From the NCBI RefSeq assembly GCF_014697475.1, contig NZ_JACJRV010000023.1, positions 1-64,000 on the forward strand: a stretch of 64,000 nucleotides of DNA. The letters are read 5' to 3'. The position numbers and the translations under genes are program-made. Numbering within the stretch: the stretch's first letter is position 1; each line of letters begins with the position of its first letter. Below, in pieces: positions 1 to 64,000 of this stretch. The notes below the pieces were generated by a model. That model made no database searches and was not told where the DNA came from. It saw only the letters and a list, made by a program, of their open reading frames with translations. This stretch comes from Nostoc sp. FACHB-152 (GTDB lineage Bacteria > Cyanobacteriota > Cyanobacteriia > Cyanobacteriales > Nostocaceae).

Positions 1-99
1 TATTGACATTAAGTCCTAATAAGCGTCCTTTCTACCAACAAGGTCAAAGAGCTATGAGACTTATTCTGTCTGCATTCTAGCCCTTTTTGTAGCCCCTTA

Positions 100-393
100 A
101 GGCTTAAGAGCTTATCAAGCAAATTAGCGAAACATTTAGGTAAACCCGAATCATATGTCATGACAGCTTTTGAAGCAGAGGTTTCCATGACTTTTGCAGG
201 CACTACAGACCCCGTTTGTTACATCGAAATTAAGAGTATTGGTACAATGAAGCCCAATCAAACGGAAGCAATGAGTCAGGATTTTTGCCAACAGATTAAT
301 CAAACTTTAGGTGTACCGGAAAATCGGATTTACATAGAATTTGCGGATGCTAAAGGTGCTATGTGGGGCTGGGATAGCAAAACATTTGGTTAA
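100..393 (+). pseudogene. MIF/phenylpyruvate-tautomerase family gene, 5' end lost
   Basis: The frame reads like the middle and C-terminus of cyanobacterial MIF-related tautomerases. It has a stretch starting LKSLSSKLAKHLGKPESYV, then the conserved PVCYIEIKSIG and NRIYIEFADAKGAMWGW blocks, and ends in a normal stop after KTFG. The family's N-terminal strand, which carries the catalytic proline immediately after the start Met, is missing. Upstream of about position 100 the frame gives unrelated residues and then a stop at 55-57. The first ATG in frame is at 160, which would remove even more of the fold. I read this as a decayed gene that has lost about 22 N-terminal residues. A real N-terminus could be hidden by a small deletion, since a 'VAP'-like remnant is visible in another frame just upstream. 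It is not part of the siderophore locus, which runs on the opposite strand. Confidence 0.7.
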
Positions 394-409
394 TTCACGT
401 GATTTTGAC

Positions 410-770
410 AATAGTCGTAGACGGCATATACAAAGGTTTTTAACGCTAAATGCCTTAAGTGTAGTAGTTTTGTGGTTTCCGATTATTGAAGCCCTAATTA
501 ACCAACACTTTCAACTGGGGTCACAATTAACAATTGCGATGGATAGAACACAGTGGAAAGAAAATAATGTGTTGATGGTTAGTGTAATTTACCAAAAAAG
601 AGCGTGGCCAATATATTGGTGTTTGTTAGAAAAAGATGGTTGCAGTAACCTCAGCCAACAGCAAAAAGTATTACGCCCAGTAATTCGTTTAAAAGAGCGG
701 GAGCTATTTCATTCATCTGATTCTTTGGGGAATTGGAGCAATTTAGCTGACAACTTTAGGTTTTTGCTGC
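410..770 (+). pseudogene. IS4-type transposase relic, fragment
   Basis: This frame matches the N-terminal and central part of the IS4-like transposases common in cyanobacteria: an RRRHIQRFL block, a WFPIIEALI segment, then a DDE-type strand AMDRTQWKENNVLMVSVIY with the first catalytic Asp and the following ISVIW-like strand. After PVIRLKERE the sequence jumps to FHSSDSLGNW, which resembles the region past the second acidic residue, so an internal deletion is likely. The C-terminal half with the last Glu is absent. No terminal inverted repeats or target duplication were found. It sits just behind the tautomerase relic and its last bases run into the 3' end of the convergent MbtH-like gene, so it marks a worn insertion at the edge of the biosynthetic run. 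Confidence 0.65.
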
Positions 771-971
771 CATTTTCTGACGTAGACTTAACGGTCTCAT
801 GTCTGTCCAAACTTCCTTAATATATTCAAGACATTCTGATTTAAGCCCTGATTTACCTACATCTTTCCAGCCAAGAGGATTTTCTTTTTCTGCTGGCCAG
901 ATTGAATATTGTTCTTCGTGATTGACTACGACTTTGTAAATAGTTGTGTCTTCTTGATCTCTTTGATACAT
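756..971 (-). CDS. MbtH-like protein
   Basis: This is a 71-residue protein with the full MbtH signature: [10 protein letters not shown], then a Pro-x-GW turn, then [18 protein letters not shown]. The three invariant tryptophans are visible at residues 25, 35 and 55. MbtH-like proteins bind adenylation domains and are often needed for their folding or activity, so this one probably serves some or all of the seven A domains encoded upstream. It is the last gene of the biosynthetic run, 66 bases after the aminotransferase gene. A good ribosome site (AAGGAA, followed by ATAACA before ATG) supports the start. The 3' end abuts a transposase relic on the other strand, so the last few residues after SLR may not be original, but that tail is variable in the family. 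Confidence 0.95.
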
Positions 972-1037
972 TGTTATTTCCTTGAAATTAAGTAAGTGTG
1001 GATGAATTAAATTCGCACTGATCAGATGTTGAAGATA

Positions 1038-2489
1038 TTAAGGTAAAAATTCACCTTCTCGTAGTTGTGATATGCCATTTTTCACAGCCTGGATAATGTG
1101 ATTGATGTCCTCATCTGTATGGGCTGTAGATAAAAACCCTCCATTACCTCTCAGCATAATTCCCTGGTCAAGTAGATGGTAATAAAGTAAATTATAAGCT
1201 AAGGAAATTTCATTATTTTCAGCATCTTCGTTGCTATCATTTTCTGAATAAACTGGGCCAAAAATTGAGCCAAAATTTGTAAGTTGGATAGGTAATTCTT
1301 CTTGCTCAAAGTAAGTATTCAGGGTTTTGACAAACTTAGTTGTACGTTGATTTAAGTCATTTTGTAGAGTAGAACCTTGGGTTTTTAAATGTTGTAAAAC
1401 TGCTTTAGCTGCTGCTAAAGCTAGGGGATGTTTGCAGTAAGTTCCCGCAAAAAAAGTAGTTTGCTGGTGAGGATATGATAAATCTCCATAATTCCACATT
1501 CCACCATCGATCGCATCCATAAAATTGGCTTTACCTGCAATGATGCCGATCGCTATTCCACCACCGACGATTTTACCATAGGTAGCTATGTCTGCTTCAA
1601 TGCCAAACCAAGCTTGTGCGCCACCTGGATGAATGCGAAAACCTGTAACCATTTCATCGAAAATTAATGCTATTCCCGATTCTTTTGTTAGTTTGCTGAG
1701 TTGTTGAAGAAAGGCTTGGGGTTGTAAATCCAAATTTTCTTTTTGAACTGGCTCAACTAAAACAGCAGCTAATTCTTGAGCATGATTAGCGATCGCGTCA
1801 AGCGATTCCTGTTCCCCATATTTTAAAACTAAAATATCTGCAACAAAATTAGCTAGTATTCCTGATGCAATGGGTACAGTTTGTAAGGCATCATTTATAG
1901 TTTTTACCTTCCCTAAAGTACCATCAAAATGACCATGATATGAGTTAGAAAATATAACAATTTTATTACGTCTTGTAATTGTTCGTGCCATCCTGATTGC
2001 TGTCATGATGGCTTCTGTACCTGTGTTGCTAAAGGCAACTCGCTCCATTTTTGTGAGTTCACAAATCAATTGAGCAACTTCACCAACAATTTCTGATTGG
2101 GAACCTAGTTGTAGACCTGTTTCTATTTGTACAGCTAATGCTTCTTTAATAAAAGGTGGATTATGACCAAATAGATTTACGCCAAATCCCATGACTAAAT
2201 CTATATATTCATTACCATCTACATCCCAGATTTTGCAGCCAGAAGAATGTTTGGTAACAATAGGGTAATAAATCTCTTTCAGAGGTAATTGGAAATCAAT
2301 AAAGGTTTTATTGTCAGCTAAAAATGGCCGACTAGCTTGGGCAAGATGTTTTGAGGTTTTAGTTTTATGGCTATAGCGATTGATAAAATCTTCTAAATAT
2401 TCTCGCTGACGTGGAGTTAGATTTATAGTCGATAATATTTCACCGATTTTTTTGGTGTCTGTTGGATAAATTTCTTGGGCGATAACCAT
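1038..2489 (-). CDS. PLP-dependent class III aminotransferase (GSA-like, AMT type)
   Basis: This 483-residue aminotransferase belongs to the glutamate-1-semialdehyde-like class III fold. The PLP-binding Lys is residue 306 in ATYGKIVGGG, the pyridine-binding Asp is residue 278 in FDEMVTGFR, and the phosphate-binding NTGTEA is at 155-160. Its N-terminal lead-in (LTPRQREYL, later IWDVDGNEYIDLVMGFG) resembles the aminotransferase domains built into hybrid PKS-NRPS proteins of the mycosubtilin and microcystin type, but here it is a free protein. Two roles fit. It could transaminate the aldehyde released by the terminal reductase domain, as MxcL does in myxochelin synthesis, or it could aminate a beta-keto intermediate on the PKS modules. 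The context, four to five genes after the PKS and right after the reductase gene, slightly favours the aldehyde role. The substrate is inferred only. Confidence 0.85.
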   Translation of the reverse strand: MVIAQEIYPTDTKKIGEILSTINLTPRQREYLEDFINRYSHKTKTSKHLAQASRPFLADNKTFIDFQLPLKEIYYPIVTKHSSGCKIWDVDGNEYIDLVMGFGVNLFGHNPPFIKEALAVQIETGLQLGSQSEIVGEVAQLICELTKMERVAFSNTGTEAIMTAIRMARTITRRNKIVIFSNSYHGHFDGTLGKVKTINDALQTVPIASGILANFVADILVLKYGEQESLDAIANHAQELAAVLVEPVQKENLDLQPQAFLQQLSKLTKESGIALIFDEMVTGFRIHPGGAQAWFGIEADIATYGKIVGGGIAIGIIAGKANFMDAIDGGMWNYGDLSYPHQQTTFFAGTYCKHPLALAAAKAVLQHLKTQGSTLQNDLNQRTTKFVKTLNTYFEQEELPIQLTNFGSIFGPVYSENDSNEDAENNEISLAYNLLYYHLLDQGIMLRGNGGFLSTAHTDEDINHIIQAVKNGISQLREGEFLP

Positions 2490-2515
2490 ATATTTTTGCT
2501 GATTAATGATTACTT

Positions 2516-3262
2516 TTATTTAGTGCAAACAAAATAGGCTAAAGTAGCGTCTTCTGTTCCTGTGAGGATGTTTTCTTTGTTGTAGGATTCAACTTTTTTG
2601 AATCCTACATTTTGCAGAGCAGATAATACTTGTATTTGAGAATAGCCTTTAACTAACCAAGTAATATCGTGACGTTGCCAATTTTGGTTAATTAATTCAA
2701 ATATAGTAATATCGATTGTACCGATTTTTTCTTCTGAGTTATAGCTACGTCTTAATGCCCAAGCATATTCGTCTTGGATATCTCCAACCATTGAGTTATT
2801 CCAATCAGATTGATACCGCCTATCTAGGCTTAAGTCGAACATGAATATGCCATTAGGGAGAAGTGCTGTATATACGTTTTTAAATACGTTGGTTAATTCG
2901 TCTAGATTGATAACATGATTGAGTCCGTAATCTGTTGAAACTACCCCATGAAAGTTTGATGATAATTTAAAATCACGCACGTCATCAATGATGAATTTAG
3001 CACTGGGAGCGTTATCTCTGGCATATTTTATGAGTCTTTCAGAGCCATCAATTCCAGTGACTTGATATCCTTTTTGGACTAGTTTCTTAGCTAAATGTCC
3101 TGCGCCACAGCAAATATCAAGAACTTGAGCTTTTTGGGGAAGATGATTAAGTAATAATTGTTCTATATCAGGAAATTGCGATTCGCTAACTTCTGGCCCC
3201 CAAGTTTCATTGATGATACGTGCAAAGGAATCGTAAGCAGAATAACGAGTTGATGAAAGCAT
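2516..3262 (-). CDS. Class I SAM-dependent methyltransferase
   Basis: The 248-residue protein has a clear Rossmann methyltransferase core. Motif I is VLDICCGAGHLAKKL at about residues 46-60, followed by the acidic GIDGS strand and a DVRDFKL motif with the usual DD/DV pair. No signal peptide or membrane segment is present. It lies in the biosynthetic run between the terminal NRPS-reductase gene and the aminotransferase, with 26 bases to the latter. It could methylate the finished peptide, or supply the O-methyl group needed to turn hydroxymalonyl-ACP into methoxymalonyl-ACP, because no FkbG-type O-methyltransferase lies in the FkbH cassette. Sequence alone does not separate N-, O- or C-methylation. 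Confidence 0.8.
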   Translation of the reverse strand: MLSSTRYSAYDSFARIINETWGPEVSESQFPDIEQLLLNHLPQKAQVLDICCGAGHLAKKLVQKGYQVTGIDGSERLIKYARDNAPSAKFIIDDVRDFKLSSNFHGVVSTDYGLNHVINLDELTNVFKNVYTALLPNGIFMFDLSLDRRYQSDWNNSMVGDIQDEYAWALRRSYNSEEKIGTIDITIFELINQNWQRHDITWLVKGYSQIQVLSALQNVGFKKVESYNKENILTGTEDATLAYFVCTK

Positions 3263-3276
3263 AAGTTTTGGGTTTT

Positions 3277-3320
3277 AAACGCAGAGTGACGCTGAGATAA
3301 ACGCAGAGGTTCGCAGAGTT
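3277..3320. repeat. GCAGAG-type short tandem repeat in intergenic gap
   Basis: In the 64-base gap between the methyltransferase and reductase genes the unit ACGCAGAG or a close variant (ACGCTGAG, TCGCAGAG) appears four times in about 44 bases. Similar ACGCAGAG runs are scattered in Nostocales genomes. No function is apparent. Confidence 0.6.
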
Positions 3321-3326
3321 GCATTG

Positions 3327-6300
3327 TTAGTTATGGTTTGAGGGATTTTCTAAGGAACCACGGCTAATTAAATAAGAAAGATAAGTGGTTAACAATTGCC
3401 TATCCAGTGGTGGACAAATAATTGTAGTTTCTGCTAATCCAGTCAGGGTATTTTGAAAGTCAATTTGTTGGTTTGGGGAATCTTCTGTATTGGTGTTTTG
3501 AGATTCGCTATCAGTCAGTGTGCCAATGAGAGGATACAATGCATTTTCAGGCGATCGCTCAATTTCTTTTAATAGTTTTGAATGCCATTCTGGGTAGTAA
3601 ATTTGTTGAAGCGGATAGCCAAAAGAGACGATTGAGTTAACAACTTCCCTCCAATGTAAAGGTTGAGGGTTGATGATGTGAAAAACTTTGCCTAATGAGG
3701 TTGGTTGTTGTGATAAATAAATTATGGCTTGACTGGCATAATCGACAGGCGTTAAGTTAACCATCGCATCTTGCTTAGGTACACTGCCTAGTTGAATGCA
3801 GCCGCGAATCATTCTAAAAGTATGGTCATCAGGATTACAAACACCTGTTTTACTATCTCCAGAAATCCGTCCTGGTCGATATATAGATATGGGAATGCCG
3901 CGATCGCCTGCTATTTGGACTAATTTTTCTGCTACCCATTTACTTTGGGTATAGCCACTACTAATGTTTTGGCTGTGATTAATTGGTGTATGTTCTTGGA
4001 TGAGTTCTACAGCAGAATCAGCCGCACCAATAACACCAATGGTAGAAATAAAATGTACTGGCTTAACTTTAGTTTGTGCGGCTAATCTTAATATTTCTTG
4101 AGTTCCCAAGACATTCGCGGCTTTGAGTTGAGAATAAGGATAGGTAAAATTGACAAATGCGCCGTTATGATAAATGACATCAATTTGAGATGCGATCGCC
4201 GCAAATTGCTCTGATGAAAGTCCTAAAAGTGGCTGAGATAAATCTCCTATTAAGGGAATGATCCGTTGATTAAAACTTTCATTCCATAACAAATAGGATT
4301 TTAAATGATTTTGCAATCGTTCTGTGGCGATCGCCGTTGTTTTTGCCCGAATCAAACAATAGATATCTGCTGTAGTTTTTTGTAGGAGTTCGTAAAGTAA
4401 AAAAGCTCCTAAGAAACCTGTCGCACCTGTTAATAAAATAGCAGCAGGTGGAGTTTGTTTCTGTATATATTTAGCTGCGGGAACAATGCTTGAATCTAAA
4501 ACTGCTTCGGCATCAAGATTGATAGTTGAGCTATCTGCTATTTGTGTACTATCTATCTGTGCAGCTAACTCAGCAATAGTAGGTGCATCAAATAAAACTT
4601 TTAAGGGAAGTTCTACACAGAAGACTTTTCGGATTTTGGCGAGTAGTTGAGTGATGAGTAAAGAATGTCCACCCAACTCAAAGAAATTATCGTAGATTCC
4701 TATTTTTTCTAAACCTATTATTTCTGACCAAATTTGTGCTATTTGTCTTTCTAAATCTGTACCTGGTGCTACATAAAGTTGCTCTAGTTCGGCACGGGTT
4801 TGTTCAGGACTTGGTAGTGCTTGATAGTCAATTTTACCATTAGCTGTTAATGGTAATGCTTTGAGTAATACGAAAGTAGAGGGGATAGCGTATTCTGGAA
4901 GTTTATCTAAACAAAAGCTGCGAAGAACACTGGCGATCACCTGAGAATTCTGATTGCTCAAGCGGAACTGAGGACTAGTAACTATATATGCTACTAAACG
5001 TTTGTTACCAGATGTTTCTTCTGTTGCTATAACTACCACTTCTTGCACGCCTGAATGTTGTTTAAGCGTCGTTTCAATTTCCTCTAACTCGATGCGGAAA
5101 CCTCTAATTTTTACTTGGCGATCAACTCGTCCCAAAAATTCTAAATTCCCATCATTTAAATAGCGTACTTTGTCTCCTGTCTTGTATAAACGTGCTTGAG
5201 AATCATATACAAAGGGATTTTGAATAAATCTGGCGTTTGTAAGTTCTGGTTGATTTAAATAACCCCTGGCTAATCCCGCACCACCGATATACAACTCACC
5301 CGGTACACCGATAGGTACGAGTTGTAATTGTTCGTCTAAAACATAAACTTGAGTATTAGCTAAAGGTTGTCCCAAAGGAACGGTTGATGATAGTTGTCTT
5401 GTTTGTTTAGTGATTGAGTAAGTTAACGCTCCTACAGTTGTTTCTGTAGGGCCATAATGATTAAAAATCTGGCATTCAGGCGATAATTGTTGAATCTGCT
5501 TTATTAGTTGCCAAGTGCTGGTTTCACCACCTAAGATTAAACTCTTTTGAGGTAGGATTGAAGAGGTTGGAGATACAGCCAAAAGCGCAGTCAGATGAGA
5601 AGGAACTATTTTGAGATAGTCTATCGGATGGCGTTGAAAATAATCAGCGAGTGCTTGAGGATCGGCTGCTGTTTCTTGAGCAATTATATGCAGACATCCG
5701 CCTGTACACAATGCGGGAAAGATGACGGTATTACCCAAATCTGCTGCAAAGGTGGAAACTGTAGCAAAGCTAGCACCTTTTGCTAAGTTTAATCTGGCGA
5801 TGATGGCGTAAATATAGTTAACAAGTTGACGATGTTCGACTAAAACAGCTTTTGGTTGTCCTGTAGAACCAGAGGTATAGATGGCATATACTAAGTTTTC
5901 TGGCTGTACTGTAGTTGGGAACTCTTCTTGATTTTCTTGGTTGATTAGTTCCCAGTCCGTATCTAGACAAATTATTTGTGTAGTGTCAGTAGGAATTTTA
6001 TCAACTAGCGATCGCTGTGTTAAAACCACAGATACACCAGCATCTTGTAAACGATACCCTAAGGCTGTGGCTGGTAATGCTGAATCTAGGGGTAGGTAAG
6101 CACCTCCAGCTTTGAGGATACCCAAGATTGCAACTATGGTTTCTAGGGAACGCTCCATGTATACCCCTACTAATACTTCTGGTTTAACCCCTAGTTTTTG
6201 CAGATAATTTGCTAATTGATTAGAGCGAGAATTTAGTTGAGCGTAAGTTAATTTTTGGTCGGCAAATACAACAGCAATACTATCAGGTGTGCGTAATGCT

Positions 6301-7709
6301 TGTTCTGCAAATAGTTGTTGAAAATATTTATCTTGGGGATAATCTACTTGGGTGTTATTAAATTCGATTAACAATTGCTGACGCTTGTTATCAGTTAATA
6401 TTTCTAAATTATCAATTCGAGTGTCAGGAGCATCAACAGCACTTTCTAGTAAAGTCTGAAAATATCCAGCTAAAAGTTTGATAGCTTCTGCGCTAAATAA
6501 ATTCACATCATAGTCAAACTTAGCTGTTAAATAATCTATTTTTTGGTAACAGGAAAGTTTGATTTTAAATCGGTCTGTACAAGCAAACTGATTGTCAATT
6601 GAAAAGGAAACTTCCTCAGCATAGTACTTTGCTGTTTCTGTTTGAAACTCAAAACTAAAAGGTATATTGTCTGTAAATTCCGTCAAATTCTCCCAGGTTA
6701 AATATTCTTGCCATTCTCCAGATGCTTGTACTGATTCTCTAACTATTTGCAATACTTCTCTAAATAGTAAGTTACTGGATAAATTTACTGATATTGGTAC
6801 ATATTTGCTAAGAAGTCCGATGACTGTTTCTAATTCTTCATATTTACGTCCATCCGCAGCGATACCAATAACAATGTTTTCTTGTTGAGTCAATCGCCAT
6901 AATAAAATTTGCCACGAGCTAAGTAAAAAGTCAGAAATTGATGATTGATTTTTCTCAACTATCACTGCTATTTTAGCTAACAATCTAGACTCAATCTTAC
7001 ACTCATAAGAGCCAATGCTAAATTTACCAGAATCAGCTATTAGCTTATTCTCAAAAGGTAGCGATACTTTGGGTAGTTTAGAAAGAGAAAGATTATATTT
7101 TTCCCAATATTGTTTGCCAACTTCTGCGTCTGTATCTTCTAGTAATTCATTCTGCCATTCAGAAAATTGCAAATATTGTACAACTTCTTCGTTACTTAGC
7201 TCTAGACCTTGTAAGCAAGCACTATAACATTGACTAATTTCTTGGACTAAATTTTTGACTGACCAGCTATCAGCGCAAATTGCGGGGAGATTTAGCAGTA
7301 AAATTGACTTGTTTAGCGACAACTTAATTAGGGAAGTACGCAACAGCGAACTTTGCTCAAAATCCCAAGGAATTAACCTTTCTTGTTGATATAAAGATTC
7401 AAGTTGATTTGATTCTTCTAAATAGGTGCGATTGCTTAAATCAATTTCTTGCCAAAATAGCAATCCTTGAGCATTTATTTTCTGGATGGGAGTTTTAATT
7501 CCCGGTGGCTTAATAAAGCTAGTTCGCAGGATTTCGTGACGATTTATGACTTTTTCTAATGCTAATTTTAAGAAATCTACTTTCAAATTGCCTTCTATAG
7601 TGACAGCAGCCTGAACGCGATAAACACTGCTATCTTTTTGTAAATTCCAAATACGTTTTTGTTGCGGTGAAAGTCGAAATCCATTGATAAGTTTTTCTTG
7701 AGTCTGCAT
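3327..7709 (-). CDS. Terminal NRPS: C*(interface-like)-A(Asp)-PCP-thioester reductase
   Basis: This 1460-residue protein has four parts. Residues 1-430 form a condensation-like domain in which HHxxxDG is replaced by LPAICADSWS (141-150), so it should not catalyse peptide bonds; a second signature is GIAADGRKYEEL. Residues about 440-960 form an adenylation domain with YTSGSTGQPKAV and NHYGPTETTVG. My hand-read code is D-L-T-K-I-G-H-V-G-K, a classic Asp code. The PCP (FFELGGHSLL) follows, and then an NAD(P)H reductase with GATGFLG at 1095-1101 and catalytic Tyr1253/Lys1257 (YTQSK). The start ATG directly follows the stop of the preceding gene. The true condensation domain and a TauD hydroxylase sit at the end of that upstream protein, so together they form one Asp module with beta-hydroxylation. 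Release should be reductive, giving an aldehyde or alcohol. No thioesterase exists in the run. Confidence 0.93.
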   Translation of the reverse strand: MQTQEKLINGFRLSPQQKRIWNLQKDSSVYRVQAAVTIEGNLKVDFLKLALEKVINRHEILRTSFIKPPGIKTPIQKINAQGLLFWQEIDLSNRTYLEESNQLESLYQQERLIPWDFEQSSLLRTSLIKLSLNKSILLLNLPAICADSWSVKNLVQEISQCYSACLQGLELSNEEVVQYLQFSEWQNELLEDTDAEVGKQYWEKYNLSLSKLPKVSLPFENKLIADSGKFSIGSYECKIESRLLAKIAVIVEKNQSSISDFLLSSWQILLWRLTQQENIVIGIAADGRKYEELETVIGLLSKYVPISVNLSSNLLFREVLQIVRESVQASGEWQEYLTWENLTEFTDNIPFSFEFQTETAKYYAEEVSFSIDNQFACTDRFKIKLSCYQKIDYLTAKFDYDVNLFSAEAIKLLAGYFQTLLESAVDAPDTRIDNLEILTDNKRQQLLIEFNNTQVDYPQDKYFQQLFAEQALRTPDSIAVVFADQKLTYAQLNSRSNQLANYLQKLGVKPEVLVGVYMERSLETIVAILGILKAGGAYLPLDSALPATALGYRLQDAGVSVVLTQRSLVDKIPTDTTQIICLDTDWELINQENQEEFPTTVQPENLVYAIYTSGSTGQPKAVLVEHRQLVNYIYAIIARLNLAKGASFATVSTFAADLGNTVIFPALCTGGCLHIIAQETAADPQALADYFQRHPIDYLKIVPSHLTALLAVSPTSSILPQKSLILGGETSTWQLIKQIQQLSPECQIFNHYGPTETTVGALTYSITKQTRQLSSTVPLGQPLANTQVYVLDEQLQLVPIGVPGELYIGGAGLARGYLNQPELTNARFIQNPFVYDSQARLYKTGDKVRYLNDGNLEFLGRVDRQVKIRGFRIELEEIETTLKQHSGVQEVVVIATEETSGNKRLVAYIVTSPQFRLSNQNSQVIASVLRSFCLDKLPEYAIPSTFVLLKALPLTANGKIDYQALPSPEQTRAELEQLYVAPGTDLERQIAQIWSEIIGLEKIGIYDNFFELGGHSLLITQLLAKIRKVFCVELPLKVLFDAPTIAELAAQIDSTQIADSSTINLDAEAVLDSSIVPAAKYIQKQTPPAAILLTGATGFLGAFLLYELLQKTTADIYCLIRAKTTAIATERLQNHLKSYLLWNESFNQRIIPLIGDLSQPLLGLSSEQFAAIASQIDVIYHNGAFVNFTYPYSQLKAANVLGTQEILRLAAQTKVKPVHFISTIGVIGAADSAVELIQEHTPINHSQNISSGYTQSKWVAEKLVQIAGDRGIPISIYRPGRISGDSKTGVCNPDDHTFRMIRGCIQLGSVPKQDAMVNLTPVDYASQAIIYLSQQPTSLGKVFHIINPQPLHWREVVNSIVSFGYPLQQIYYPEWHSKLLKEIERSPENALYPLIGTLTDSESQNTNTEDSPNQQIDFQNTLTGLAETTIICPPLDRQLLTTYLSYLISRGSLENPSNHN

Positions 7710-10700
7710 TTATTTAACACCTAGTACTTCTATATTTTTAGCATTCACGATTTCGCCCATTGCTACGACAATCTTGCGACTTCCTACGTAGGGATTACGT
7801 GCGTGTGCAGCCAACATATTGTCGAGCATTAAAACATCTCCCTTTTGCCAAGGGAAAGCAATTTCAGCTTGTTGATAAACAGCAGTAACTTCATCAATTA
7901 CTGATTGCTCAATTGGCTTACCATCACCGTAATAAACATTTCGCGGTAGGTTGTTTTCACCGAACAATGATAAGAGAGACTCGCGGACTGGTGTATCTAA
8001 ATAAGCTATATGATGCAACTGAATTTGATTGAAAAATACTAATTCGCCTGTTTTGGAATGTTTAGCGATCGCTTGCCGAATTTCTTTCGTTTTTAAACCG
8101 CAGTCTGCCTTCCATTCCCACTCAATTCCATTTTGATTACAGAATCTTTCGACTGCTGATTTATCACTGGTATGAAAGAAGTTTTGCCAACTTACATCTA
8201 GTTCATCTGTGTAGTTACGGACATACATTAATCCCTTTTGGGCAAATTTTTCTCTGATTTCAGAATCTAGTAATTGATAAACTTTACGACAATCAACAAT
8301 TGGTGTTTCTCCCCGTTCTTGTGCTGGTTGTACACAGTAAAACCAAATTTTCATCGGCCATCTGTGCAGGTGAGAACTTTCATTGTGGAATAAAATAGCT
8401 TTATCTGCGGGATAAGGTGTAGAACCATATACCTTTCCACCTAAACCTTCACGGGGTAAATCACCATATTCACCAAATAATTCTGCACAAATAGCTTGAG
8501 CAAAGTTTTCAAAATCCGCTACAGAAGTGGTGTTAAATCCTCTAAACAGAATAGCACCATGTTTCAATAAATTAGTTTCAATAAATTCTCGATTGTTTTT
8601 AGCCCAATCGATGATATCCAAGTCACAGACATTAGGTTGACAAACTAAAGGTAAAGTTTCTCCTGGCTGAAGATAACTAGTTTTAATTAATTGTTCTTGA
8701 GTCAAGCTGATAGCTTTAGGCTTGACCATTTTAAATTTTTGGAAGTTAGCAGACTGACGTTTAGTTTTTTCGCTAATTTGTTGTTGTTTCTCCTCTGGAG
8801 TCAGCATTTCTAAAGAATTAATCTTGGTATCTGGCTGCGCTACAATGCTAGTAAGGAGGGTTTTCAAGTGTGTGGAAAAGCAAGCGATCGCACTCTCATC
8901 AAATAAATCTGTTTTGTATCTCCAATTAAAGGAAATTTTCTGTTCTATTTCTACAGCAAATAAAGCTAAATCAAACTTTGATTGTCCATCTTCAATTTCT
9001 AGAGGATGTACTTTTAAATCAGTCAATTCAATTTCTGATGTAGGTGTATTTTGCAAAACAAACAGCACTTGAAATAGAGGCGTTTGCTGTAAATCTCTTT
9101 CTGTTTTTAACTCTTCTACTAGTTTGTCGAAAGGTAAATCTTGGTGAGCATAAGCTTGTAAAGTAACTTCACGCACTCGTTGTAATAACTCTTTAAAACT
9201 GGGATTCCCACGCATATCTGTGCGTAACACTAACAGGTTAATAAAAAACCCAATTAGTAATTCAGTTTTGCTCTGAGTACGATTAGCAATATCTGTACCG
9301 ACAACAATATCATCTAGATTGGTGTAGCGGTAAAGCAAAGTTTGTAAACCTGCCAGTAAAGTCATAAATAAACTGACATTTTCTTGGCGACTCAATTCGA
9401 GAATCTGTTGCGATAAATCTCCAGATAGTTCAAAACTGTAACTCGCACCTTTAAAAGTAGGATTAGCGGGTTGAGGACGCTGAATAGGTAACTTTAAGGT
9501 TGGTAAATTACCACCTAATAATTGTTTTTTCCAATAGGCTAATTGAGATTCTAAAACATTTCCTTGTAACCATTGCCTTTGCCAAACAGCAAAATCAGCA
9601 TATTGTATTGGTAAAGGTGCTAAAGGGTTAGGCTTACCATGAGAAAAAGCCTCATACAAAGTTACCAGTTCTTGAACTAAAATCCCCATCGACCAACCAT
9701 CAGAAATAATGTGGTGCATTGTCAGCAGCAATATGTGTTCTGTCTCATGCAGCCGCAGCAGTTTGACTCGTAATAAAGGACAACAAGTGAGATCAAAAGG
9801 CGTTAATTCTTCTTCTGTAGCCAATTTCTGCACTTGGTTAGCTTGTTCTGATGCTTCTAATGCTTGCAAGTCTACAATCGGCAATGACAAATCTAAATTT
9901 GGCACAATAACTTGCATTGGCTGTCCTTCTACAGCAACAAAGCTAGTCCGTAAACTTTCGTGTCTTTGTACAACCGCATCGAAGCTATCTTTTAGTGCAG
10001 ATATATCTAGTAAACCCGTAAGACGAACAGGTAGAGAAACGTTGTAGAGGGGACTATCGGGTACTAGCTGGCTGATAAACCATAACCGTTGTTGAGCAAA
10101 GGAGAGGGGTAAATCTCCATTGCGCGAAACAGGTTGAATAGGAGGATATTCGATAATTTTTGCCGACTGCAACGAGGTTTGGATATTTTCGGCTAACCCA
10201 GCAACAGTAGGGTTGGTAAATAAACAACTCAACGGTACTTCCACATTGAAAGCATCTCGCACCCGTGAGATAACTTGAGTAGCCAGCAGTGAGTGTCCAC
10301 CAAGATTGAAGAAGTTATCGTGAATACCTATCTGCTGTACAGCTAAAATTTCAGACCAGATTGATACTAGTTTTTCTTCGATGGGATTACTTGCAACCAC
10401 ATAATCAGCTTCTAACTCTAGTCTTGTCTGATTGGGAGAGGGAAGCGATCGCCTGTCTATCTTACCATTTGCTGTCAGTGGCCAAGCATCAACTAGCACA
10501 AACGCTGAAGGCAACATATACTCAGGCAGCTTTGATTGGAGATACTGGCGCAGTTCTGGTACAAGCTGGCGAGCAATTTTACCCTGCAAGGGATTGTTTG
10601 CGTAATTATGCCAAGATTTGAGGTATTGTTTTTTTATTGGAAAAGCAACTATTTTTCCTGTTGCTGGGGTTTGTCGCTGGAATAGAACATCATAACAGCC

Positions 10701-13700
10701 ATCAATACCACCATTCGTCCAAATAATTTCTATTTTGTAAGGTAATTTGTCACTTAAAGCCCATATATCTTCGGGTTCTACAGCTTCTTTTAAAATCTCT
10801 GGCTGCAAAGACCGCAGTTCACCCACTGTTTGCGGTGCTGATTCCTGTTTGAGCAATTCTAAAGTTTTCACTTCTGCTATCAAACGCGCATCTAGTACTC
10901 GGCGCAGTCCTAGTATTTGCGGTTGGGTGGACTCTAATAACTGTACAAGCGCAGTTAATGTTAATCCTTGCTGTTGCCAGTCTAACCATGTAACATCTCG
11001 TGGAATGTCAACTTGATTACCAACATGAAGAATTACGTCATAACGAAACAGGGTAAGTTCGTTGCGGTCATAGCCACGCTTCGGTTGAATTTGGACATAG
11101 GTAATTTGAGGTAAATGCTGCGGTAATGTGAGAAAGAAAGCCGGATCAACCACCAGTTCTTCTTCTTGATTCAGGCATTTTTGAACTTGCTGTTGTAATT
11201 CCTCAATCGATAAAGAATCAGGCGCATTATACAAAGCAATTGAAGTGTGAAACGCACTCAGTAGTGCTAAATTACGCACATCTCCGACAAAAATTTTACC
11301 TCCAGATTCAACTAATTGACTTGCCCCTTCTAGAACGCGCAATAGATAGTTAATACTCGGAAAATATTGGATAACTGAGTTAATAATTACAGTATCAAAA
11401 CTAGTAGATTGAATTTCCTCAAAGTTATCTGCTAGCCTTTGAAACAACCGGACTTGAGGTAGTGGCTTTTGTTGAGTGTCTAAAACTTTTCGTACATAAT
11501 TCAAAGCGGTGGCTGAGAAATCTGTTGCCCAATATTGGCTACAGTGGGGTGCAACACGCAGCAGCAATAATCCAGTTCCACAACCAATTTCTAGGACACG
11601 CTTTGGTTGACAAGCTAAAATTCTCTCAACTGTCGAATTGACCCAATACTGCATTTGGTCTTGCGGTATTGGTAAATTTGTATAGCTACTATTCCAACCA
11701 GTAAGATTTAACGATGCCTCGTGATTGGAATTAGTCTGACTATAGGTTTCATCATAGAGCGATCGCCACTCTGAAACTTGTTGTGCCAGCAATTCCTGTT
11801 CATTATATAAAGAAGACGGAATCAAATAAGATATCAATCGATTATCTTTGCTGATGACTAAAGCATCTTCTACAGACTCATGTTGTCTGAGACTCGCTTC
11901 TATTTCCCCTAACTCAATACGAAAGCCACGAATTTTAACTTGCTGATCGATGCGTCCGAGGTATTCAATATTGCCATCTGAAAGATAACGGGCTAAATCA
12001 CCAGTTTTATATAACTTTGCTCCTGGCTGATTACTAAAAGGATTGTCAATAAATCTTTCTAAAGTTAATTCGGGACGATTTAAATAACCTCTAGCGACAC
12101 CAGCACCACCAATATACAGTTCACCCACAACTCCAATAGGAACTAGCTGTAAATGGTTATCTAAAATATATATTTCAGTATTGGCAATCGGACGACCAAT
12201 GGGAATATTCCCTAAAGGGAAGCTTTTTTTGTCCACTTCATAAATACAGCATCCTACTACTGTTTCTGTGGGGCCATATTCGTTAATTAATCTAGTATGT
12301 GGTGCTTGTTTTTGCCAGAAGGAAGTGATTTTCTCTGATAAAGCTTCACCACCAATAATAAATGCTTGCGTGTTGATGTTTACTTCTTCACCACCTAATA
12401 AATCCTTAAGTATTTCTAAATGAGCAGGGGTAATTTTTACCAAACTGAACTTACAAGCAGAACACAAAGCTTGTCTAAGTGCTTCTATTTCATCTTCCTC
12501 TGGTAAAAGGACTACTTTACGCCCTACTAATAAAGGAGAGAATAAACTGGTAATCGTGGCATCAAAAGCAATAGAGGAATTAACTGTAGATCCTTCTCCA
12601 TCAGCAACATTATAGGCTTTTGTACACCAGCTTAAATAATTCACCATACCACTATGAACAATCATTGTGCCTTTAGGCTTTCCAGTGGAACCGGAAGTAT
12701 AAATTATGTAAGCCAAATTGTCTGGTTTGACGGCACTGTCAGGGTTATTTTGAGAGTAATCAGCAAAGTTTTGCCAATCCTTATCCAGACAGATTGTTTG
12801 TGCTTGGTGTTGTGGAAGTTTGTCTAATAGTTTGTTTTGAGTTAATAGGACTGGTAATTGTGAATCTGCTAGCATATATGCTAAACGTTCTGGCGGATAT
12901 GTAGGGTCTAAGGGTAGATAAGCACCACCAGCTTTGAGAATTCCTAACAGTCCTACCATCATTTCTAGAGAACGATTGATGCATATACCTACCAATACTT
13001 CTGGTGCAACTCCCAATGTTTGTAAATGATGTGCTAGTTGGTTAGCCTGGTTGTTTAATTCCCGGTAAGTTAATTGTTGTTCTTTAAATACAACCGCTAC
13101 TGCATCCGGTGTTTTTTCTGCCTGGATTTCAATTAACTGATGAACACACAAATCCTGCGCCCAGGTTTTTTGAGTATCATTCCACTCTACAAGCAGTTGG
13201 CGTTTTTCAGTCTCTGCTAATAATGGCAATTCAGACAGCTTGGCTTGAGGGTTAGCAACAATACCAGCAAGCAAGGTTTGGAAATTTTCTATTATCCGCG
13301 CAATTGTAGCTGCATCAAATAATTCAGTGCTATATTCCAAACTGGCGCTAATTTCCCCATTAATTTCTTCTGATAATGTCAAATTTAAATCAAATGCTGC
13401 TGTTTGATTTTCGTATTCCACCATGCTTAAAGTCAAATCAGGTAAATCCAGCACTTCCATAGGTGTATTCTGGAGTTGAAAAGACACCTGAAAAAGTGGA
13501 TTGTAGCTTAATAAATTACGCTCTGGTTGAAGTTCTTCAACTATTTTTTCAAAAGGAAAATCTTGGCGATCGTAAGCTCCTAATGTCACTTCACGCACTC
13601 TCACCAGCAACTCTCTAAAAGTCAGGTTGCTATCAAGATGAGTTCGCAATACTAAAGAGTTGACAAAAAAACCAATGAGTTTTTCCGTTTCGGCTCGGTT

Positions 13701-14660
13701 ACGATTAGCAATTGGTGAACCTATGCAGATATCCTCTTGACCAGTGTAGCGGTGCAATAAAACTTTAAAAGCTGCTAGCAAAGTCATAAACAAAGTTACT
13801 CCTTCACTGCGACTTAAAGAATTTAATGCTTCAGTTAAATCCTTGGATAAAACAAAACATTGAGTCGCACCTTCCAAAGTAGAAATTGTTGGTCGTGGTC
13901 GGTCAGTGGGTAGATGCAGTATTGGAGGATTGGCTAATTGCTGCTTCCAGTAAGCTAGTTGCTCGTCCCAAACCTTACCTTGTAGCCAATTTCTTTGCCA
14001 AACAGCAAAGTCAGGGTATTGAATGGGCAATTCTGGCAGAGAAGGTACTTTACCATGATAAAAAGCTGGATAGAGTACGGCTAATTCATCCACTAGCACC
14101 CCTATCGACCAAATATCAGAAACGATATGGTGCATGGTAAATACCATCACATATTCTGTTTGATTTAACTGCAATAGCTTTACCCGCAGTAACGGGTCTC
14201 GTGTCAAATCAAAAGGAATTAGAGATTCTTCAATAATTATTTTTTGTAATTCTTGCTCTTGATCTGCTGATGGTACTTCACACAAATCAATTATTGATAG
14301 TTTTAAGCTTAAGGATGAAGCAATTACTTGAACAGGTTTTCCTTCTACGGCAGTAAAAGTAGTTCTTAGAGCTTCATGTCGTCTAATAATCTCATTGATG
14401 CTTTGTTCTAGTGCTGCTATGTTTAGCTTACCTTGCAAACGCACAGCATGAGTAATGTTATAGAAAACATTACCTGGTTGCAGTTGTTCAATAAACCACA
14501 GCCTTTCTTGGGCAAAAGATAAAGGAAAAGAGTTAGATTCTCGACTTTGAGCAGTAAGAACGGTAGGTGCAATTTTCTCTGTTTGCTGGTTCAGCCGTTG
14601 CAATAGCAGTTCGCGCTTTTCAGGAGAAAGAGCAGCAATTCGTTTAGTAATGTCTGTCAT
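7710..14660 (-). CDS. NRPS: C-A(Asn-like, N-MT)-PCP-C-TauD hydroxylase
   Basis: The order over 2316 residues is: C with HHIVSDIWS; A with YTSGSTGKPKGT and NEYGPTETVVG; an N-methyltransferase inserted after A8 (RVLEIGCGTGLLLL); the A-domain tail (LPEYMLPSAF, NGKID); PCP (FFNLGGHSLL); a second C with intact HHIISDGWS; and, from about residue 1985, a Fe(II)/2-oxoglutarate oxygenase of the TauD/SyrP type. The oxygenase has His2092-x-Glu2094, distal His2286 and Arg2295. The hand-read code D-A-T-K-I-G-E-V-G-K is Asn-like, so N-methyl-Asn is predicted. The final C-TauD part has no A domain of its own and must work with the C*-A(Asp)-PCP of the next protein, where the oxygenase would make beta-hydroxy-Asp. 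A good ribosome site (AGGGAGAA) precedes the start, 18 bases after the previous stop. Confidence 0.93.
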   Translation of the reverse strand: MTDITKRIAALSPEKRELLLQRLNQQTEKIAPTVLTAQSRESNSFPLSFAQERLWFIEQLQPGNVFYNITHAVRLQGKLNIAALEQSINEIIRRHEALRTTFTAVEGKPVQVIASSLSLKLSIIDLCEVPSADQEQELQKIIIEESLIPFDLTRDPLLRVKLLQLNQTEYVMVFTMHHIVSDIWSIGVLVDELAVLYPAFYHGKVPSLPELPIQYPDFAVWQRNWLQGKVWDEQLAYWKQQLANPPILHLPTDRPRPTISTLEGATQCFVLSKDLTEALNSLSRSEGVTLFMTLLAAFKVLLHRYTGQEDICIGSPIANRNRAETEKLIGFFVNSLVLRTHLDSNLTFRELLVRVREVTLGAYDRQDFPFEKIVEELQPERNLLSYNPLFQVSFQLQNTPMEVLDLPDLTLSMVEYENQTAAFDLNLTLSEEINGEISASLEYSTELFDAATIARIIENFQTLLAGIVANPQAKLSELPLLAETEKRQLLVEWNDTQKTWAQDLCVHQLIEIQAEKTPDAVAVVFKEQQLTYRELNNQANQLAHHLQTLGVAPEVLVGICINRSLEMMVGLLGILKAGGAYLPLDPTYPPERLAYMLADSQLPVLLTQNKLLDKLPQHQAQTICLDKDWQNFADYSQNNPDSAVKPDNLAYIIYTSGSTGKPKGTMIVHSGMVNYLSWCTKAYNVADGEGSTVNSSIAFDATITSLFSPLLVGRKVVLLPEEDEIEALRQALCSACKFSLVKITPAHLEILKDLLGGEEVNINTQAFIIGGEALSEKITSFWQKQAPHTRLINEYGPTETVVGCCIYEVDKKSFPLGNIPIGRPIANTEIYILDNHLQLVPIGVVGELYIGGAGVARGYLNRPELTLERFIDNPFSNQPGAKLYKTGDLARYLSDGNIEYLGRIDQQVKIRGFRIELGEIEASLRQHESVEDALVISKDNRLISYLIPSSLYNEQELLAQQVSEWRSLYDETYSQTNSNHEASLNLTGWNSSYTNLPIPQDQMQYWVNSTVERILACQPKRVLEIGCGTGLLLLRVAPHCSQYWATDFSATALNYVRKVLDTQQKPLPQVRLFQRLADNFEEIQSTSFDTVIINSVIQYFPSINYLLRVLEGASQLVESGGKIFVGDVRNLALLSAFHTSIALYNAPDSLSIEELQQQVQKCLNQEEELVVDPAFFLTLPQHLPQITYVQIQPKRGYDRNELTLFRYDVILHVGNQVDIPRDVTWLDWQQQGLTLTALVQLLESTQPQILGLRRVLDARLIAEVKTLELLKQESAPQTVGELRSLQPEILKEAVEPEDIWALSDKLPYKIEIIWTNGGIDGCYDVLFQRQTPATGKIVAFPIKKQYLKSWHNYANNPLQGKIARQLVPELRQYLQSKLPEYMLPSAFVLVDAWPLTANGKIDRRSLPSPNQTRLELEADYVVASNPIEEKLVSIWSEILAVQQIGIHDNFFNLGGHSLLATQVISRVRDAFNVEVPLSCLFTNPTVAGLAENIQTSLQSAKIIEYPPIQPVSRNGDLPLSFAQQRLWFISQLVPDSPLYNVSLPVRLTGLLDISALKDSFDAVVQRHESLRTSFVAVEGQPMQVIVPNLDLSLPIVDLQALEASEQANQVQKLATEEELTPFDLTCCPLLRVKLLRLHETEHILLLTMHHIISDGWSMGILVQELVTLYEAFSHGKPNPLAPLPIQYADFAVWQRQWLQGNVLESQLAYWKKQLLGGNLPTLKLPIQRPQPANPTFKGASYSFELSGDLSQQILELSRQENVSLFMTLLAGLQTLLYRYTNLDDIVVGTDIANRTQSKTELLIGFFINLLVLRTDMRGNPSFKELLQRVREVTLQAYAHQDLPFDKLVEELKTERDLQQTPLFQVLFVLQNTPTSEIELTDLKVHPLEIEDGQSKFDLALFAVEIEQKISFNWRYKTDLFDESAIACFSTHLKTLLTSIVAQPDTKINSLEMLTPEEKQQQISEKTKRQSANFQKFKMVKPKAISLTQEQLIKTSYLQPGETLPLVCQPNVCDLDIIDWAKNNREFIETNLLKHGAILFRGFNTTSVADFENFAQAICAELFGEYGDLPREGLGGKVYGSTPYPADKAILFHNESSHLHRWPMKIWFYCVQPAQERGETPIVDCRKVYQLLDSEIREKFAQKGLMYVRNYTDELDVSWQNFFHTSDKSAVERFCNQNGIEWEWKADCGLKTKEIRQAIAKHSKTGELVFFNQIQLHHIAYLDTPVRESLLSLFGENNLPRNVYYGDGKPIEQSVIDEVTAVYQQAEIAFPWQKGDVLMLDNMLAAHARNPYVGSRKIVVAMGEIVNAKNIEVLGVK

Positions 14661-14678
14661 AGTTTTCGTTCTCCCTGA

Positions 14679-17600
14679 TTAAATATTGTCTGCTTCTAAC
14701 TCTGCTAACATTTCGGACAGCATTGCCTCATCTGTTTGTTGTGCTAATGTTTGGGCTACCATAACCGCTAAATCAGCAACAGTAGGAGCATCAAAAAACT
14801 GGCGCAAAGGTAACTCTACTTGCAAAGTTTGACGTAATCGCGAAATTACTTGTGTGGCTAGTAGAGAATGTCCTCCTAACTCAAAGAAACGGTCATGAAT
14901 TCCCACTTGCTCAACACCGAGAATCTCTGACCAAATTTGAGCGATCGCTTCTTCTACAGGTGTCCGAGGTGCGACAAAATTAGCTGATACTTTAATTTTT
15001 TCTGGTGCGGGTAGTGCTTTGATGTCTACTTTCCCGTTAGGCAGATGGGGTAAAGAATCTAACTGCACAAATGCCGATGGCATCATGTACTCAGGTAACT
15101 TTTCTTGGAGGAAATGCCGTAGTTCATCAGAAGTGGGTGAGTATTCCTGATGCGGTACTATGTAAGCTACTAAACGCTTGTTTCCTGGTTCATCTTCTCT
15201 GGCAATAACTACAAGCGATCGCACTTGTGGATGTTGACTTAGTACTGCTTCAATCTCACTTAATTCAATCCGAAAACCTCGGATTTTCACTTGCTGATCG
15301 ATTCGTCCTAGAAACTCAATATTACCGTTTGGAAGATAACGTGCTAAATCTCCAGTTTTGTAAAGGCGAACCCCTTCTTGATTGCTAAATGGATTTGGGA
15401 TAAATTTTTGTGCAGTCAAATCAGGGCGATTGAGGTAGCCTTGCGCTAAACCCTCGCCACTAATATATAGTTCTCCAGCTACGCCTAAAGGAACTGGATG
15501 CAAATGCGAATCTAGTAAATAGATTTGCGTGTTAGCGATCGGGCGACCGATAGATATTTGCGTTCCTATTTCCGTCCTATGACAATGATATACGGTACTC
15601 CAAACGGTTCCTTCAGTAGGGCCATATTCATTAAACAGAGACGTGTTTGGTCGCAATTCCCAATGACGCATCACCAGAATTTTTGGACAAGGTTCGCCAG
15701 CCACAATCACGGTACGCAGTGATGCCAACTTTTCTGGTTGTGCTTGTTCTAAAAGTAGGGCATAAAGTGAAGGCAGGGTTAATGTATGTGATATCTGATT
15801 TTGGGCAATTAGTTCAATCAGTTCGGGTAAATCCAGTTCTCCACCTTCTTGAGGAAAGAACAGCGTTCCGCCTTGACATAAAGTCCAAAAAATTCCGGCA
15901 ACTGAACTATCAAAAGCAAAAGATGAGAGTAATAAGAAACTGGTTAAAGGCTCTTGATAGTAATTAATCCGAGCAATGGTTGAGTGAACTAGATTACGAT
16001 GGGTAATTTTTACGCCTTTAGGTTTACCTGTAGAACCAGAGGTGTAGATAACATAAACTAAATTTTCAGATGTGACTTCAGTAATGGGGTTAGCTGAATT
16101 TTGTTGGGTAATAATGTCCCATTCTGCATCTAAACAGATTAATTTGGCTTTGTGTTCAGGCAAATTTTCTACTAGGTGTTGCTGCGTCAGTAAAACAGGT
16201 GTTTGAGTATCTAATAATAAAAATTCTAGTCGTTCTTTGGGATATTTTGGATCTAGTGGTAGATATGCGCCGCCAGCTTTGAGGATACCCAGAATGCCAA
16301 CAATCATATCCAGGGAACGCTCAACGCAAATCCCCACCAATACCTCTGGTTTTACTCCTAATTGTCTGAGGTAATGTGCTAGTTGATTAGCACGAATATT
16401 TAATTCACTATAAGTTAGTTTTTGATTGTTAAAGCTAACAGCTATTTTGTTTGGTGCTTTTTCGACTTGCTCCTCAAATAGCTGATGTATGCACTTGTTT
16501 TTTGGGTAATCAACCTGCGTATTGTTAAATTCAACTAATAGTTGCTGTAATTCATAGAAATTGAGGATTTCTAACTCACTGATAGTAGCTGACGGCTGGT
16601 TGACTGTACTTTTTAACAACGTCTCAAAATTTCCTGCCACGCTTTGAATAGTTTCTGCGGAAAATAAGTGAGAATCATAATAAAAATCAACAATCAACGC
16701 ATCATTTTGATACCAACAGGAGCATTTAACTTTAAACCTGTCAGTACAAATATATTGTTTGTAAATTGAAAATTTAACATCCGTATTACAATAACTAGCT
16801 GGCTGTAAATTCGATTCAAAACCAAAAGGACAATAGCTGGCAATATTTATATTTGAAATTAGTTCCCAATTAAAACTATCCTGCCATTCATAAATTTCTG
16901 CAATAGATTTATTATTGTAATTTAATATATTCTTAATTTGGCTACTTTCTGATAAATAACAATGTAGAGGTAAATATTTTGTCAATAGTCCTAAAGCACT
17001 ACTTAATTCCTCATATTGACGGCCATCACTTGCCATACCAATTACAATATCTGGCTGTCCAGTCAAACGCATTAGTAATATTTGCCAGCAAGTTAATAAA
17101 AATATATCTACAGAAGTCTGATATTCTTGCGCCAATGATAATATTTTTTCTGTAATTTCAGGATTGATTTTTACAGAAAAAACTTGCGGTTGCAAATCTG
17201 AATCAACTTCTTGCTTATTTTCTAATGGTAGATGCAAATCCAAAAACTGAAAAATATCTTGCTTACGCCAATATTCTCTTCCTATTTTTGTATCTTCAGC
17301 CTCAAGTAACTCATTTTGCCATTCAGCGATATCAGCATATTGAATTGAGTCATCAGATGATTCTTCACCAGTTGAGAAAAGTTGATAATAATTGCTAAGT
17401 TCACGTACTAAGTTTCTCAGCGTTGCCGAATCAGCGCAAAGTGCTGGCAAACTAATTATCAATAGATATTTTTGAGACGATAGAGTAAATAAAGATGCGT
17501 AAACAATAGAGTTCTGCTCTAAATTGAAAGGTAGTTGAAGCATTTGAGCAAAATTTTTGTCAATCTCTATCTCTTGCTGAGAAGGAGAATAATCACTCAA

Positions 17601-17873
17601 GTTACATTCTTCTTGCCATAAGATGCTGCCATCTGTTATTACCTGCACAGGAATATTCATACCAGGTAAGCATTTAAAATTAGTACGAAAAATTTCCTGC
17701 CGATTGACAATTTCTTGCAAAGCTTGTTTGAGGATAGCTGTATTGAGACTGCCTTCTATCAGAACAGCACATTGAGAGCGATAAGGCTGTTGATTATTAT
17801 TTTCTTGCTGCAACAGCCACAGATATTTCTGCTGTGGTGAAAGTCGTATTCCTTCTAAAACTTCTGTTCGCAT
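14679..17873 (-). CDS. NRPS: C*(interface-like)-A(His-like)-PCP
   Basis: The 1064-residue protein begins with a condensation-like domain in which HHxxxDG is replaced by LPALCADS (142-149) and the later signature reads GMASDGRQYEEL. The terminal module has both features, and no other C domain in the window does. The adenylation domain follows (YTSGSTGKPKGV, NEYGPTEGTVW), then a PCP (FFELGGHSLL) and a short acidic tail. My hand-aligned specificity code is D-S-A-T-I-A-E-V-W-K, which shares D-S...A-E-V...K with histidine codes such as that of bacitracin synthetase. With the free TauD oxygenase just upstream, beta-hydroxy-histidine is the likely product. The real condensation domain is the last domain of the protein encoded two genes upstream. 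A strong GGATAGGAAG ribosome site precedes the start. The code match should be checked by profile alignment. Confidence 0.92.
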   Translation of the reverse strand: MRTEVLEGIRLSPQQKYLWLLQQENNNQQPYRSQCAVLIEGSLNTAILKQALQEIVNRQEIFRTNFKCLPGMNIPVQVITDGSILWQEECNLSDYSPSQQEIEIDKNFAQMLQLPFNLEQNSIVYASLFTLSSQKYLLIISLPALCADSATLRNLVRELSNYYQLFSTGEESSDDSIQYADIAEWQNELLEAEDTKIGREYWRKQDIFQFLDLHLPLENKQEVDSDLQPQVFSVKINPEITEKILSLAQEYQTSVDIFLLTCWQILLMRLTGQPDIVIGMASDGRQYEELSSALGLLTKYLPLHCYLSESSQIKNILNYNNKSIAEIYEWQDSFNWELISNINIASYCPFGFESNLQPASYCNTDVKFSIYKQYICTDRFKVKCSCWYQNDALIVDFYYDSHLFSAETIQSVAGNFETLLKSTVNQPSATISELEILNFYELQQLLVEFNNTQVDYPKNKCIHQLFEEQVEKAPNKIAVSFNNQKLTYSELNIRANQLAHYLRQLGVKPEVLVGICVERSLDMIVGILGILKAGGAYLPLDPKYPKERLEFLLLDTQTPVLLTQQHLVENLPEHKAKLICLDAEWDIITQQNSANPITEVTSENLVYVIYTSGSTGKPKGVKITHRNLVHSTIARINYYQEPLTSFLLLSSFAFDSSVAGIFWTLCQGGTLFFPQEGGELDLPELIELIAQNQISHTLTLPSLYALLLEQAQPEKLASLRTVIVAGEPCPKILVMRHWELRPNTSLFNEYGPTEGTVWSTVYHCHRTEIGTQISIGRPIANTQIYLLDSHLHPVPLGVAGELYISGEGLAQGYLNRPDLTAQKFIPNPFSNQEGVRLYKTGDLARYLPNGNIEFLGRIDQQVKIRGFRIELSEIEAVLSQHPQVRSLVVIAREDEPGNKRLVAYIVPHQEYSPTSDELRHFLQEKLPEYMMPSAFVQLDSLPHLPNGKVDIKALPAPEKIKVSANFVAPRTPVEEAIAQIWSEILGVEQVGIHDRFFELGGHSLLATQVISRLRQTLQVELPLRQFFDAPTVADLAVMVAQTLAQQTDEAMLSEMLAELEADNI

Positions 17874-17977
17874 CTTCCTATCCTTTCGTGATGATAAATA
17901 AAGTTAACTAGTTTTTATTATTGTTATTAACTATTGCTAATATTCTCATTTTTAATAAACAAAAATAAATAGTAATC
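17874..17977 (-). promoter_or_regulatory. AT-rich gap with Fur-like half site, possible internal promoter
   Basis: This 104-base gap is the largest inside the run of NRPS genes. It is very AT-rich and on the minus strand contains AATGAGAAT at about 17942-17950, the core half of Fur-type iron boxes, upstream of the strong ribosome site of the next gene. An internal iron-regulated promoter is possible but rests on a half site only. Confidence 0.25.
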
Positions 17978-19024
17978 TTATCGATTGCCAAACGGTTCTG
18001 CCATGCCTACTAAAACTTGCCTTTGACCTATAAATGGCTCTCTTCCGTGGGCTATTGACATATTATCTAGCATTAATATATCTCCTGCTTTCCAAGGAAA
18101 AGATATTTTTTCTTGGTAATAGGCATCTCGCAATTCATCTAATACTGAAGCTTCTATTGGAGAACCATCACCATAATAGGTATTGTTGGGTAAATTTTCT
18201 TCTTTTAATGTTAGTAATGCTTCTCTTATTTTAGTTTCTAGTGTTGAGATATGAAAAAATGTAGCATGATTAAACCAGCTAAATTCGCCTGTTTGGGGAT
18301 GTTGAGCCACAGCTTGACGACAGAAACGAGTTCGGAGCCGTTCGCCATCTTTCCACTCAAATTCAATATCGTTTTTACGGCAATATTCTTCTACTTCTGC
18401 TTTGTTTGTAGTTTGAAAAACTGTTTGCCAAGGAAGTCCCAACCCATCATTATAGTTGCGAACATATAAGACTTTCTTTTCGATAAAACGCTCTCTGACT
18501 TCGGGATTTATACGTGCAAAAATCTGGCGACAATCAGCGATGGGTGTTTCGCCTCCTTGTTGCGAAGGTTGCAGACAGCAAAAGTAGATTTTTAAAGGCC
18601 AGCGCAACCAATATGTACCTTCGTTATGCAAGAAGATACTATGCTCGGCAGGGTAATCTGTAGAAGTATAGATTTTATCACTAATAGAGTGACGAGGTGA
18701 GGAGCGATCGCGGTATTCTAATAACTCCCCGTTAGAAGTTGCTTGGATAAACTGGTTGAATTGGTTGGCTGTAGAGACACCGAAGTTTCTAAACAGTAAA
18801 GCTCTATGTTCTAACAACAGCTTGTCAATAATTTCTCGATTATTATTCGCCCAACTTGCAAGATTCACTCCTTCAACAACAGGTTGAATCAAGACAGGAA
18901 TATTTTTTCCAGGAAGCAGTGGTTTGATTTCTACTAATTCTGCTGGTGACACCTTGATAGTTTTTCTTTTGATGTTTCCCAGATTGCCGATACTTTGTTT
19001 TTTTTGTGAGTCAAGATTGTTCAT
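17978..19024 (-). CDS. Free-standing TauD/SyrP-type Fe(II)/2-oxoglutarate beta-hydroxylase
   Basis: This 348-residue oxygenase of the TauD/SyrP family has a facial triad that reads His133-Asn-Glu135 and His326 (IAHGREPF), with the 2-oxoglutarate-binding Arg at 335. A glutamate replaces the usual aspartate of HxD, as in SyrP-like enzymes. It is clearly homologous to the oxygenase domain fused to the NRPS at 7710-14660: both share HNE, a (W/L)RWP(L/M)KI block, GGETPI or RGETPI, and YYGDG. Related enzymes hydroxylate the beta carbon of PCP-bound Asp or His in siderophore assembly. Lying between a protein that ends in a C domain and one that starts with C*-A(His-like), it should act on the PCP-bound histidine. 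It starts 8 bases after the previous stop. The substrate is inferred from position and A-domain code. Confidence 0.9.
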   Translation of the reverse strand: MNNLDSQKKQSIGNLGNIKRKTIKVSPAELVEIKPLLPGKNIPVLIQPVVEGVNLASWANNNREIIDKLLLEHRALLFRNFGVSTANQFNQFIQATSNGELLEYRDRSSPRHSISDKIYTSTDYPAEHSIFLHNEGTYWLRWPLKIYFCCLQPSQQGGETPIADCRQIFARINPEVRERFIEKKVLYVRNYNDGLGLPWQTVFQTTNKAEVEEYCRKNDIEFEWKDGERLRTRFCRQAVAQHPQTGEFSWFNHATFFHISTLETKIREALLTLKEENLPNNTYYGDGSPIEASVLDELRDAYYQEKISFPWKAGDILMLDNMSIAHGREPFIGQRQVLVGMAEPFGNR

Positions 19025-19032
19025 AATATTGA

Positions 19033-22000
19033 TTAACGATGAGATTTCTGCTTAATTTGACTGAGCTTTTGACGAATTGTATTTTTATACTCTTGTTCCC
19101 TAACGATCTGTTTTTCTTGGTTTAATTCATGCAGTTTTACAACTAATTGATTGAGTCGAATCTCTGGTTGGGTAACTACAGATTGCAAAATCATTTCTAA
19201 TACTTCTGTCATACCGATTATGGTGCTGGATGCAAATAAATCAGTTTTATACTCAAAGCAACCACTAATACCTTCCGCTTCTTCTGCAAGTAGAAGTCCT
19301 AAATCAAAGGGTGAACTTTGCTTGTCAATTTCAAATGGGCTAAGGGTGAGTTCAGGTAAAGACAAAGTGAGTTTTTGAATATCTGGTGTGGCTATATTCT
19401 GAAAAGCAAACCACACTTGGAATATAGGATTAGAATTCAAGTCTCTTTCTAGCTGCAATTCTGCAACTAACTTTTCAAAGGGCAAATCTTGATGAGAGTA
19501 TGCTCCTAAACTTACTTTACGTGTCCGGCGTAGCAATTCACTAAAACTAGGATTTCCGGAAAGGTCTGTCCGCAGAGCTAAACTATTGACAAAAAAGCCA
19601 ATTAATCCTTCAATTTCACTGCGGTTACGGTTAGCAATCGGCGAACCTACAACAATATCCTCTTGCTTAGTGTAATAGTGCAGCAAAACGTTAAACGTTG
19701 TTAGCAAGGTCATAGAGAGAGTCACATCCTCTCGCTTGCTAAGTAATTTCAGTGCATCGCTGAGGTCTTTGGATAGTTGAAATGATTGAATTGTGCCAGT
19801 ATAGGTTGGTTGTAAAGGTCGAGGTTTATCTGTGGGTAATTCTAGCTTTGTTGGAGCATTTTTTAGTTGCTGTTTCCAGTAATTTAATTGAGTTTCTAGT
19901 ACCTTTCCTTGCATCCATTCTCTTTGCCAAACAGCAAAATCTGCATACTGAATTGGCAAGTCTGGAAGTGTTAGTGATTTACCTTGGCTAAAAGCTGTGT
20001 AAAAGTCTGCTAGTTCTTGAATGAGTATTGTCATTGACCACAAATCAGAGATAATGTGGTGCATTGTGAGTAGTAAGACATACTCTGTTTTGTCTAGTTG
20101 GAGTAGGGTAGCTCGTATTAGTGGCCCTTGAGCTAGGTTGAATGGGCGTTGTGCTTCTTTGAGTGCGAGGTACTGTGCTTCTGCTTCTTTTTGTTGGGGC
20201 GATCGCTCATCTCCTCTTAAGTCTACTATCGGTATAGTAATCTGGGTAATCGGTTGAATTTTCTGAACTGGTTCCCCTGCGACTGTAACGAAAACTGTAC
20301 GTAAGATTTCGTGACGATTGACGACTGCATTTAGACTTTGTTCTAAAGCGGTGATGTTGAGAGAACCCGTTAAGCGTACAGCCGTAGGATCGTTATAAGT
20401 ATGGCTATCTGGATGTAATTGATCGAGTAACCATAGTCTTTGTTGAGCAAAAGATAAAGGTAAGTTTTCACTTCTGCTAATAGGTTTGATTGGCGGAATC
20501 TCTAATTCTTCCCCAGTTCTGATTTTCGTTTCTATTCGCTGGGCGCATTCTGCTATAGTTGGCGACTCAAACAAATAACTTAGCGGTATCTCTATTCTAA
20601 AGGTATCTCGGAGGCGAGATATTACCTGAGTTGCTAATAGTGAATGTCCGCCTAAATCAAAAAAATTATCATGATTGCCTATACATTTTTTACCAAGAAT
20701 TTCTGTCCATATCCCTGCTAGTACTTCTTCTATGGGGGTGCGTTGAATTTGTACAACTTGTTCTTCTGGAACAGGCGCAGATTTTTGTAAAGGTCTAACT
20801 TTGGGAATTTGCTCTAGAGGAATTTGTGCTAAAAGTGTTTGCAGTGTTGCTGCTGGATCAGAAATAATTCTATTTAATAGGGTTAAAAAATGTTCTAAAA
20901 TTTGCTTTACATCAGCCCTATCAAAACGGCGTTTGTCATAAACGCATTTTAAGTGTAAATCTGAATTAACAGTTGCTAAAAAGGTGAGAGCATATTTAGT
21001 TTGTGCGCCAATAGTATGCGAATCAGAGATGTTAATTTTTAACTCATCAGACTGTAAAGCATTTATATCTACAGGATAATTCTCAAAAACTAAAAGGCTT
21101 TCATAAAGAGGTAGATGTCCTGGTAATTCACTGCATTGATGAACTTGTCCTGCATTGCTGTGTTCATATTGACGTAACTCAAGATTATAAGTTTGGATTT
21201 TGTTCAGCCAGTGCAATAACTTTTCATGACTATTAATTTTAACTCTTAAAGGTAGAGTATTAATAAATAGCCCAATAGTTGATTCTATTCCTGGTAAATT
21301 TGCTGGACGACCAGAGACTGTAATGCCAAAAACAATATCATTTTCATTACTATAGCGGCAAAGAAGTAATGCCCAAATACCTTGGAATATAGTATTTAAT
21401 GTGAGGCGATGAGATTTAGCTAGAAATTTGAGATGTTCTGTGGTTGTAGCATTTAAATATATTTCTTGTTCGCTATATTTCGCTTGATTCTTACTATCAT
21501 TTATGGGTTCTGCTGTTATTCCTAAAGAGGTGGGTTTGGTAAAATCTTTTAAGTTTTTTTGCCAAAATTCTATAACTTGTAGTTCATCTTGTTGTTTAAG
21601 CCAAGCAATATAATCTTTGTAAGGGCGAACTGGTTTAAGCTGTAAATCTTGACCTTGGCTTAAAGATTGGTAAAAAGATAAGAATTCCTGAAATAATAAA
21701 GGATTACACCAGCCGTCCATGAGAATATGATGAGAAGTCCAAACTAATTGATAAGTATGATTATCAGTTTGGAAAAGTGCCAAACGCATCAAAGGTGGTT
21801 GAGATAAATTGAAACTGCGATCGCGATCGCTCTCAAGATACGCTTGCAATTTTGCTTGTTGTTCTAGTAAGGAATATTCTCGCCAGTCTTGCTGTGCTAG
21901 GGGAACTGCTACTTGTCGCAAAACTACCTGAAGTGGCTGTTCCTGCTCTTTCCAGACAAAGCCTGTTCTTAAAACTGAATGTCGTGCAATAATCTTTTGC

Positions 22001-22158
22001 CAAGCTTGCTCGCAAGCCAATACATTTACATCTCCCTGTAAGGTAAATATAGATTGCTCAAGATGAATACCTGAATGGGGAGTAAATAATGTTTCAAATA
22101 ACATCCCTTGCTGAGTCGGAGATAATGGATAAATCGCGTCAATATTTTTTTTATTCAT
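19033..22158 (-). CDS. NRPS without adenylation domain: C-PCP-C
   Basis: The 1041-residue protein starts with a D-L-type condensation domain (IYPLSPTQQGMLFE, then SHHILMDGW), as expected after the epimerase that ends the preceding protein. That domain ends near residue 445 and a PCP begins near 475 (FFDLGGHSLL, Ser about 505). No adenylation core motif lies between them. A second C domain follows (HHIISDLWS, with Leu for the usual Gly) and closes with a basic tail rich in Gln and Lys. The first C-PCP pair is therefore an A-less module: its PCP looks intact but needs loading in trans, or it is skipped. The last C belongs functionally to the His-like module two genes on. An AGGAGATAA ribosome site supports the start, 12 bases after the preceding gene. 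No free-standing A domain is seen in the window. Confidence 0.93.
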   Translation of the reverse strand: MNKKNIDAIYPLSPTQQGMLFETLFTPHSGIHLEQSIFTLQGDVNVLACEQAWQKIIARHSVLRTGFVWKEQEQPLQVVLRQVAVPLAQQDWREYSLLEQQAKLQAYLESDRDRSFNLSQPPLMRLALFQTDNHTYQLVWTSHHILMDGWCNPLLFQEFLSFYQSLSQGQDLQLKPVRPYKDYIAWLKQQDELQVIEFWQKNLKDFTKPTSLGITAEPINDSKNQAKYSEQEIYLNATTTEHLKFLAKSHRLTLNTIFQGIWALLLCRYSNENDIVFGITVSGRPANLPGIESTIGLFINTLPLRVKINSHEKLLHWLNKIQTYNLELRQYEHSNAGQVHQCSELPGHLPLYESLLVFENYPVDINALQSDELKINISDSHTIGAQTKYALTFLATVNSDLHLKCVYDKRRFDRADVKQILEHFLTLLNRIISDPAATLQTLLAQIPLEQIPKVRPLQKSAPVPEEQVVQIQRTPIEEVLAGIWTEILGKKCIGNHDNFFDLGGHSLLATQVISRLRDTFRIEIPLSYLFESPTIAECAQRIETKIRTGEELEIPPIKPISRSENLPLSFAQQRLWLLDQLHPDSHTYNDPTAVRLTGSLNITALEQSLNAVVNRHEILRTVFVTVAGEPVQKIQPITQITIPIVDLRGDERSPQQKEAEAQYLALKEAQRPFNLAQGPLIRATLLQLDKTEYVLLLTMHHIISDLWSMTILIQELADFYTAFSQGKSLTLPDLPIQYADFAVWQREWMQGKVLETQLNYWKQQLKNAPTKLELPTDKPRPLQPTYTGTIQSFQLSKDLSDALKLLSKREDVTLSMTLLTTFNVLLHYYTKQEDIVVGSPIANRNRSEIEGLIGFFVNSLALRTDLSGNPSFSELLRRTRKVSLGAYSHQDLPFEKLVAELQLERDLNSNPIFQVWFAFQNIATPDIQKLTLSLPELTLSPFEIDKQSSPFDLGLLLAEEAEGISGCFEYKTDLFASSTIIGMTEVLEMILQSVVTQPEIRLNQLVVKLHELNQEKQIVREQEYKNTIRQKLSQIKQKSHR

Positions 22159-22170
22159 TGTATTTATCTC

Positions 22171-25100
22171 CTAATCCAAACCCATTTCTGCAAGAACTTT
22201 TTCTAATTGATATTCATTAAGCATGGCATCAGGAAAGTCTGAAGGAGTATAACCACCAGCTTCTGGAGATAGACAATGCGTAATGAGTTTACACAGCAAT
22301 TCTTTAAATTTTTCGGCTATAAACTTGACTGTATTTTGACGATGAATATTTTTACTATAAGTCCAATCTACTTGGAGTTTATTATTAGCTATTAAAGCGT
22401 TGATTTCTAATAGATGACTTCTTTGATTTTGCTGACTCACAGCTAATCCGCTAGATTCTTGAGCAAAATTAAACGTAGAATATTCAGAAAATGTCTGGTC
22501 AAATTGACCCAAGTAATTAAACAGAACTTCGGCTTTAGGAATACTATCGAGCGTTTTTGTAATTTGTTGATTTTGACTTAAATAGCGCAGTACACCATAA
22601 TCAATACCTCGATTGGGAATACTCCGCAGTTCTTCTTTGACTCTCTTTAAAGCTGTTGCTGGGTCTAAATCTGCTGCTAAATCTATATAAACTGGAAAGA
22701 TAGTTGTAAACCAGCCGATAGTACGAGATAAATCTACATTATTAAAAATTTCTTCCCGTCCGTGACCTTCTAATTCTATTAATAGAGATTGATTTCCAGT
22801 CCAACTAACAAAAGCTTGCCCCAATGCTGTAAGCAATACATCATTAATCTGAGTGTTATAAGCTTGGGGAACTTCTTTTAAAAGTGCTTGAGTTTCTTCA
22901 ACACTTAGCTCTATTGATACGATATCTATAGAAGCTTCTGTGTTTTCTCCATCTACATAATCTACTGGGAGAGGGAAAACTTTCTTTTGAGACAAAGCTA
23001 ACCAGTAATGCTGTTCTTGTGCTAAGGCTGCTGATTTTGCATACTCCTGTAAATAATATGACCATTGTTTAAAAGAAGTAGTTTTCGTTGGTAAATCAAC
23101 AGTTTTTCCTTGACTAAGCTGCTGATAAATTGTTTGTAAATCCTCTAGCAAAATTCGCCAAGAAACACCATCTACAGCTAAGTGGTGGATGATAATTAAT
23201 AATCGGCTTGGCTGATGACTACCTAAATCAAACAATGCTACTTGAATGAAAATTCCACTAGACAAATCGAAACTTGCTTGTAATTTGGTAGCTGCTGCTT
23301 CAATAGCTGGCTGTTGTTCTGCTGCTGATAGTTTGGAAAAATCGAATCTTGTGAAATTAACTTCTGTTTCCGGTGGTGCAATTACCTGCTGCCATCCAGA
23401 CTCAGTTTGCTCAAACTGTAGCCTTAGGGCATCGTGATGAATGTATAAATATTGTATACTCTGCCTTAAGATATCTGGTGCGATCGCTTGTTGAACTTCC
23501 AATAAAACAGCTTGGTTGTAATGGTGTGACTCTGGTAAATTTTGCCGGAAAAACCAATCCTGTATAGGTGTCAGAGGTACTAAACCTGTCACCATCCCTT
23601 GCTCGGCTTGAGTAGTTTCCTCAGTAGTCGCACAGACGGTAGCTAATTCAGCAATATTTTGATACTGAAATATATGTTTTGCAGTCAACCGTAAACCTGC
23701 TTGGTTAGCTTTAGCAACTATCTGAATAGTTAAAATTGAATCTCCACCCAACTCAAAGAAGTTATCGTAAATCCCCACCTGCTTTACACGCAGAACTTCA
23801 GCCCAAATTTGGGCTAATTTACTTTCCACAAGAGTAGAGGGAGCGACAAAGGTGTTTGCTACTTCTAAGTTACTGGGAACAGGTAAAGCCCGACGATCTA
23901 TTTTGCCATTTGGTGTGAGTGGTAGGACATCAAGCTGCACAAAAGCCGAGGGAATCATGTAATCTGGCAGCTTGTCTTTGAGAAAGTTGCGAATATCAGA
24001 AGTTTGCAAGATGCTATTAGCAACGATATAGGCAACTAATCTTTTATTACCTGGGATATCTTCCCTAACTACAACTACAGTTTCACTTATCGCCGGATTT
24101 TGACTAAGCAGTGCCTCAATTTCTCCCAGTTCAATTCGGAAACCGCGAAGTTTCACTTGGTTGTCAATGCGTCCTAAAAACTCGATATTCCCATCTGAAA
24201 GATAGCGGGCTAAATCACCTGTTTTATACAACCTTGCTCGTGATTTTTGACTAAATATATTAGATATAAACTTTTCGGCAGTTAAATCTGGGCGTTTATG
24301 ATAGCCTCTGGCTAAACCGTTACCACCAATGTAAAGTTCACCCATAACTCCTATGGGTACTGGTTGCAAGTTAGCATCTAATATATATAGTTGACTGTTA
24401 GCATAGGGTCTACCAATTGGTACTAATTGTTCAGATGCTAACTCTCCTGTAGTGTGTTCAAAATAAGAACTGTCAATAGTAGCCTCGGTAACGCCAAAAG
24501 AGTTAATCAATCGTGTCTCTTCACCAAGAACAGCGCGGAATCTTTGGTACTCTGCCCCATACCAGCTATCAGAACCGCAAATGACTAGCCGCATAAAATC
24601 GAGTTTCTGCTGGCTTTTTTCTAAGTACTCAACGAGGTTTCTTAAAACCACTGGCACAAATTCCGCGCAATCAACTTGTTGTTGACACATCAATTCGTAT
24701 AGTTGTTGGGATTCTAGCAGTAACTCCCGTGGACACAGCACTAATTTACCGCCAGAACATAAAGCCCTAACAAAATCTCCAGTAAACACATCGAAGGAAA
24801 AGTTCGCCATCTGAAGATGACAACGGACTTGAGAACCAAGTTGATAAGCTTTTTCCCAGCTATAGTAGGCATTTACAAGGCTACTATGCTCAACCATCAC
24901 TCCCTTTGATTTGCCAGTAGAGCCAGAGGTGTAAATCAGATAGGCTAAATTGGTTGCTTGTACGTTGCTGGTTAAGTTAGATTCTTGTTCTTGAGCAATT
25001 AATTCCCAGTCTGCATCCAAATAGATGACTTTTCCTGTATATGTGCGAAGAGTTTCAGTTAGTTGCTTTTGAGTTATTAGGACACTACACTCCGCATCCT

Positions 25101-28100
25101 GCAACATAAAATCTAAGCGTTGCTGTGGTTGATCTGGGTCTAATGGTACGTATGCGCCACCAGCTTTTAAAATACCTAAAAGTGCGATCGCCATATCGAG
25201 CGATCGCTCTACACAAATCCCCACTAACACCTCTGCACCAACACCCAATTTTTGCAAGTAATGTCCTAGTTGGTTGGCTCGTTGATTGAGTTGGTGATAG
25301 GTAAGTTGCTGATTTCCAAATACTACTGCAACTGCATCTGGTGTTTTTTCTACCTGTGCTTCAAATAGTTGATGGATGCACTGATCTGAGGAATACTCAA
25401 CCTGAGTTTGATTCCAGTCTACTATTAGTTGGCTTTGTTCCTCTGCTGTTAACAGGGGTAATTCCGAAAGCCGTTCCTCTGGATTGGCAATAATACCGCA
25501 TACTAATGTCTGTAAATGCCCTGCCATTCTTTGTATAGTTTGCGGCTGGAATAAGTCGATACTGTACTCTAGAGTGCCTACTAATCCTTCATCGGTCTCT
25601 TTCATATCTAAAGTCAAATCAAACTTCGCCGTACCACTGTCAGTTTCGAGAGTTGTTAAAGTCAAACCCGGTAACTCAATTTCTGAGTTTTGGGTATTTT
25701 GCAGCGCAAACATTACCTGAAATAGAGGTGTATGGCTTAAGTCTCGCTGTGGCTGCATTTTATCTACTAGCAGTTCAAAAGGCGTATCTTGGTGAGTATA
25801 AGCCCCTAAAGCTACTTCTTTAACTCGATGCAGCAACTCTGAAAAACTGGGATTGCCTGCAAGATTAGTTCGCAAAACTAGGGTATTGACAAAGAAACCA
25901 ATCAACCCTTCTATCTGGCTGTGGTTACGATTAGCGATGGGAGAACCGATAACAATATCATTGCTGCCAGTGTAGCGGTGTAGTAATAGCTTAAAAGCTG
26001 CCAGCAAGGTCATAAATAAAGTGCTTCCCTGTTGCCGACTCAAAGATTTGAGTGCCAGAGATTGGTCTTTTGACAAACAAAAACAATAGGTGGCACCACG
26101 GGAGGATTGAATAGCTGGTCGCGGATAGTCAGTTGGTAACTCTAGTACTGCTGGCGCACCATCTAGCTGTTTTCGCCAGTAAGCAAGCTGGGATTCTAGG
26201 ACTTCGCGTTCAAACCATTGTCTCTGCCAAGCGGCGAAGTCTGCATACTGAATTTCCAGTTCAGGTAAAGGTGACGGTTGCCCCTGACAAAAAGCTTGAT
26301 AAAGTGTTGCTAATTCACGCACTAGCACATCTATTGACCAACCATCAGAGACAATGTGGTGCATAGTCAAGAGTGTCACATATTCCCGATCGCTCAGGCG
26401 GAGTAATTTCACTCGTAGCAGAGTGTCAGCCTCCAGGTTAAATGGCTGTTGCGCCTCGGCTAGAGCTAGTTGTTTGACCTGGGTTTCTTGTTGAGCCAGA
26501 GGTAATTCGCTCAGATCAATTACTGATAATAACTGCGGTGTTGCTGGCGAAATAACGGCTATGGCTTGCCCTGCAACTGTGCGGAAATTAGTTCGTAAGA
26601 CTTCGTGACGACGGAGAATTTCGTTAAAACTCTGTTCTAGTGCTGTGAGATTCAATTGTCCTTCTAAGCGCACAGCCGCAGGAATATTGTAAAAAGGGCT
26701 ATTCGGCTCTAATTCGCTCAAAAACCATAATCGCTGTTGAGCAAAGGATAAGGGTAATTGTGGCGATGGGCAAAGCCCCGTCTCCGACGATCGCGCAATG
26801 GGTTTGATGGGCGGTACTTCTAATCCTTTATCGGCTTGAATCGCTGCTTGAATCTCTTTGGCTAACTCGCTGACTGTTGACAACTCAAACAAGCGACGTA
26901 AAGGTATCTCAACCGCAAATACTTGCCGTATCTGAGATATAACACGAGTTGCAATTAAGGAATGTCCCCCCAAATCAAAGAAGTTATCGTTTACACCTAC
27001 CTTTTCTAAACCTAGTACCTGCGCCCAAATCCCAGCTAACATTTCTTCTACTGGTGTGGTAGGAGCCACAAAATTAGATTCAGATATGAGCTGTGTTAGA
27101 TCAGGTGCTGGTAATGCTCGTCTGTCTATCTTGCCATTAGGTGTCAAAGGTAACGCCTCTAATACCACAATAGCCATTGGCACCATATAATTTGGCAGTT
27201 TTGATTCTAAAAAGCGGCGCAGTTCGGGAATGGCTATTGCCTGCTGTGGCTGGACGGTTATGTAAGCTACTAGGCTTTTATTCTCGGTTTCATCTTCTCG
27301 AACAATTACCACACTCGCAGATATCGATGGATATTGGTTAATTACTGCCTCAATTTCACCCAACTCAATGCGGAAACCCCGGATTTTGACCTGATGGTCA
27401 ATCCGACCAAGATATTCGATATCACCATTAGGTAAATAACGAGCCAAGTCCCCCGATTTATACAGGCGTGCGCCTGGTTTTTTGCTAAAGAAGTCGGGGA
27501 TAAACCTTAGGGGAGTGAGGTCTGGTCGGTTTAAATAACCCCTGACCACACCAGCACCACCAATATACATTTCACCTGGTACGCCCATCGGGACTGGCTG
27601 TTGCTCACTATCTAGTAAGTAAACTTGCAAGTCAGGAATTGGACGACCAATCACACTCGCTGATGACAATTGCAAGTCGGCCATTGTCAGAGGACGATAT
27701 GTCACATGGACGGTTGTTTCCGTAATCCCGTACATATTCACTAACTGGGGTCTTGAGTCGCCATAACGCTCAAACCAAGGTCTTAAACTCTCCATCTGTA
27801 ATGCTTCACCACCAAAAATCACTGTTCGCAAATTGAGGTTGTGAATGTTATGAGTATTTTCCAGAGATTCTTCTACTTGCACCAGTTGACGGAAAGCCGA
27901 AGGTGTCTGGTTGAGTACGGTGACTTGCTGTGTCAGGAGTAATTGATAAAAGTCTTGTGGTGAACGACTCACCCAATAGGGTACGACTACCAATCGTCCA
28001 CCATAAAGCAAGGCTCCCCAAATTTCCCAAACGGAAAAGTCAAAGGCGATGGAATGGAATAGTGTCCAAATATCCTGTTGATTAAAGTTATACCAGTGTT

Positions 28101-31100
28101 GTGTCGCAGCAAACAAACGCACAACATGACTGTGATTAACTAGTACACCCTTCGGTTGACCTGTAGAGCCGGATGTATAGATGATATATGCAAGGTTATC
28201 AGTTGTCGATTCACTAAGGGGATTTTGTGAGCTTTGCTCAACTATGTTTTGATGATGTGTATCTAAACAAACAATATTAATTTCATTTAACGGTAGATTT
28301 TCTAGAAGATGCTGTTGGGTGAGTAGTACTGGCACTTGAGCATCTTGCAATATAAAGGCTAAACGTTGTTTTGGATAGGTGGGATCAAGCGGTACATAAG
28401 CACCGCCCGCTTTGAGGATGGCGAGTAACCCAATTACCATTTCTAGGGAACGCTCTAGACAAATCCCGACCTTAACTTCTGATTTGACTCCCAAGCAACG
28501 TAAATAATGTGCGAGTTGATTGGCTTTGGTGTTGAGTTCGCTATAAGTTAGTTGCTGATTTACTCTTCTCCTGTCGGAGACGCTACGCGAACGAGAAGCC
28601 GGGCAAAGCCCGTCTACATAAACAACTGCAACTGCATCGGGTGTTTTTTCTACTTGTTGTTCAAATAGTTGATGGAGACATTTATCTACAGGATAAGCAA
28701 TTTCTGTATTATCCCACTCTCGTAATAATTGATGCTGCTCCGATGCTGTTAGCAGTGGCAATTGGGATAAACGCTGCTGTGGATTGGCGACAATTCCCTC
28801 CAGTAAAGTTTGTAAATGCCCAGCCATCCGCTTGATTGTGCTTTCTTGGAATAAATCGCTGTTGTATTCAAAAGTAGCAACTAACCCCTCGACAGTTTCT
28901 GTCATATCGAGGGTTAAATCAAATTTAGCGGTGACACCATCCCCTTCTAATAAATTCAAAGTCAAATTCGGTAACTCTAAAGCTGACATCGGTGCATTTT
29001 GCAGCACAAACATGACTTGAAATAGCGGTGTGTGGCTCAAGTTGCGTTGGGGTTGTAGTTCTTCAACTAACAACTCAAAGGGTAAATCTTGATGGGCGTA
29101 AGCAGCTAAAGAAACTTCCCGTACTCGTTTTAGTAGTTCAGCAAAACTGGGATTTCCGTCTAAGTTAGTTCGCAGTACAAGGGTGTTGACAAAAACACCA
29201 ATTAACCCTTCTATTTCGGCGCGGTTGCGATTAGCGATCGCGGAACCAATTACCACATCTTCGCTACCTGTGTAACGGTATAGTAAGGTTTGGAAAGCTG
29301 CCAGCAATGTCATAAATAAGGTGGTTCCCTGTTGCTGGCTTAATTTATTCAGAGCAAGCGAGAGTTGATGAGACAGGTTAAATGAGTAGGTTGCACCCCG
29401 GAAAGTTTGAATTGCTGGTCTGGGGTAGTCAGTGGGTAATTCCAAGACTTTTGGCGCGTCTGCTAACTGTTTTCGCCAGTAAGTCATTTGAGTTTCTAGT
29501 ACTTCTCCTTGCAGCCATTTTCGTTGCCAAGCAGCAAAGTCAACATATTGTATTGGTAGTGGTGCTAATGGTGATAAAGATTCCCCATGACAATAGGCTT
29601 GATAAAGAGTTGCTAACTCCTGTACTAATACACCTGTTGACCAACCATCCGAGACGATGTGGTGCATTGTCAACAGTAATACGTGTTCTTCTGCACCAAG
29701 TCGCAATAGTTTTACCCTTAGCAGTAAGTCTTCTTTTAAGTCAAAAGGTGTTTGGGCTGCTTGTAAAGCTTGTTGTTTGACTTCGGCTTCGAGTTGATGT
29801 GCGCTGAGGTGGCTAAGATCCAATATTGATAATACTAAGTTTGCTGCTTGATGAATAACAGCGATCGCTTGTCCTTCTATAGTGTGAAAATTAGTCCGCA
29901 ACGCTTCATGACGATTGATAATTTCGTTGAAGCTTTGTTGTAATGCTGTTACATTTAGTTGTCCTTGGAGACGCACAGAAATGGGAATATTGTATGATGG
30001 GCTGTTTGGTTCTAATTGGGACAGAAACCACAATCTTTGTTGAGCAAAAGATAGGGGTAATTTTTCTAAGCGTGAAACTGGCTCAATCTTGCTTTGGGCA
30101 ACTCCTGAGCCTTGCTGCATGGCTTGGGTAATTTCTATTGCTAACTGAGCAATTGTTGGTTTTTCAAATAAACAACGCAAAGGCAATTCTATTTGAAATA
30201 CTTGGCGAATTTGGGAAATGACGCGAGTTGCAATTAAGGAATGCCCACCTAATTCAAAAAAGTTATGCTCAATACTTATTTTTTCAATACCGAGAACTTC
30301 TGCCCAAATACCTGTGAGTAATTTCTCAATTGGTGTGGACGCAGGAACAATATCAGAGGATGATAATAATTGTGTAGATTCAGGTGTGGGTAGAGCTTTG
30401 CGGTCAACTTTACCATTAGGGGTCAGTGGTAGTGTTTCCAGTTCCACAAAAGTTGCAGGAATCATATAGTTGGGCAACTTTGACTCCAAGAACTGGCGCA
30501 GTTGAGCAATTATCAGCGTTTGCTCAACTTGTGGAACCATATAAGCGACGATTCGTGGAGAATCTGTGGCATCTTCTCGTACAGTAACTACGGTTTCTCG
30601 CACTTGAGGGTATTGGCTAATTACTGTTTCAATTTCACCCAGTTCAATGCGGAAACCACGAATTTTTACTTGGTTATCAATTCGACCAAGATATTCGATT
30701 TCGCCATTGGGTAAATATCTCGCTAAGTCCCCAGTTTTATATAACCGCGCCGATGGTTCATCGCTAAAAGGATTGGGAATAAATTTTTCGGCTGTTAAAT
30801 CCGGACGCTGGAAATAACCACGGGCTAAACCAGCACCACCTATATACAACTCGCCTGCTACACCAACAGGAACTAATTGATTATATTGGTCGAGGATGTA
30901 GAGTTGTGTGTTAGCAATTGGTGAACTAATTGGTACAGTGTCGTTAACAGTTTCTATTCGCCTCGCGGCTGACCAAATGGTGGTTTCTGTGGGGCCGTAC
31001 ATATTCCAAACAAAACTACACCGTTCTAATAATTTCCTCGCTAAATTTGCGGATAAAGCTTCTCCACCACAAAGAATTTTTAATTGCTCACTTCCATCCC

Positions 31101-33378
31101 AACCTGCTGCTAAAAGTAACTGCCATGTTGCTGGTGTGGCTTGCATGACTGTCGCTTTTGAGTCTTTGATTTTGGCTAATAACTGATTGCCATCGGAGAT
31201 AATTTCTTGACTAGCGACTATTAAACAAGCACCAACTATGATCGGTAGAAAAATCTCTAATGCGGCAATATCAAAAGAATAAGTTGTAACTGCTAGTAAT
31301 TTGTCTTGAGATGTTAGCCCTGGGGCTTGTTTCATGGAGTACAAAAAGTTGCTCAGAGCAATGTGGGGAATTTGTACACCTTTTGGTTTGCCCGTGGAAC
31401 CAGAAGTATAAATAATATAAGCTAAGTTCTCTGCCGTGAGTTCGGAATATAAATTATTCTGGCTTTGCTGGGCTATCAGATGCCAATCGCTATCTAGACA
31501 AATTATTTGCGCTTGATGCTGTGGCAATACTTGTACTAATGAGACTTGAGTTAGTAATACTGGGGCTTGAGTATCTTCTAAGATATATTCCAACCGTTGT
31601 TGAGGATAATTAGGATCAAGGGGTACATAAGCACCGCCTGTTTTGAGGATGGCGAGTAACCCAATTACCATTTCTAGGGAACGCTCTAGACAAATCCCTA
31701 CCTTAACTTCTGGTTTGACTCCCAGTGAACGTAAATAATGGGCGAGTTGATTGGCTTTGGTGTTGAGTTCGGTGTAAGTTAATTGCTGATGTTCATAAAC
31801 AACTGCAACTGCGTCGGGTGTAAGTTCTACTTGTTGCTCAAATAGTTCATGAATACATTTATCGACAGGATAGGCAACTTCTGTATTATTCCACTCTCGC
31901 AATAACTGTTGCTGTTCAGATGCGGTTAATAATGGTAGCTGAGATAAATGCTGCTGTGGATTTGCAATAATTCCTTCTAGCAATATTTGAAAATGTTCTG
32001 CTATTCGGGTAATTGTATCTGCATTAAATAAATCGCTACTATATTCAAATATACCTATCAGTTCTTCTTGCTGTTCTACCATATTTAGGCTTAAGTCAAA
32101 CTGAGACGTTTCACTTTCTGCCTCTGATATGGTCAAAGTTAGTTCCCCTATTTCTAAAGTTGGCATGGGGCTATTATTGAGGGAAAACCAAACTTGAAAA
32201 AGCGGGTTATGGCTGAGGTTACGTTCTGGCTGAATTTCTTCTACTAATTTCTCAAAAGGTAAATCTTGGTGGGTATAAGCGTCTAATGTTATCTCTTTAA
32301 CTCGTGCCAAGAAATCTAGGAAACTAGGATTACCACTGACATTAGTTCGCAGCACTAAAGTATTGACAAAAAACCCGATTAACTTTTCAATTTGCGGAAG
32401 ATTACGGTTAGCGATCGCAGTCCCAATAATAATATCCTCTTGTTGACTATAGCGATACAAAAGGATTTTGAAAGCTGTCAGCAAGGTCATAAATAAAGTG
32501 GCTCCTGCTTGCTGACTAAGTGCTTTCAGTTCAGTAGTTAAAGATTTAGAAAGGGTCAAAGAATGGGTTTTCCCTTTATAAGATTGCACCGCAGGGCGAG
32601 GATAATCTGTTGGGAGTTGTAATACTGGTAAAGAGCCACCTAATTTTTGCTTCCAGTAATTTTTTTGGGCTGTTAGTACTTCTCCTTGTAAGTAATCTTG
32701 TTGCCAAGTAGCAAAGTCTCCATACTGAATTGGTAACTCAGGTAAGGATGAGTTTTTACCATCACACAAAGCTTTATATAGGGTTGCTAATTCATGTATC
32801 AATACACCTATTGACCACCCATCAGAAACAATATGGTGCATTGAAAATAATAATATATACTCTTCTGGATTGAGCCGCAGTAACTTAGCTCTTAATAACA
32901 AATCATTATTGATGTCAAATGGTTGTTTTGCTTCTTGAGATGCTAATTTTTTTACTTCTACTGTTTGTTGATGTATATCTAGTTCACTAATATTAAATAC
33001 TGGCAACAAGAATGTTTTTGATAAATGAATAAATGCTACAGGTTTATCTTCTATAGTTTGAAAATTACAGCGCAAAACTTCATGACGATTGATAATTTCT
33101 TGCAAACTAGCTTGTAAAGCATCAAAATTTAGTTTACCTTTGAGATTAACTACAGCAGACACATTATAAAATGGGTTTTCTGGCTCTAACTGAGTCAAAA
33201 ACCATAATCTTTGTTGAGAGAAAGATAAAGGAACAGGATTATGTTGGGAACGACGGGAAATAGATTTTTGTTGATTATCTAACTTTAATTCACCCCGCAA
33301 GCGTTTTTCTAAAAGTGTTCGTTTTGCAGGTGATAGTTGAGAACGTCTAATAGAAATTTCATTTTTTTTATTACTCAT
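22171..33378 (-). CDS. Trimodular NRPS: C-A(Gly)-PCP-C-A(Thr)-PCP-C-A(Orn-like)-PCP-E
   Basis: Three complete modules and a terminal epimerase make this the largest gene here. All three C domains have HHIVSDGWS. Hand-read codes are: A1 D-I-L-Q-L-G-M-I-W-K (glycine); A2 D-F-W-N-I-G-M-V-H-K (the textbook threonine code); A3 D-V-G-E-V-C-S-I-D-K, closest to the ornithine code DVGEIGSIDK. The last PCP has LGGDSI, typical before epimerases, and the E domain shows HHLAVDGVSWRIL, so a D-residue is passed on. I chose the ATG at 33378 (MSNKKNEIS); an in-frame start at 33429 would add 17 residues without a better ribosome site. The gene follows FkbH closely, and its first C must accept a polyketide chain from the PKS. 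Two short genomic repeats have inserted in frame, at 26763 and 28561. Confidence 0.94.
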   Translation of the reverse strand: MSNKKNEISIRRSQLSPAKRTLLEKRLRGELKLDNQQKSISRRSQHNPVPLSFSQQRLWFLTQLEPENPFYNVSAVVNLKGKLNFDALQASLQEIINRHEVLRCNFQTIEDKPVAFIHLSKTFLLPVFNISELDIHQQTVEVKKLASQEAKQPFDINNDLLLRAKLLRLNPEEYILLFSMHHIVSDGWSIGVLIHELATLYKALCDGKNSSLPELPIQYGDFATWQQDYLQGEVLTAQKNYWKQKLGGSLPVLQLPTDYPRPAVQSYKGKTHSLTLSKSLTTELKALSQQAGATLFMTLLTAFKILLYRYSQQEDIIIGTAIANRNLPQIEKLIGFFVNTLVLRTNVSGNPSFLDFLARVKEITLDAYTHQDLPFEKLVEEIQPERNLSHNPLFQVWFSLNNSPMPTLEIGELTLTISEAESETSQFDLSLNMVEQQEELIGIFEYSSDLFNADTITRIAEHFQILLEGIIANPQQHLSQLPLLTASEQQQLLREWNNTEVAYPVDKCIHELFEQQVELTPDAVAVVYEHQQLTYTELNTKANQLAHYLRSLGVKPEVKVGICLERSLEMVIGLLAILKTGGAYVPLDPNYPQQRLEYILEDTQAPVLLTQVSLVQVLPQHQAQIICLDSDWHLIAQQSQNNLYSELTAENLAYIIYTSGSTGKPKGVQIPHIALSNFLYSMKQAPGLTSQDKLLAVTTYSFDIAALEIFLPIIVGACLIVASQEIISDGNQLLAKIKDSKATVMQATPATWQLLLAAGWDGSEQLKILCGGEALSANLARKLLERCSFVWNMYGPTETTIWSAARRIETVNDTVPISSPIANTQLYILDQYNQLVPVGVAGELYIGGAGLARGYFQRPDLTAEKFIPNPFSDEPSARLYKTGDLARYLPNGEIEYLGRIDNQVKIRGFRIELGEIETVISQYPQVRETVVTVREDATDSPRIVAYMVPQVEQTLIIAQLRQFLESKLPNYMIPATFVELETLPLTPNGKVDRKALPTPESTQLLSSSDIVPASTPIEKLLTGIWAEVLGIEKISIEHNFFELGGHSLIATRVISQIRQVFQIELPLRCLFEKPTIAQLAIEITQAMQQGSGVAQSKIEPVSRLEKLPLSFAQQRLWFLSQLEPNSPSYNIPISVRLQGQLNVTALQQSFNEIINRHEALRTNFHTIEGQAIAVIHQAANLVLSILDLSHLSAHQLEAEVKQQALQAAQTPFDLKEDLLLRVKLLRLGAEEHVLLLTMHHIVSDGWSTGVLVQELATLYQAYCHGESLSPLAPLPIQYVDFAAWQRKWLQGEVLETQMTYWRKQLADAPKVLELPTDYPRPAIQTFRGATYSFNLSHQLSLALNKLSQQQGTTLFMTLLAAFQTLLYRYTGSEDVVIGSAIANRNRAEIEGLIGVFVNTLVLRTNLDGNPSFAELLKRVREVSLAAYAHQDLPFELLVEELQPQRNLSHTPLFQVMFVLQNAPMSALELPNLTLNLLEGDGVTAKFDLTLDMTETVEGLVATFEYNSDLFQESTIKRMAGHLQTLLEGIVANPQQRLSQLPLLTASEQHQLLREWDNTEIAYPVDKCLHQLFEQQVEKTPDAVAVVYVDGLCPASRSRSVSDRRRVNQQLTYSELNTKANQLAHYLRCLGVKSEVKVGICLERSLEMVIGLLAILKAGGAYVPLDPTYPKQRLAFILQDAQVPVLLTQQHLLENLPLNEINIVCLDTHHQNIVEQSSQNPLSESTTDNLAYIIYTSGSTGQPKGVLVNHSHVVRLFAATQHWYNFNQQDIWTLFHSIAFDFSVWEIWGALLYGGRLVVVPYWVSRSPQDFYQLLLTQQVTVLNQTPSAFRQLVQVEESLENTHNIHNLNLRTVIFGGEALQMESLRPWFERYGDSRPQLVNMYGITETTVHVTYRPLTMADLQLSSASVIGRPIPDLQVYLLDSEQQPVPMGVPGEMYIGGAGVVRGYLNRPDLTPLRFIPDFFSKKPGARLYKSGDLARYLPNGDIEYLGRIDHQVKIRGFRIELGEIEAVINQYPSISASVVIVREDETENKSLVAYITVQPQQAIAIPELRRFLESKLPNYMVPMAIVVLEALPLTPNGKIDRRALPAPDLTQLISESNFVAPTTPVEEMLAGIWAQVLGLEKVGVNDNFFDLGGHSLIATRVISQIRQVFAVEIPLRRLFELSTVSELAKEIQAAIQADKGLEVPPIKPIARSSETGLCPSPQLPLSFAQQRLWFLSELEPNSPFYNIPAAVRLEGQLNLTALEQSFNEILRRHEVLRTNFRTVAGQAIAVISPATPQLLSVIDLSELPLAQQETQVKQLALAEAQQPFNLEADTLLRVKLLRLSDREYVTLLTMHHIVSDGWSIDVLVRELATLYQAFCQGQPSPLPELEIQYADFAAWQRQWFEREVLESQLAYWRKQLDGAPAVLELPTDYPRPAIQSSRGATYCFCLSKDQSLALKSLSRQQGSTLFMTLLAAFKLLLHRYTGSNDIVIGSPIANRNHSQIEGLIGFFVNTLVLRTNLAGNPSFSELLHRVKEVALGAYTHQDTPFELLVDKMQPQRDLSHTPLFQVMFALQNTQNSEIELPGLTLTTLETDSGTAKFDLTLDMKETDEGLVGTLEYSIDLFQPQTIQRMAGHLQTLVCGIIANPEERLSELPLLTAEEQSQLIVDWNQTQVEYSSDQCIHQLFEAQVEKTPDAVAVVFGNQQLTYHQLNQRANQLGHYLQKLGVGAEVLVGICVERSLDMAIALLGILKAGGAYVPLDPDQPQQRLDFMLQDAECSVLITQKQLTETLRTYTGKVIYLDADWELIAQEQESNLTSNVQATNLAYLIYTSGSTGKSKGVMVEHSSLVNAYYSWEKAYQLGSQVRCHLQMANFSFDVFTGDFVRALCSGGKLVLCPRELLLESQQLYELMCQQQVDCAEFVPVVLRNLVEYLEKSQQKLDFMRLVICGSDSWYGAEYQRFRAVLGEETRLINSFGVTEATIDSSYFEHTTGELASEQLVPIGRPYANSQLYILDANLQPVPIGVMGELYIGGNGLARGYHKRPDLTAEKFISNIFSQKSRARLYKTGDLARYLSDGNIEFLGRIDNQVKLRGFRIELGEIEALLSQNPAISETVVVVREDIPGNKRLVAYIVANSILQTSDIRNFLKDKLPDYMIPSAFVQLDVLPLTPNGKIDRRALPVPSNLEVANTFVAPSTLVESKLAQIWAEVLRVKQVGIYDNFFELGGDSILTIQIVAKANQAGLRLTAKHIFQYQNIAELATVCATTEETTQAEQGMVTGLVPLTPIQDWFFRQNLPESHHYNQAVLLEVQQAIAPDILRQSIQYLYIHHDALRLQFEQTESGWQQVIAPPETEVNFTRFDFSKLSAAEQQPAIEAAATKLQASFDLSSGIFIQVALFDLGSHQPSRLLIIIHHLAVDGVSWRILLEDLQTIYQQLSQGKTVDLPTKTTSFKQWSYYLQEYAKSAALAQEQHYWLALSQKKVFPLPVDYVDGENTEASIDIVSIELSVEETQALLKEVPQAYNTQINDVLLTALGQAFVSWTGNQSLLIELEGHGREEIFNNVDLSRTIGWFTTIFPVYIDLAADLDPATALKRVKEELRSIPNRGIDYGVLRYLSQNQQITKTLDSIPKAEVLFNYLGQFDQTFSEYSTFNFAQESSGLAVSQQNQRSHLLEINALIANNKLQVDWTYSKNIHRQNTVKFIAEKFKELLCKLITHCLSPEAGGYTPSDFPDAMLNEYQLEKVLAEMGLD
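26763..26798. repeat. Short GGGCAAAGCCC-type repeat inserted in frame in NRPS linker
   Basis: The + strand reads GGGCAAAGCCCCGTCTCCGA near a HIP1-like GATCGCGC. It encodes an extra stretch around ETGLCPSP in the linker before the third C domain, where sister linkers have only a few residues between PI(S/A)RS and LPLSFAQQ. The insert adds about 8 residues and keeps the frame. It shares GTCGGAGACG and GGGCAAAGCCC with the insert at 28561. Confidence 0.6.
28561..28614. repeat. 54-base palindromic repeat inserted in frame in Thr A domain
   Basis: The Thr adenylation domain has about 18 extra residues (including GLCPASRSRSVSDRRR) between AVAVVY and QQLTYSELN, where every other A domain here has two or three. 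The DNA contains GTCGGAGACGCTACGCGAAC and the hairpin GGGCAAAGCCC, typical of short repeats dispersed in Nostoc-type genomes. The 54-base length preserves the reading frame. Confidence 0.75.
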
Positions 33379-33432
33379 AATAATATCTGAATAAATTTTT
33401 AAATATATGTACCTATTCTTGACTCTCAAAAA

Positions 33433-34503
33433 TTAACTCACCTGAAATTTAATATATGCAGGTACAGGTTGAATGCGCGTTAAATCATTTTCCATAACTA
33501 TCAAGCCATCATTGTTGACTACAGTTTCTTTAAAGCCAGCAAATTTATAAGATATATACATCATGCGATTGCGATTATTAAAGACAAATTCTGCTATGAG
33601 GCGGACGTTGTTGGTTTGAGCTAAACTCATCACATAATTCAACATAACTGTTCCCACACCTCTTGACATCACACGACAAGACATCAGTAAAAGCTTGATT
33701 TTCCAAACATCCGCTTGACATTCAATTAGCACTAAACCGATTTTTCCATAACTGCCATACTTATCTTCTAAACTAGCAATTAGCAATTTATGATTTTCGG
33801 AAGTGCGAAAATTATTGAGTTCATTATATGAATATGTATAACCAGTTGTATTTAATTGGTTAGTGCGTAAGGTTAATTCTTCTGCGCGTTGCAAATCTTC
33901 TTCTTGTGCCAATGATATTGTGAAATTCATCTTTAAAGTAGCTAAGAATTCTTCTGCTGTGCCGACAAAATCTTTCTCAGCATTTTGACGCTCAATATCA
34001 CTAAGGTACATCAACCTTCTTATGCGAGAATCTTCCGTAATAAAGCGAGGATTCATCACAGGCATATCTAGAATATTACCGATTTCATCAGCATTTATAC
34101 AAAGAATTTCTGGTAGAGAAAACTTTACTTCTTCAAGTTCAAATAATTGGTCATCAACAAAAGCGATCGCGTCTAGTCCAATATTCAATAATTTAGCAAT
34201 CTCTTTCAAGGAAGATGCTTTTGAATTCCAGTTAATTTGGGGATATAAAAAATATTCTTTTAAACCATATTCTTCTAATTTAGCTATTGCTGTAGCATAA
34301 TCATTTTTGCTGGCAATAGATTGTAAAATGCCACGATTATCTAAAGTCTGAATAATATTGACTATATCTTTTCGCAGCGAAATTTTATCATCTTCTAATA
34401 AAACTCCATCCCATAAAGTATTATCTAAATCCCAAACTAGGCATTTAATAACTTTTTTATCTTCTTGTTGACTATCGACGTTTTTTTCTTGAGTCCCAAC
34501 CAT
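33433..34503 (-). CDS. FkbH-like glyceryl-ACP forming enzyme (HAD + GNAT-like)
   Basis: The 356-residue protein has an N-terminal HAD phosphatase motif VWDLDNTLWDG (Asp25 and Asp27) and a GNAT-like C-terminal half (KYGSYGKIGLVLIE, then SCRVMSRGVGTVML). This is the FkbH architecture at normal length. FkbH-type enzymes take 1,3-bisphosphoglycerate, dephosphorylate it and transfer the glyceryl unit to a dedicated ACP. Oxidation by the two dehydrogenases encoded just upstream then gives hydroxymalonyl-ACP, or methoxymalonyl-ACP after O-methylation. It lies 32 bases after the acyl-CoA dehydrogenase-like gene and just before the trimodular NRPS, as the last gene of the extender-unit cassette. Confidence 0.92.
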   Translation of the reverse strand: MVGTQEKNVDSQQEDKKVIKCLVWDLDNTLWDGVLLEDDKISLRKDIVNIIQTLDNRGILQSIASKNDYATAIAKLEEYGLKEYFLYPQINWNSKASSLKEIAKLLNIGLDAIAFVDDQLFELEEVKFSLPEILCINADEIGNILDMPVMNPRFITEDSRIRRLMYLSDIERQNAEKDFVGTAEEFLATLKMNFTISLAQEEDLQRAEELTLRTNQLNTTGYTYSYNELNNFRTSENHKLLIASLEDKYGSYGKIGLVLIECQADVWKIKLLLMSCRVMSRGVGTVMLNYVMSLAQTNNVRLIAEFVFNNRNRMMYISYKFAGFKETVVNNDGLIVMENDLTRIQPVPAYIKFQVS

Positions 34504-34535
34504 AGTCTATTTTCTCAGATATTTAATGCAATATA

Positions 34536-35720
34536 TTAAACTTTCTCAGTTAATTTACTTTGCCAAGCAGTAGCAACGTTGGAAATAAAATAATCTTGGT
34601 ATCCTGATTCTGCAATCGTAATTTCTTGAATTTGAGTACTACCTTCAATAATTTCCATAATTTTGGAATCTCGTAAATATCTTTCTACAGGATACTCATT
34701 ACTACAACCATTTCCACCATGAATTTGTACAGCATCATTGGCTATTTTAGTTGCTGCTGTAGATGCAAAATACTTGGCAATAGAAGTTTCTATAATTGAG
34801 TTAGGATGGTTAATATCTTTGAGATAACCAGCTTGATAACATAACAGTCTTGCTGCTTTGATGTTAGTTATCATCTGACTAATCTTTTGGCGAATTAATT
34901 GATGTTCTTTAAGGTACACATCAAATTGTTTGCGATCGCTAGTATACTCGATGCAAGCTTCTAAACAAGCTTGAGCAATACCTACACAACCACAGGCGAC
35001 ACTATATCTACCATAATCAAGTGCAGAAGCAGCAATGTAAGAAAATCCAAAACCTAATTTACCGACTAAATTTTCTTCAGCAACCTCACAGTTATTAAAC
35101 TGCAATTCTGCTACCATTGATGCTCTAGTACCTAAAATACCAGACATTGGTTTTACCAATAAACCTGGGTTATTTTTTTCCACTAAAAAAGCAGTCTGTT
35201 TACCTTCACATTTAGCAAATACCAAAAATAAATCTGCTATTTGTCCATAGGTAATCCATTTTTTTCGTCCATTTAAAATATAAGTATTACCTGTAAATAT
35301 TGCTGTGGTTTCTACATTTTTAGCATCGCTACCTACATTCGGTTCGCTCAATGCAAAAGCAGCGATAATTTCTCCCGTTGCTAGTTTAGAAAGCCAATAA
35401 TCTTTTTGCAATTTACTTCCCCATTTGCATATAGCCTGGGAAACCATGTTATGGACTGTCAGCAAACTCCGTACAGAAGAACATCCGCGTCCAATTTCTT
35501 CGTTGAGAATACCGTAACTAATCATGTCCATTCCTTCGCCGCCATATTCTTGTGGTAATACAGCACCGAAGAAACCACGTTGAGCAATTTTTTTGATGAG
35601 TTTAGGGGAAGTAAATTCTTTTTGATCCCATTCACCAGCGTGAGGAAATATTTCCTGATTTACAAAAACTCTAATTTCAGCTTGGTATTTTTTTTGTTGG
35701 GGAGTTAGTTCTAGTTTCAT
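34536..35720 (-). CDS. Acyl-CoA dehydrogenase-like, extender-unit cassette (FkbI type)
   Basis: This is a 394-residue flavoprotein of the acyl-CoA dehydrogenase family: ALSEPNVGSDA and ITYGQIADLFLVFAK in the middle domain, IHGGNGCSNEYPVERYLRD near the end, and a catalytic-position Glu359 in EIIEGSTQIQ. In methoxymalonyl/hydroxymalonyl pathways such enzymes act on ACP-bound rather than CoA-bound substrates and perform one of the two oxidations of glyceryl-ACP. The start codon overlaps the end of the ACP gene by 4 bases, which suggests translational coupling. Fatty-acid degradation is unlikely given the FkbH, ACP and 3-hydroxyacyl dehydrogenase neighbours. Confidence 0.9.
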   Translation of the reverse strand: MKLELTPQQKKYQAEIRVFVNQEIFPHAGEWDQKEFTSPKLIKKIAQRGFFGAVLPQEYGGEGMDMISYGILNEEIGRGCSSVRSLLTVHNMVSQAICKWGSKLQKDYWLSKLATGEIIAAFALSEPNVGSDAKNVETTAIFTGNTYILNGRKKWITYGQIADLFLVFAKCEGKQTAFLVEKNNPGLLVKPMSGILGTRASMVAELQFNNCEVAEENLVGKLGFGFSYIAASALDYGRYSVACGCVGIAQACLEACIEYTSDRKQFDVYLKEHQLIRQKISQMITNIKAARLLCYQAGYLKDINHPNSIIETSIAKYFASTAATKIANDAVQIHGGNGCSNEYPVERYLRDSKIMEIIEGSTQIQEITIAESGYQDYFISNVATAWQSKLTEKV

Positions 35721-35974
35721 GATACTATTTTTGCTATAGAAGCATTTTTACGCTCAACTAAATTGGTGAGGGAATTGATAGTGCGGAAATTATCAAACTC
35801 CAAGTCTTCGTTTTCAATAGTGATTTGAAATTCTTGTTCTATAAATAAAACAAGTTGCATAGCAAACATAGAATTAACAAACCCTAAAGAAAAAATATCT
35901 TCGTCAACTTGCAAATCATGATTGCCAAAAAATCTAGAAAGGAATGCTTTAATTTGGGTTTGAATTTTGTTCAT
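35717..35974 (-). CDS. Free acyl carrier protein (FkbJ type)
   Basis: The 85-residue protein has a carrier-protein fold. The phosphopantetheine attachment Ser35 lies in LGFVNSMFAM, a divergent version of the usual DSL motif that is common in FkbJ-like ACPs. It should carry the glyceryl, hydroxymalonyl or methoxymalonyl unit while FkbH and the dehydrogenases act, and then hand it to a PKS acyltransferase. It is 19 bases from the 3-hydroxyacyl dehydrogenase gene and overlaps the next gene by 4 bases. Confidence 0.88.
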   Translation of the reverse strand: MNKIQTQIKAFLSRFFGNHDLQVDEDIFSLGFVNSMFAMQLVLFIEQEFQITIENEDLEFDNFRTINSLTNLVERKNASIAKIVS

Positions 35975-35993
35975 TGTGCTTGATAATTCCTAT

Positions 35994-36848
35994 TTATTGA
36001 TATACATAAAAACCTTTACCATTTTTTCTACCATATAGTCCCGCATCTACCATTTTTTTGAGTAGTGGGCATGGTCGATATTTACTATCGTTAAAGTTTT
36101 CGTACAAAACTTCAATAGAAAATAAAATTGTATCTAACCCAATTAAATCTGCTGTTTCTAAAGGCCCCATTTTATGACCAAAACAGCCTTTAAAGATTTT
36201 ATCTACATCTTCTGCCGTGGCAACTTGGTCTTGCAATAAAAACACTGCTTCATTAATAGTTAACATTAATACACGGTTAGATACAAAACCGGGTGCATCA
36301 TTAACTATTACGCATTCTTTACCCATTTGAGATAGCATTTGTTTGGCTATCTCAATTGTGTTTTCTGAAGTATGGTAGCCCCGAATCATCTCTACCATTG
36401 GCTTCATTGGTACAGGGTTCATAAAGTGAATTCCAATCACTTTATCGGCTCGTTGAGTAGCCGAAGCAATGCGGGTAATAGGAATTGCTGACGTGTTAGC
36501 AGCAAATACACAATCTGCTGGGCAGATAGCATCAATCAAAGAATATACTTGTTTTTTAGTATCCCATTTTTCAGTGACATTTTCTATAACAAAATCAGTA
36601 TTTTCTAAAAGTTTATAGTTTGTCGAAAATTCTATTTTATTGATGATTTCTTCTAGATTGGTTGTTTTGTCTTTTTTCTGAAACAAAGATTGAAAGCGAA
36701 TATTATTTCTAATTTCGTGTTGAGCTTTATCGAGAATTTCTTCTTTAATATCTACCAAAATTACATTATGGTTTGTTTGAGCAATATTTTGGGCGACTCC
36801 TATCCCCATGACACCAGCACCGACAACACCAACAGTTTGAATTTTCAT
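35994..36848 (-). CDS. 3-hydroxyacyl-CoA dehydrogenase-like, extender-unit cassette (FkbK type)
   Basis: This 284-residue NAD-dependent dehydrogenase has the N-terminal dinucleotide motif VGVVGAGVMGIGVA, then NTSAIPIT and IGIHFMNPVPMKPMVE, and the C-terminal helical domain with GHKMGPLETADLIGLDT. It is the normal length for the 3-hydroxybutyryl-CoA dehydrogenase family. Beside FkbH, a free ACP and an acyl-CoA dehydrogenase homologue it most likely oxidises glyceryl-ACP on the way to hydroxymalonyl-ACP. A ribosome site AGGATAA lies before the ATG. It is separated from the PKS by an 84-base gap holding a hairpin repeat. Confidence 0.9.
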   Translation of the reverse strand: MKIQTVGVVGAGVMGIGVAQNIAQTNHNVILVDIKEEILDKAQHEIRNNIRFQSLFQKKDKTTNLEEIINKIEFSTNYKLLENTDFVIENVTEKWDTKKQVYSLIDAICPADCVFAANTSAIPITRIASATQRADKVIGIHFMNPVPMKPMVEMIRGYHTSENTIEIAKQMLSQMGKECVIVNDAPGFVSNRVLMLTINEAVFLLQDQVATAEDVDKIFKGCFGHKMGPLETADLIGLDTILFSIEVLYENFNDSKYRPCPLLKKMVDAGLYGRKNGKGFYVYQ

Positions 36849-36896
36849 AATTGTTATCCTGAATAAATTAAGGTTTTTTAACTTATTAGAGAATGC

Positions 36897-36920
36897 GGTG
36901 CGTTTTCCCTGTAACGCACC
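36897..36920. repeat. GGTGCGTT hairpin (REP-like) inside the operon
   Basis: A perfect 8-base inverted repeat GGTGCGTT / AACGCACC with an 8-base loop lies between the second PKS gene and the dehydrogenase gene. GGTGCGTTACG-type hairpins are abundant intergenic repeats in filamentous cyanobacteria. There is no clear U-tract, so a full terminator is doubtful; partial attenuation or mRNA-end protection is possible. Confidence 0.65.
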
Positions 36921-36932
36921 CTACATATACTG

Positions 36933-39900
36933 TTAGTTTGACAGTTGCATATCAGATGTTTCTTCTAATTCCTCTAATTCTTCTATGAGAATTTCTTCAA
37001 TTACTAAGGCGAATTCGGCAATAGTAGGAGCTTCAAACAACAGGCGTACTGGTAAGTCAATTTGAAAGATTGTGCGAAGTTGAGAAATTAAGACTGTTCC
37101 TGTTAGTGAATCTCCGCCCAATGCAAAGAAGCTGTCATGAATACCTATTTGTTCAATACCTAGAAACTCTTGATAAACTTCAACCAGTTTTTTCTCTAAC
37201 TCGTTAGTAGGAGGAGCATAAGCATTTTTTAATTTTGGTCGGGAATGATGAGTAGTTAAATTAGCTTGGGTAACAGTATTTTTATCAGTAAATGCGGCTG
37301 ATGTAGTTGCCTGAGCTAAAATTATATGGTCTGTAAAAGGTGCAAATTCTGAAAACGCTATTACTTGATCAAAACCATGAGATTTGAGTTCTTGTTCCCA
37401 TTTTTCTTGAGATAAAAAGGGATTGCACATATTCCGATCGCCTTGTGCATCTTCTATCGGACTCATCAGCAGCGCGTCAATAAACTCAAACTCTAGACGG
37501 GGTTGAGTTGTTTCCCAAAGTAGTAGTAAACCGCCAGGTGCAAGTAAAGAACGAAGCTTTTCGAGAGTCTCTCCAATATTTTTAGAAACGTGCAGCACTT
37601 GGAAAGCTACGATGACATCAAAGCTGTAACTTGAGTATCCCTGTTCTTGTGGCGATCGCTCAATGTCTAACAACTCATATTCCACAAATGGATAATCGCT
37701 AAATTTCTTTTTGGCCGTATTCAAAAAGAAGCTACCAACATCGGTAAAAGTATATTTTGTCCTCTGTGGTGGTAGCATGGGTAATAATTCTGCTGTACCT
37801 GTACCAGTTCCTCCACCAATTTCCAGAATTCTCAGATTTACATTGGATGGTACTACTTTTAACACCTGTTGTAAGCATACGCGCATGATGGAGTTATAGT
37901 ACAAATCTTCGGGTAATTGTTGAACTGAAAATTCTCCTTCTTTTAATAAGGTGGAAACATGAAACTCTAATGGTTCTTTTTCCCCAGTTAGTAACGCCAC
38001 CATATTTTCACCATAGAGTTGTAATAGCTCTATTGGTTGTGGTGTGTCTCTCCATTTGACTTTAACTTCTACCAACAATTGATTAACCAACTCTGCGGAA
38101 ATTGGTGATAAATTGGCAAACAATTCTTGTTCTTGATTTAACTTACCTTGCTCTACTAATATCTCCAGCCATCGACTTAGTAATTCTTTGTAGGGTGGAA
38201 TAATCTTAGATTCTGTAAAAAATTCTTCTAAGGAATACTTGTGATTAGGATTCTGGAAAATTCCTAGTTGTGATATTGCTAGATGAATATAAGCAATACA
38301 CAAGCGATCGCACCATTCTCTTTTCTCTTGGAAAATTTGCTCGTCAAAGTTTGCAACACCCATACTAGCTTGGCGTTGACCAACTTCTACTAGAGATTGC
38401 CAAAGTCTTGATGTAGATTTGGGTTGCGAAGTTATTTCTACAGGTGATAATTCTTGTGGTTCAATCCAATATCTTTGGCGCTCAAAAGGATAAGTTGGTA
38501 AAGGAAGGCGATATCGACGCTCATGGCTATGAAATCCTGTCCAATCAATCTTGACTCCCTCTAACCATAGCTGACCTAATGTATTCAAAATAAAAGCAAT
38601 ATCTGATTGTTTCTCATAAACATAGCGCAGGGAAGATAATACTACTAAGTCATCTCCAGCAATATTATCTAAACATTGCCTTGCTAAACTGCTGAGTGCT
38701 TGTCCCGCGCCTACTTCTAATAAAATCGGACTGTGCTGTTCCCATAGTTGCTGTAATCCATCAGCAAAGCGTACTGGTTGACATAGATGCTGTGTCCAAT
38801 AGCTGGGGTTTGTAGCTTGTTCAGATGTAATCCAGGTTCCTGTGACGTTGGAGAGATAAGGAATTTGCGGTGGTTGAAGATTGATAGTTTGTACCAGTTG
38901 GGTGAAAGAGTCTGCGATCGCTTCCATCATGAAAGAATGAAAAGCATGGGATGTCTGCAATTGACGACAGGCTAAACCCTTAGCGCGTAACTCCTGTGAT
39001 AATTCCTCTACAGCTTGGATAGTTCCTGCCACAACACATTGAAATGCGCCATTAACTGCTGATAGAGAAAGGTTTTCATTTAAATAAGGTTGGACTTGTT
39101 GCTCTGTTAAAGGAACCGCTAACATCGCTCCCCCTGGCAACTTTTGAATCATTTGCGCCCTAGCAGCCACCAGAGCGATCGCATCTTCTAAAGATAATAC
39201 CCCGGCTAAGGTTGCGGCTACATATTCACCAATGCTGTAACCAATCATCGCTACGGGACGAACACCCCAAGACATCCATAATTGAGCTAAAGCATACTCA
39301 ACAGCAAATAAAGCAGGCTGAGTCAAATAAGTTTGATTGAGTTTCTCTGTAGCCGGGTCGATTGCTTGAGTATCACGCCCCAACATTTGGCGTAAATTGA
39401 TACCTGGCTTTTCCTGAGTTTCTGTTGGCTGATGAGGAGGATAGATAACTTGTTGGAGGTCAATATCTAGCAAAGGCTGGAACAGAGCAAAACAACGGTC
39501 AAGATGTTCCCGAAAAGTCGGCTCTAATTGATAAAGTTCAAGAGCCATATTGAGGTACTGAGTTCCTAACCCAGTAAACATAAAGGCTATGGGGCGTTGA
39601 TTCGTCTCTTGAGTGTTAGTCAAAACTCGTTTGGGATTTTGCAGCGCAATTATCGCATCTGGTATGTCTTGACAAACAACCGCGCGCCGATGAGTAAAAG
39701 GATGACGACCAACTTGTAATGTATAAGCTACATCTGCAAGGTTCAATTCTGGGTGCTGTTGCAGATGGTTAACTAAATTTGCTGTCGCCGTCTCTAAAGC
39801 CGATTCAGTTTTGGCAGAAAGTACCAACAGCTGATAACTTCTCCCCTGCTCCCCTGCTCCCCTGCTCCCCTGCTCCAAAAAGGGTGCTTCTTCTAAAACA

Positions 39901-41180
39901 ACATGAGCATTAGTTCCTCCAAGACCAAAAGAACTCACTCCAGCACGGCGGGGTGTGCCATTTTTTTCCCATTCGCAAAGTTGGGTATTGACGTAAAAAG
40001 GACTGTTGGCAAAGTCTATTTCTGGGTTAGGTGCTTCAAAATGCAAACTAGGTGGTATTTGCTGATACTTAATAGCCAGAGCAGTCTTAATTAAGCCTGT
40101 GACCCCGGCTGCTGTATTTAAATGGCTGACATTCGGTTTAACTGAACCAATCGCACAATAATTTTTTTGATGAGTTTTGGCCCGAAATACCTTTTCTAAA
40201 GCGCGAATTTCAATCGGATCGCCCAAAGGTGTACCACTCCCATGAGTTTCAATATAGGTGATTGTTTCCGGGTTGAAATCAGCTATCGCTTGAGCTTCGG
40301 CAATTACCTCTGCTTGTCCAGCCACGCTTGGTGCCGTGAAACTGACCTTTTCTGCACCATCGTTATTAATTGCTGAACCTTTAATTACTCCATAGATATA
40401 ATCACCATCGGCGACAGCATCCTCTAGTCTTTTGAGAACAACTATCCCTGCGCCTCTACCAAAAGGCCCGCCAGAAGCTTTGGCATCAAAAGCACGAGTG
40501 TGCGCGTCAGGAGAGGCCATACCATCAGCTTGATAGAGATAACCCTCGATTTGTGGCACTTGGATCGCAATGCCTCCAGCCAGTGCCATATCACATTGGT
40601 AACTCAGCAGTCCTTTACAAGCCAGATGAACAGCAACTAAGGAAGTAGAGCAAGCACAACCTACACTGACACTTGGCCCCTTAAGGTTCAATTTATAGGA
40701 AACTCTTGTAGGTATAAAATCTTTATCGTTGCCAAGCGTAATAGGCAGATTTAAGGATTTGAGGAGGTCGGGATGAGAAGCAAGATTGTGAAATAAATAA
40801 GTGCTGAGGTTTCCGCCTGCATATATAGCAGTGAGATTATTTTCTACTTTTGGATCGTAACCCGCATTTTCTAAAGCCTCCCAAGCACACTCTAAAAAGA
40901 TGCGTTGCTGTGGGTCTATAACTTCAGCTTCTCTAGGAGAGTAACCAAAGAAAGCAGCATCAAACATTTCAATGTCATCTAAAATAAACCCGGCTTTCAC
41001 ATAACTAGGGTCGCGTAAATCAACTGGATCTACCCCAGATGCGAGTAATTCTGCATCGCTAAAAAATGAAATAGACTCTACACCGTTGCATAAATTTTGC
41101 CAAAATTGAGCCACATTTTTAGCTCCAGGAAACCGTCCAGCCATACCAATGATTGCTATACCCTTTAATCGATTATCCAT
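36933..41180 (-). CDS. Type I PKS: KS-AT-MT-ACP
   Basis: This 1415-residue one-module PKS has a KS with active Cys177 (CACSTSL) and the two catalytic histidine motifs (THGSGTPLGDP, KPNVSHLNTAAG). The AT nucleophile motif reads GYSIGEY at about residue 646 instead of GHSIG, and the substrate motif is HAFH. An embedded SAM methyltransferase follows (ILEIGGGTGTGTAEL from residue 1118, then TDVGSFFL), then an ACP (FFALGGDSL, Ser1358) and a Glu-rich tail. There is no KR, DH or ER, so the beta-keto group stays unless methylated as an enol or transaminated. HAFH suggests malonyl, but the extender cassette lies directly downstream and this AT or the one before it must use its product. The start overlaps the preceding gene by 8 bases. 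Residues about 435-446 come from an 8-base tandem repeat. Confidence 0.92.
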   Translation of the reverse strand: MDNRLKGIAIIGMAGRFPGAKNVAQFWQNLCNGVESISFFSDAELLASGVDPVDLRDPSYVKAGFILDDIEMFDAAFFGYSPREAEVIDPQQRIFLECAWEALENAGYDPKVENNLTAIYAGGNLSTYLFHNLASHPDLLKSLNLPITLGNDKDFIPTRVSYKLNLKGPSVSVGCACSTSLVAVHLACKGLLSYQCDMALAGGIAIQVPQIEGYLYQADGMASPDAHTRAFDAKASGGPFGRGAGIVVLKRLEDAVADGDYIYGVIKGSAINNDGAEKVSFTAPSVAGQAEVIAEAQAIADFNPETITYIETHGSGTPLGDPIEIRALEKVFRAKTHQKNYCAIGSVKPNVSHLNTAAGVTGLIKTALAIKYQQIPPSLHFEAPNPEIDFANSPFYVNTQLCEWEKNGTPRRAGVSSFGLGGTNAHVVLEEAPFLEQGSRGAGEQGRSYQLLVLSAKTESALETATANLVNHLQQHPELNLADVAYTLQVGRHPFTHRRAVVCQDIPDAIIALQNPKRVLTNTQETNQRPIAFMFTGLGTQYLNMALELYQLEPTFREHLDRCFALFQPLLDIDLQQVIYPPHQPTETQEKPGINLRQMLGRDTQAIDPATEKLNQTYLTQPALFAVEYALAQLWMSWGVRPVAMIGYSIGEYVAATLAGVLSLEDAIALVAARAQMIQKLPGGAMLAVPLTEQQVQPYLNENLSLSAVNGAFQCVVAGTIQAVEELSQELRAKGLACRQLQTSHAFHSFMMEAIADSFTQLVQTINLQPPQIPYLSNVTGTWITSEQATNPSYWTQHLCQPVRFADGLQQLWEQHSPILLEVGAGQALSSLARQCLDNIAGDDLVVLSSLRYVYEKQSDIAFILNTLGQLWLEGVKIDWTGFHSHERRYRLPLPTYPFERQRYWIEPQELSPVEITSQPKSTSRLWQSLVEVGQRQASMGVANFDEQIFQEKREWCDRLCIAYIHLAISQLGIFQNPNHKYSLEEFFTESKIIPPYKELLSRWLEILVEQGKLNQEQELFANLSPISAELVNQLLVEVKVKWRDTPQPIELLQLYGENMVALLTGEKEPLEFHVSTLLKEGEFSVQQLPEDLYYNSIMRVCLQQVLKVVPSNVNLRILEIGGGTGTGTAELLPMLPPQRTKYTFTDVGSFFLNTAKKKFSDYPFVEYELLDIERSPQEQGYSSYSFDVIVAFQVLHVSKNIGETLEKLRSLLAPGGLLLLWETTQPRLEFEFIDALLMSPIEDAQGDRNMCNPFLSQEKWEQELKSHGFDQVIAFSEFAPFTDHIILAQATTSAAFTDKNTVTQANLTTHHSRPKLKNAYAPPTNELEKKLVEVYQEFLGIEQIGIHDSFFALGGDSLTGTVLISQLRTIFQIDLPVRLLFEAPTIAEFALVIEEILIEELEELEETSDMQLSN
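39841..39876. repeat. 8-base tandem repeat CTCCCCTG, 4.5 copies, in KS-AT linker
   Basis: CTCCCCTG is repeated 4.5 times without error inside the PKS gene. Because 8 is not a multiple of 3 the repeat is read in all three frames and encodes a low-complexity EQGSRGAGEQGRS stretch just after the KS. The sister PKS has a shorter, unrelated linker at the same place. Copy-number slippage of three units would be frame-neutral. Confidence 0.85.
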
Positions 41181-44100
41181 ATTTATGCACCTTCCGCCTT
41201 TGCTTCATCTGTTCCATTTCTTCAGCGATCGCAGCTTCTTGTCTCTGGACACGCTTCTCTACTTGCTCAAACACGGGTTGTTGATTTTCTTGCTGATTTA
41301 GATGTTCTGCTAAGGCAGTTATTGTGGGATATTCAAATAATTCAGATGTTGATATCTTGCGGTTTAAAGCTGCTTGTAGTTTGCCCCGCACTTGCACCAC
41401 AAGCAGTGAGTCTCCACCTAATTCAAAGAAATTATCGTAACATCCAATCTCTTGCAAACTGAGAACTTCTTGCCAAATATTGGCAATTAATTTTTCTGTC
41501 TCATTCTGCGGAGGAATACAGGGATTTTGTAAATTCGGTCTGGGATAAAGCAATGATAATTTGGCTTGCTGACTATCAGTTTTTGAGGTCAAATTATCAA
41601 AGTTAATCCATTGTTTAATTCTCGCTGCTAATGCCCCTGTAGAGACAACTATTTGGCTGAATGCAGCATAATTCAATTTAACATAATTAACGATATTTGT
41701 AAAAACCTTTATTCCTTCCTCAGGCTGAATGGCTAAACTAGCCAAATTTGTCGAAATGTATGATTCTTTTTCTTTGCTAATTTGCCAACCATCCCAATTC
41801 ACACTCACCCAAGGAACAGAACTAATCTGATTGTGTTGATAAACAAAATTATCCATGAAAATATTAGCAGCAGCATAAGCGACAAATCCTAATCCCCCTA
41901 ATATTGAAGCAAGGGAAGACATTAATAAACAAAAATCTAGTTGGCGATTTTGGAGGATTTGCTCTAATACAATTACGCCTCTAACTTTGGCAGCAAATTG
42001 CAGATAGCAATCATGAATATTAGTCTGTTCAATATATGAAAATGACTGGCCTTCAGTAATCCCAGCCGCATGAATTACACCATTGATTTGACCAAATAGT
42101 AATTCTCCTTGAGCAATCACGTTTTGCATTTGTGCTAAATTGGCCACATCCGCGCTGATTACCAAAACTTCAGCACCTAAATCTTCCAGTGCTTGCAATT
42201 TTTTAATCTTGCGACTAGTGCGATCGCTTTCATCATGAACGCTCAACCACTGCTCCCACTCTGACTTGAGAGGAATTATGGAACGGCTTGTTAAAATTAG
42301 TTTTGCTTTGACTGTTTTTGCCAAATGTTCTGCTATTACAAGTCCAATACCACCCATTCCCCCGGTGATTAAATAAACTCCTTCTTCCTTTAATTTTGAT
42401 GTTGCTGGTGGAAATTTATGTAATTTTATCGGTTCAAAAGTTTGGAGCCAACGATTATTTCCCCGATAAGCAACCACAGAATCAAAATTATGACTAATCA
42501 ATTCTTGCACTAGCAGATTTATTAGTTGCTGCTGCTGCAAACTTCTTTCCTCAGGAAGAACAATATCAATACTGCGACAATGAATATGAGAATATTCTTG
42601 AGGAATTACCTTTACCGCTCCCAGCAAAGTTGTCTTTTCTGGATAGAGAATTTCGCTTCCGGTTACTGATTGCATCTGATTAGAAATAACCGTGATTTGA
42701 ACCTCGCTGGTAATATTTAATTTAGCTAATGCTTGGACTATGAATAGCAAACTGAACAATCCTTGCTCTTGCGCCAGTTCCAGTTCTACTGATGCTGAAG
42801 CTGAATGATTTTGTGATGTAATACTCCAGAGATGAACTATCTTTGTTGGGAGATTATTTTGCCTGTGCAACTCTCGCAATAAACTATCATAGTCACTACT
42901 TAGTTGAGGATTGAGGCTATATTGGCGATCGCTTAATTTGGTGAACTTCGATCCAATCTTGATCGCGATCGCATCTTCTCCCAGTTGTTCAACTAAATCA
43001 GAACTGAAGCTCAACTCATTAGTGAATATTAAAGTTTTAGATTCTTTAACTGGTAATTTTTGCTGTTCTAAAGGCGTTGGCGGTAAAGATTGTTTCCACA
43101 AAGGTACATAAAACCAATCCGCTATATCAGGCTTTTTCGCTAATGGTTCAGATTTAGTACGTTCTTGTTCAATCCAGTAACGCTGACGCTCAAAGGGATA
43201 AGTTGGTAAGGGGAGACGATGACGGAACTCGCCGCTATAGAATCCTGACCAATCTATCTGTACTCCATATAACCAAAGTTTACCTAGAGAGTTAAGTACA
43301 AATGCTGCATCTGACTGCTTTTCTCTAGGATGGGGTAATGAACACAATGCGGCCGAATGAGAATGTTTTTTTGCTAAAGTACCTAAACTGCGTCCTGGCC
43401 CTACTTCCAGCAAGATATAATTTGGCTCTTGCAGTAATGTGGAGATACCTGCACTAAACTGCACTGTTTGTCTTAAATGTGTTACCCAGTAATTAGGATC
43501 TGTAGCTTGTTGGGCTGTAATCCAGGTTCCGGTGACGTTAGAAATAAAGGGTATTTGGGGAGGATTGAGTGTAACTTGTTGAACTGCTTTGATAAATGGC
43601 TCTAAAATCGGTTCCATCATCCCAGAATGAAAAGCATGGGATGTATGCAAACGGCGACACTCTACACCTAATGCTGTGAGTCTTTGTTGAAGTGCGTCTA
43701 TAGCATCGTGGGTTCCAGAAACGACGCAGGAAGAAGGTGCATTACTAGCAGCTAAAGATAAATTGTCATTTAATAAACTTTGAACTTCTGCTGCTGATTG
43801 AGAAATAGAAAGCATAGCACCTGCTGGAAGTTGTTGCATCAGTCGCCCACGCCTAGCAACTAAAGTTAAAGCATCTTCTAGGGAAAATACACCAGCAAGA
43901 CAAGCTGCAACATATTCACCAATGCTATGACCAATCATGGCACTAGGAGAAATCCCCCAAGACATCCATAATTTAGCTAAAGCATATTCAATTACAAATA
44001 AAGTGGGTTGAGCGATCGCAGTTTGTTGGAGTTTTTCGTCTACTAGTGATTCATTTTCCTGAGGATAAATAACTGAACGCAAATCCAATCCAAGATGAGG

Positions 44101-45777
44101 TTGGAGTAATTGACAGCATAAATCAACCTGTTCTTGAAAAATTACCTCAGTCTGGTAAAGTTCTTTACCCATATCTACATACTGAGAACCTTGTCCGGGA
44201 AACATAAAGGCGATCGCCCGATAAGCAGACTCTTGGTATCTCGTTACTGCTGTATTAAAGGTATTTACGGCATCTTCAGTATCTTGACACACCAGCATTC
44301 GCCGATGATTAAACTCTTTACGTCCTACTTGCAGCGTATAAGCGACATCTGCAAGATTTAGGTCTGGATGCTGCTGAAGGTGGTTGAATAAATTTGTAGT
44401 TGCAGTCTCTAAAGCCGTTTCAGTCTTGGCTGAAAGCAGCAATAATTTATACTTTCTCCCCTCGTTACTCTCCTCCAACAAGGGGGCTTCTTCAAGAATT
44501 ACATGAGCATTAGTGCCACCCATACCTAAAGAACTCACACCAGCACGACGAGGGGTAAATCCCTGTTTCCATTGAGTCAGTTTCGTATTGACGTAAAAAG
44601 GACTATTAGCAAAATCAATTTTAGGATTGGGTTGCTCAAAATTCAGACTAGGCGGTATTTGCTGATGTTTGAGGGCTAGAACAGTTTTGATTAATCCGGC
44701 AATTCCGGCGGCAGCGTCAAGATGACCAATATTGGGTTTCACTGAACCGATCGCACAAAAACCCTTTTGCTCGGTATGGGCGCGAAAAACCTTGGTGAGG
44801 GCAGCAATTTCTATGGGATCGCCCAAAGCTGTACCTGTACCGTGAGTTTCGATGTAACTAATAGTGTTAGGTTCAACCTCAGCCAATATCATTGCTTCGG
44901 CGATCGCTTCTGCTTGACCATCCACACTAGGGGCTGTAAAGCCGACTTTGGCAGCACCATCATTATTAATAGCAGCACCTTTAATTACCGCATGAATGTA
45001 GTCACCATCTGCAACAGCTTCACTCAATCGCTTGAGTACCACCACACCTAAACCATTACCAATAGTGATTCCTTGTGCTTTTGCATCAAAGGCGTAGCAA
45101 TGACCATCGGGGGATAAAGTTCCGCCTGGTTCATGTAAATAACCAGTTTTTTGGGGGATATGAATTGATACTCCTCCCGCCAAAGCCATATCACATTGGT
45201 AATTTAATAAGCTTTGACAAGCGAGGGTGATACTAACTAATGAAGTCGAGCAAGCTGTTTGAACAGTTAAACTTGGCCCGGTCAGATTCAATTTGTAGGA
45301 TACGCGAGTCGCCAGATAATCTTTGTCATTTCCAATCGAAGTTTGATAACAAGTTACCGAGCCAACACTATCTTTATTTAAATCAAAACTTAAATAGTTA
45401 TTATGACTAGCACCAGCATAAACCCCAATGCGTTCTTTGCACCTAGTAGAGTCATAACCAGCATTTTCTAGGGCAGTATAAGCACATTCTAAAAATAAGC
45501 GCTGTTGTGGATCTGTAGTTTCAGCTTCCTTGGGATTAATATCAAAAAATGCGGCATCAAATAGTTCAATATCTTCTAAGATGCACCCAGATTTTACGTA
45601 ATTTTTATCGTTAAGAAAAGATGAGTTGATGCCTGCGGCGGTTAATTCCTCATCTGTAAAATAGGAAATAGACTCTACCCCAGTGGATAAATTCTGCCAA
45701 AATTCTGCAATATTTTTGGCTCCAGGGAAACGCCCCGCCATGCCGATAATAGCTATCTCTTCTATAGATTCACTCAT
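41173..45777 (-). CDS. Type I PKS: KS-AT-KR-ACP
   Basis: This is a 1534-residue one-module PKS. The KS has Cys176 (TACSTSL), THGTGTALGDP and KPNIGHLDAAAG. The AT has GHSIGEY near residue 615 and HAFH, a malonyl pattern. A KR starts near residue 1133 (GVYLITGGMGGIG) with Ser in MSSLAS and Tyr/Asn in YAAAN. It lacks DH and ER, so a beta-hydroxyacyl product is expected. The ACP is FFELGGDSLL (Ser about 1457), followed by a charged coiled tail (EQVEKRVQRQEAAIAEEMEQ) that looks like a docking helix for the next PKS. It takes the chain from the FAAL-NRPS encoded 18 bases upstream, whose C-terminus has a similar basic tail, and passes it to the KS-AT-MT-ACP protein. Confidence 0.93.
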   Translation of the reverse strand: MSESIEEIAIIGMAGRFPGAKNIAEFWQNLSTGVESISYFTDEELTAAGINSSFLNDKNYVKSGCILEDIELFDAAFFDINPKEAETTDPQQRLFLECAYTALENAGYDSTRCKERIGVYAGASHNNYLSFDLNKDSVGSVTCYQTSIGNDKDYLATRVSYKLNLTGPSLTVQTACSTSLVSITLACQSLLNYQCDMALAGGVSIHIPQKTGYLHEPGGTLSPDGHCYAFDAKAQGITIGNGLGVVVLKRLSEAVADGDYIHAVIKGAAINNDGAAKVGFTAPSVDGQAEAIAEAMILAEVEPNTISYIETHGTGTALGDPIEIAALTKVFRAHTEQKGFCAIGSVKPNIGHLDAAAGIAGLIKTVLALKHQQIPPSLNFEQPNPKIDFANSPFYVNTKLTQWKQGFTPRRAGVSSLGMGGTNAHVILEEAPLLEESNEGRKYKLLLLSAKTETALETATTNLFNHLQQHPDLNLADVAYTLQVGRKEFNHRRMLVCQDTEDAVNTFNTAVTRYQESAYRAIAFMFPGQGSQYVDMGKELYQTEVIFQEQVDLCCQLLQPHLGLDLRSVIYPQENESLVDEKLQQTAIAQPTLFVIEYALAKLWMSWGISPSAMIGHSIGEYVAACLAGVFSLEDALTLVARRGRLMQQLPAGAMLSISQSAAEVQSLLNDNLSLAASNAPSSCVVSGTHDAIDALQQRLTALGVECRRLHTSHAFHSGMMEPILEPFIKAVQQVTLNPPQIPFISNVTGTWITAQQATDPNYWVTHLRQTVQFSAGISTLLQEPNYILLEVGPGRSLGTLAKKHSHSAALCSLPHPREKQSDAAFVLNSLGKLWLYGVQIDWSGFYSGEFRHRLPLPTYPFERQRYWIEQERTKSEPLAKKPDIADWFYVPLWKQSLPPTPLEQQKLPVKESKTLIFTNELSFSSDLVEQLGEDAIAIKIGSKFTKLSDRQYSLNPQLSSDYDSLLRELHRQNNLPTKIVHLWSITSQNHSASASVELELAQEQGLFSLLFIVQALAKLNITSEVQITVISNQMQSVTGSEILYPEKTTLLGAVKVIPQEYSHIHCRSIDIVLPEERSLQQQQLINLLVQELISHNFDSVVAYRGNNRWLQTFEPIKLHKFPPATSKLKEEGVYLITGGMGGIGLVIAEHLAKTVKAKLILTSRSIIPLKSEWEQWLSVHDESDRTSRKIKKLQALEDLGAEVLVISADVANLAQMQNVIAQGELLFGQINGVIHAAGITEGQSFSYIEQTNIHDCYLQFAAKVRGVIVLEQILQNRQLDFCLLMSSLASILGGLGFVAYAAANIFMDNFVYQHNQISSVPWVSVNWDGWQISKEKESYISTNLASLAIQPEEGIKVFTNIVNYVKLNYAAFSQIVVSTGALAARIKQWINFDNLTSKTDSQQAKLSLLYPRPNLQNPCIPPQNETEKLIANIWQEVLSLQEIGCYDNFFELGGDSLLVVQVRGKLQAALNRKISTSELFEYPTITALAEHLNQQENQQPVFEQVEKRVQRQEAAIAEEMEQMKQRRKVHKYG

Positions 45778-45795
45778 TTCCAGCCTACTCTCGCA

Positions 45796-48700
45796 TCAAT
45801 TATTTTTGTCTTTTCTCTGCATCAAATTCTTTTGGCGATTTAAAGCTTGCTTCTGTTTCTGCGCTCGATTATGAATCAAATTAAAAGCAGCTTCTCCAGT
45901 ATTTTGTTGATGAAAATGCTCTGATAATTTGCTAATTGTTGGGTATTGAAATAGTTCTACAACCGATAACTCGCGTCCAAAACTTTCGCGTATTTCGTTA
46001 TGCAACTGCACAATCAGTAAGGAATTACCACCAAGGTCAAAGAAATTGTCATGAATACCAATTTTATCTACCTGCAATATCTCTTGCCAAATCGCTGCAA
46101 TTCTTTGTTCAACTTGAGTTTGCGGAGGTACATAAGCAATGCCCAAATCAACACGAGAATTTTCTGGGTGTGGGAGAGATCGCTTATCAATTTTACCATT
46201 AGGTAGTAAAGGTAACTTATCTAATAATACATAGCTGCTAGGCAACATATAAACGGGTAATTTTTCCTTCAAAAAACCGCGTAATTGAGGTATTAACTTT
46301 TGAGGATCTGTAGGTTGCGATCGCAGATTGCCGTATTCTTGCCAAGGTCGGATATTTTCTATTACTTGTAATTCTGCAAAAGTCGTTATTTTATCATCAG
46401 CAGTAGTCTGAGTTTGCTGTTTAAATATTACATCATAACAACCGTTTGCACCCGCATCAGACCAAATAATTTCTACAGCGTATGGTATTTCTTGACTTAG
46501 TTGCCAGAGGTCTTCAGGTTCTAATCCCTGGGTAGGAGAATCTAGAAAAGTTTTTTGCAGATTGCTAATTGTTTGTGATGATTCAGCCGTTACCATCCAT
46601 TGCAAAATTTGAATTTCTTTGAATAAACGCGGATTAGAAACTTTCTCTACTCTGCAATATTCTGGCTCTCTATCTACAAGCAACTGACGAATTTCAGCTA
46701 TATTTAATTGCTCTTCCTGCCAATCTATAGAAGGTATGTTTTGTATTGTTTCAACGGGAGTATCTACATAGAGAATAACATCGTATTTAAACTTAGTTAA
46801 CTCGTTATTATATCGACCCCCCTTGAGTTGAATTTGTACATGACTAATTTGAGGGATATGTTGCTTAATAGCCGTAAATAAAGCTGGGTCAATCACTAGT
46901 TCATTATCAGCAGCAAGATAATCCTGGACTCGTTGCTTAAACTTGTCTACAGTCAGAGAATCGGGTGCGCGATGTAGTTGCACAGAGGCATGAAAAGCTG
47001 CTAAAAGTGGTAAACTGCGAACGCCACCAATAAAAATTTGACCCCCAGATTTAACGAGATTAACTACCTTTTTCAAAACATCGACTAAATAATCAATGCT
47101 AGGAAAATTCTGAATAATTTCATTGAGAATAACTGTGTCTATTTCTGGCGGTGCAATGTTCGTTAGGTCATGCGCCATTCCTTGTATCAGTTTGACCTTA
47201 GATAACAATTGTGGCTGGTTTTTGTCTAACTGCTGTTCCAGATATTGTAATGCTACCTCGGAAATATCCATCCCATTGTAATGTTCGCAATGAGGTGCAA
47301 CTCTCGACAAAATTAAACCTGTACCGCAGCCAATTTCTAACACCTGCTGAGGTTGTAAAGCCAAAATTCGCTTGACAGTACAATCTACACTTTCGAGAAT
47401 TTCTGACTCTGGTAATGGCTGTTCGGTGTAGCTACTTTTCCAAACTCTTAAATTAATTGAAGGGTCAGAGGGAGAAAATTCCCAACTATAAAATTGATCA
47501 TAAACGGTTTGAATTTGGGACAAATATTCAACTTCTGCGGTTGTAGATATTTCGGTATCAAGATGAGGATGATTTTGCTTTGCAACTAAGTAAGCTACTA
47601 ATCGCTGTTCGCCAGGAATATCTTCTCGCAGTAAAACAACAGCATCTTTTACCAGAGGGTTTTGTCGCAAAACTGACTCAATTTCCCCTAATTCCACGCG
47701 GAAACCACGGAACTTAATTTGGCTATCTAATCGTCCCAAGACTTCTAGATTACCATCAGGAAGATATTTAGCGCGATCGCCTGTTTTATATAGATAGTCT
47801 CCCGGTTGATGACTGAAGGGATTGGGTAGGAATCTTTCGGCGGTTAAATCAGGACGATTTAAATATCCTCGCGCCAACCCGACACCAGCAATGTATATTT
47901 CTCCAGGAATTCCCACAGGAACAGGTTGTAAGTTCTCATCCAACAGATAAATTTTTGTATTTTGTACCGGACGACCAATTGGTGTTTTCCTATTAGCAGA
48001 ATTTTCTAGATTAAAATCATACAGAGTAGTGCAAATCGTGGCTTCTGTAGGGCCATAACCATTGATAATTTGCAATCCCGGAATTTGCTTTTGGATTGAA
48101 ATTAATAGATTTTCAGGTATAGGTTCTACACCTACAAGTAACCTCTGCAAGGCTAGTTTTTGTGACTTTCCTGACAACCAATCAGAAAGTGCTTGAAGAT
48201 GAAAAGGAGGGACATAAGCACTCTTGATTTGATGAACCTCTAGCCAATTTGCAAAGTTGCTACCATCAGAACGGATAACTTCAGGAACAATATGTAGAGT
48301 TCCTCCTGCTAACAGTGCAGAAAATATTTCATACACCGAAACATCAAAATTGAGGCTTGTCCACAAACTACAAGCATCACCAGCTTGAATTTGCTGTCTA
48401 TTTGTAAAATCTGCTAATAAATTAACTACTCCCGAATGATGACAGCAAACGCCTTTACTTTGTCCTGTAGAACCGGAGGTATATAGTACATAAGCAAGGT
48501 TAGAGGGTAAGGCTTGATTAATAGGATTTAGTTGGTTTTTTTGAGTATTTACCTGCCAAATATCGAGATAAACAACTGTAGCCTTACTATGTAAACCTAA
48601 CTCTTGATACAGTTTTTCTTGAGTTAATAAAACCGCTACTTGAGTATCATGGAGCATAAACTCCAGACGCTCTTGAGGGTAGGTTGGATCTAGGGGTAGA

Positions 48701-51700
48701 TATGCACCACTAGCTTTGAGAATTGCTAAAATCCCCACTATCATCTCTAAAGAGCGTTCTACACAAATTCCTACCAAAACTTCAGGTTTTACCCCTAGTT
48801 TTCGTAAGTGGTGCGCGAGTTTATTAGCTCGTTGATTCAGTTGATGATATGTGATTTTTTCTTGTTCAAATACGACTGCAAAAGTATCTGGTGTCTTGGC
48901 TACCTGCTCCTCAAATAACTCATGCAAGCATTTATTTTGCCAATTATTATTGTGAGTATGATTCCAATTAATCAGTAACTCTTGTTGTTCGGCTATCGTC
49001 AACATTGGCACGTTGGCGATAGTTTGTTCTGGATTTTGGACAATGCTTTCTAACAACGTTGTAAAATGCCCAATCATCCGATTAATAGTATCAGCATTAA
49101 ACAAGTCTGTACTATACTCAATCCAACCAATCAGCCCTTGGGGAGTTTCTTCCATATCGAAACTCAAGTCAAGCTGTACTGTTCCCACATCCACAGTCAA
49201 CCGAGTTAAAGTGATATCTGCGACTTGCAACGCTGGTAGTGGTGTATTGTGCAGCGCAAACCACACTTGGAATAGGGGATGTCTACTCAAGTCTCGTTCT
49301 GGTTGTATCGCTTCTACTAGTTGGTCAAAAGGTAAATCTTGATGAGAGTATGCGCCTAAGGTGACTTCCCGAATTTGCTTGAGTAATTGTGTAAATGTTG
49401 GATTTCCACTGAGATTTGTTCGCAACGCCAATGTATTGACGAAGCAGCCAATTAGTGGTTGTACGTCTTTATGGTTGCGGTTAGCAACAGGTGAACCAAC
49501 TAAAATATCCGACTGACCGCTATAACGATAGAGTAAAAGTTTAAACCCTGCTAAGAGCGTCATAAATAATGTTACTCCCTCTTGGCGTGAGAGGGTTTTC
49601 AAGGCTTCGGTTAAAGACTTGGATAAGGCAAATTCTCGCTTGTTACCGATAAAACTTTGGATTGGTGGGCGGGAATAATCTGTAGGTAAATCTAATATTG
49701 GCAAAGGTTTACTTAATTGCTGCTCCCAATATCTGAGTTGGGAGTTTAATACATCTCCTTGCAGCCAGTTGCGTTGCCAAACAGCAAAATCTGTGTATTG
49801 GATAGGAAGTTCAGTCAGTGCTGGGGGTTTTCCTGTCGAAAAGGCTTCATAAAATGCTGCAAGTTCTTGGAGAAAGACTCCCATAGACCAACCATCCGCA
49901 GCAATATGATGAATTGTCAGCAGTAGAATATGCTCTTTCGGATGGAGTCTGACGAGGGTACAGCGTAGTAAAGATCCACTGGTTAAATCAAAAGCTTGTC
50001 GTGCTTCTAAACGTATTAATCTGTCTAAAGCTGCTGTTTGCTCAGTTGTTTCTAACCTCTCTAAGTCAATTATCGGTATACTGACAGTCAAACTAGGAGC
50101 AATAACTTGCAGAGCTTTTCCTCTTCTATTGGTAAAGCTAGTCCGTAATACTGCGTGACGTTGGATAATTGCATTCAAACTTTGTTCTAGTACAGCAAGG
50201 TTCACAGAGCCAGTTAATTTTGCCGCGATCGCCATATTATAAAATGGGTTACCTGGTTCTAACTGGTCAAAGAACCATAAACGTTGTTGAGCAAAGGAAA
50301 GAGGATATTCGTCAATATTAGTGTCAACTCGTGATATGGTCGGTAAGGCGATCGCTTTTTCCTCTTTGAGTTGTTCGCTTACCTGCATCGCCAATTGAGC
50401 AATACTAATACCATCGAGAAAATTCACTGCGGGTATTTGTACGCCAAAATTAGTTTCAATACAGTTCTGTAAATCAATTGCCATAATCGAATCTAACCCC
50501 AGAGTATTCAACGATTGCTGGGAGTTGAATTGTGATGGCTCTACTTTTAAAATCTGCGCTAACACCTGATGCAGATAAGCTTCTAAAAGTTGCTGATGAT
50601 TTTCTGATTTTGCAGCTAGAAGCACCTCACGCCGCAAATCATCGTGATGATCAGACTCAAAATCAATACTTAATTTATCGTTTAAAATACTACTTTCAAT
50701 TACTGCTAACTCACCCGCAAGAAACTGGACACGAGTTGCACGTCGCTGAATCTTACCACTAGAAGTTTTGGGTATACTTCCTGGTTTAATTAAAACTACT
50801 GCATAAACTTGTACTTCATGCTTTTCAGTAACCGCTTGACGAATTGCATTTACTACTTCTTCTAAATCCGGTTTGGCGCGAAATTCTAATTCTTGTACGA
50901 TTACTAGCTTTTCTTCATTGTCAACTTCAACTGTAAATGCAGCACTAGCACTAGCACGTAAAGATGGATGACTGCGTTCAGAGGTTAATTCTATATCTTG
51001 TGGGTAAAGATTGCGCCCTCTAATGATAATTAAATCTTTAGCTCTACCTGTAATAAATAACTCTCCATCCTGCAAAAAGCCTAAATCTCCCGTCCGCAGG
51101 AAAGGCCCTTCTTTTGTATCTGCTAAAGAAGCGCGGAATGTCTCTTCTGTCTCTTCCTCCCGATGCCAATAACCTTGCCCAACACTCAATCCTGATACCC
51201 AAATTTCGCCAATTTCATCAGGTTGACAAGCCTTAAGCGTGTCTGGATTGGTAATGACTACTTTTTGTTGTGGGATGACTCGACCACAACTGACAAAATG
51301 AGATGCATTCTCATCTGCAACCGCTAATTCTACAACTCGATTGCATTCTAAGGCAGATTTCTCAATTGCTTTGACTAATGGTGCGGTAGCTTTATCTACA
51401 CCTGAGACCATGAGGGTGGTTTCCGCCATGCCGTAACATGGATAGAACGCCTCTTTACGGAAGCCGCATTCTGCAAACGCTTCTGCAAACCTCTCCAAGG
51501 TTTCGTGACGAATCGGTTCAGCACCATTAAATGCTACACTCCAGCTACTCAGGTCAAGAGTTGCTTTTTGTTCAGGAGTGATTTTCTGCACGCATAAATC
51601 ATAAGCAAAATTGGGGCCGCCACTGGTTGTCCCCTGATATTGCGAAATTGCCTGTAACCATCGATATGGACGTTGGAGGAAGGCAGCCGGAGGCATGATA

Positions 51701-52428
51701 ATGCAAGGAAAACCCCCATATAAAGGTTGCAATATACCACCGATGAGACCCATATCATGGTACATAGGCAGCCACGTGACAAATTTACTATCTGCGGAAT
51801 GCTCCATGAATTGGCAAGTGGTCTGAGCATTGTGCAGGAGGTTGTCGTGACTAATCATCACACCCTTGGGTGTACCTGTGGAACCGGAGGTATATTGCAG
51901 AAAAGCTAGGCTATCTCGATCAATATTGGGTTGTTGCCAACTATCTTCTAAGCCCTGTGTCAGATTATCAGTAGTGAGCCATTGCAATGATTTTGTGTCA
52001 GTCTTTGCTGTCATGAGAGACTGGACTGTTGAGAAAAGTTCCGTAGTTGTTAGGGCGATCGCTGCTTGTGCATCTGTGGCAATTGCCTTTATTCTTGGTG
52101 TATTGCGTTGATTTCTGGGAGGATATGCAGTTACCGCCACAACTCCTGCATATAAGCAACCAAAAAAGGCAATTAAAAAATCTAATCCAGCCGGATAAAG
52201 CAGTAAAGCCCGTTCGCCTGTTAAGCCCAATGCTTGTAACCGCGCTGCAACTCGACGTGCTAGCCGATCTAATTCTTGATAGGTTAGGGTTGCTTGCTCT
52301 GTTTCCCCATCTAACAAAAATGTAAAAGCATCTCGATTTGGTTGGGTAGAACTTCTCAAACGCAAGAGTTCCACAACAGTAAAACAGCTAGGATGGCTTT
52401 GAACAGAGGAATGGCTGTGTTGACTCAT
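45796..52428 (-). CDS. Starter protein: FAAL-ACP-C-A(N-MT)-PCP
   Basis: Residue numbers count from the in-frame GTG at 52449. I prefer the ATG at 52428 (MSQHSHSS); neither has a clear ribosome site. Residues 20-600 form a fatty acyl-AMP ligase (QYTSGSTGTPKGV, LPMYHDMGLIGG, GGPNFAYDLC). An ACP follows (LGLDSIM, Ser654), then C (HHIAADGWS), then an adenylation domain interrupted after A8 by an N-methyltransferase (VLEIGCGTGLIL), then a PCP (FFDLGGNSLL) and a basic tail for docking to the PKS. It should activate a free fatty acid, load it on the ACP and acylate an N-methyl amino acid. My hand-read code D-V-Y-Y-L-G-G-I-C-K does not match a code I know with certainty, so I leave the residue open. 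It is the first gene of the biosynthetic run, after a 567-base promoter-bearing gap. Confidence 0.94.
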   Translation of the reverse strand: MSQHSHSSVQSHPSCFTVVELLRLRSSTQPNRDAFTFLLDGETEQATLTYQELDRLARRVAARLQALGLTGERALLLYPAGLDFLIAFFGCLYAGVVAVTAYPPRNQRNTPRIKAIATDAQAAIALTTTELFSTVQSLMTAKTDTKSLQWLTTDNLTQGLEDSWQQPNIDRDSLAFLQYTSGSTGTPKGVMISHDNLLHNAQTTCQFMEHSADSKFVTWLPMYHDMGLIGGILQPLYGGFPCIIMPPAAFLQRPYRWLQAISQYQGTTSGGPNFAYDLCVQKITPEQKATLDLSSWSVAFNGAEPIRHETLERFAEAFAECGFRKEAFYPCYGMAETTLMVSGVDKATAPLVKAIEKSALECNRVVELAVADENASHFVSCGRVIPQQKVVITNPDTLKACQPDEIGEIWVSGLSVGQGYWHREEETEETFRASLADTKEGPFLRTGDLGFLQDGELFITGRAKDLIIIRGRNLYPQDIELTSERSHPSLRASASAAFTVEVDNEEKLVIVQELEFRAKPDLEEVVNAIRQAVTEKHEVQVYAVVLIKPGSIPKTSSGKIQRRATRVQFLAGELAVIESSILNDKLSIDFESDHHDDLRREVLLAAKSENHQQLLEAYLHQVLAQILKVEPSQFNSQQSLNTLGLDSIMAIDLQNCIETNFGVQIPAVNFLDGISIAQLAMQVSEQLKEEKAIALPTISRVDTNIDEYPLSFAQQRLWFFDQLEPGNPFYNMAIAAKLTGSVNLAVLEQSLNAIIQRHAVLRTSFTNRRGKALQVIAPSLTVSIPIIDLERLETTEQTAALDRLIRLEARQAFDLTSGSLLRCTLVRLHPKEHILLLTIHHIAADGWSMGVFLQELAAFYEAFSTGKPPALTELPIQYTDFAVWQRNWLQGDVLNSQLRYWEQQLSKPLPILDLPTDYSRPPIQSFIGNKREFALSKSLTEALKTLSRQEGVTLFMTLLAGFKLLLYRYSGQSDILVGSPVANRNHKDVQPLIGCFVNTLALRTNLSGNPTFTQLLKQIREVTLGAYSHQDLPFDQLVEAIQPERDLSRHPLFQVWFALHNTPLPALQVADITLTRLTVDVGTVQLDLSFDMEETPQGLIGWIEYSTDLFNADTINRMIGHFTTLLESIVQNPEQTIANVPMLTIAEQQELLINWNHTHNNNWQNKCLHELFEEQVAKTPDTFAVVFEQEKITYHQLNQRANKLAHHLRKLGVKPEVLVGICVERSLEMIVGILAILKASGAYLPLDPTYPQERLEFMLHDTQVAVLLTQEKLYQELGLHSKATVVYLDIWQVNTQKNQLNPINQALPSNLAYVLYTSGSTGQSKGVCCHHSGVVNLLADFTNRQQIQAGDACSLWTSLNFDVSVYEIFSALLAGGTLHIVPEVIRSDGSNFANWLEVHQIKSAYVPPFHLQALSDWLSGKSQKLALQRLLVGVEPIPENLLISIQKQIPGLQIINGYGPTEATICTTLYDFNLENSANRKTPIGRPVQNTKIYLLDENLQPVPVGIPGEIYIAGVGLARGYLNRPDLTAERFLPNPFSHQPGDYLYKTGDRAKYLPDGNLEVLGRLDSQIKFRGFRVELGEIESVLRQNPLVKDAVVLLREDIPGEQRLVAYLVAKQNHPHLDTEISTTAEVEYLSQIQTVYDQFYSWEFSPSDPSINLRVWKSSYTEQPLPESEILESVDCTVKRILALQPQQVLEIGCGTGLILSRVAPHCEHYNGMDISEVALQYLEQQLDKNQPQLLSKVKLIQGMAHDLTNIAPPEIDTVILNEIIQNFPSIDYLVDVLKKVVNLVKSGGQIFIGGVRSLPLLAAFHASVQLHRAPDSLTVDKFKQRVQDYLAADNELVIDPALFTAIKQHIPQISHVQIQLKGGRYNNELTKFKYDVILYVDTPVETIQNIPSIDWQEEQLNIAEIRQLLVDREPEYCRVEKVSNPRLFKEIQILQWMVTAESSQTISNLQKTFLDSPTQGLEPEDLWQLSQEIPYAVEIIWSDAGANGCYDVIFKQQTQTTADDKITTFAELQVIENIRPWQEYGNLRSQPTDPQKLIPQLRGFLKEKLPVYMLPSSYVLLDKLPLLPNGKIDKRSLPHPENSRVDLGIAYVPPQTQVEQRIAAIWQEILQVDKIGIHDNFFDLGGNSLLIVQLHNEIRESFGRELSVVELFQYPTISKLSEHFHQQNTGEAAFNLIHNRAQKQKQALNRQKNLMQRKDKNN

Positions 52429-52849
52429 TTTTATTTTCAACAGATGCACTTAATAAACTGCTGGTTTTCGCTCTCACCAAGAAAAATCGGTCATCAATCC
52501 TGAATATCTAGGCAAATTGCAACCGTAATAAAAATAAACTTGCAATTACTGAATTTGCATTTGTTTGTTTACTTAGCTGTAGGTCTTGACCATTGATGAT
52601 TAGTTTAGCCAACCACCGCTTATACCGAAATTAGAAGGCTGATGCTCATTTATGCAATTAATTCTCAATATTATTGAGAGTTATTTTTATTTAGACTGAA
52701 TTACTTTACCGAGAATTAATACTATTAAGCAATAGAATAGTAATGAGTAGATTTTATGAAAATTAAGTTTATGATAATTTTTTAATATATGTTTAGATAT
52801 GACCAAGTCCTGTTGAGACAGGGTGTAGAGGGTAGGAGGTAATAAAGAC
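52429..52849 (-). promoter_or_regulatory. Leader/promoter region of the biosynthetic operon
   Basis: About 420 AT-rich bases precede the FAAL-NRPS gene with no credible reading frame. They contain a 17-base perfect palindrome (52663-52679) and other Fur-like pieces such as TGATAAT near 52772. This is the only large gap before the run of 15 genes, so the main promoter should be here. No convincing -35/-10 pair could be fixed by eye. Confidence 0.5.
52663..52679. promoter_or_regulatory. 17-base palindrome TCTCAATATTATTGAGA, possible Fur box
   Basis: Perfect 8-1-8 inverted repeat upstream of the biosynthetic operon, followed by a T/A-rich tail. The 7-1-7 geometry and the TTGAGAG-N-TTATTT continuation fit iron-regulator (Fur/FurA) sites, and a siderophore operon is expected to be Fur-controlled. 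The core is not the exact TGATAATnATTATCA consensus. Confidence 0.45.
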
Positions 52850-52885
52850 AGCACCATCTGGAGCTTGGAACCAACAGATGGTGCT
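52850..52885 (-). terminator. Hairpin terminator after the MFS gene
   Basis: A perfect 11-base inverted repeat AGCACCATCTG / CAGATGGTGCT with a 14-base loop lies about 110 bases past the MFS stop codon. On the minus strand the stem is followed by GTCTTTATT, a weak T-rich run. It would separate the transport genes from the biosynthetic operon. Confidence 0.6.
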
Positions 52886-52995
52886 ATCGTCTTGACTCAT
52901 ACGGGGCTTGTATCCCAAGGGTGGTTTAATACTCTCTCTTCCCCTACACTCCACATCCGACACCCTATTTTTAACAACAGGCGATCGCTAAATTT

Positions 52996-54336
52996 CTATT
53001 TTTCACCATTAAACTGTGCGTATTCAGCATCATGGTCGGGTAAAATTTTCTCCACATCCCGCAGTTGGGTAATATAAAATCCAGCACACCCAACCAATAA
53101 CATACACACAGCACAGATAACATATAGCAGTGCGATCGCCGCGCCTGTGTTAGTGCCAAATATTTCTCCAAAAATCCCAGCAAAACCATTGCCTGTGGCT
53201 AATGCAGGGGCAAATATATTATCTGCTAAAGGCCCGGCGATCAGATAAGCTGTTGCTGATCCACATTGCATAACTAGTGAATGGGCTGCAAATACCCGTC
53301 CCTGAACGTTGGGATCAACTTTAGCTAACCAAATGGCGTTATCAGAACTCCCTTTGAAAGGGAAATTAAAAGAAGAGCAAAACTGTGCAGGTATCCAAGT
53401 CCAAGGCGTTCGACCCAAACCAAAGACAATTTTACTTAATCCTGCGCCAATCATCCCCAATAACACCCCATTGATTTTCTTTTTAAAACCACCCCAGGTA
53501 CTAACAATAATTGCTCCGGTGACACCGCCAAAACCAGCCGCAGCCGCTAAACTGCCCAAAATCACAGTATCATTACCGGTTCTAGATAAAATCATCGCTG
53601 AATAAAGGGAATCCCCAATATCATGAGCAAACTGAAACAAAAAGGTGATTGTTAAAAGCGCAAGTAAGCTTTTACGAACTAAAATATAGCGCAGCCCAAA
53701 TCCTAAACCTTGCCAGATATGGGTGGGATTTTGATGTTCGTTAGTTTTTGGTGGCTTAGGGATGTGAGCATACAATAAACTACTAATAGCGATCGCAAAG
53801 GTAGAAATATCAATCAGCCAAATTCCCAATAAACCAATAATTTGATAAAGATATCCTGCTAAGGCGGGAGCAATAATATTACTTCCATAACCTGACACAA
53901 ATTCAAGACTGCTAACCCTGGTGTAATGTTTTTTAGGGACTAACAATGATACTGATGCAGAGTAGGCTAAAGATTGGAATTGATTGAATGTCCCGACTAT
54001 CGCACTACTAAGATAGAGATGCCAAATTTGCAAATGATTGGTGAGATACAACAGCATCATTGTGACTGTCATTACGACTGCTACTGTATCACCCATCATC
54101 ATTAGTAATTTGCGATTGAAACGGTCAATAATTGCACCACTGATGGAAGCGATCACTATACTAGGCAGCAAGCCAAAAAAGCCCACTAGAGTTAGAGTTG
54201 TTGCCTTACCTGTAATTTCCCATGCCCAAATTGCGATCGCAAAGCTACTCATACTACTACCAATGGTAGAAACCATTTGCCCTGCCCAGATCGTCAAAAA
54301 ATTACGCATACTGCTGTGATTTGATGATTGTGACAT
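52996..54336 (-). CDS. MFS efflux transporter, probable siderophore exporter
   Basis: This 446-residue inner-membrane protein has about 12 hydrophobic segments and MFS signatures: a WAGQMVSTIGSSMSSFAIAIW first helix, the GAIIDRFNRKLLMMMGD loop with the D-R-x-x-R/K type motif, and PNVQGRVFA in the second half. It resembles macrolide-efflux/EntS-like MFS proteins, a group that exports enterobactin and other siderophores. It lies between the siderophore uptake genes and the biosynthetic operon, ends in a hairpin terminator, and starts 177 bases after the DUF1636-type gene. Export of the peptide across the inner membrane is the natural reading. An alternative start at Met10 is possible. Confidence 0.85.
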   Translation of the reverse strand: MSQSSNHSSMRNFLTIWAGQMVSTIGSSMSSFAIAIWAWEITGKATTLTLVGFFGLLPSIVIASISGAIIDRFNRKLLMMMGDTVAVVMTVTMMLLYLTNHLQIWHLYLSSAIVGTFNQFQSLAYSASVSLLVPKKHYTRVSSLEFVSGYGSNIIAPALAGYLYQIIGLLGIWLIDISTFAIAISSLLYAHIPKPPKTNEHQNPTHIWQGLGFGLRYILVRKSLLALLTITFLFQFAHDIGDSLYSAMILSRTGNDTVILGSLAAAAGFGGVTGAIIVSTWGGFKKKINGVLLGMIGAGLSKIVFGLGRTPWTWIPAQFCSSFNFPFKGSSDNAIWLAKVDPNVQGRVFAAHSLVMQCGSATAYLIAGPLADNIFAPALATGNGFAGIFGEIFGTNTGAAIALLYVICAVCMLLVGCAGFYITQLRDVEKILPDHDAEYAQFNGEK

Positions 54337-54513
54337 TTAATTTCCTGTTACCGTAGTTATGGCAGCATTAAAGGCGATCGCAAAGTCTATTCTAAGGAAA
54401 ATTACTTGGTGTTTCTCAATTTATATAGCTTTTAATCAACAGATATTTTTTTCACTTACTCCCCCAAACCTATCCCCACGAGTAGTTTAGAAATCAAATA
54501 GGATTGTAGTGAA

Positions 54514-54909
54514 TTAAGATTCAGGATTTTCTTGGTTCATGACAGAAGGAATACAGCCACAAAAAGCAGATTCCAACTGTTTAGGAAGTATGTCCCAATT
54601 AACTGCTCCCTGACTATCATTAATATACATCTGCATAAATTCTAGTAATGCGGAGGCGTTTTCCTCTTCAGCAGGTAAATCAACCAGCATATATGTTGGC
54701 TTATCTGGGTGAGAAACAGCAACAACACAACCACGACAATTCCACAAACATTCTACAGGCTGAATTTTTAATTCTTCTGTTGGAAATTTATCAGTTGATA
54801 AAGTAGTTATTTTGTCAAGTAAAATACTGCCCTCATAAGGCTGATTTTCTGCTAATTCTTGTGATGAATGGTTACAGGATGTGCAAACGAATAGAGTATA
54901 TTTAGACAT
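54514..54909 (-). CDS. Small cysteine-rich metal-binding protein (DUF1636-like)
   Basis: The 131-residue soluble protein has CTSC near the N-terminus (Cys9, Cys12), CLWNCRGC in the middle and a CGC near the end. This spacing resembles the DUF1636 family, which is thought to have a thioredoxin-like ferredoxin fold and may hold a 2Fe-2S cluster. It starts 4 bases after the siderophore-binding lipoprotein gene, so it is co-transcribed with the receptor and binding protein. A role in intracellular iron release from the imported ferric siderophore, as an electron carrier or reductase partner, is attractive but only inferred from context. Confidence 0.75.
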   Translation of the reverse strand: MSKYTLFVCTSCNHSSQELAENQPYEGSILLDKITTLSTDKFPTEELKIQPVECLWNCRGCVVAVSHPDKPTYMLVDLPAEEENASALLEFMQMYINDSQGAVNWDILPKQLESAFCGCIPSVMNQENPES

Positions 54910-54913
54910 AAGT

Positions 54914-55960
54914 TTAGGTAGGTAAAAGCAATAGTGAAGGTAATTGTTCTAATATTAAATAACTAGCTATAGGCGCGCCTATTACATCACTCCAGAGGGT
55001 GTAGTCCACAAAGTAAACTCTGCCTTCTTTCCATGCTCTTGAGTTGTGCAATATAGGACTTGCAGCCCATTTTTGCTTTAATTGTTGGAAGGGAACGGTG
55101 TAAGCTGATTTACCATTCCAATTGTCTATCCAGGTATTAATAATGATAATATCTGCATCTATTTGGCCCAAAGTTTCCAGATTAATTTGCGGTCTTAATC
55201 CTAGTTTTTGGACTAAATCTGGCAGAAATACAGGTTGAAAACCTATTTTTTTCAGAAGTTCATTTGTCTTTCCTTGGGATATGACCTCTATGTAATCCAT
55301 TGAGAGGCTGCAAGCAAGATTTAGCACTCGCGGATGGGTATTGACGAGAGGGGCTAATTGAGTACGGACTTGAGCTATTTTTTGCTGTTGTGAAGTAATG
55401 ATTGAAGAAATATTTTTCTGACTATCCAGTGCTTTGGCAACAATTTTAATGTTGTCTTGCCAGTTCTGCTCACTATCTATTAAAACAGTGGGCGCGATCG
55501 CCGAGAATAACTGATTATCTTGATAATTTAAGCCTAGAATTAAATCTGGTTTAAGTAAAGTCAGCTTTTCTAGAGAGGGACTGGAACGATCTCCTAAATT
55601 AATCGGTTGACTAGTGACGAAATTACCCAGGTAGGGAATTTGTTGACTAGGGTTGTCGAATTGAGGCGATCGCACTAAATAGGCATCAGCGTAAGCAGCA
55701 GGCTGCACATCGAGTGCTAACACTAGACTCAGCATCTTAGGTTCGAGAACCGCGATTTTTTGAGGTTTACCACAAATCTTGGTTTTTCCTACTGCGTGTT
55801 CCACCACTCGACAATCAGCAGAGAGCGATCGCCCTTTTTCTAAACTCGTGTTTTGGGGACTACCACTATGACAAGCTGTAATTAAAAAGGCTGTCAGCAA
55901 TACCCAGCCAATATATTTATATACGAGCGCGATCGCTTTGCAGCAAGTTTCCCAGAACAT
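54914..55960 (-). CDS. Ferric siderophore ABC transporter, substrate-binding lipoprotein
   Basis: This is a FecB/FhuD-type periplasmic binding protein. A hydrophobic leader ends in the lipobox LITAC, so it should be a lipid-anchored protein facing the periplasm. The body has the class III binding-protein pattern: KIAVLEPKMLSLVLAL, PYLGNF, SLEKLTLLKPDLILG, and VYFVDYTLW near the end. I chose the ATG at 55960 (MFWETCC); an in-frame TTG at 55981 would add 7 residues. It follows the TonB receptor gene by 23 bases and would deliver the ferric siderophore to the FecCD-type permeases encoded further upstream. No ribosome site is obvious, so translation may be coupled to the receptor. Confidence 0.92.
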   Translation of the reverse strand: MFWETCCKAIALVYKYIGWVLLTAFLITACHSGSPQNTSLEKGRSLSADCRVVEHAVGKTKICGKPQKIAVLEPKMLSLVLALDVQPAAYADAYLVRSPQFDNPSQQIPYLGNFVTSQPINLGDRSSPSLEKLTLLKPDLILGLNYQDNQLFSAIAPTVLIDSEQNWQDNIKIVAKALDSQKNISSIITSQQQKIAQVRTQLAPLVNTHPRVLNLACSLSMDYIEVISQGKTNELLKKIGFQPVFLPDLVQKLGLRPQINLETLGQIDADIIIINTWIDNWNGKSAYTVPFQQLKQKWAASPILHNSRAWKEGRVYFVDYTLWSDVIGAPIASYLILEQLPSLLLLPT

Positions 55961-55983
55961 TGTGGATTCAATAAAAATCAAGG

Positions 55984-58611
55984 TTAGAACTGAATTGAAA
56001 ACGATCCAATGACAGTAAAAGGTGCGCCAGGGTAGATTGTACTTCTGGCTTGAGATGTCTCATAATAAGTTTCGTTGAAAAGGTTGCGGAAATTTAGTGC
56101 TAACCTCCAGTTATCCTGTTTGTAAAAAATAGCTGAATCTGTTCGGAAATAGCTGGGCATAATGCTGGTATTTTCCAAATCGGCGTATCTATCTCCCACA
56201 TAGTAAAGTCCCAAACCAAAGCCCAAACCTTTTAAATCACCACTTTGCAATTCATAGGTTGTCCACAAACTAGCCGCGTGTTCGGGTACATTATCGATGC
56301 GATTGCCAACAGGAATTGTATTGTCTTTTGAGGTAATGGCATCGGTGTAGGTGTAAGAAGCAATGATATTCCAACCTGGCACAATTTCGCCGCCAATGTC
56401 TAATTCAATACCTCTACTTCTCTGTTCTCCCACCTGTATGAAGATATTGGGATCGGGATTGTTGGGATCGTCTGTGACAACATTAGTTTTGGTAATTTCG
56501 TAGGCCGCTAGAGTTGCCGAAAGTTTTTCGCTAATATCTGCCTTAATACCAACTTCGTACTGCGTTCCTCTTGTTGGCTTAAAGGGTTCGTCTGGTGTTC
56601 CCCCCAAAAATCGATCTGGTTTAAACGATTGAGAATAACTAGCATAGAGAGAAATTGGTTGAACTGGTTGATAAACAATACCAACACGGGGGCTGAAAGC
56701 ACTGAGAGATTCTTCAGTTGTTGTTTCTGCAAAACCTGTTTCTTTTCGTTGGAAGGCATCAAAGCGACCACCAATCAAGACCTTGAGATTATCTGCAAAA
56801 GTAATTTGATCTTGGAGGTAAATCCCTAAAGTATCTCTACGAGTTGTGTAAGCGAAAGTTTGTTCATCAGGTATATCAGGTAAATCAACATCATAATTAG
56901 GATTGAAAATGTCTAGCTGTATGGGGTCTGCCACATCGAATGAGGTATATTCCCAAGTGGTGCGTCTTAATTCCACGCCGATTAAAGGTTGATGGATAAT
57001 CGCTCCTGTCTTGAACCGTCCGACTAATTCTGTTTGTAGGGTATAAATTTTTCGTGAGAAACTATCACGGCCTATATATATTGGGGCAAATTGGTTATCA
57101 ACTGGGTCATTACCACCAATGGCAAAATCCCCTGCTAATCGACCAGAGACAAAAGAAAAAGCATTGCGAAGTTGCCAGTCTTTACTAAATTCATGCTCCA
57201 ATCTATAGCCAACCCGCAAATTGCTATCCTCATAAACACTTTGTGGCAGACCGATGAAGCGACTAATGGGGATGGGAGCGGGACGATTGCCAATGGAAGG
57301 AAGTCCACGATCAAAGCGGTAACTATTGTTGAGATATTCAAGGTCGAAGGTTAATGAAGTGCGATCGCTGATATTCCAGGTAATTACAGGCGCAACAAAT
57401 ACACGGTCTGTAAAGTTGTAATCTCTAAAACTGCCAGCGTTTTGATAAGCCACATTCAGCCTATATAACACCGAACCATCATCTGTGAGTGGCCCAGAAA
57501 TATCAAAACTAGGGCGATAGAAACTATAATTGCCGACATCAAATTCAGCCGAATAATAGGGAGTACTAAGGGGTTGTTTTGTGACAATATTGACAATTCC
57601 TCCTGGTTCAGCCTGACCAAATAGAACAGAAGCCGGCCCTTTAAGAACCTCAATGCGATCAATATTTGCTGTGTCTACCGAAGAGTAAAAGTCATTATCA
57701 GAAAATCCATTGCGGAAGTTGCCATCTTGATCAAAACCACGAATTCTATATCCACCGGCATCTGAGCCACCGAAGTTACCTTGTTTGCGTACACCACTGA
57801 TGTTTTCTAATGCCTCTTGTACGCGCGTTGTCTTTTGGTCTTCTAAGATTCGACGCGGGATCACTTGAATCGAACCGGGAATATCTCGTAGAGGTGTATC
57901 GGTTTTAGTTGCAGTTGAGGCAGTCGGTACACGGTATCCGTCTTGCTCTCCTGTCACCACCAATTCAATCGGTTCATCCTGCTGTGCGGCGGGTTCTTCT
58001 GGAGGTAGCTCAGTGGTTGGTTGTTCCTCTGCTTGTGGTGTTTGGGGCGGTTGTGCTGCTGTTGTTGGTGATGCTACTTCAAAAATCAACCCTGCATTAT
58101 CATCAAATAACTCAATTGCAGGTAAAGATTTCTCACCTACCACCGTTAACCGTACAGTGGTTGCGTCAACATTCGCAACTGTTATCTCTGTAATTCCTGG
58201 TATTGGTTTCTCTGAGCGATATGTAAAACTGTCCCCATTCGGCAATTGCAACTGCCCACCAGTAATATCTGCAATAAAATTATTCCCTGTACTGCGATTG
58301 GTAACTTGGAGTTTTTCCCCTTGGCTGGTTTCTAAAATGACCTCTAGCCCTTTGTCGGTAGAATTTGCTTTTACTCCTGTAATTATGACTATGACAGTAT
58401 TTCCTTGGTTTGGTGTCTGTACCAAAGTATCAGCATTCTTGGCAGGAATTTCGATGTCACTCAGTTGAGAAATATTTTTACTGATTTTATCCTTTTCTAA
58501 TTGATCAGCTTTGGCTGGAGTTGAGAGTAAAACAGCGATGGTAGTAAAGCTAGCTACCAAGGGTATTGCACTTGTTAGTAGCACGCTTGGAGATAATTTA
58601 TATGACTTCAT
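55984..58611 (-). CDS. TonB-dependent siderophore receptor with N-terminal AMIN domain
   Basis: This is an outer-membrane receptor of about 875 residues. I place the start at the ATG at 58611 (MKSYKLSPS), which gives a normal signal peptide ending near TPAKAD and has AAAGAG upstream; the frame stays open 31 residues further. After the signal comes an AMIN domain (VIVIITGVKANS to GLIFEVAS), typical of cyanobacterial receptors, then a Pro/Glu-rich linker, the plug (TPLRDIPGSIQVIP, YRIRGFDQDG, IEVLKGPASVLFGQ, PGGIVNIVTK) and the 22-strand barrel ending in the terminal Phe of SFSIQF. It should import the ferric form of the peptide made by this locus. It heads an operon with the binding lipoprotein and DUF1636-type protein. 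Confidence 0.95.
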   Translation of the reverse strand: MKSYKLSPSVLLTSAIPLVASFTTIAVLLSTPAKADQLEKDKISKNISQLSDIEIPAKNADTLVQTPNQGNTVIVIITGVKANSTDKGLEVILETSQGEKLQVTNRSTGNNFIADITGGQLQLPNGDSFTYRSEKPIPGITEITVANVDATTVRLTVVGEKSLPAIELFDDNAGLIFEVASPTTAAQPPQTPQAEEQPTTELPPEEPAAQQDEPIELVVTGEQDGYRVPTASTATKTDTPLRDIPGSIQVIPRRILEDQKTTRVQEALENISGVRKQGNFGGSDAGGYRIRGFDQDGNFRNGFSDNDFYSSVDTANIDRIEVLKGPASVLFGQAEPGGIVNIVTKQPLSTPYYSAEFDVGNYSFYRPSFDISGPLTDDGSVLYRLNVAYQNAGSFRDYNFTDRVFVAPVITWNISDRTSLTFDLEYLNNSYRFDRGLPSIGNRPAPIPISRFIGLPQSVYEDSNLRVGYRLEHEFSKDWQLRNAFSFVSGRLAGDFAIGGNDPVDNQFAPIYIGRDSFSRKIYTLQTELVGRFKTGAIIHQPLIGVELRRTTWEYTSFDVADPIQLDIFNPNYDVDLPDIPDEQTFAYTTRRDTLGIYLQDQITFADNLKVLIGGRFDAFQRKETGFAETTTEESLSAFSPRVGIVYQPVQPISLYASYSQSFKPDRFLGGTPDEPFKPTRGTQYEVGIKADISEKLSATLAAYEITKTNVVTDDPNNPDPNIFIQVGEQRSRGIELDIGGEIVPGWNIIASYTYTDAITSKDNTIPVGNRIDNVPEHAASLWTTYELQSGDLKGLGFGLGLYYVGDRYADLENTSIMPSYFRTDSAIFYKQDNWRLALNFRNLFNETYYETSQARSTIYPGAPFTVIGSFSIQF

Positions 58612-59370
58612 TTTTGCTCTTTGGATTCTTGCCAATAGGCTGCGGCAATTGTTTGTTATTTGAAAGTATTTATCAAGTTGATAGGTTAATGGTAATAGCT
58701 GCACGCATCAACCTTTTTTATCTTCCGATCAGGGAAAGATGGCACATATTTTCAATTTGTGAAATAAGGTACGTTTCGCCTGATACTAATCACACTAGTA
58801 AAACTGTTTATGTACATCTTAATGTTTATAGGTTTTAGAGGTTGGATGACAAAACTTACATGAATGCTGATCAAGTTCTAAGCATCACTTTTATATTTGC
58901 GACTTTAAATCATTAAACCTGCCATTTAAAGATGGGATTATCGCTAACTATTCTCATTATGAATATTACACGATAATATCTTTTAAATCAATCTTAGTTA
59001 AAGATAAACTTGATACATTTTTGAAAGCTAGAGTTTTTGCAGGAAACATATTACTGTGAAGCAGTCGTATGGTAGAAAATAAAATAGTGATTCTCAAAGT
59101 AGAATGCGATCGCCTGGAACGATAAGAATACTTAGCCCTGAAAAAAGAAGCTTCAACTCCTAATTTAGGCTTAACTTTTCGGTATCCTAATACTGTTAAA
59201 TTTGCATTTGTAATGTATATTTTTTGAAATAAAAAACTATAACGACCCTTGAGAGGTATTATGCTTGGGGTTATTATCAAAAATTAATTTAATGTGTTTA
59301 GATCAGCGTTTATTGATCATTCTGTACTAAAGAAATAACTGTATAAATTAAGCAGCTAGATACTTTATTG
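58612..59370. other. Intergenic region between receptor and ATPase genes
   Basis: About 760 AT-rich bases without a convincing gene. A 104-codon minus-strand frame at 58966-59280 has no recognisable motif, starts at a poor site and is rich in Ser/Arg/Leu, so I do not call it. The region should contain the receptor operon promoter and the end of the ATPase transcript; a Fur-like patch is at 58949-58968. No AraC-type regulator, often found beside such receptors, is present. Confidence 0.6.
58949..58968. promoter_or_regulatory. Fur-like AT-rich patch upstream of the receptor
   Basis: Minus-strand CATAATGAGAATAG lies next to further GATAAT words (GCGATAATCCC on one side, GATATTATCG on the other). 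Stacked hexamers of this kind are typical of iron-box regions, but the symmetry is imperfect and the site is about 340 bases before the receptor start. Confidence 0.3.
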
Positions 59371-60168
59371 CTAATAACTTTTTCTTGTCTTCCTCCCTAT
59401 TGGTATACACATTGGTGTTCCTACAACTGGGTCAGCAACAACACGGCACTCTAATCCAAAAACCTCTTTTAGCATCTCTTCAGTCATTACTTGCTTCGGT
59501 TCGCCAGCAGTAAAAATCCGGCCTTCCTTGACAGCAACCAGATAATCCGCATAACGACAAGCTTGATTTAAATCATGTAGCACCATCACAATGGTTCTGT
59601 CCTGAGTTTGGTTCAACTCATACAACAAATCCAACACTTCTATTTGATGCGCCAAATCTAAAAAAGTAGTCGGCTCATCCAAGAGTAAAATATCTGTATC
59701 CTGTGCCAATGCCATTGCAATCCAAGCTCGTTGTCGCTGTCCACCAGATAAGGTATCTAATGCTCTATCTGCCAACTCCAATAAATCTGTAATTAAGAGT
59801 GCCTGTTGAACAATTTTTTCATCTTTGGCAGACCATTGCTGCAACCAATTTTGATAGGGATAACGGCCTTGCGCTACCAAATCTCGTACTGTTAACCCTT
59901 CTGGTGCAACTGGACTTTGCGGTAAGATGCTTAACTGTTGGGCTAATTCTTTGGTGGAAAGCTTTAAAATAGACTCTCCATCAAGATATACTGCACCGCC
60001 ATAGGGTTTGAGCAATCTTGCTAAACCTCGCAACAAAGTTGATTTACCGCAACCATTAGCACCAACTAAAGCACTAATTTGTCCAGTTGGGATTGCCACA
60101 TTCAAGTCACGAATGATTAGCACACCATCGTAAGCTAAACTCAGTCCTTTGGTTGATAGTCCTTTCAT
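59371..60168 (-). CDS. Iron-siderophore ABC transporter ATPase (FecE/FhuC type)
   Basis: The 265-residue ABC ATPase has Walker [10 protein letters not shown] (36-44), signature [15 protein letters not shown], Walker [13 protein letters not shown] and the switch histidine in VLHDLNQA. The length and the family-typical stretches [23 protein letters not shown] and LFGLECRV-like ending match FecE/FhuC/FepC ATPases. It powers import through the two permeases encoded immediately upstream (18-base gap) and completes the importer together with the binding lipoprotein at 54914-55960. Confidence 0.95.
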
Positions 60169-60186
60169 AGTTAATATTTTCCAGAT

Positions 60187-61227
60187 TTATTTTTTGCGGT
60201 TACTAATTAACAAATAGAGAAAATAAGGAGCGCCAACAGCAGCAGTCACCACCCCACAGGGAATCTCGATAGGTGCAAACAAAATTCGTCCTAACAAATC
60301 TGCGACGACAACAATAAATCCACCCAACAGTGCGGCAGTGGGAATCAACCCTTCATGGTTGGAGCCTACTAACTGTCTTCCTATATGCGGTGCAATTAAA
60401 CCCACAAAGCCAATCATTCCAGCTGTGGCGACTGATGCACCTGCTAAGGCTACACCTACCAACACAAGTAAACCACGTAGCCATTCCACATTAGTACCTA
60501 AACCTTTGGCAACATCATCTCCCAAATTTAAAGTGTTCAAATGCCTTGCTAATATCAATGCTATCGGCATAAAAACTATCAACCAAGGCAATAAAGATAA
60601 AACTTGATCCCAGGTGCGTCCGTAAATACTACCAGCTAACCACACCAAAGCATCAGTGACACTATAAATTTCGCCAAAGGTAATCAACAAGCTGGTAAAA
60701 GCACTGGCGATCGCAGACAAACCCAAGCCCATTAAAATGAACAGAACAGGAGAACTACCATTATTCCAAGCGAGCAAGTAAATTAAAGTAGCCATCAATA
60801 AAGCACCAGCAAAGGCTGATAGAGGCAAGGTGTAAATTGGTGCGGAAGGAAATAAGATAATTACTGCTACTGCTGCTAAACTCGCCCCAGCATTGATGCC
60901 AATAATACCGGGATCGGCTAATGGGTTACGTGTAATGCCTTGAAAGATAGTGCCAGAAATAGCCAGTGCCATCCCTACCATGAAAGCAACAAGGGTACGG
61001 GGTAGGCGTAGATTGTAAATCACGAAAGCATGATCCCGGTTGCCTGTATCTATCCCTAATACAGTTTTGACAATATCTAAGGACGAGATAGGATATTCAC
61101 CCCGTCCGATATTCATCACCATTGCCACCACAATGACTCCTGCGAAACATAGCAGCATGAGTAGTACGCGTTTGTCTATCCGAAAAGATAGCGTTGGGTT
61201 ACGGATGACTAGCCAATCAACCTTCAT
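60187..61227 (-). CDS. Iron-siderophore ABC transporter permease (FecCD family)
   Basis: The 346-residue integral membrane protein has about nine to ten hydrophobic segments and the FecCD signatures NLRLPRTLVAFMVGMALAISG, GITRNPLADPGIIGINAGA, WLAGSIYGRTWDQV and GFVGLIAPHIGRQLVG near the coupling helix. Its ATG overlaps the stop of the other permease (ATGA, 4 bases), so the two are translationally coupled and probably form a heterodimer. The position is that of FecD/FhuB-like second permeases. Confidence 0.94.
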   Translation of the reverse strand: MKVDWLVIRNPTLSFRIDKRVLLMLLCFAGVIVVAMVMNIGRGEYPISSLDIVKTVLGIDTGNRDHAFVIYNLRLPRTLVAFMVGMALAISGTIFQGITRNPLADPGIIGINAGASLAAVAVIILFPSAPIYTLPLSAFAGALLMATLIYLLAWNNGSSPVLFILMGLGLSAIASAFTSLLITFGEIYSVTDALVWLAGSIYGRTWDQVLSLLPWLIVFMPIALILARHLNTLNLGDDVAKGLGTNVEWLRGLLVLVGVALAGASVATAGMIGFVGLIAPHIGRQLVGSNHEGLIPTAALLGGFIVVVADLLGRILFAPIEIPCGVVTAAVGAPYFLYLLISNRKK

Positions 61228-62255
61228 TTTCTCACCTTTGACTTAGCTAGATATACAAAGAAGGGTGCGCCTACAAGTGCGGTCATCACACCTACAGGCA
61301 ATTCCTGAGGTTTGAGTAATACACGCGCAACAATATCTGCAATTAAGACTAAAACTGCCCCCACAATTGCGGAATAAGGCAAAATCCAACGGTAATCAGC
61401 TTTAATAAAAAATCTCACCATGTGAGGAACTACCAAACCAATAAAACCGATTGGACCTGCAAGAGCTACTGAACTTCCCGCCAGTAAAACGACGCTGATA
61501 GCAGTAATTATTTTTATCCAAGCTATTTGTTGGCCTAAACCTTTTGCCACATCTTCACCGAGACTCATGGTGGTAATTTGTCTACCAAGGGCAAAAGCAA
61601 CTATTAATCCTATAACAACGAAAGGCAGAACTTGTAAGAGTATATTGATATCGCGCCCAGACAATGAACCAGCTAACCAAAATCTAATTTCATTTAATGT
61701 CTTTTGACTAACGATAAGGATAGCAGTGGTGAGAGAAGAAATTAGAGCCGTGAGAGCAGCACCAGCCACTGTCAGATTGAGTGGGGTAGCTCCTCCTTTT
61801 CCCAAAGAGCCTAGACAATAGACTAACATCGCGGTGGCTCCTGCACCTACAAAGGCCACAAGTGTTAAAACACTAACCGACGAACTGCCAAAAACAAATA
61901 TTGTTACAACTACAGCCAGTGCTGCGCCTGACTCAATACCTAAAATACCTGGATCTGCTAAGGGGTTGCGCGTCAAACCTTGCATTAAAGCTCCAGCAAC
62001 CGCTAAGGCTGATCCGACAAAAACAGCAATGAGCGATCGCGGTAATCTCACCGTCTGAATTACCAAATGATTATAGGAACTGTCAAAGCTAACAAAGGAT
62101 GCCAGAATCTCATCAAGAGATATTTCTGCTGCACCGAGAGTGACGCTGTAGACTAACACGATTAGCAAAAGAATTAGCCCAAAAATCAGACCTACTAAAG
62201 GTGATATTTGTGGCTTTTTTATGCGTCTAGGTAACGTTGTCGTTGCTTTTGCCAT
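61224..62255 (-). CDS. Iron-siderophore ABC transporter permease (FecCD family), first of pair
   Basis: The 343-residue membrane protein is a paralogue of the permease that follows. It has VRLPRSLIAVFVGSALAVAGA, GLTRNPLADPGILGIESGA, FWLAGSLSGRDINIL and GFIGLVVPHMVRF, with a short cytosolic N-terminus rich in Thr, Arg and Lys before the first helix. AAAGAGA before the ATG is a fair ribosome site. It begins 95 bases after the end of the acylase gene, close enough for co-transcription. With its partner and the FecE-type ATPase it imports a ferric siderophore across the inner membrane. Confidence 0.94.
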   Translation of the reverse strand: MAKATTTLPRRIKKPQISPLVGLIFGLILLLIVLVYSVTLGAAEISLDEILASFVSFDSSYNHLVIQTVRLPRSLIAVFVGSALAVAGALMQGLTRNPLADPGILGIESGAALAVVVTIFVFGSSSVSVLTLVAFVGAGATAMLVYCLGSLGKGGATPLNLTVAGAALTALISSLTTAILIVSQKTLNEIRFWLAGSLSGRDINILLQVLPFVVIGLIVAFALGRQITTMSLGEDVAKGLGQQIAWIKIITAISVVLLAGSSVALAGPIGFIGLVVPHMVRFFIKADYRWILPYSAIVGAVLVLIADIVARVLLKPQELPVGVMTALVGAPFFVYLAKSKVRK

Positions 62256-62350
62256 TCTCTTTGTGTTGCATCAAAAAATTATTTTCTGCCCTCTAATTTG
62301 CCAGAGTGTAAGGTGCTGAATTTACTACACATATTCCACTCTCTACTCTT

Positions 62351-64000
62351 TTATAAGACTGTACGCTCCTCCAAGTGGGCTGTAATTTCCTGCCGGGTTC
62401 GCCAAACCGGACGTAATTGTTGACGTGCAAAAAGTGGCAGTTGATCGCTAACATGGGATGAATTAGGTTGAGAAGCATTACCATAGCTGGTGAGAGCCTT
62501 TGCTTTGACTGGCTGGGAAAACTCCACAGCAGCAACGTAAGAGTCACCTCCAATTGCTTGAAAGCGTCCATCACCTGTGGGAGCAAAATCCACTACCCGG
62601 AAAATACCTTGATCACCATCGCCACCATTAGCTGGCAAATCTAGATTGCCATACTGTAATCGGAAAACATCACCCCAAGCTACATCTAGCCTTCCATAAG
62701 TCTTCTCTACTTTTGCTGCCACATCTGATAGGATTTTGACTGCACTCTCAGGGTTAGCTAAACCGTCGGGTGTTGTGCGTGGTAATTTTTCTTGCCAAGG
62801 AGTGCTAAACGTTTTATCTAAATCTAGATTGTCAACCCAGAAGCTAAACAGTACAGCACCTTTGCTATTTGCATTTGCCTGCCGATCCCATACAACTAGA
62901 ACATCGGCGGCGCGATGTGCTAATTCATCTTGGGATTTTTGTGCAGCCCCAATCAAATCATCGAGAATTCTGTCTGCCAACTCCATCTGTGTAGAATGTT
63001 TGTATATAATCATTTCCTCAAAGGAAATACTTTCATCTTCAGCTAACATCTTGGCAGAACTCTGCGCCCGAAAATCCATTGGCCCCCGTGGTGCCATATA
63101 TGCTGGATAATTTTCAGCTTTGATGGCAGTGGGAAATGTTGTAGTCCAAGGTGGGTCATTGGCATTTTGCAACCAACCACTAGCTGGGTCAATAACTTTG
63201 GGCAAATCTTGGTAAGGGTGAGTTTTAGTCCATAAAGTTTTGGATGTATCACCAGGAATAAGACCTTGCCAATATGCAAAGTCGCCCTGTTTACGTACAG
63301 GAACTAGGCCGTTGAATAGGTGCATAATATGTCCTTCCCGGTCAGCATACATAACAGTAAACATAGGAAGTTGCAAACTTTGCAAAGCTTTCTGGAATTG
63401 ACTGAGATTTTTGGCTCTAGCCATATCCCACCATTGTTCTAAAACACCGGAACTGTTTTGACCAACGACACGCAGTGCTAAGACTTGGCCATCTTTCTGG
63501 CTGACTACAGGCCCGTGAACAGAACTTTTGACTGTAAATATTTGTTCACGCAAAGAGCCATTTTTTTGCTTGATTTTTAAGGGAAAGCTAGTTGTGTCAA
63601 AGGGGTGTACTTTGCCATCAAAGAGATAGCCGTCTTTTTGTAATTTCAGTTCGTAAGCATCCCAACCATCATGAGTATTGACGGTATGAGTCCAACCTAA
63701 GTTATCGTTAAATGCGATCGCTAATACAGGAATACCAACCAATGATGCCCCATAAGCATCGATTCCAGGTGCGGTGATTTGGGCTTCGTACCACAAAAAT
63801 AAATCTCCCCACGGCAAATGAGGGTTAGCCAACAACATCGCCTTGCCACTTTCAGACCGTTTCGGGGCGATCGCCCAACCATTAGAGCCTGGGGCAGTTT
63901 TTGTGGGACTCATATCTACGACTCGTCCTGGATCAACGACAAAGCTAAATAGCAGTACTCGTTGCAGATGGCTGAGTACATCTTTCGGAGTGACAGGCAA
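62351..64000 (-). CDS. Penicillin acylase/AHL acylase family Ntn hydrolase, partial
   Basis: The gene runs off the right edge of the window; 549 codons are visible and the true start is beyond it. The fragment contains the family's autoprocessing site: Gly followed by SNGWAIAPKRS (Ser39 of the fragment), where Ser becomes the N-terminal nucleophile of the beta subunit. Other family motifs follow: LLANPHLPW, FNDNLGWTHTVNTHD, SSVHGPVV, WDMARAKN and MYADREGHIMHLFNG. Nearly the whole beta subunit is present. Relatives cleave amide-linked acyl chains: penicillin G acylase, the AHL acylases (AiiC in Anabaena), and PvdQ, which removes the fatty acid from the pyoverdine precursor. Next to a lipopeptide siderophore locus a PvdQ-like deacylation role is plausible, but signal-quenching or general acylase roles are equally open. 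Confidence 0.9.
   Translation of the reverse strand: MPVTPKDVLSHLQRVLLFSFVVDPGRVVDMSPTKTAPGSNGWAIAPKRSESGKAMLLANPHLPWGDLFLWYEAQITAPGIDAYGASLVGIPVLAIAFNDNLGWTHTVNTHDGWDAYELKLQKDGYLFDGKVHPFDTTSFPLKIKQKNGSLREQIFTVKSSVHGPVVSQKDGQVLALRVVGQNSSGVLEQWWDMARAKNLSQFQKALQSLQLPMFTVMYADREGHIMHLFNGLVPVRKQGDFAYWQGLIPGDTSKTLWTKTHPYQDLPKVIDPASGWLQNANDPPWTTTFPTAIKAENYPAYMAPRGPMDFRAQSSAKMLAEDESISFEEMIIYKHSTQMELADRILDDLIGAAQKSQDELAHRAADVLVVWDRQANANSKGAVLFSFWVDNLDLDKTFSTPWQEKLPRTTPDGLANPESAVKILSDVAAKVEKTYGRLDVAWGDVFRLQYGNLDLPANGGDGDQGIFRVVDFAPTGDGRFQAIGGDSYVAAVEFSQPVKAKALTSYGNASQPNSSHVSDQLPLFARQQLRPVWRTRQEITAHLEERTVL

Follow-up and report, generated by a model that had tools for sequence, protein, structure and literature searches.

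The closest described counterparts of the module analyzed here belong to the clusters for cyanochelin B and for potashchelin, the latter from a gammaproteobacterial producer; the IBH and TBH hydroxylases and the interface domain of nonribosomal peptide synthetases (NRPS) were reportedly described by Reitz in 2019. According to the available text of PMC12628792, the biosynthesis of cyanochelin B in Leptolyngbya sp. NIES-3755 involves CcsFGH (fused hydroxylase) and CcsI as well as CcsK and CcsL; the product carries threo-β-hydroxy-Asp at position 4, its L configuration being assigned by the authors from gene order, and β-hydroxy-Asp siderophores are stated there to give up iron under UV light. 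In potashchelin, as far as the available text of PMC7100376 goes, the L-threo-β-hydroxy-Asp of a C-TauD-C-A(Asp) arrangement adjoins the fatty acid. Hydroxylase subtypes termed CyanoBH_Asp1 and CyanoBH_Asp2 appear in the part of PMC12971057 drawn upon here.

The window, that is the whole stretch of 64,000 nucleotides analyzed from Nostoc sp. FACHB-152, carries a module of this kind on two adjacent minus-strand genes, P0002 (7710–14660) and P0001 (3327–7709), next to a second module, module 1, with a standalone oxygenase (Table 1). Siderophore uptake genes lie at 54914–62255 of the window.

Table 1. Features of the fused module and of its surroundings (positions in the window).
Feature	Position	Strand	Evidence
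C domain of P0002, residues 1511–1965	8766..10130	-	Pfam Condensation; HHIISDG intact
TauD Fe(II)/2-oxoglutarate oxygenase, P0002 residues 1991–2316, fused to C domain	7713..8690	-	PF02668 E 1.3e-42; triad residues
P0002/P0001 gene boundary	7707..7712	-	TAA stop, then immediately in-frame ATG (sequence)
C* (interface-type) domain, P0001 residues 1–455	6345..7709	-	Pfam; LPAICADS replaces HHxxxDG; condensation-domain fold
Adenylation (A) domain of P0001, code DLTKIGHVG (Asp)	4800..6320	-	Pfam, code residues
Peptidyl carrier domain (PCP) of P0001	4557..4745	-	Pfam PP-binding
Thioester reductase domain of P0001	3345..4454	-	TIGR01746; motifs GATGFLG and YTQSK
Class I methyltransferase, possible tailoring enzyme	2516..3262	-	Pfam Methyltransf_25
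Class III aminotransferase, proposed aldehyde-aminating	1038..2489	-	Pfam Aminotran_3
Module 1 second C domain, P0005	19117..20481	-	Pfam
Module 1 standalone TauD, P0004	17978..19024	-	Pfam; H133, E135, H326; Gly after HxE
Module 1 P0003, C*-A-PCP, code DSALIAEVW (His)	14679..17873	-	Pfam, motifs

Analysis of the domain content with Pfam reveals that P0002 holds two Condensation domains, AMP-binding, methyltransferase and PP-binding domains and a TauD domain (residues 2015–2300), and that P0001 is built from Condensation (residues 12–447), AMP-binding, PP-binding and NAD_binding_4 domains, its reductase scoring 377.5 bits with the TIGR01746 thioester reductase model (cut-off 213.35). The initial annotation had described a split β-hydroxylase module with the oxygenase fused to the C-terminus of the C-domain protein, and both domains and motifs bear this out: the oxygenase closing P0002 matches the TauD/TfdA family and retains the HxD/E...H triad (His2092, Glu2094 and His2286), Ser2095 being the residue that follows HxE. 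The non-canonical C* domain is found, as had been proposed, at the start of the next polypeptide; LPAICADSWS begins at residue 141 of P0001, and the domain, which has the C fold and lacks HHxxxDG, lies between the oxygenase and the A domain in the manner of an interface domain. Among the relatives in the matches listed, HHxxxD is kept in 4 of 113 domains called C* and in all 131 upstream C domains. Nine residues of the proposed Asp code D-L-T-K-I-G-H-V-G-K could be read, the tenth, Lys, being assumed, and the TauD adjoins an Asp-coded module with an additional C-type domain before A, the arrangement of a β-hydroxy-Asp module. The prediction of β-hydroxy-Asp is well supported by this code and by the cyanochelin B cluster, since the latter has the matching C-TauD followed by C*-A(Asp) and its product contains the residue. 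The interval first given for the module (3327–9000) encloses a real module but truncates the fusion's C domain, whose far end lies at about 10130. The stop-start junction between P0002 and P0001 is repeated in another locus, L009.

P0002 and P0001 very probably form the last, β-hydroxy-Asp module of a cyanobacterial lipopeptide siderophore line of the cyanochelin/potashchelin kind, supplying the siderophore with an iron-gripping residue. Asp would be activated by P0001 and loaded on its PCP, and the C* domain, its active site lost, may recruit the TauD tethered at the end of P0002, which would hydroxylate the presumed substrate Asp-S-PCP at C-β with Fe(II), O2 and 2-oxoglutarate. Coupling of the upstream peptide to the hydroxylated Asp would then fall to the C domain of P0002, which is intact. 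The L-threo isomer is expected, since there is no E domain; this configuration is put forward as a forecast, because the published rule that a fused hydroxylase gives S and a standalone one R is its authors' own and its reach is limited by PMC7100376, in the text available. Release as an aldehyde by the reductase domain of P0001 would follow, the downstream aminotransferase probably converting the aldehyde to an amine. Of 23 reductase loci, 14 continue for 1.4 kb or more beyond the reductase, and 9 of these have an aminotransferase following it; the other 9 loci, being shorter there, are left out of this count.

Domains, motifs, code, gene order, tree placement and TauD/C* co-variation were established here. 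For the last two, a scan of genome contigs was used, whose best 80 matches correspond to 78 loci. The survey comprised 160 distinct TauD sequences, 95 of them with full TauD, C*, C and A domains plus a code; distances refer to 80 modules after dereplication and trees to 72 rows, all selected as having C*.

The order C, TauD, C*, A, PCP is present twice in one operon, and the two modules had been regarded as a natural pair with the same logic, a duplication whose two copies represent different stages of gene fusion. The common logic is limited to architecture, since the A domain of P0003 is of the His type and that of P0001 of the Asp type; the claim fails for the substrate, the modules are no matched pair, and the possibility that both are Asp modules is ruled out by the same His code. 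That both arose by paired duplication inside the cluster, one being fused later, is extremely improbable. In the paired tree placement of TauD, C* and C, a test set beforehand, the two window rows are never sisters, and forcing them into one clade costs, in quick trees, 226 log units for TauD (AU p 1.7e-36), 126 for C* (AU p 1.6e-4) and 108 for C (AU p 3.5e-4). Moreover, their distances (medians in brackets) are 0.88 (0.73) for TauD, 1.05 (1.14) for C*, 0.72 (0.79) for C and 0.80 (0.76) for A, about those of any two of the 80 modules. AU tests and distances rule out a recent paired duplication, although an ancient one involving the family as a whole may have occurred. Judged from sequence, the fused module did not arise by recent copying of the neighbouring module 1. 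Its TauD sits, in the 72-row tree of the matches listed, in a clade of 20 rows that are all fused and all Asp-coded; P0004 belongs to a clade of 8 rows (100, starred branch). Explaining the fused and standalone states over the TauD tree takes 6 changes.

We further analyzed the relation of the oxygenase to C*. Over the 80 modules, TauD distance correlates with that of C* (r 0.50, partial 0.42) as against r 0.06 (partial -0.06) with the neighbouring C, and the former exceeds the latter in 300 of 300 resamplings. This comparison points to joint evolution of the oxygenase and its inactive partner domain. C* comes after 37 of 44 fused TauD (TauD_f) rows among the matches listed. The remaining 7 rows show no domain-bearing ORF in the downstream sequence covered, 6 of them with less than 1.3 kb of sequence left and the seventh (L083) with about 2.6 kb. 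For fused modules, the class of P0002, the link to C* is less specific, because TauD there also tracks C and A (partials 0.55 with C, 0.67 with A and 0.28 with C*, n=28); TauD-C* exceeds TauD-C in 253 of 300 resamplings of these rows. This stronger tracking of C, along with the missing active-site motif, would fit C* being a decaying condensation domain with no role in hydroxylation, TauD reaching the PCP through its C-domain tether alone, as would dN values of 0.091 and 0.094 against Nostoc XA010, the highest among the domains not exchanged (both C* are 81–82% identical to XA010, the two TauDs 90 and 93%). We consider such decay improbable in view of the resamplings and of the regular presence of C* after fused oxygenases; moreover, the C* domains that go with the 20-row fused clade all lie within a single set of 23 rows on the C* tree (98, starred branch), and dN/dS against XA010 is well below 1 (0.27 for P0003, 0.19 for the first 293 codons of P0001), a codon-level indication that C* is under purifying selection. 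It speaks against the main reading, and to some extent for decay, that the C* rows belonging to the 8-row standalone clade are scattered over three places of the C* tree. A rigid arrangement is supported by neither predicted fold, TauD-C* (pTM 0.61) and C-TauD (pTM 0.54, disordered at 469–476) both giving no fixed arrangement.

Across 112 rows (24 His, 70 Asp, 18 D-x-T-K-x-G-E or GE), the residue that follows HxE goes with the A code, Met or Ser occurring with Asp, His or Gly with His, and Asn with GE. Misfits in these training rows are Asn (six), Leu, Phe and Lys (one each) with Asp codes, Phe (one) with a His code, and Ser (two), Gly and Leu (one each) with GE codes. As the column was picked by scanning all TauD columns, a held-out set of 71 events (61 distinct new) was used, of which 28 were scored, the rest being duplicates, without a C* found, or with the code absent or unclassed. 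All 23 calls made were right and 5 of the 28 rows were not called; with 25 Asp, 3 His and no GE codes, the set is weak beyond Asp. Outside the scored rows, L164 has a C* module with Asn at this position and an unclassed A code. A tree-aware pair test of residue against code, for which starred branches supplied no more than 3 to 6 independent pairs, was not significant. It could also be supposed that the substrate of the oxygenase is free Asp or a different residue, the A domain alone setting the product. Code and oxygenase are indeed not locked in the 8-row standalone clade, given its mixed A codes (His 3, Asp 3, DATKxGEVG 2), but the uniform Asp coding of the fused clade and the residue after HxE, which mostly agrees with the code, make this very unlikely.

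Among the matches listed, no domain follows TauD in any of 221 distinct sequences. A tentative reading, which we hold to be possible though rather unlikely, is that the oxygenase always closes a polypeptide and the following one always begins with its C*, so that TauD and C* form a portable two-part unit whose contact doubles as a docking joint between synthetases, the residue after HxE naming the carrier-bound amino acid that is hydroxylated. If true, transplanting the pair to another module would shift wiring and hydroxylation together. The survey puts numbers on the notion that the inactive C domain is the oxygenase's partner; the residue after HxE is offered as a testable substrate marker, and the constant split point after TauD could guide the engineering of hydroxylated peptides.

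The X-domain of glycopeptide synthetases, which recruits P450s, resembles C* as a C-fold domain complexed with an oxygenase, by analogy only; PDB entries 4tx2, 4tx3 (with OxyB) and 6m7l (with OxyA) are among the 50 fold matches listed for C*. The IBH/TBH systems likewise have a condensation-family domain beside an NRPS β-hydroxylase, their subtypes being set by the authors' profile models; an NCBIfam search of P0004 gave TIGR02410, far under its cut-off, as sole match. In potashchelin of Halomonas sp. MG34, compared by description, TauD ends PtcB after a C domain and C-A(Asp)-PCP comes next, as in the window, and a second, standalone hydroxylase is present, whereas release is by a thioesterase and both residues are Asp (PMC7100376, available text). 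The cyanochelin B cluster, in which no aminotransferase occurs within 11 kb after the reductase, differs from the window in the order of its two modules, both Asp, and in a reductase on a Gly module, giving ethanolamine (PMC12628792, available text); the window, on the other hand, has a His module and an FkbH-like block. Both share a second, standalone TauD module, a terminal reductase, PKS genes and an adjoining receptor gene. On the cyanochelin B plasmid, C-TauD_f (L151) is followed 17 bases on by C*-A with the code DLTKIGHVG, as in the fused unit of the window, to which it is 65% (TauD), 39% (C*), 53% (C) and 55% (A) identical. The architecture of the module repeats a published arrangement, to which this locus adds one further case.

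Module 2 is split over two proteins, P0002 and P0001, which close a line of genes that all lie on the minus strand. The second C domain of P0002 has an intact HHIISDG motif, the corresponding site of the C* domain opening P0001 reads LPAICADS, and the triad of the fused TauD oxygenase consists of H2092, E2094 and H2286, as the initial annotation had given it. The nine code residues read for the P0001 A domain are DLTKIGHVG. The TAA stop of P0002 is followed immediately, in the same frame, by the ATG of P0001, a junction identical in Nostoc sp. XA010 (L009), the best among the matches listed (93% to the standalone TauD P0004). The module described in that annotation is sound and of a kind already known; only its interval, 3327–9000, is too short, since the C domain of the fusion extends to about 10130. 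The P0002 A domain has the code DATKIGEVG and an MT; XA010 has a different A domain there, presumably Thr-type, without MT. The two are 56% identical (dS 1.4) between flanking C domains of 88–90% identity, which looks like an A-domain exchange relative to XA010.

Features of the locus in gene order, with neighbouring and composite features last
Feature	Domains or content	Position	Strand
Start of line	FAAL-ACP-C-A-MT-PCP	45796-52449	
Two PKS genes			
Block after PKS genes	3-hydroxyacyl-CoA dehydrogenase, small ACP, acyl-CoA dehydrogenase, FkbH-like	33433-36848	
Small ACP of the block		35717-35974	
NRPS	three modules, E at end	22171-33429	
P0005	C-PCP-C	19033-22158	
P0004	standalone TauD	17978-19024	
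P0003	C*-A-PCP	14679-17873	
P0002	C-A-MT-PCP-C-TauD	7710-14660	minus
P0001	C*-A-PCP-reductase	3327-7709	minus
Module 1	P0004 and P0003	14679-19024	
Window edge	penicillin amidase-family protein	62351-64000	

Domains of P0001–P0005 were named from Pfam, P0006 and P0012 from motifs and our own phmmer queries, and P0007–P0011, FAAL and ACP by reading their translations alone. A methyltransferase and a class III aminotransferase lie downstream of the line, and an MFS protein, a periplasmic binding protein, a TonB receptor, an ABC ATPase and two FecCD permeases upstream; the whole is a siderophore locus. Taken together, the genes of the FkbH-like block, named by reading their translations, may provide the PKS genes with a hydroxy- or methoxymalonyl-ACP extender. 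The penicillin amidase-family protein, which has a counterpart in the L. boryana cluster, may, at a guess, trim the acyl chain. Of the 14 loci whose DNA continues for 1.4 kb or more past the reductase domain, 9, including the window, have an aminotransferase next. In cyanochelin B, which ends in ethanolamine (PMC12628792), none follows, and an amine end is accordingly forecast for the window's product.

Module 1 has the His code DSALIAEVW, and one cyanobacterial siderophore carrying β-OH-His beside β-OH-Asp is therefore predicted. P0005 lacks an A domain; its nearly full-length homologues in L075 (54%) and L122 (50%) make this A-less module look maintained, XA010 having only the PCP-C half in common (84%).

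The two modules had been read as a duplication caught at two stages of fusion. This is rejected: trees forcing the window's two rows together failed for TauD (p 1.7e-36), C* (p 1.6e-4) and C (p 3.5e-4), so that none are sisters, the trees being of a quick type with six long branches for C*. On the TauD tree (72 rows), which requires six changes between fused and standalone states, the fused TauD belongs to a 20-row set in which every row is fused and Asp-coded (99, starred); the standalone one belongs to a set of 8 rows with mixed codes (100, starred). C* domains of the 20 fused rows lie within a single 23-row set (98, starred), whereas those of the 8-row clade are scattered over three places; the TauD/C* pairing hence shows clearly in the fused clade and only loosely in the standalone clade. 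The module 1 C* stands among Asp-coded rows of a different TauD clade (85, not starred).

Across 80 dereplicated modules, TauD distances correlate with those of C* (r 0.50, or 0.42 after controlling for A and C) and show no correlation with those of C (0.06; partial -0.06); with those of A (0.30; partial -0.01) they correlate via other domains only. C* and A give 0.63 (partial 0.55). TauD-C* exceeded TauD-C in 300/300 resamplings, with all rows or standalone rows alone, and again after removal of the six long rows (partial TauD-C* 0.49). The 52 standalone rows give partials of 0.33 (TauD-C*) and 0.25 (TauD-A); in the 28 fused rows alone the partials with TauD are 0.28 (C*), 0.55 (C) and 0.67 (A), TauD-C* exceeding TauD-C in 253/300. 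HHxxxD is retained in 4/113 C* against 131/131 ordinary C domains. Compared with XA010, the two C* have dN/dS values of 0.27 and 0.19, the two TauDs 0.09 and 0.18, and the C domain preceding the fused TauD 0.15. Sequence comparison supports in part, and better than the duplication, a tendency of oxygenase and inactive C domain to travel together over the protein boundary.

With our own domain queries, no domain followed TauD in its polypeptide in any of 160 sequences among the matches listed (tail at most 31 residues) or in 71 additional events (61 new sequences), some ORFs stopping at the edge of the DNA analysed. Since a single profile (A1) found all TauDs, other hydroxylase types may differ in their split. 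Folded as one chain, TauD and C* gave a mean pLDDT of 89.4 and a pTM of 0.61, a model with good domains whose arrangement is not settled. The 50 listed of 769 PDB fold matches are condensation-type domains, including the glycopeptide X-domains 4tx2, 4tx3 and 6m7l; among solved structures, 1y0z and 9yut are related to the TauD family by sequence. The C-TauD model (pLDDT 84.1, pTM 0.54) drops to low confidence over a stretch preceding TauD, which fits a loose tether.

Over every column of TauD, the codes are best separated by the residue that follows HxE: H16 G7 F1 in His-coded rows, M34 S27 N6 and three others in Asp-coded rows, and N14 S2 G1 L1 in D-x-T-K-x-G-E-coded rows. A rule fixed before scoring made 23 calls on 28 usable held-out modules, all 23 right (20 Asp, 3 His); the remaining five, all Asp-coded, have Leu or Gln. 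A tree-aware pair test, small in sample, did not reach significance. The window's Ser (fused) and Gly (standalone) agree with Asp and His, and we offer this residue, on its agreement with A codes, as a putative substrate marker that mostly separates them.

The survey drew on the best 80 genome-contig matches (at least 78 loci), 34 regions from sampled cyanobacterial genomes (28/386 matched at E 1e-40) and plasmid records, and yielded at least 160 distinct TauD sequences among the matches listed. The order TauD / C*-A / C-A-C-TauD / C*-A, read from queries that left PCPs out, recurs, e.g. in L009, L014, L038, L050, L067 and L071. HNEQ TauDs of Pseudomonadota (L192–L215), for which a directly downstream C* was not found in 17/18, have codes, where readable, of type DMISxGxLx and are probably another hydroxylase type. 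Fused C-TauD followed by an Asp-coded C* unit occurs in Pseudomonadota L204, L205, L207 and L209. The cyanochelin B plasmid likewise has C-TauD then C*-A, with a code identical to that of P0001; PMC12628792 reports two threo-β-OH-Asp in the product, and its authors assign as L the residue that the module following the fused hydroxylase contributes (position 4). PMC7100376 gives the potashchelin line as C-TauD-C-A_Asp and places L-threo-β-OH-Asp there; its abstract and results pair the fused form with L-threo, and its introduction gives the reverse assignment.
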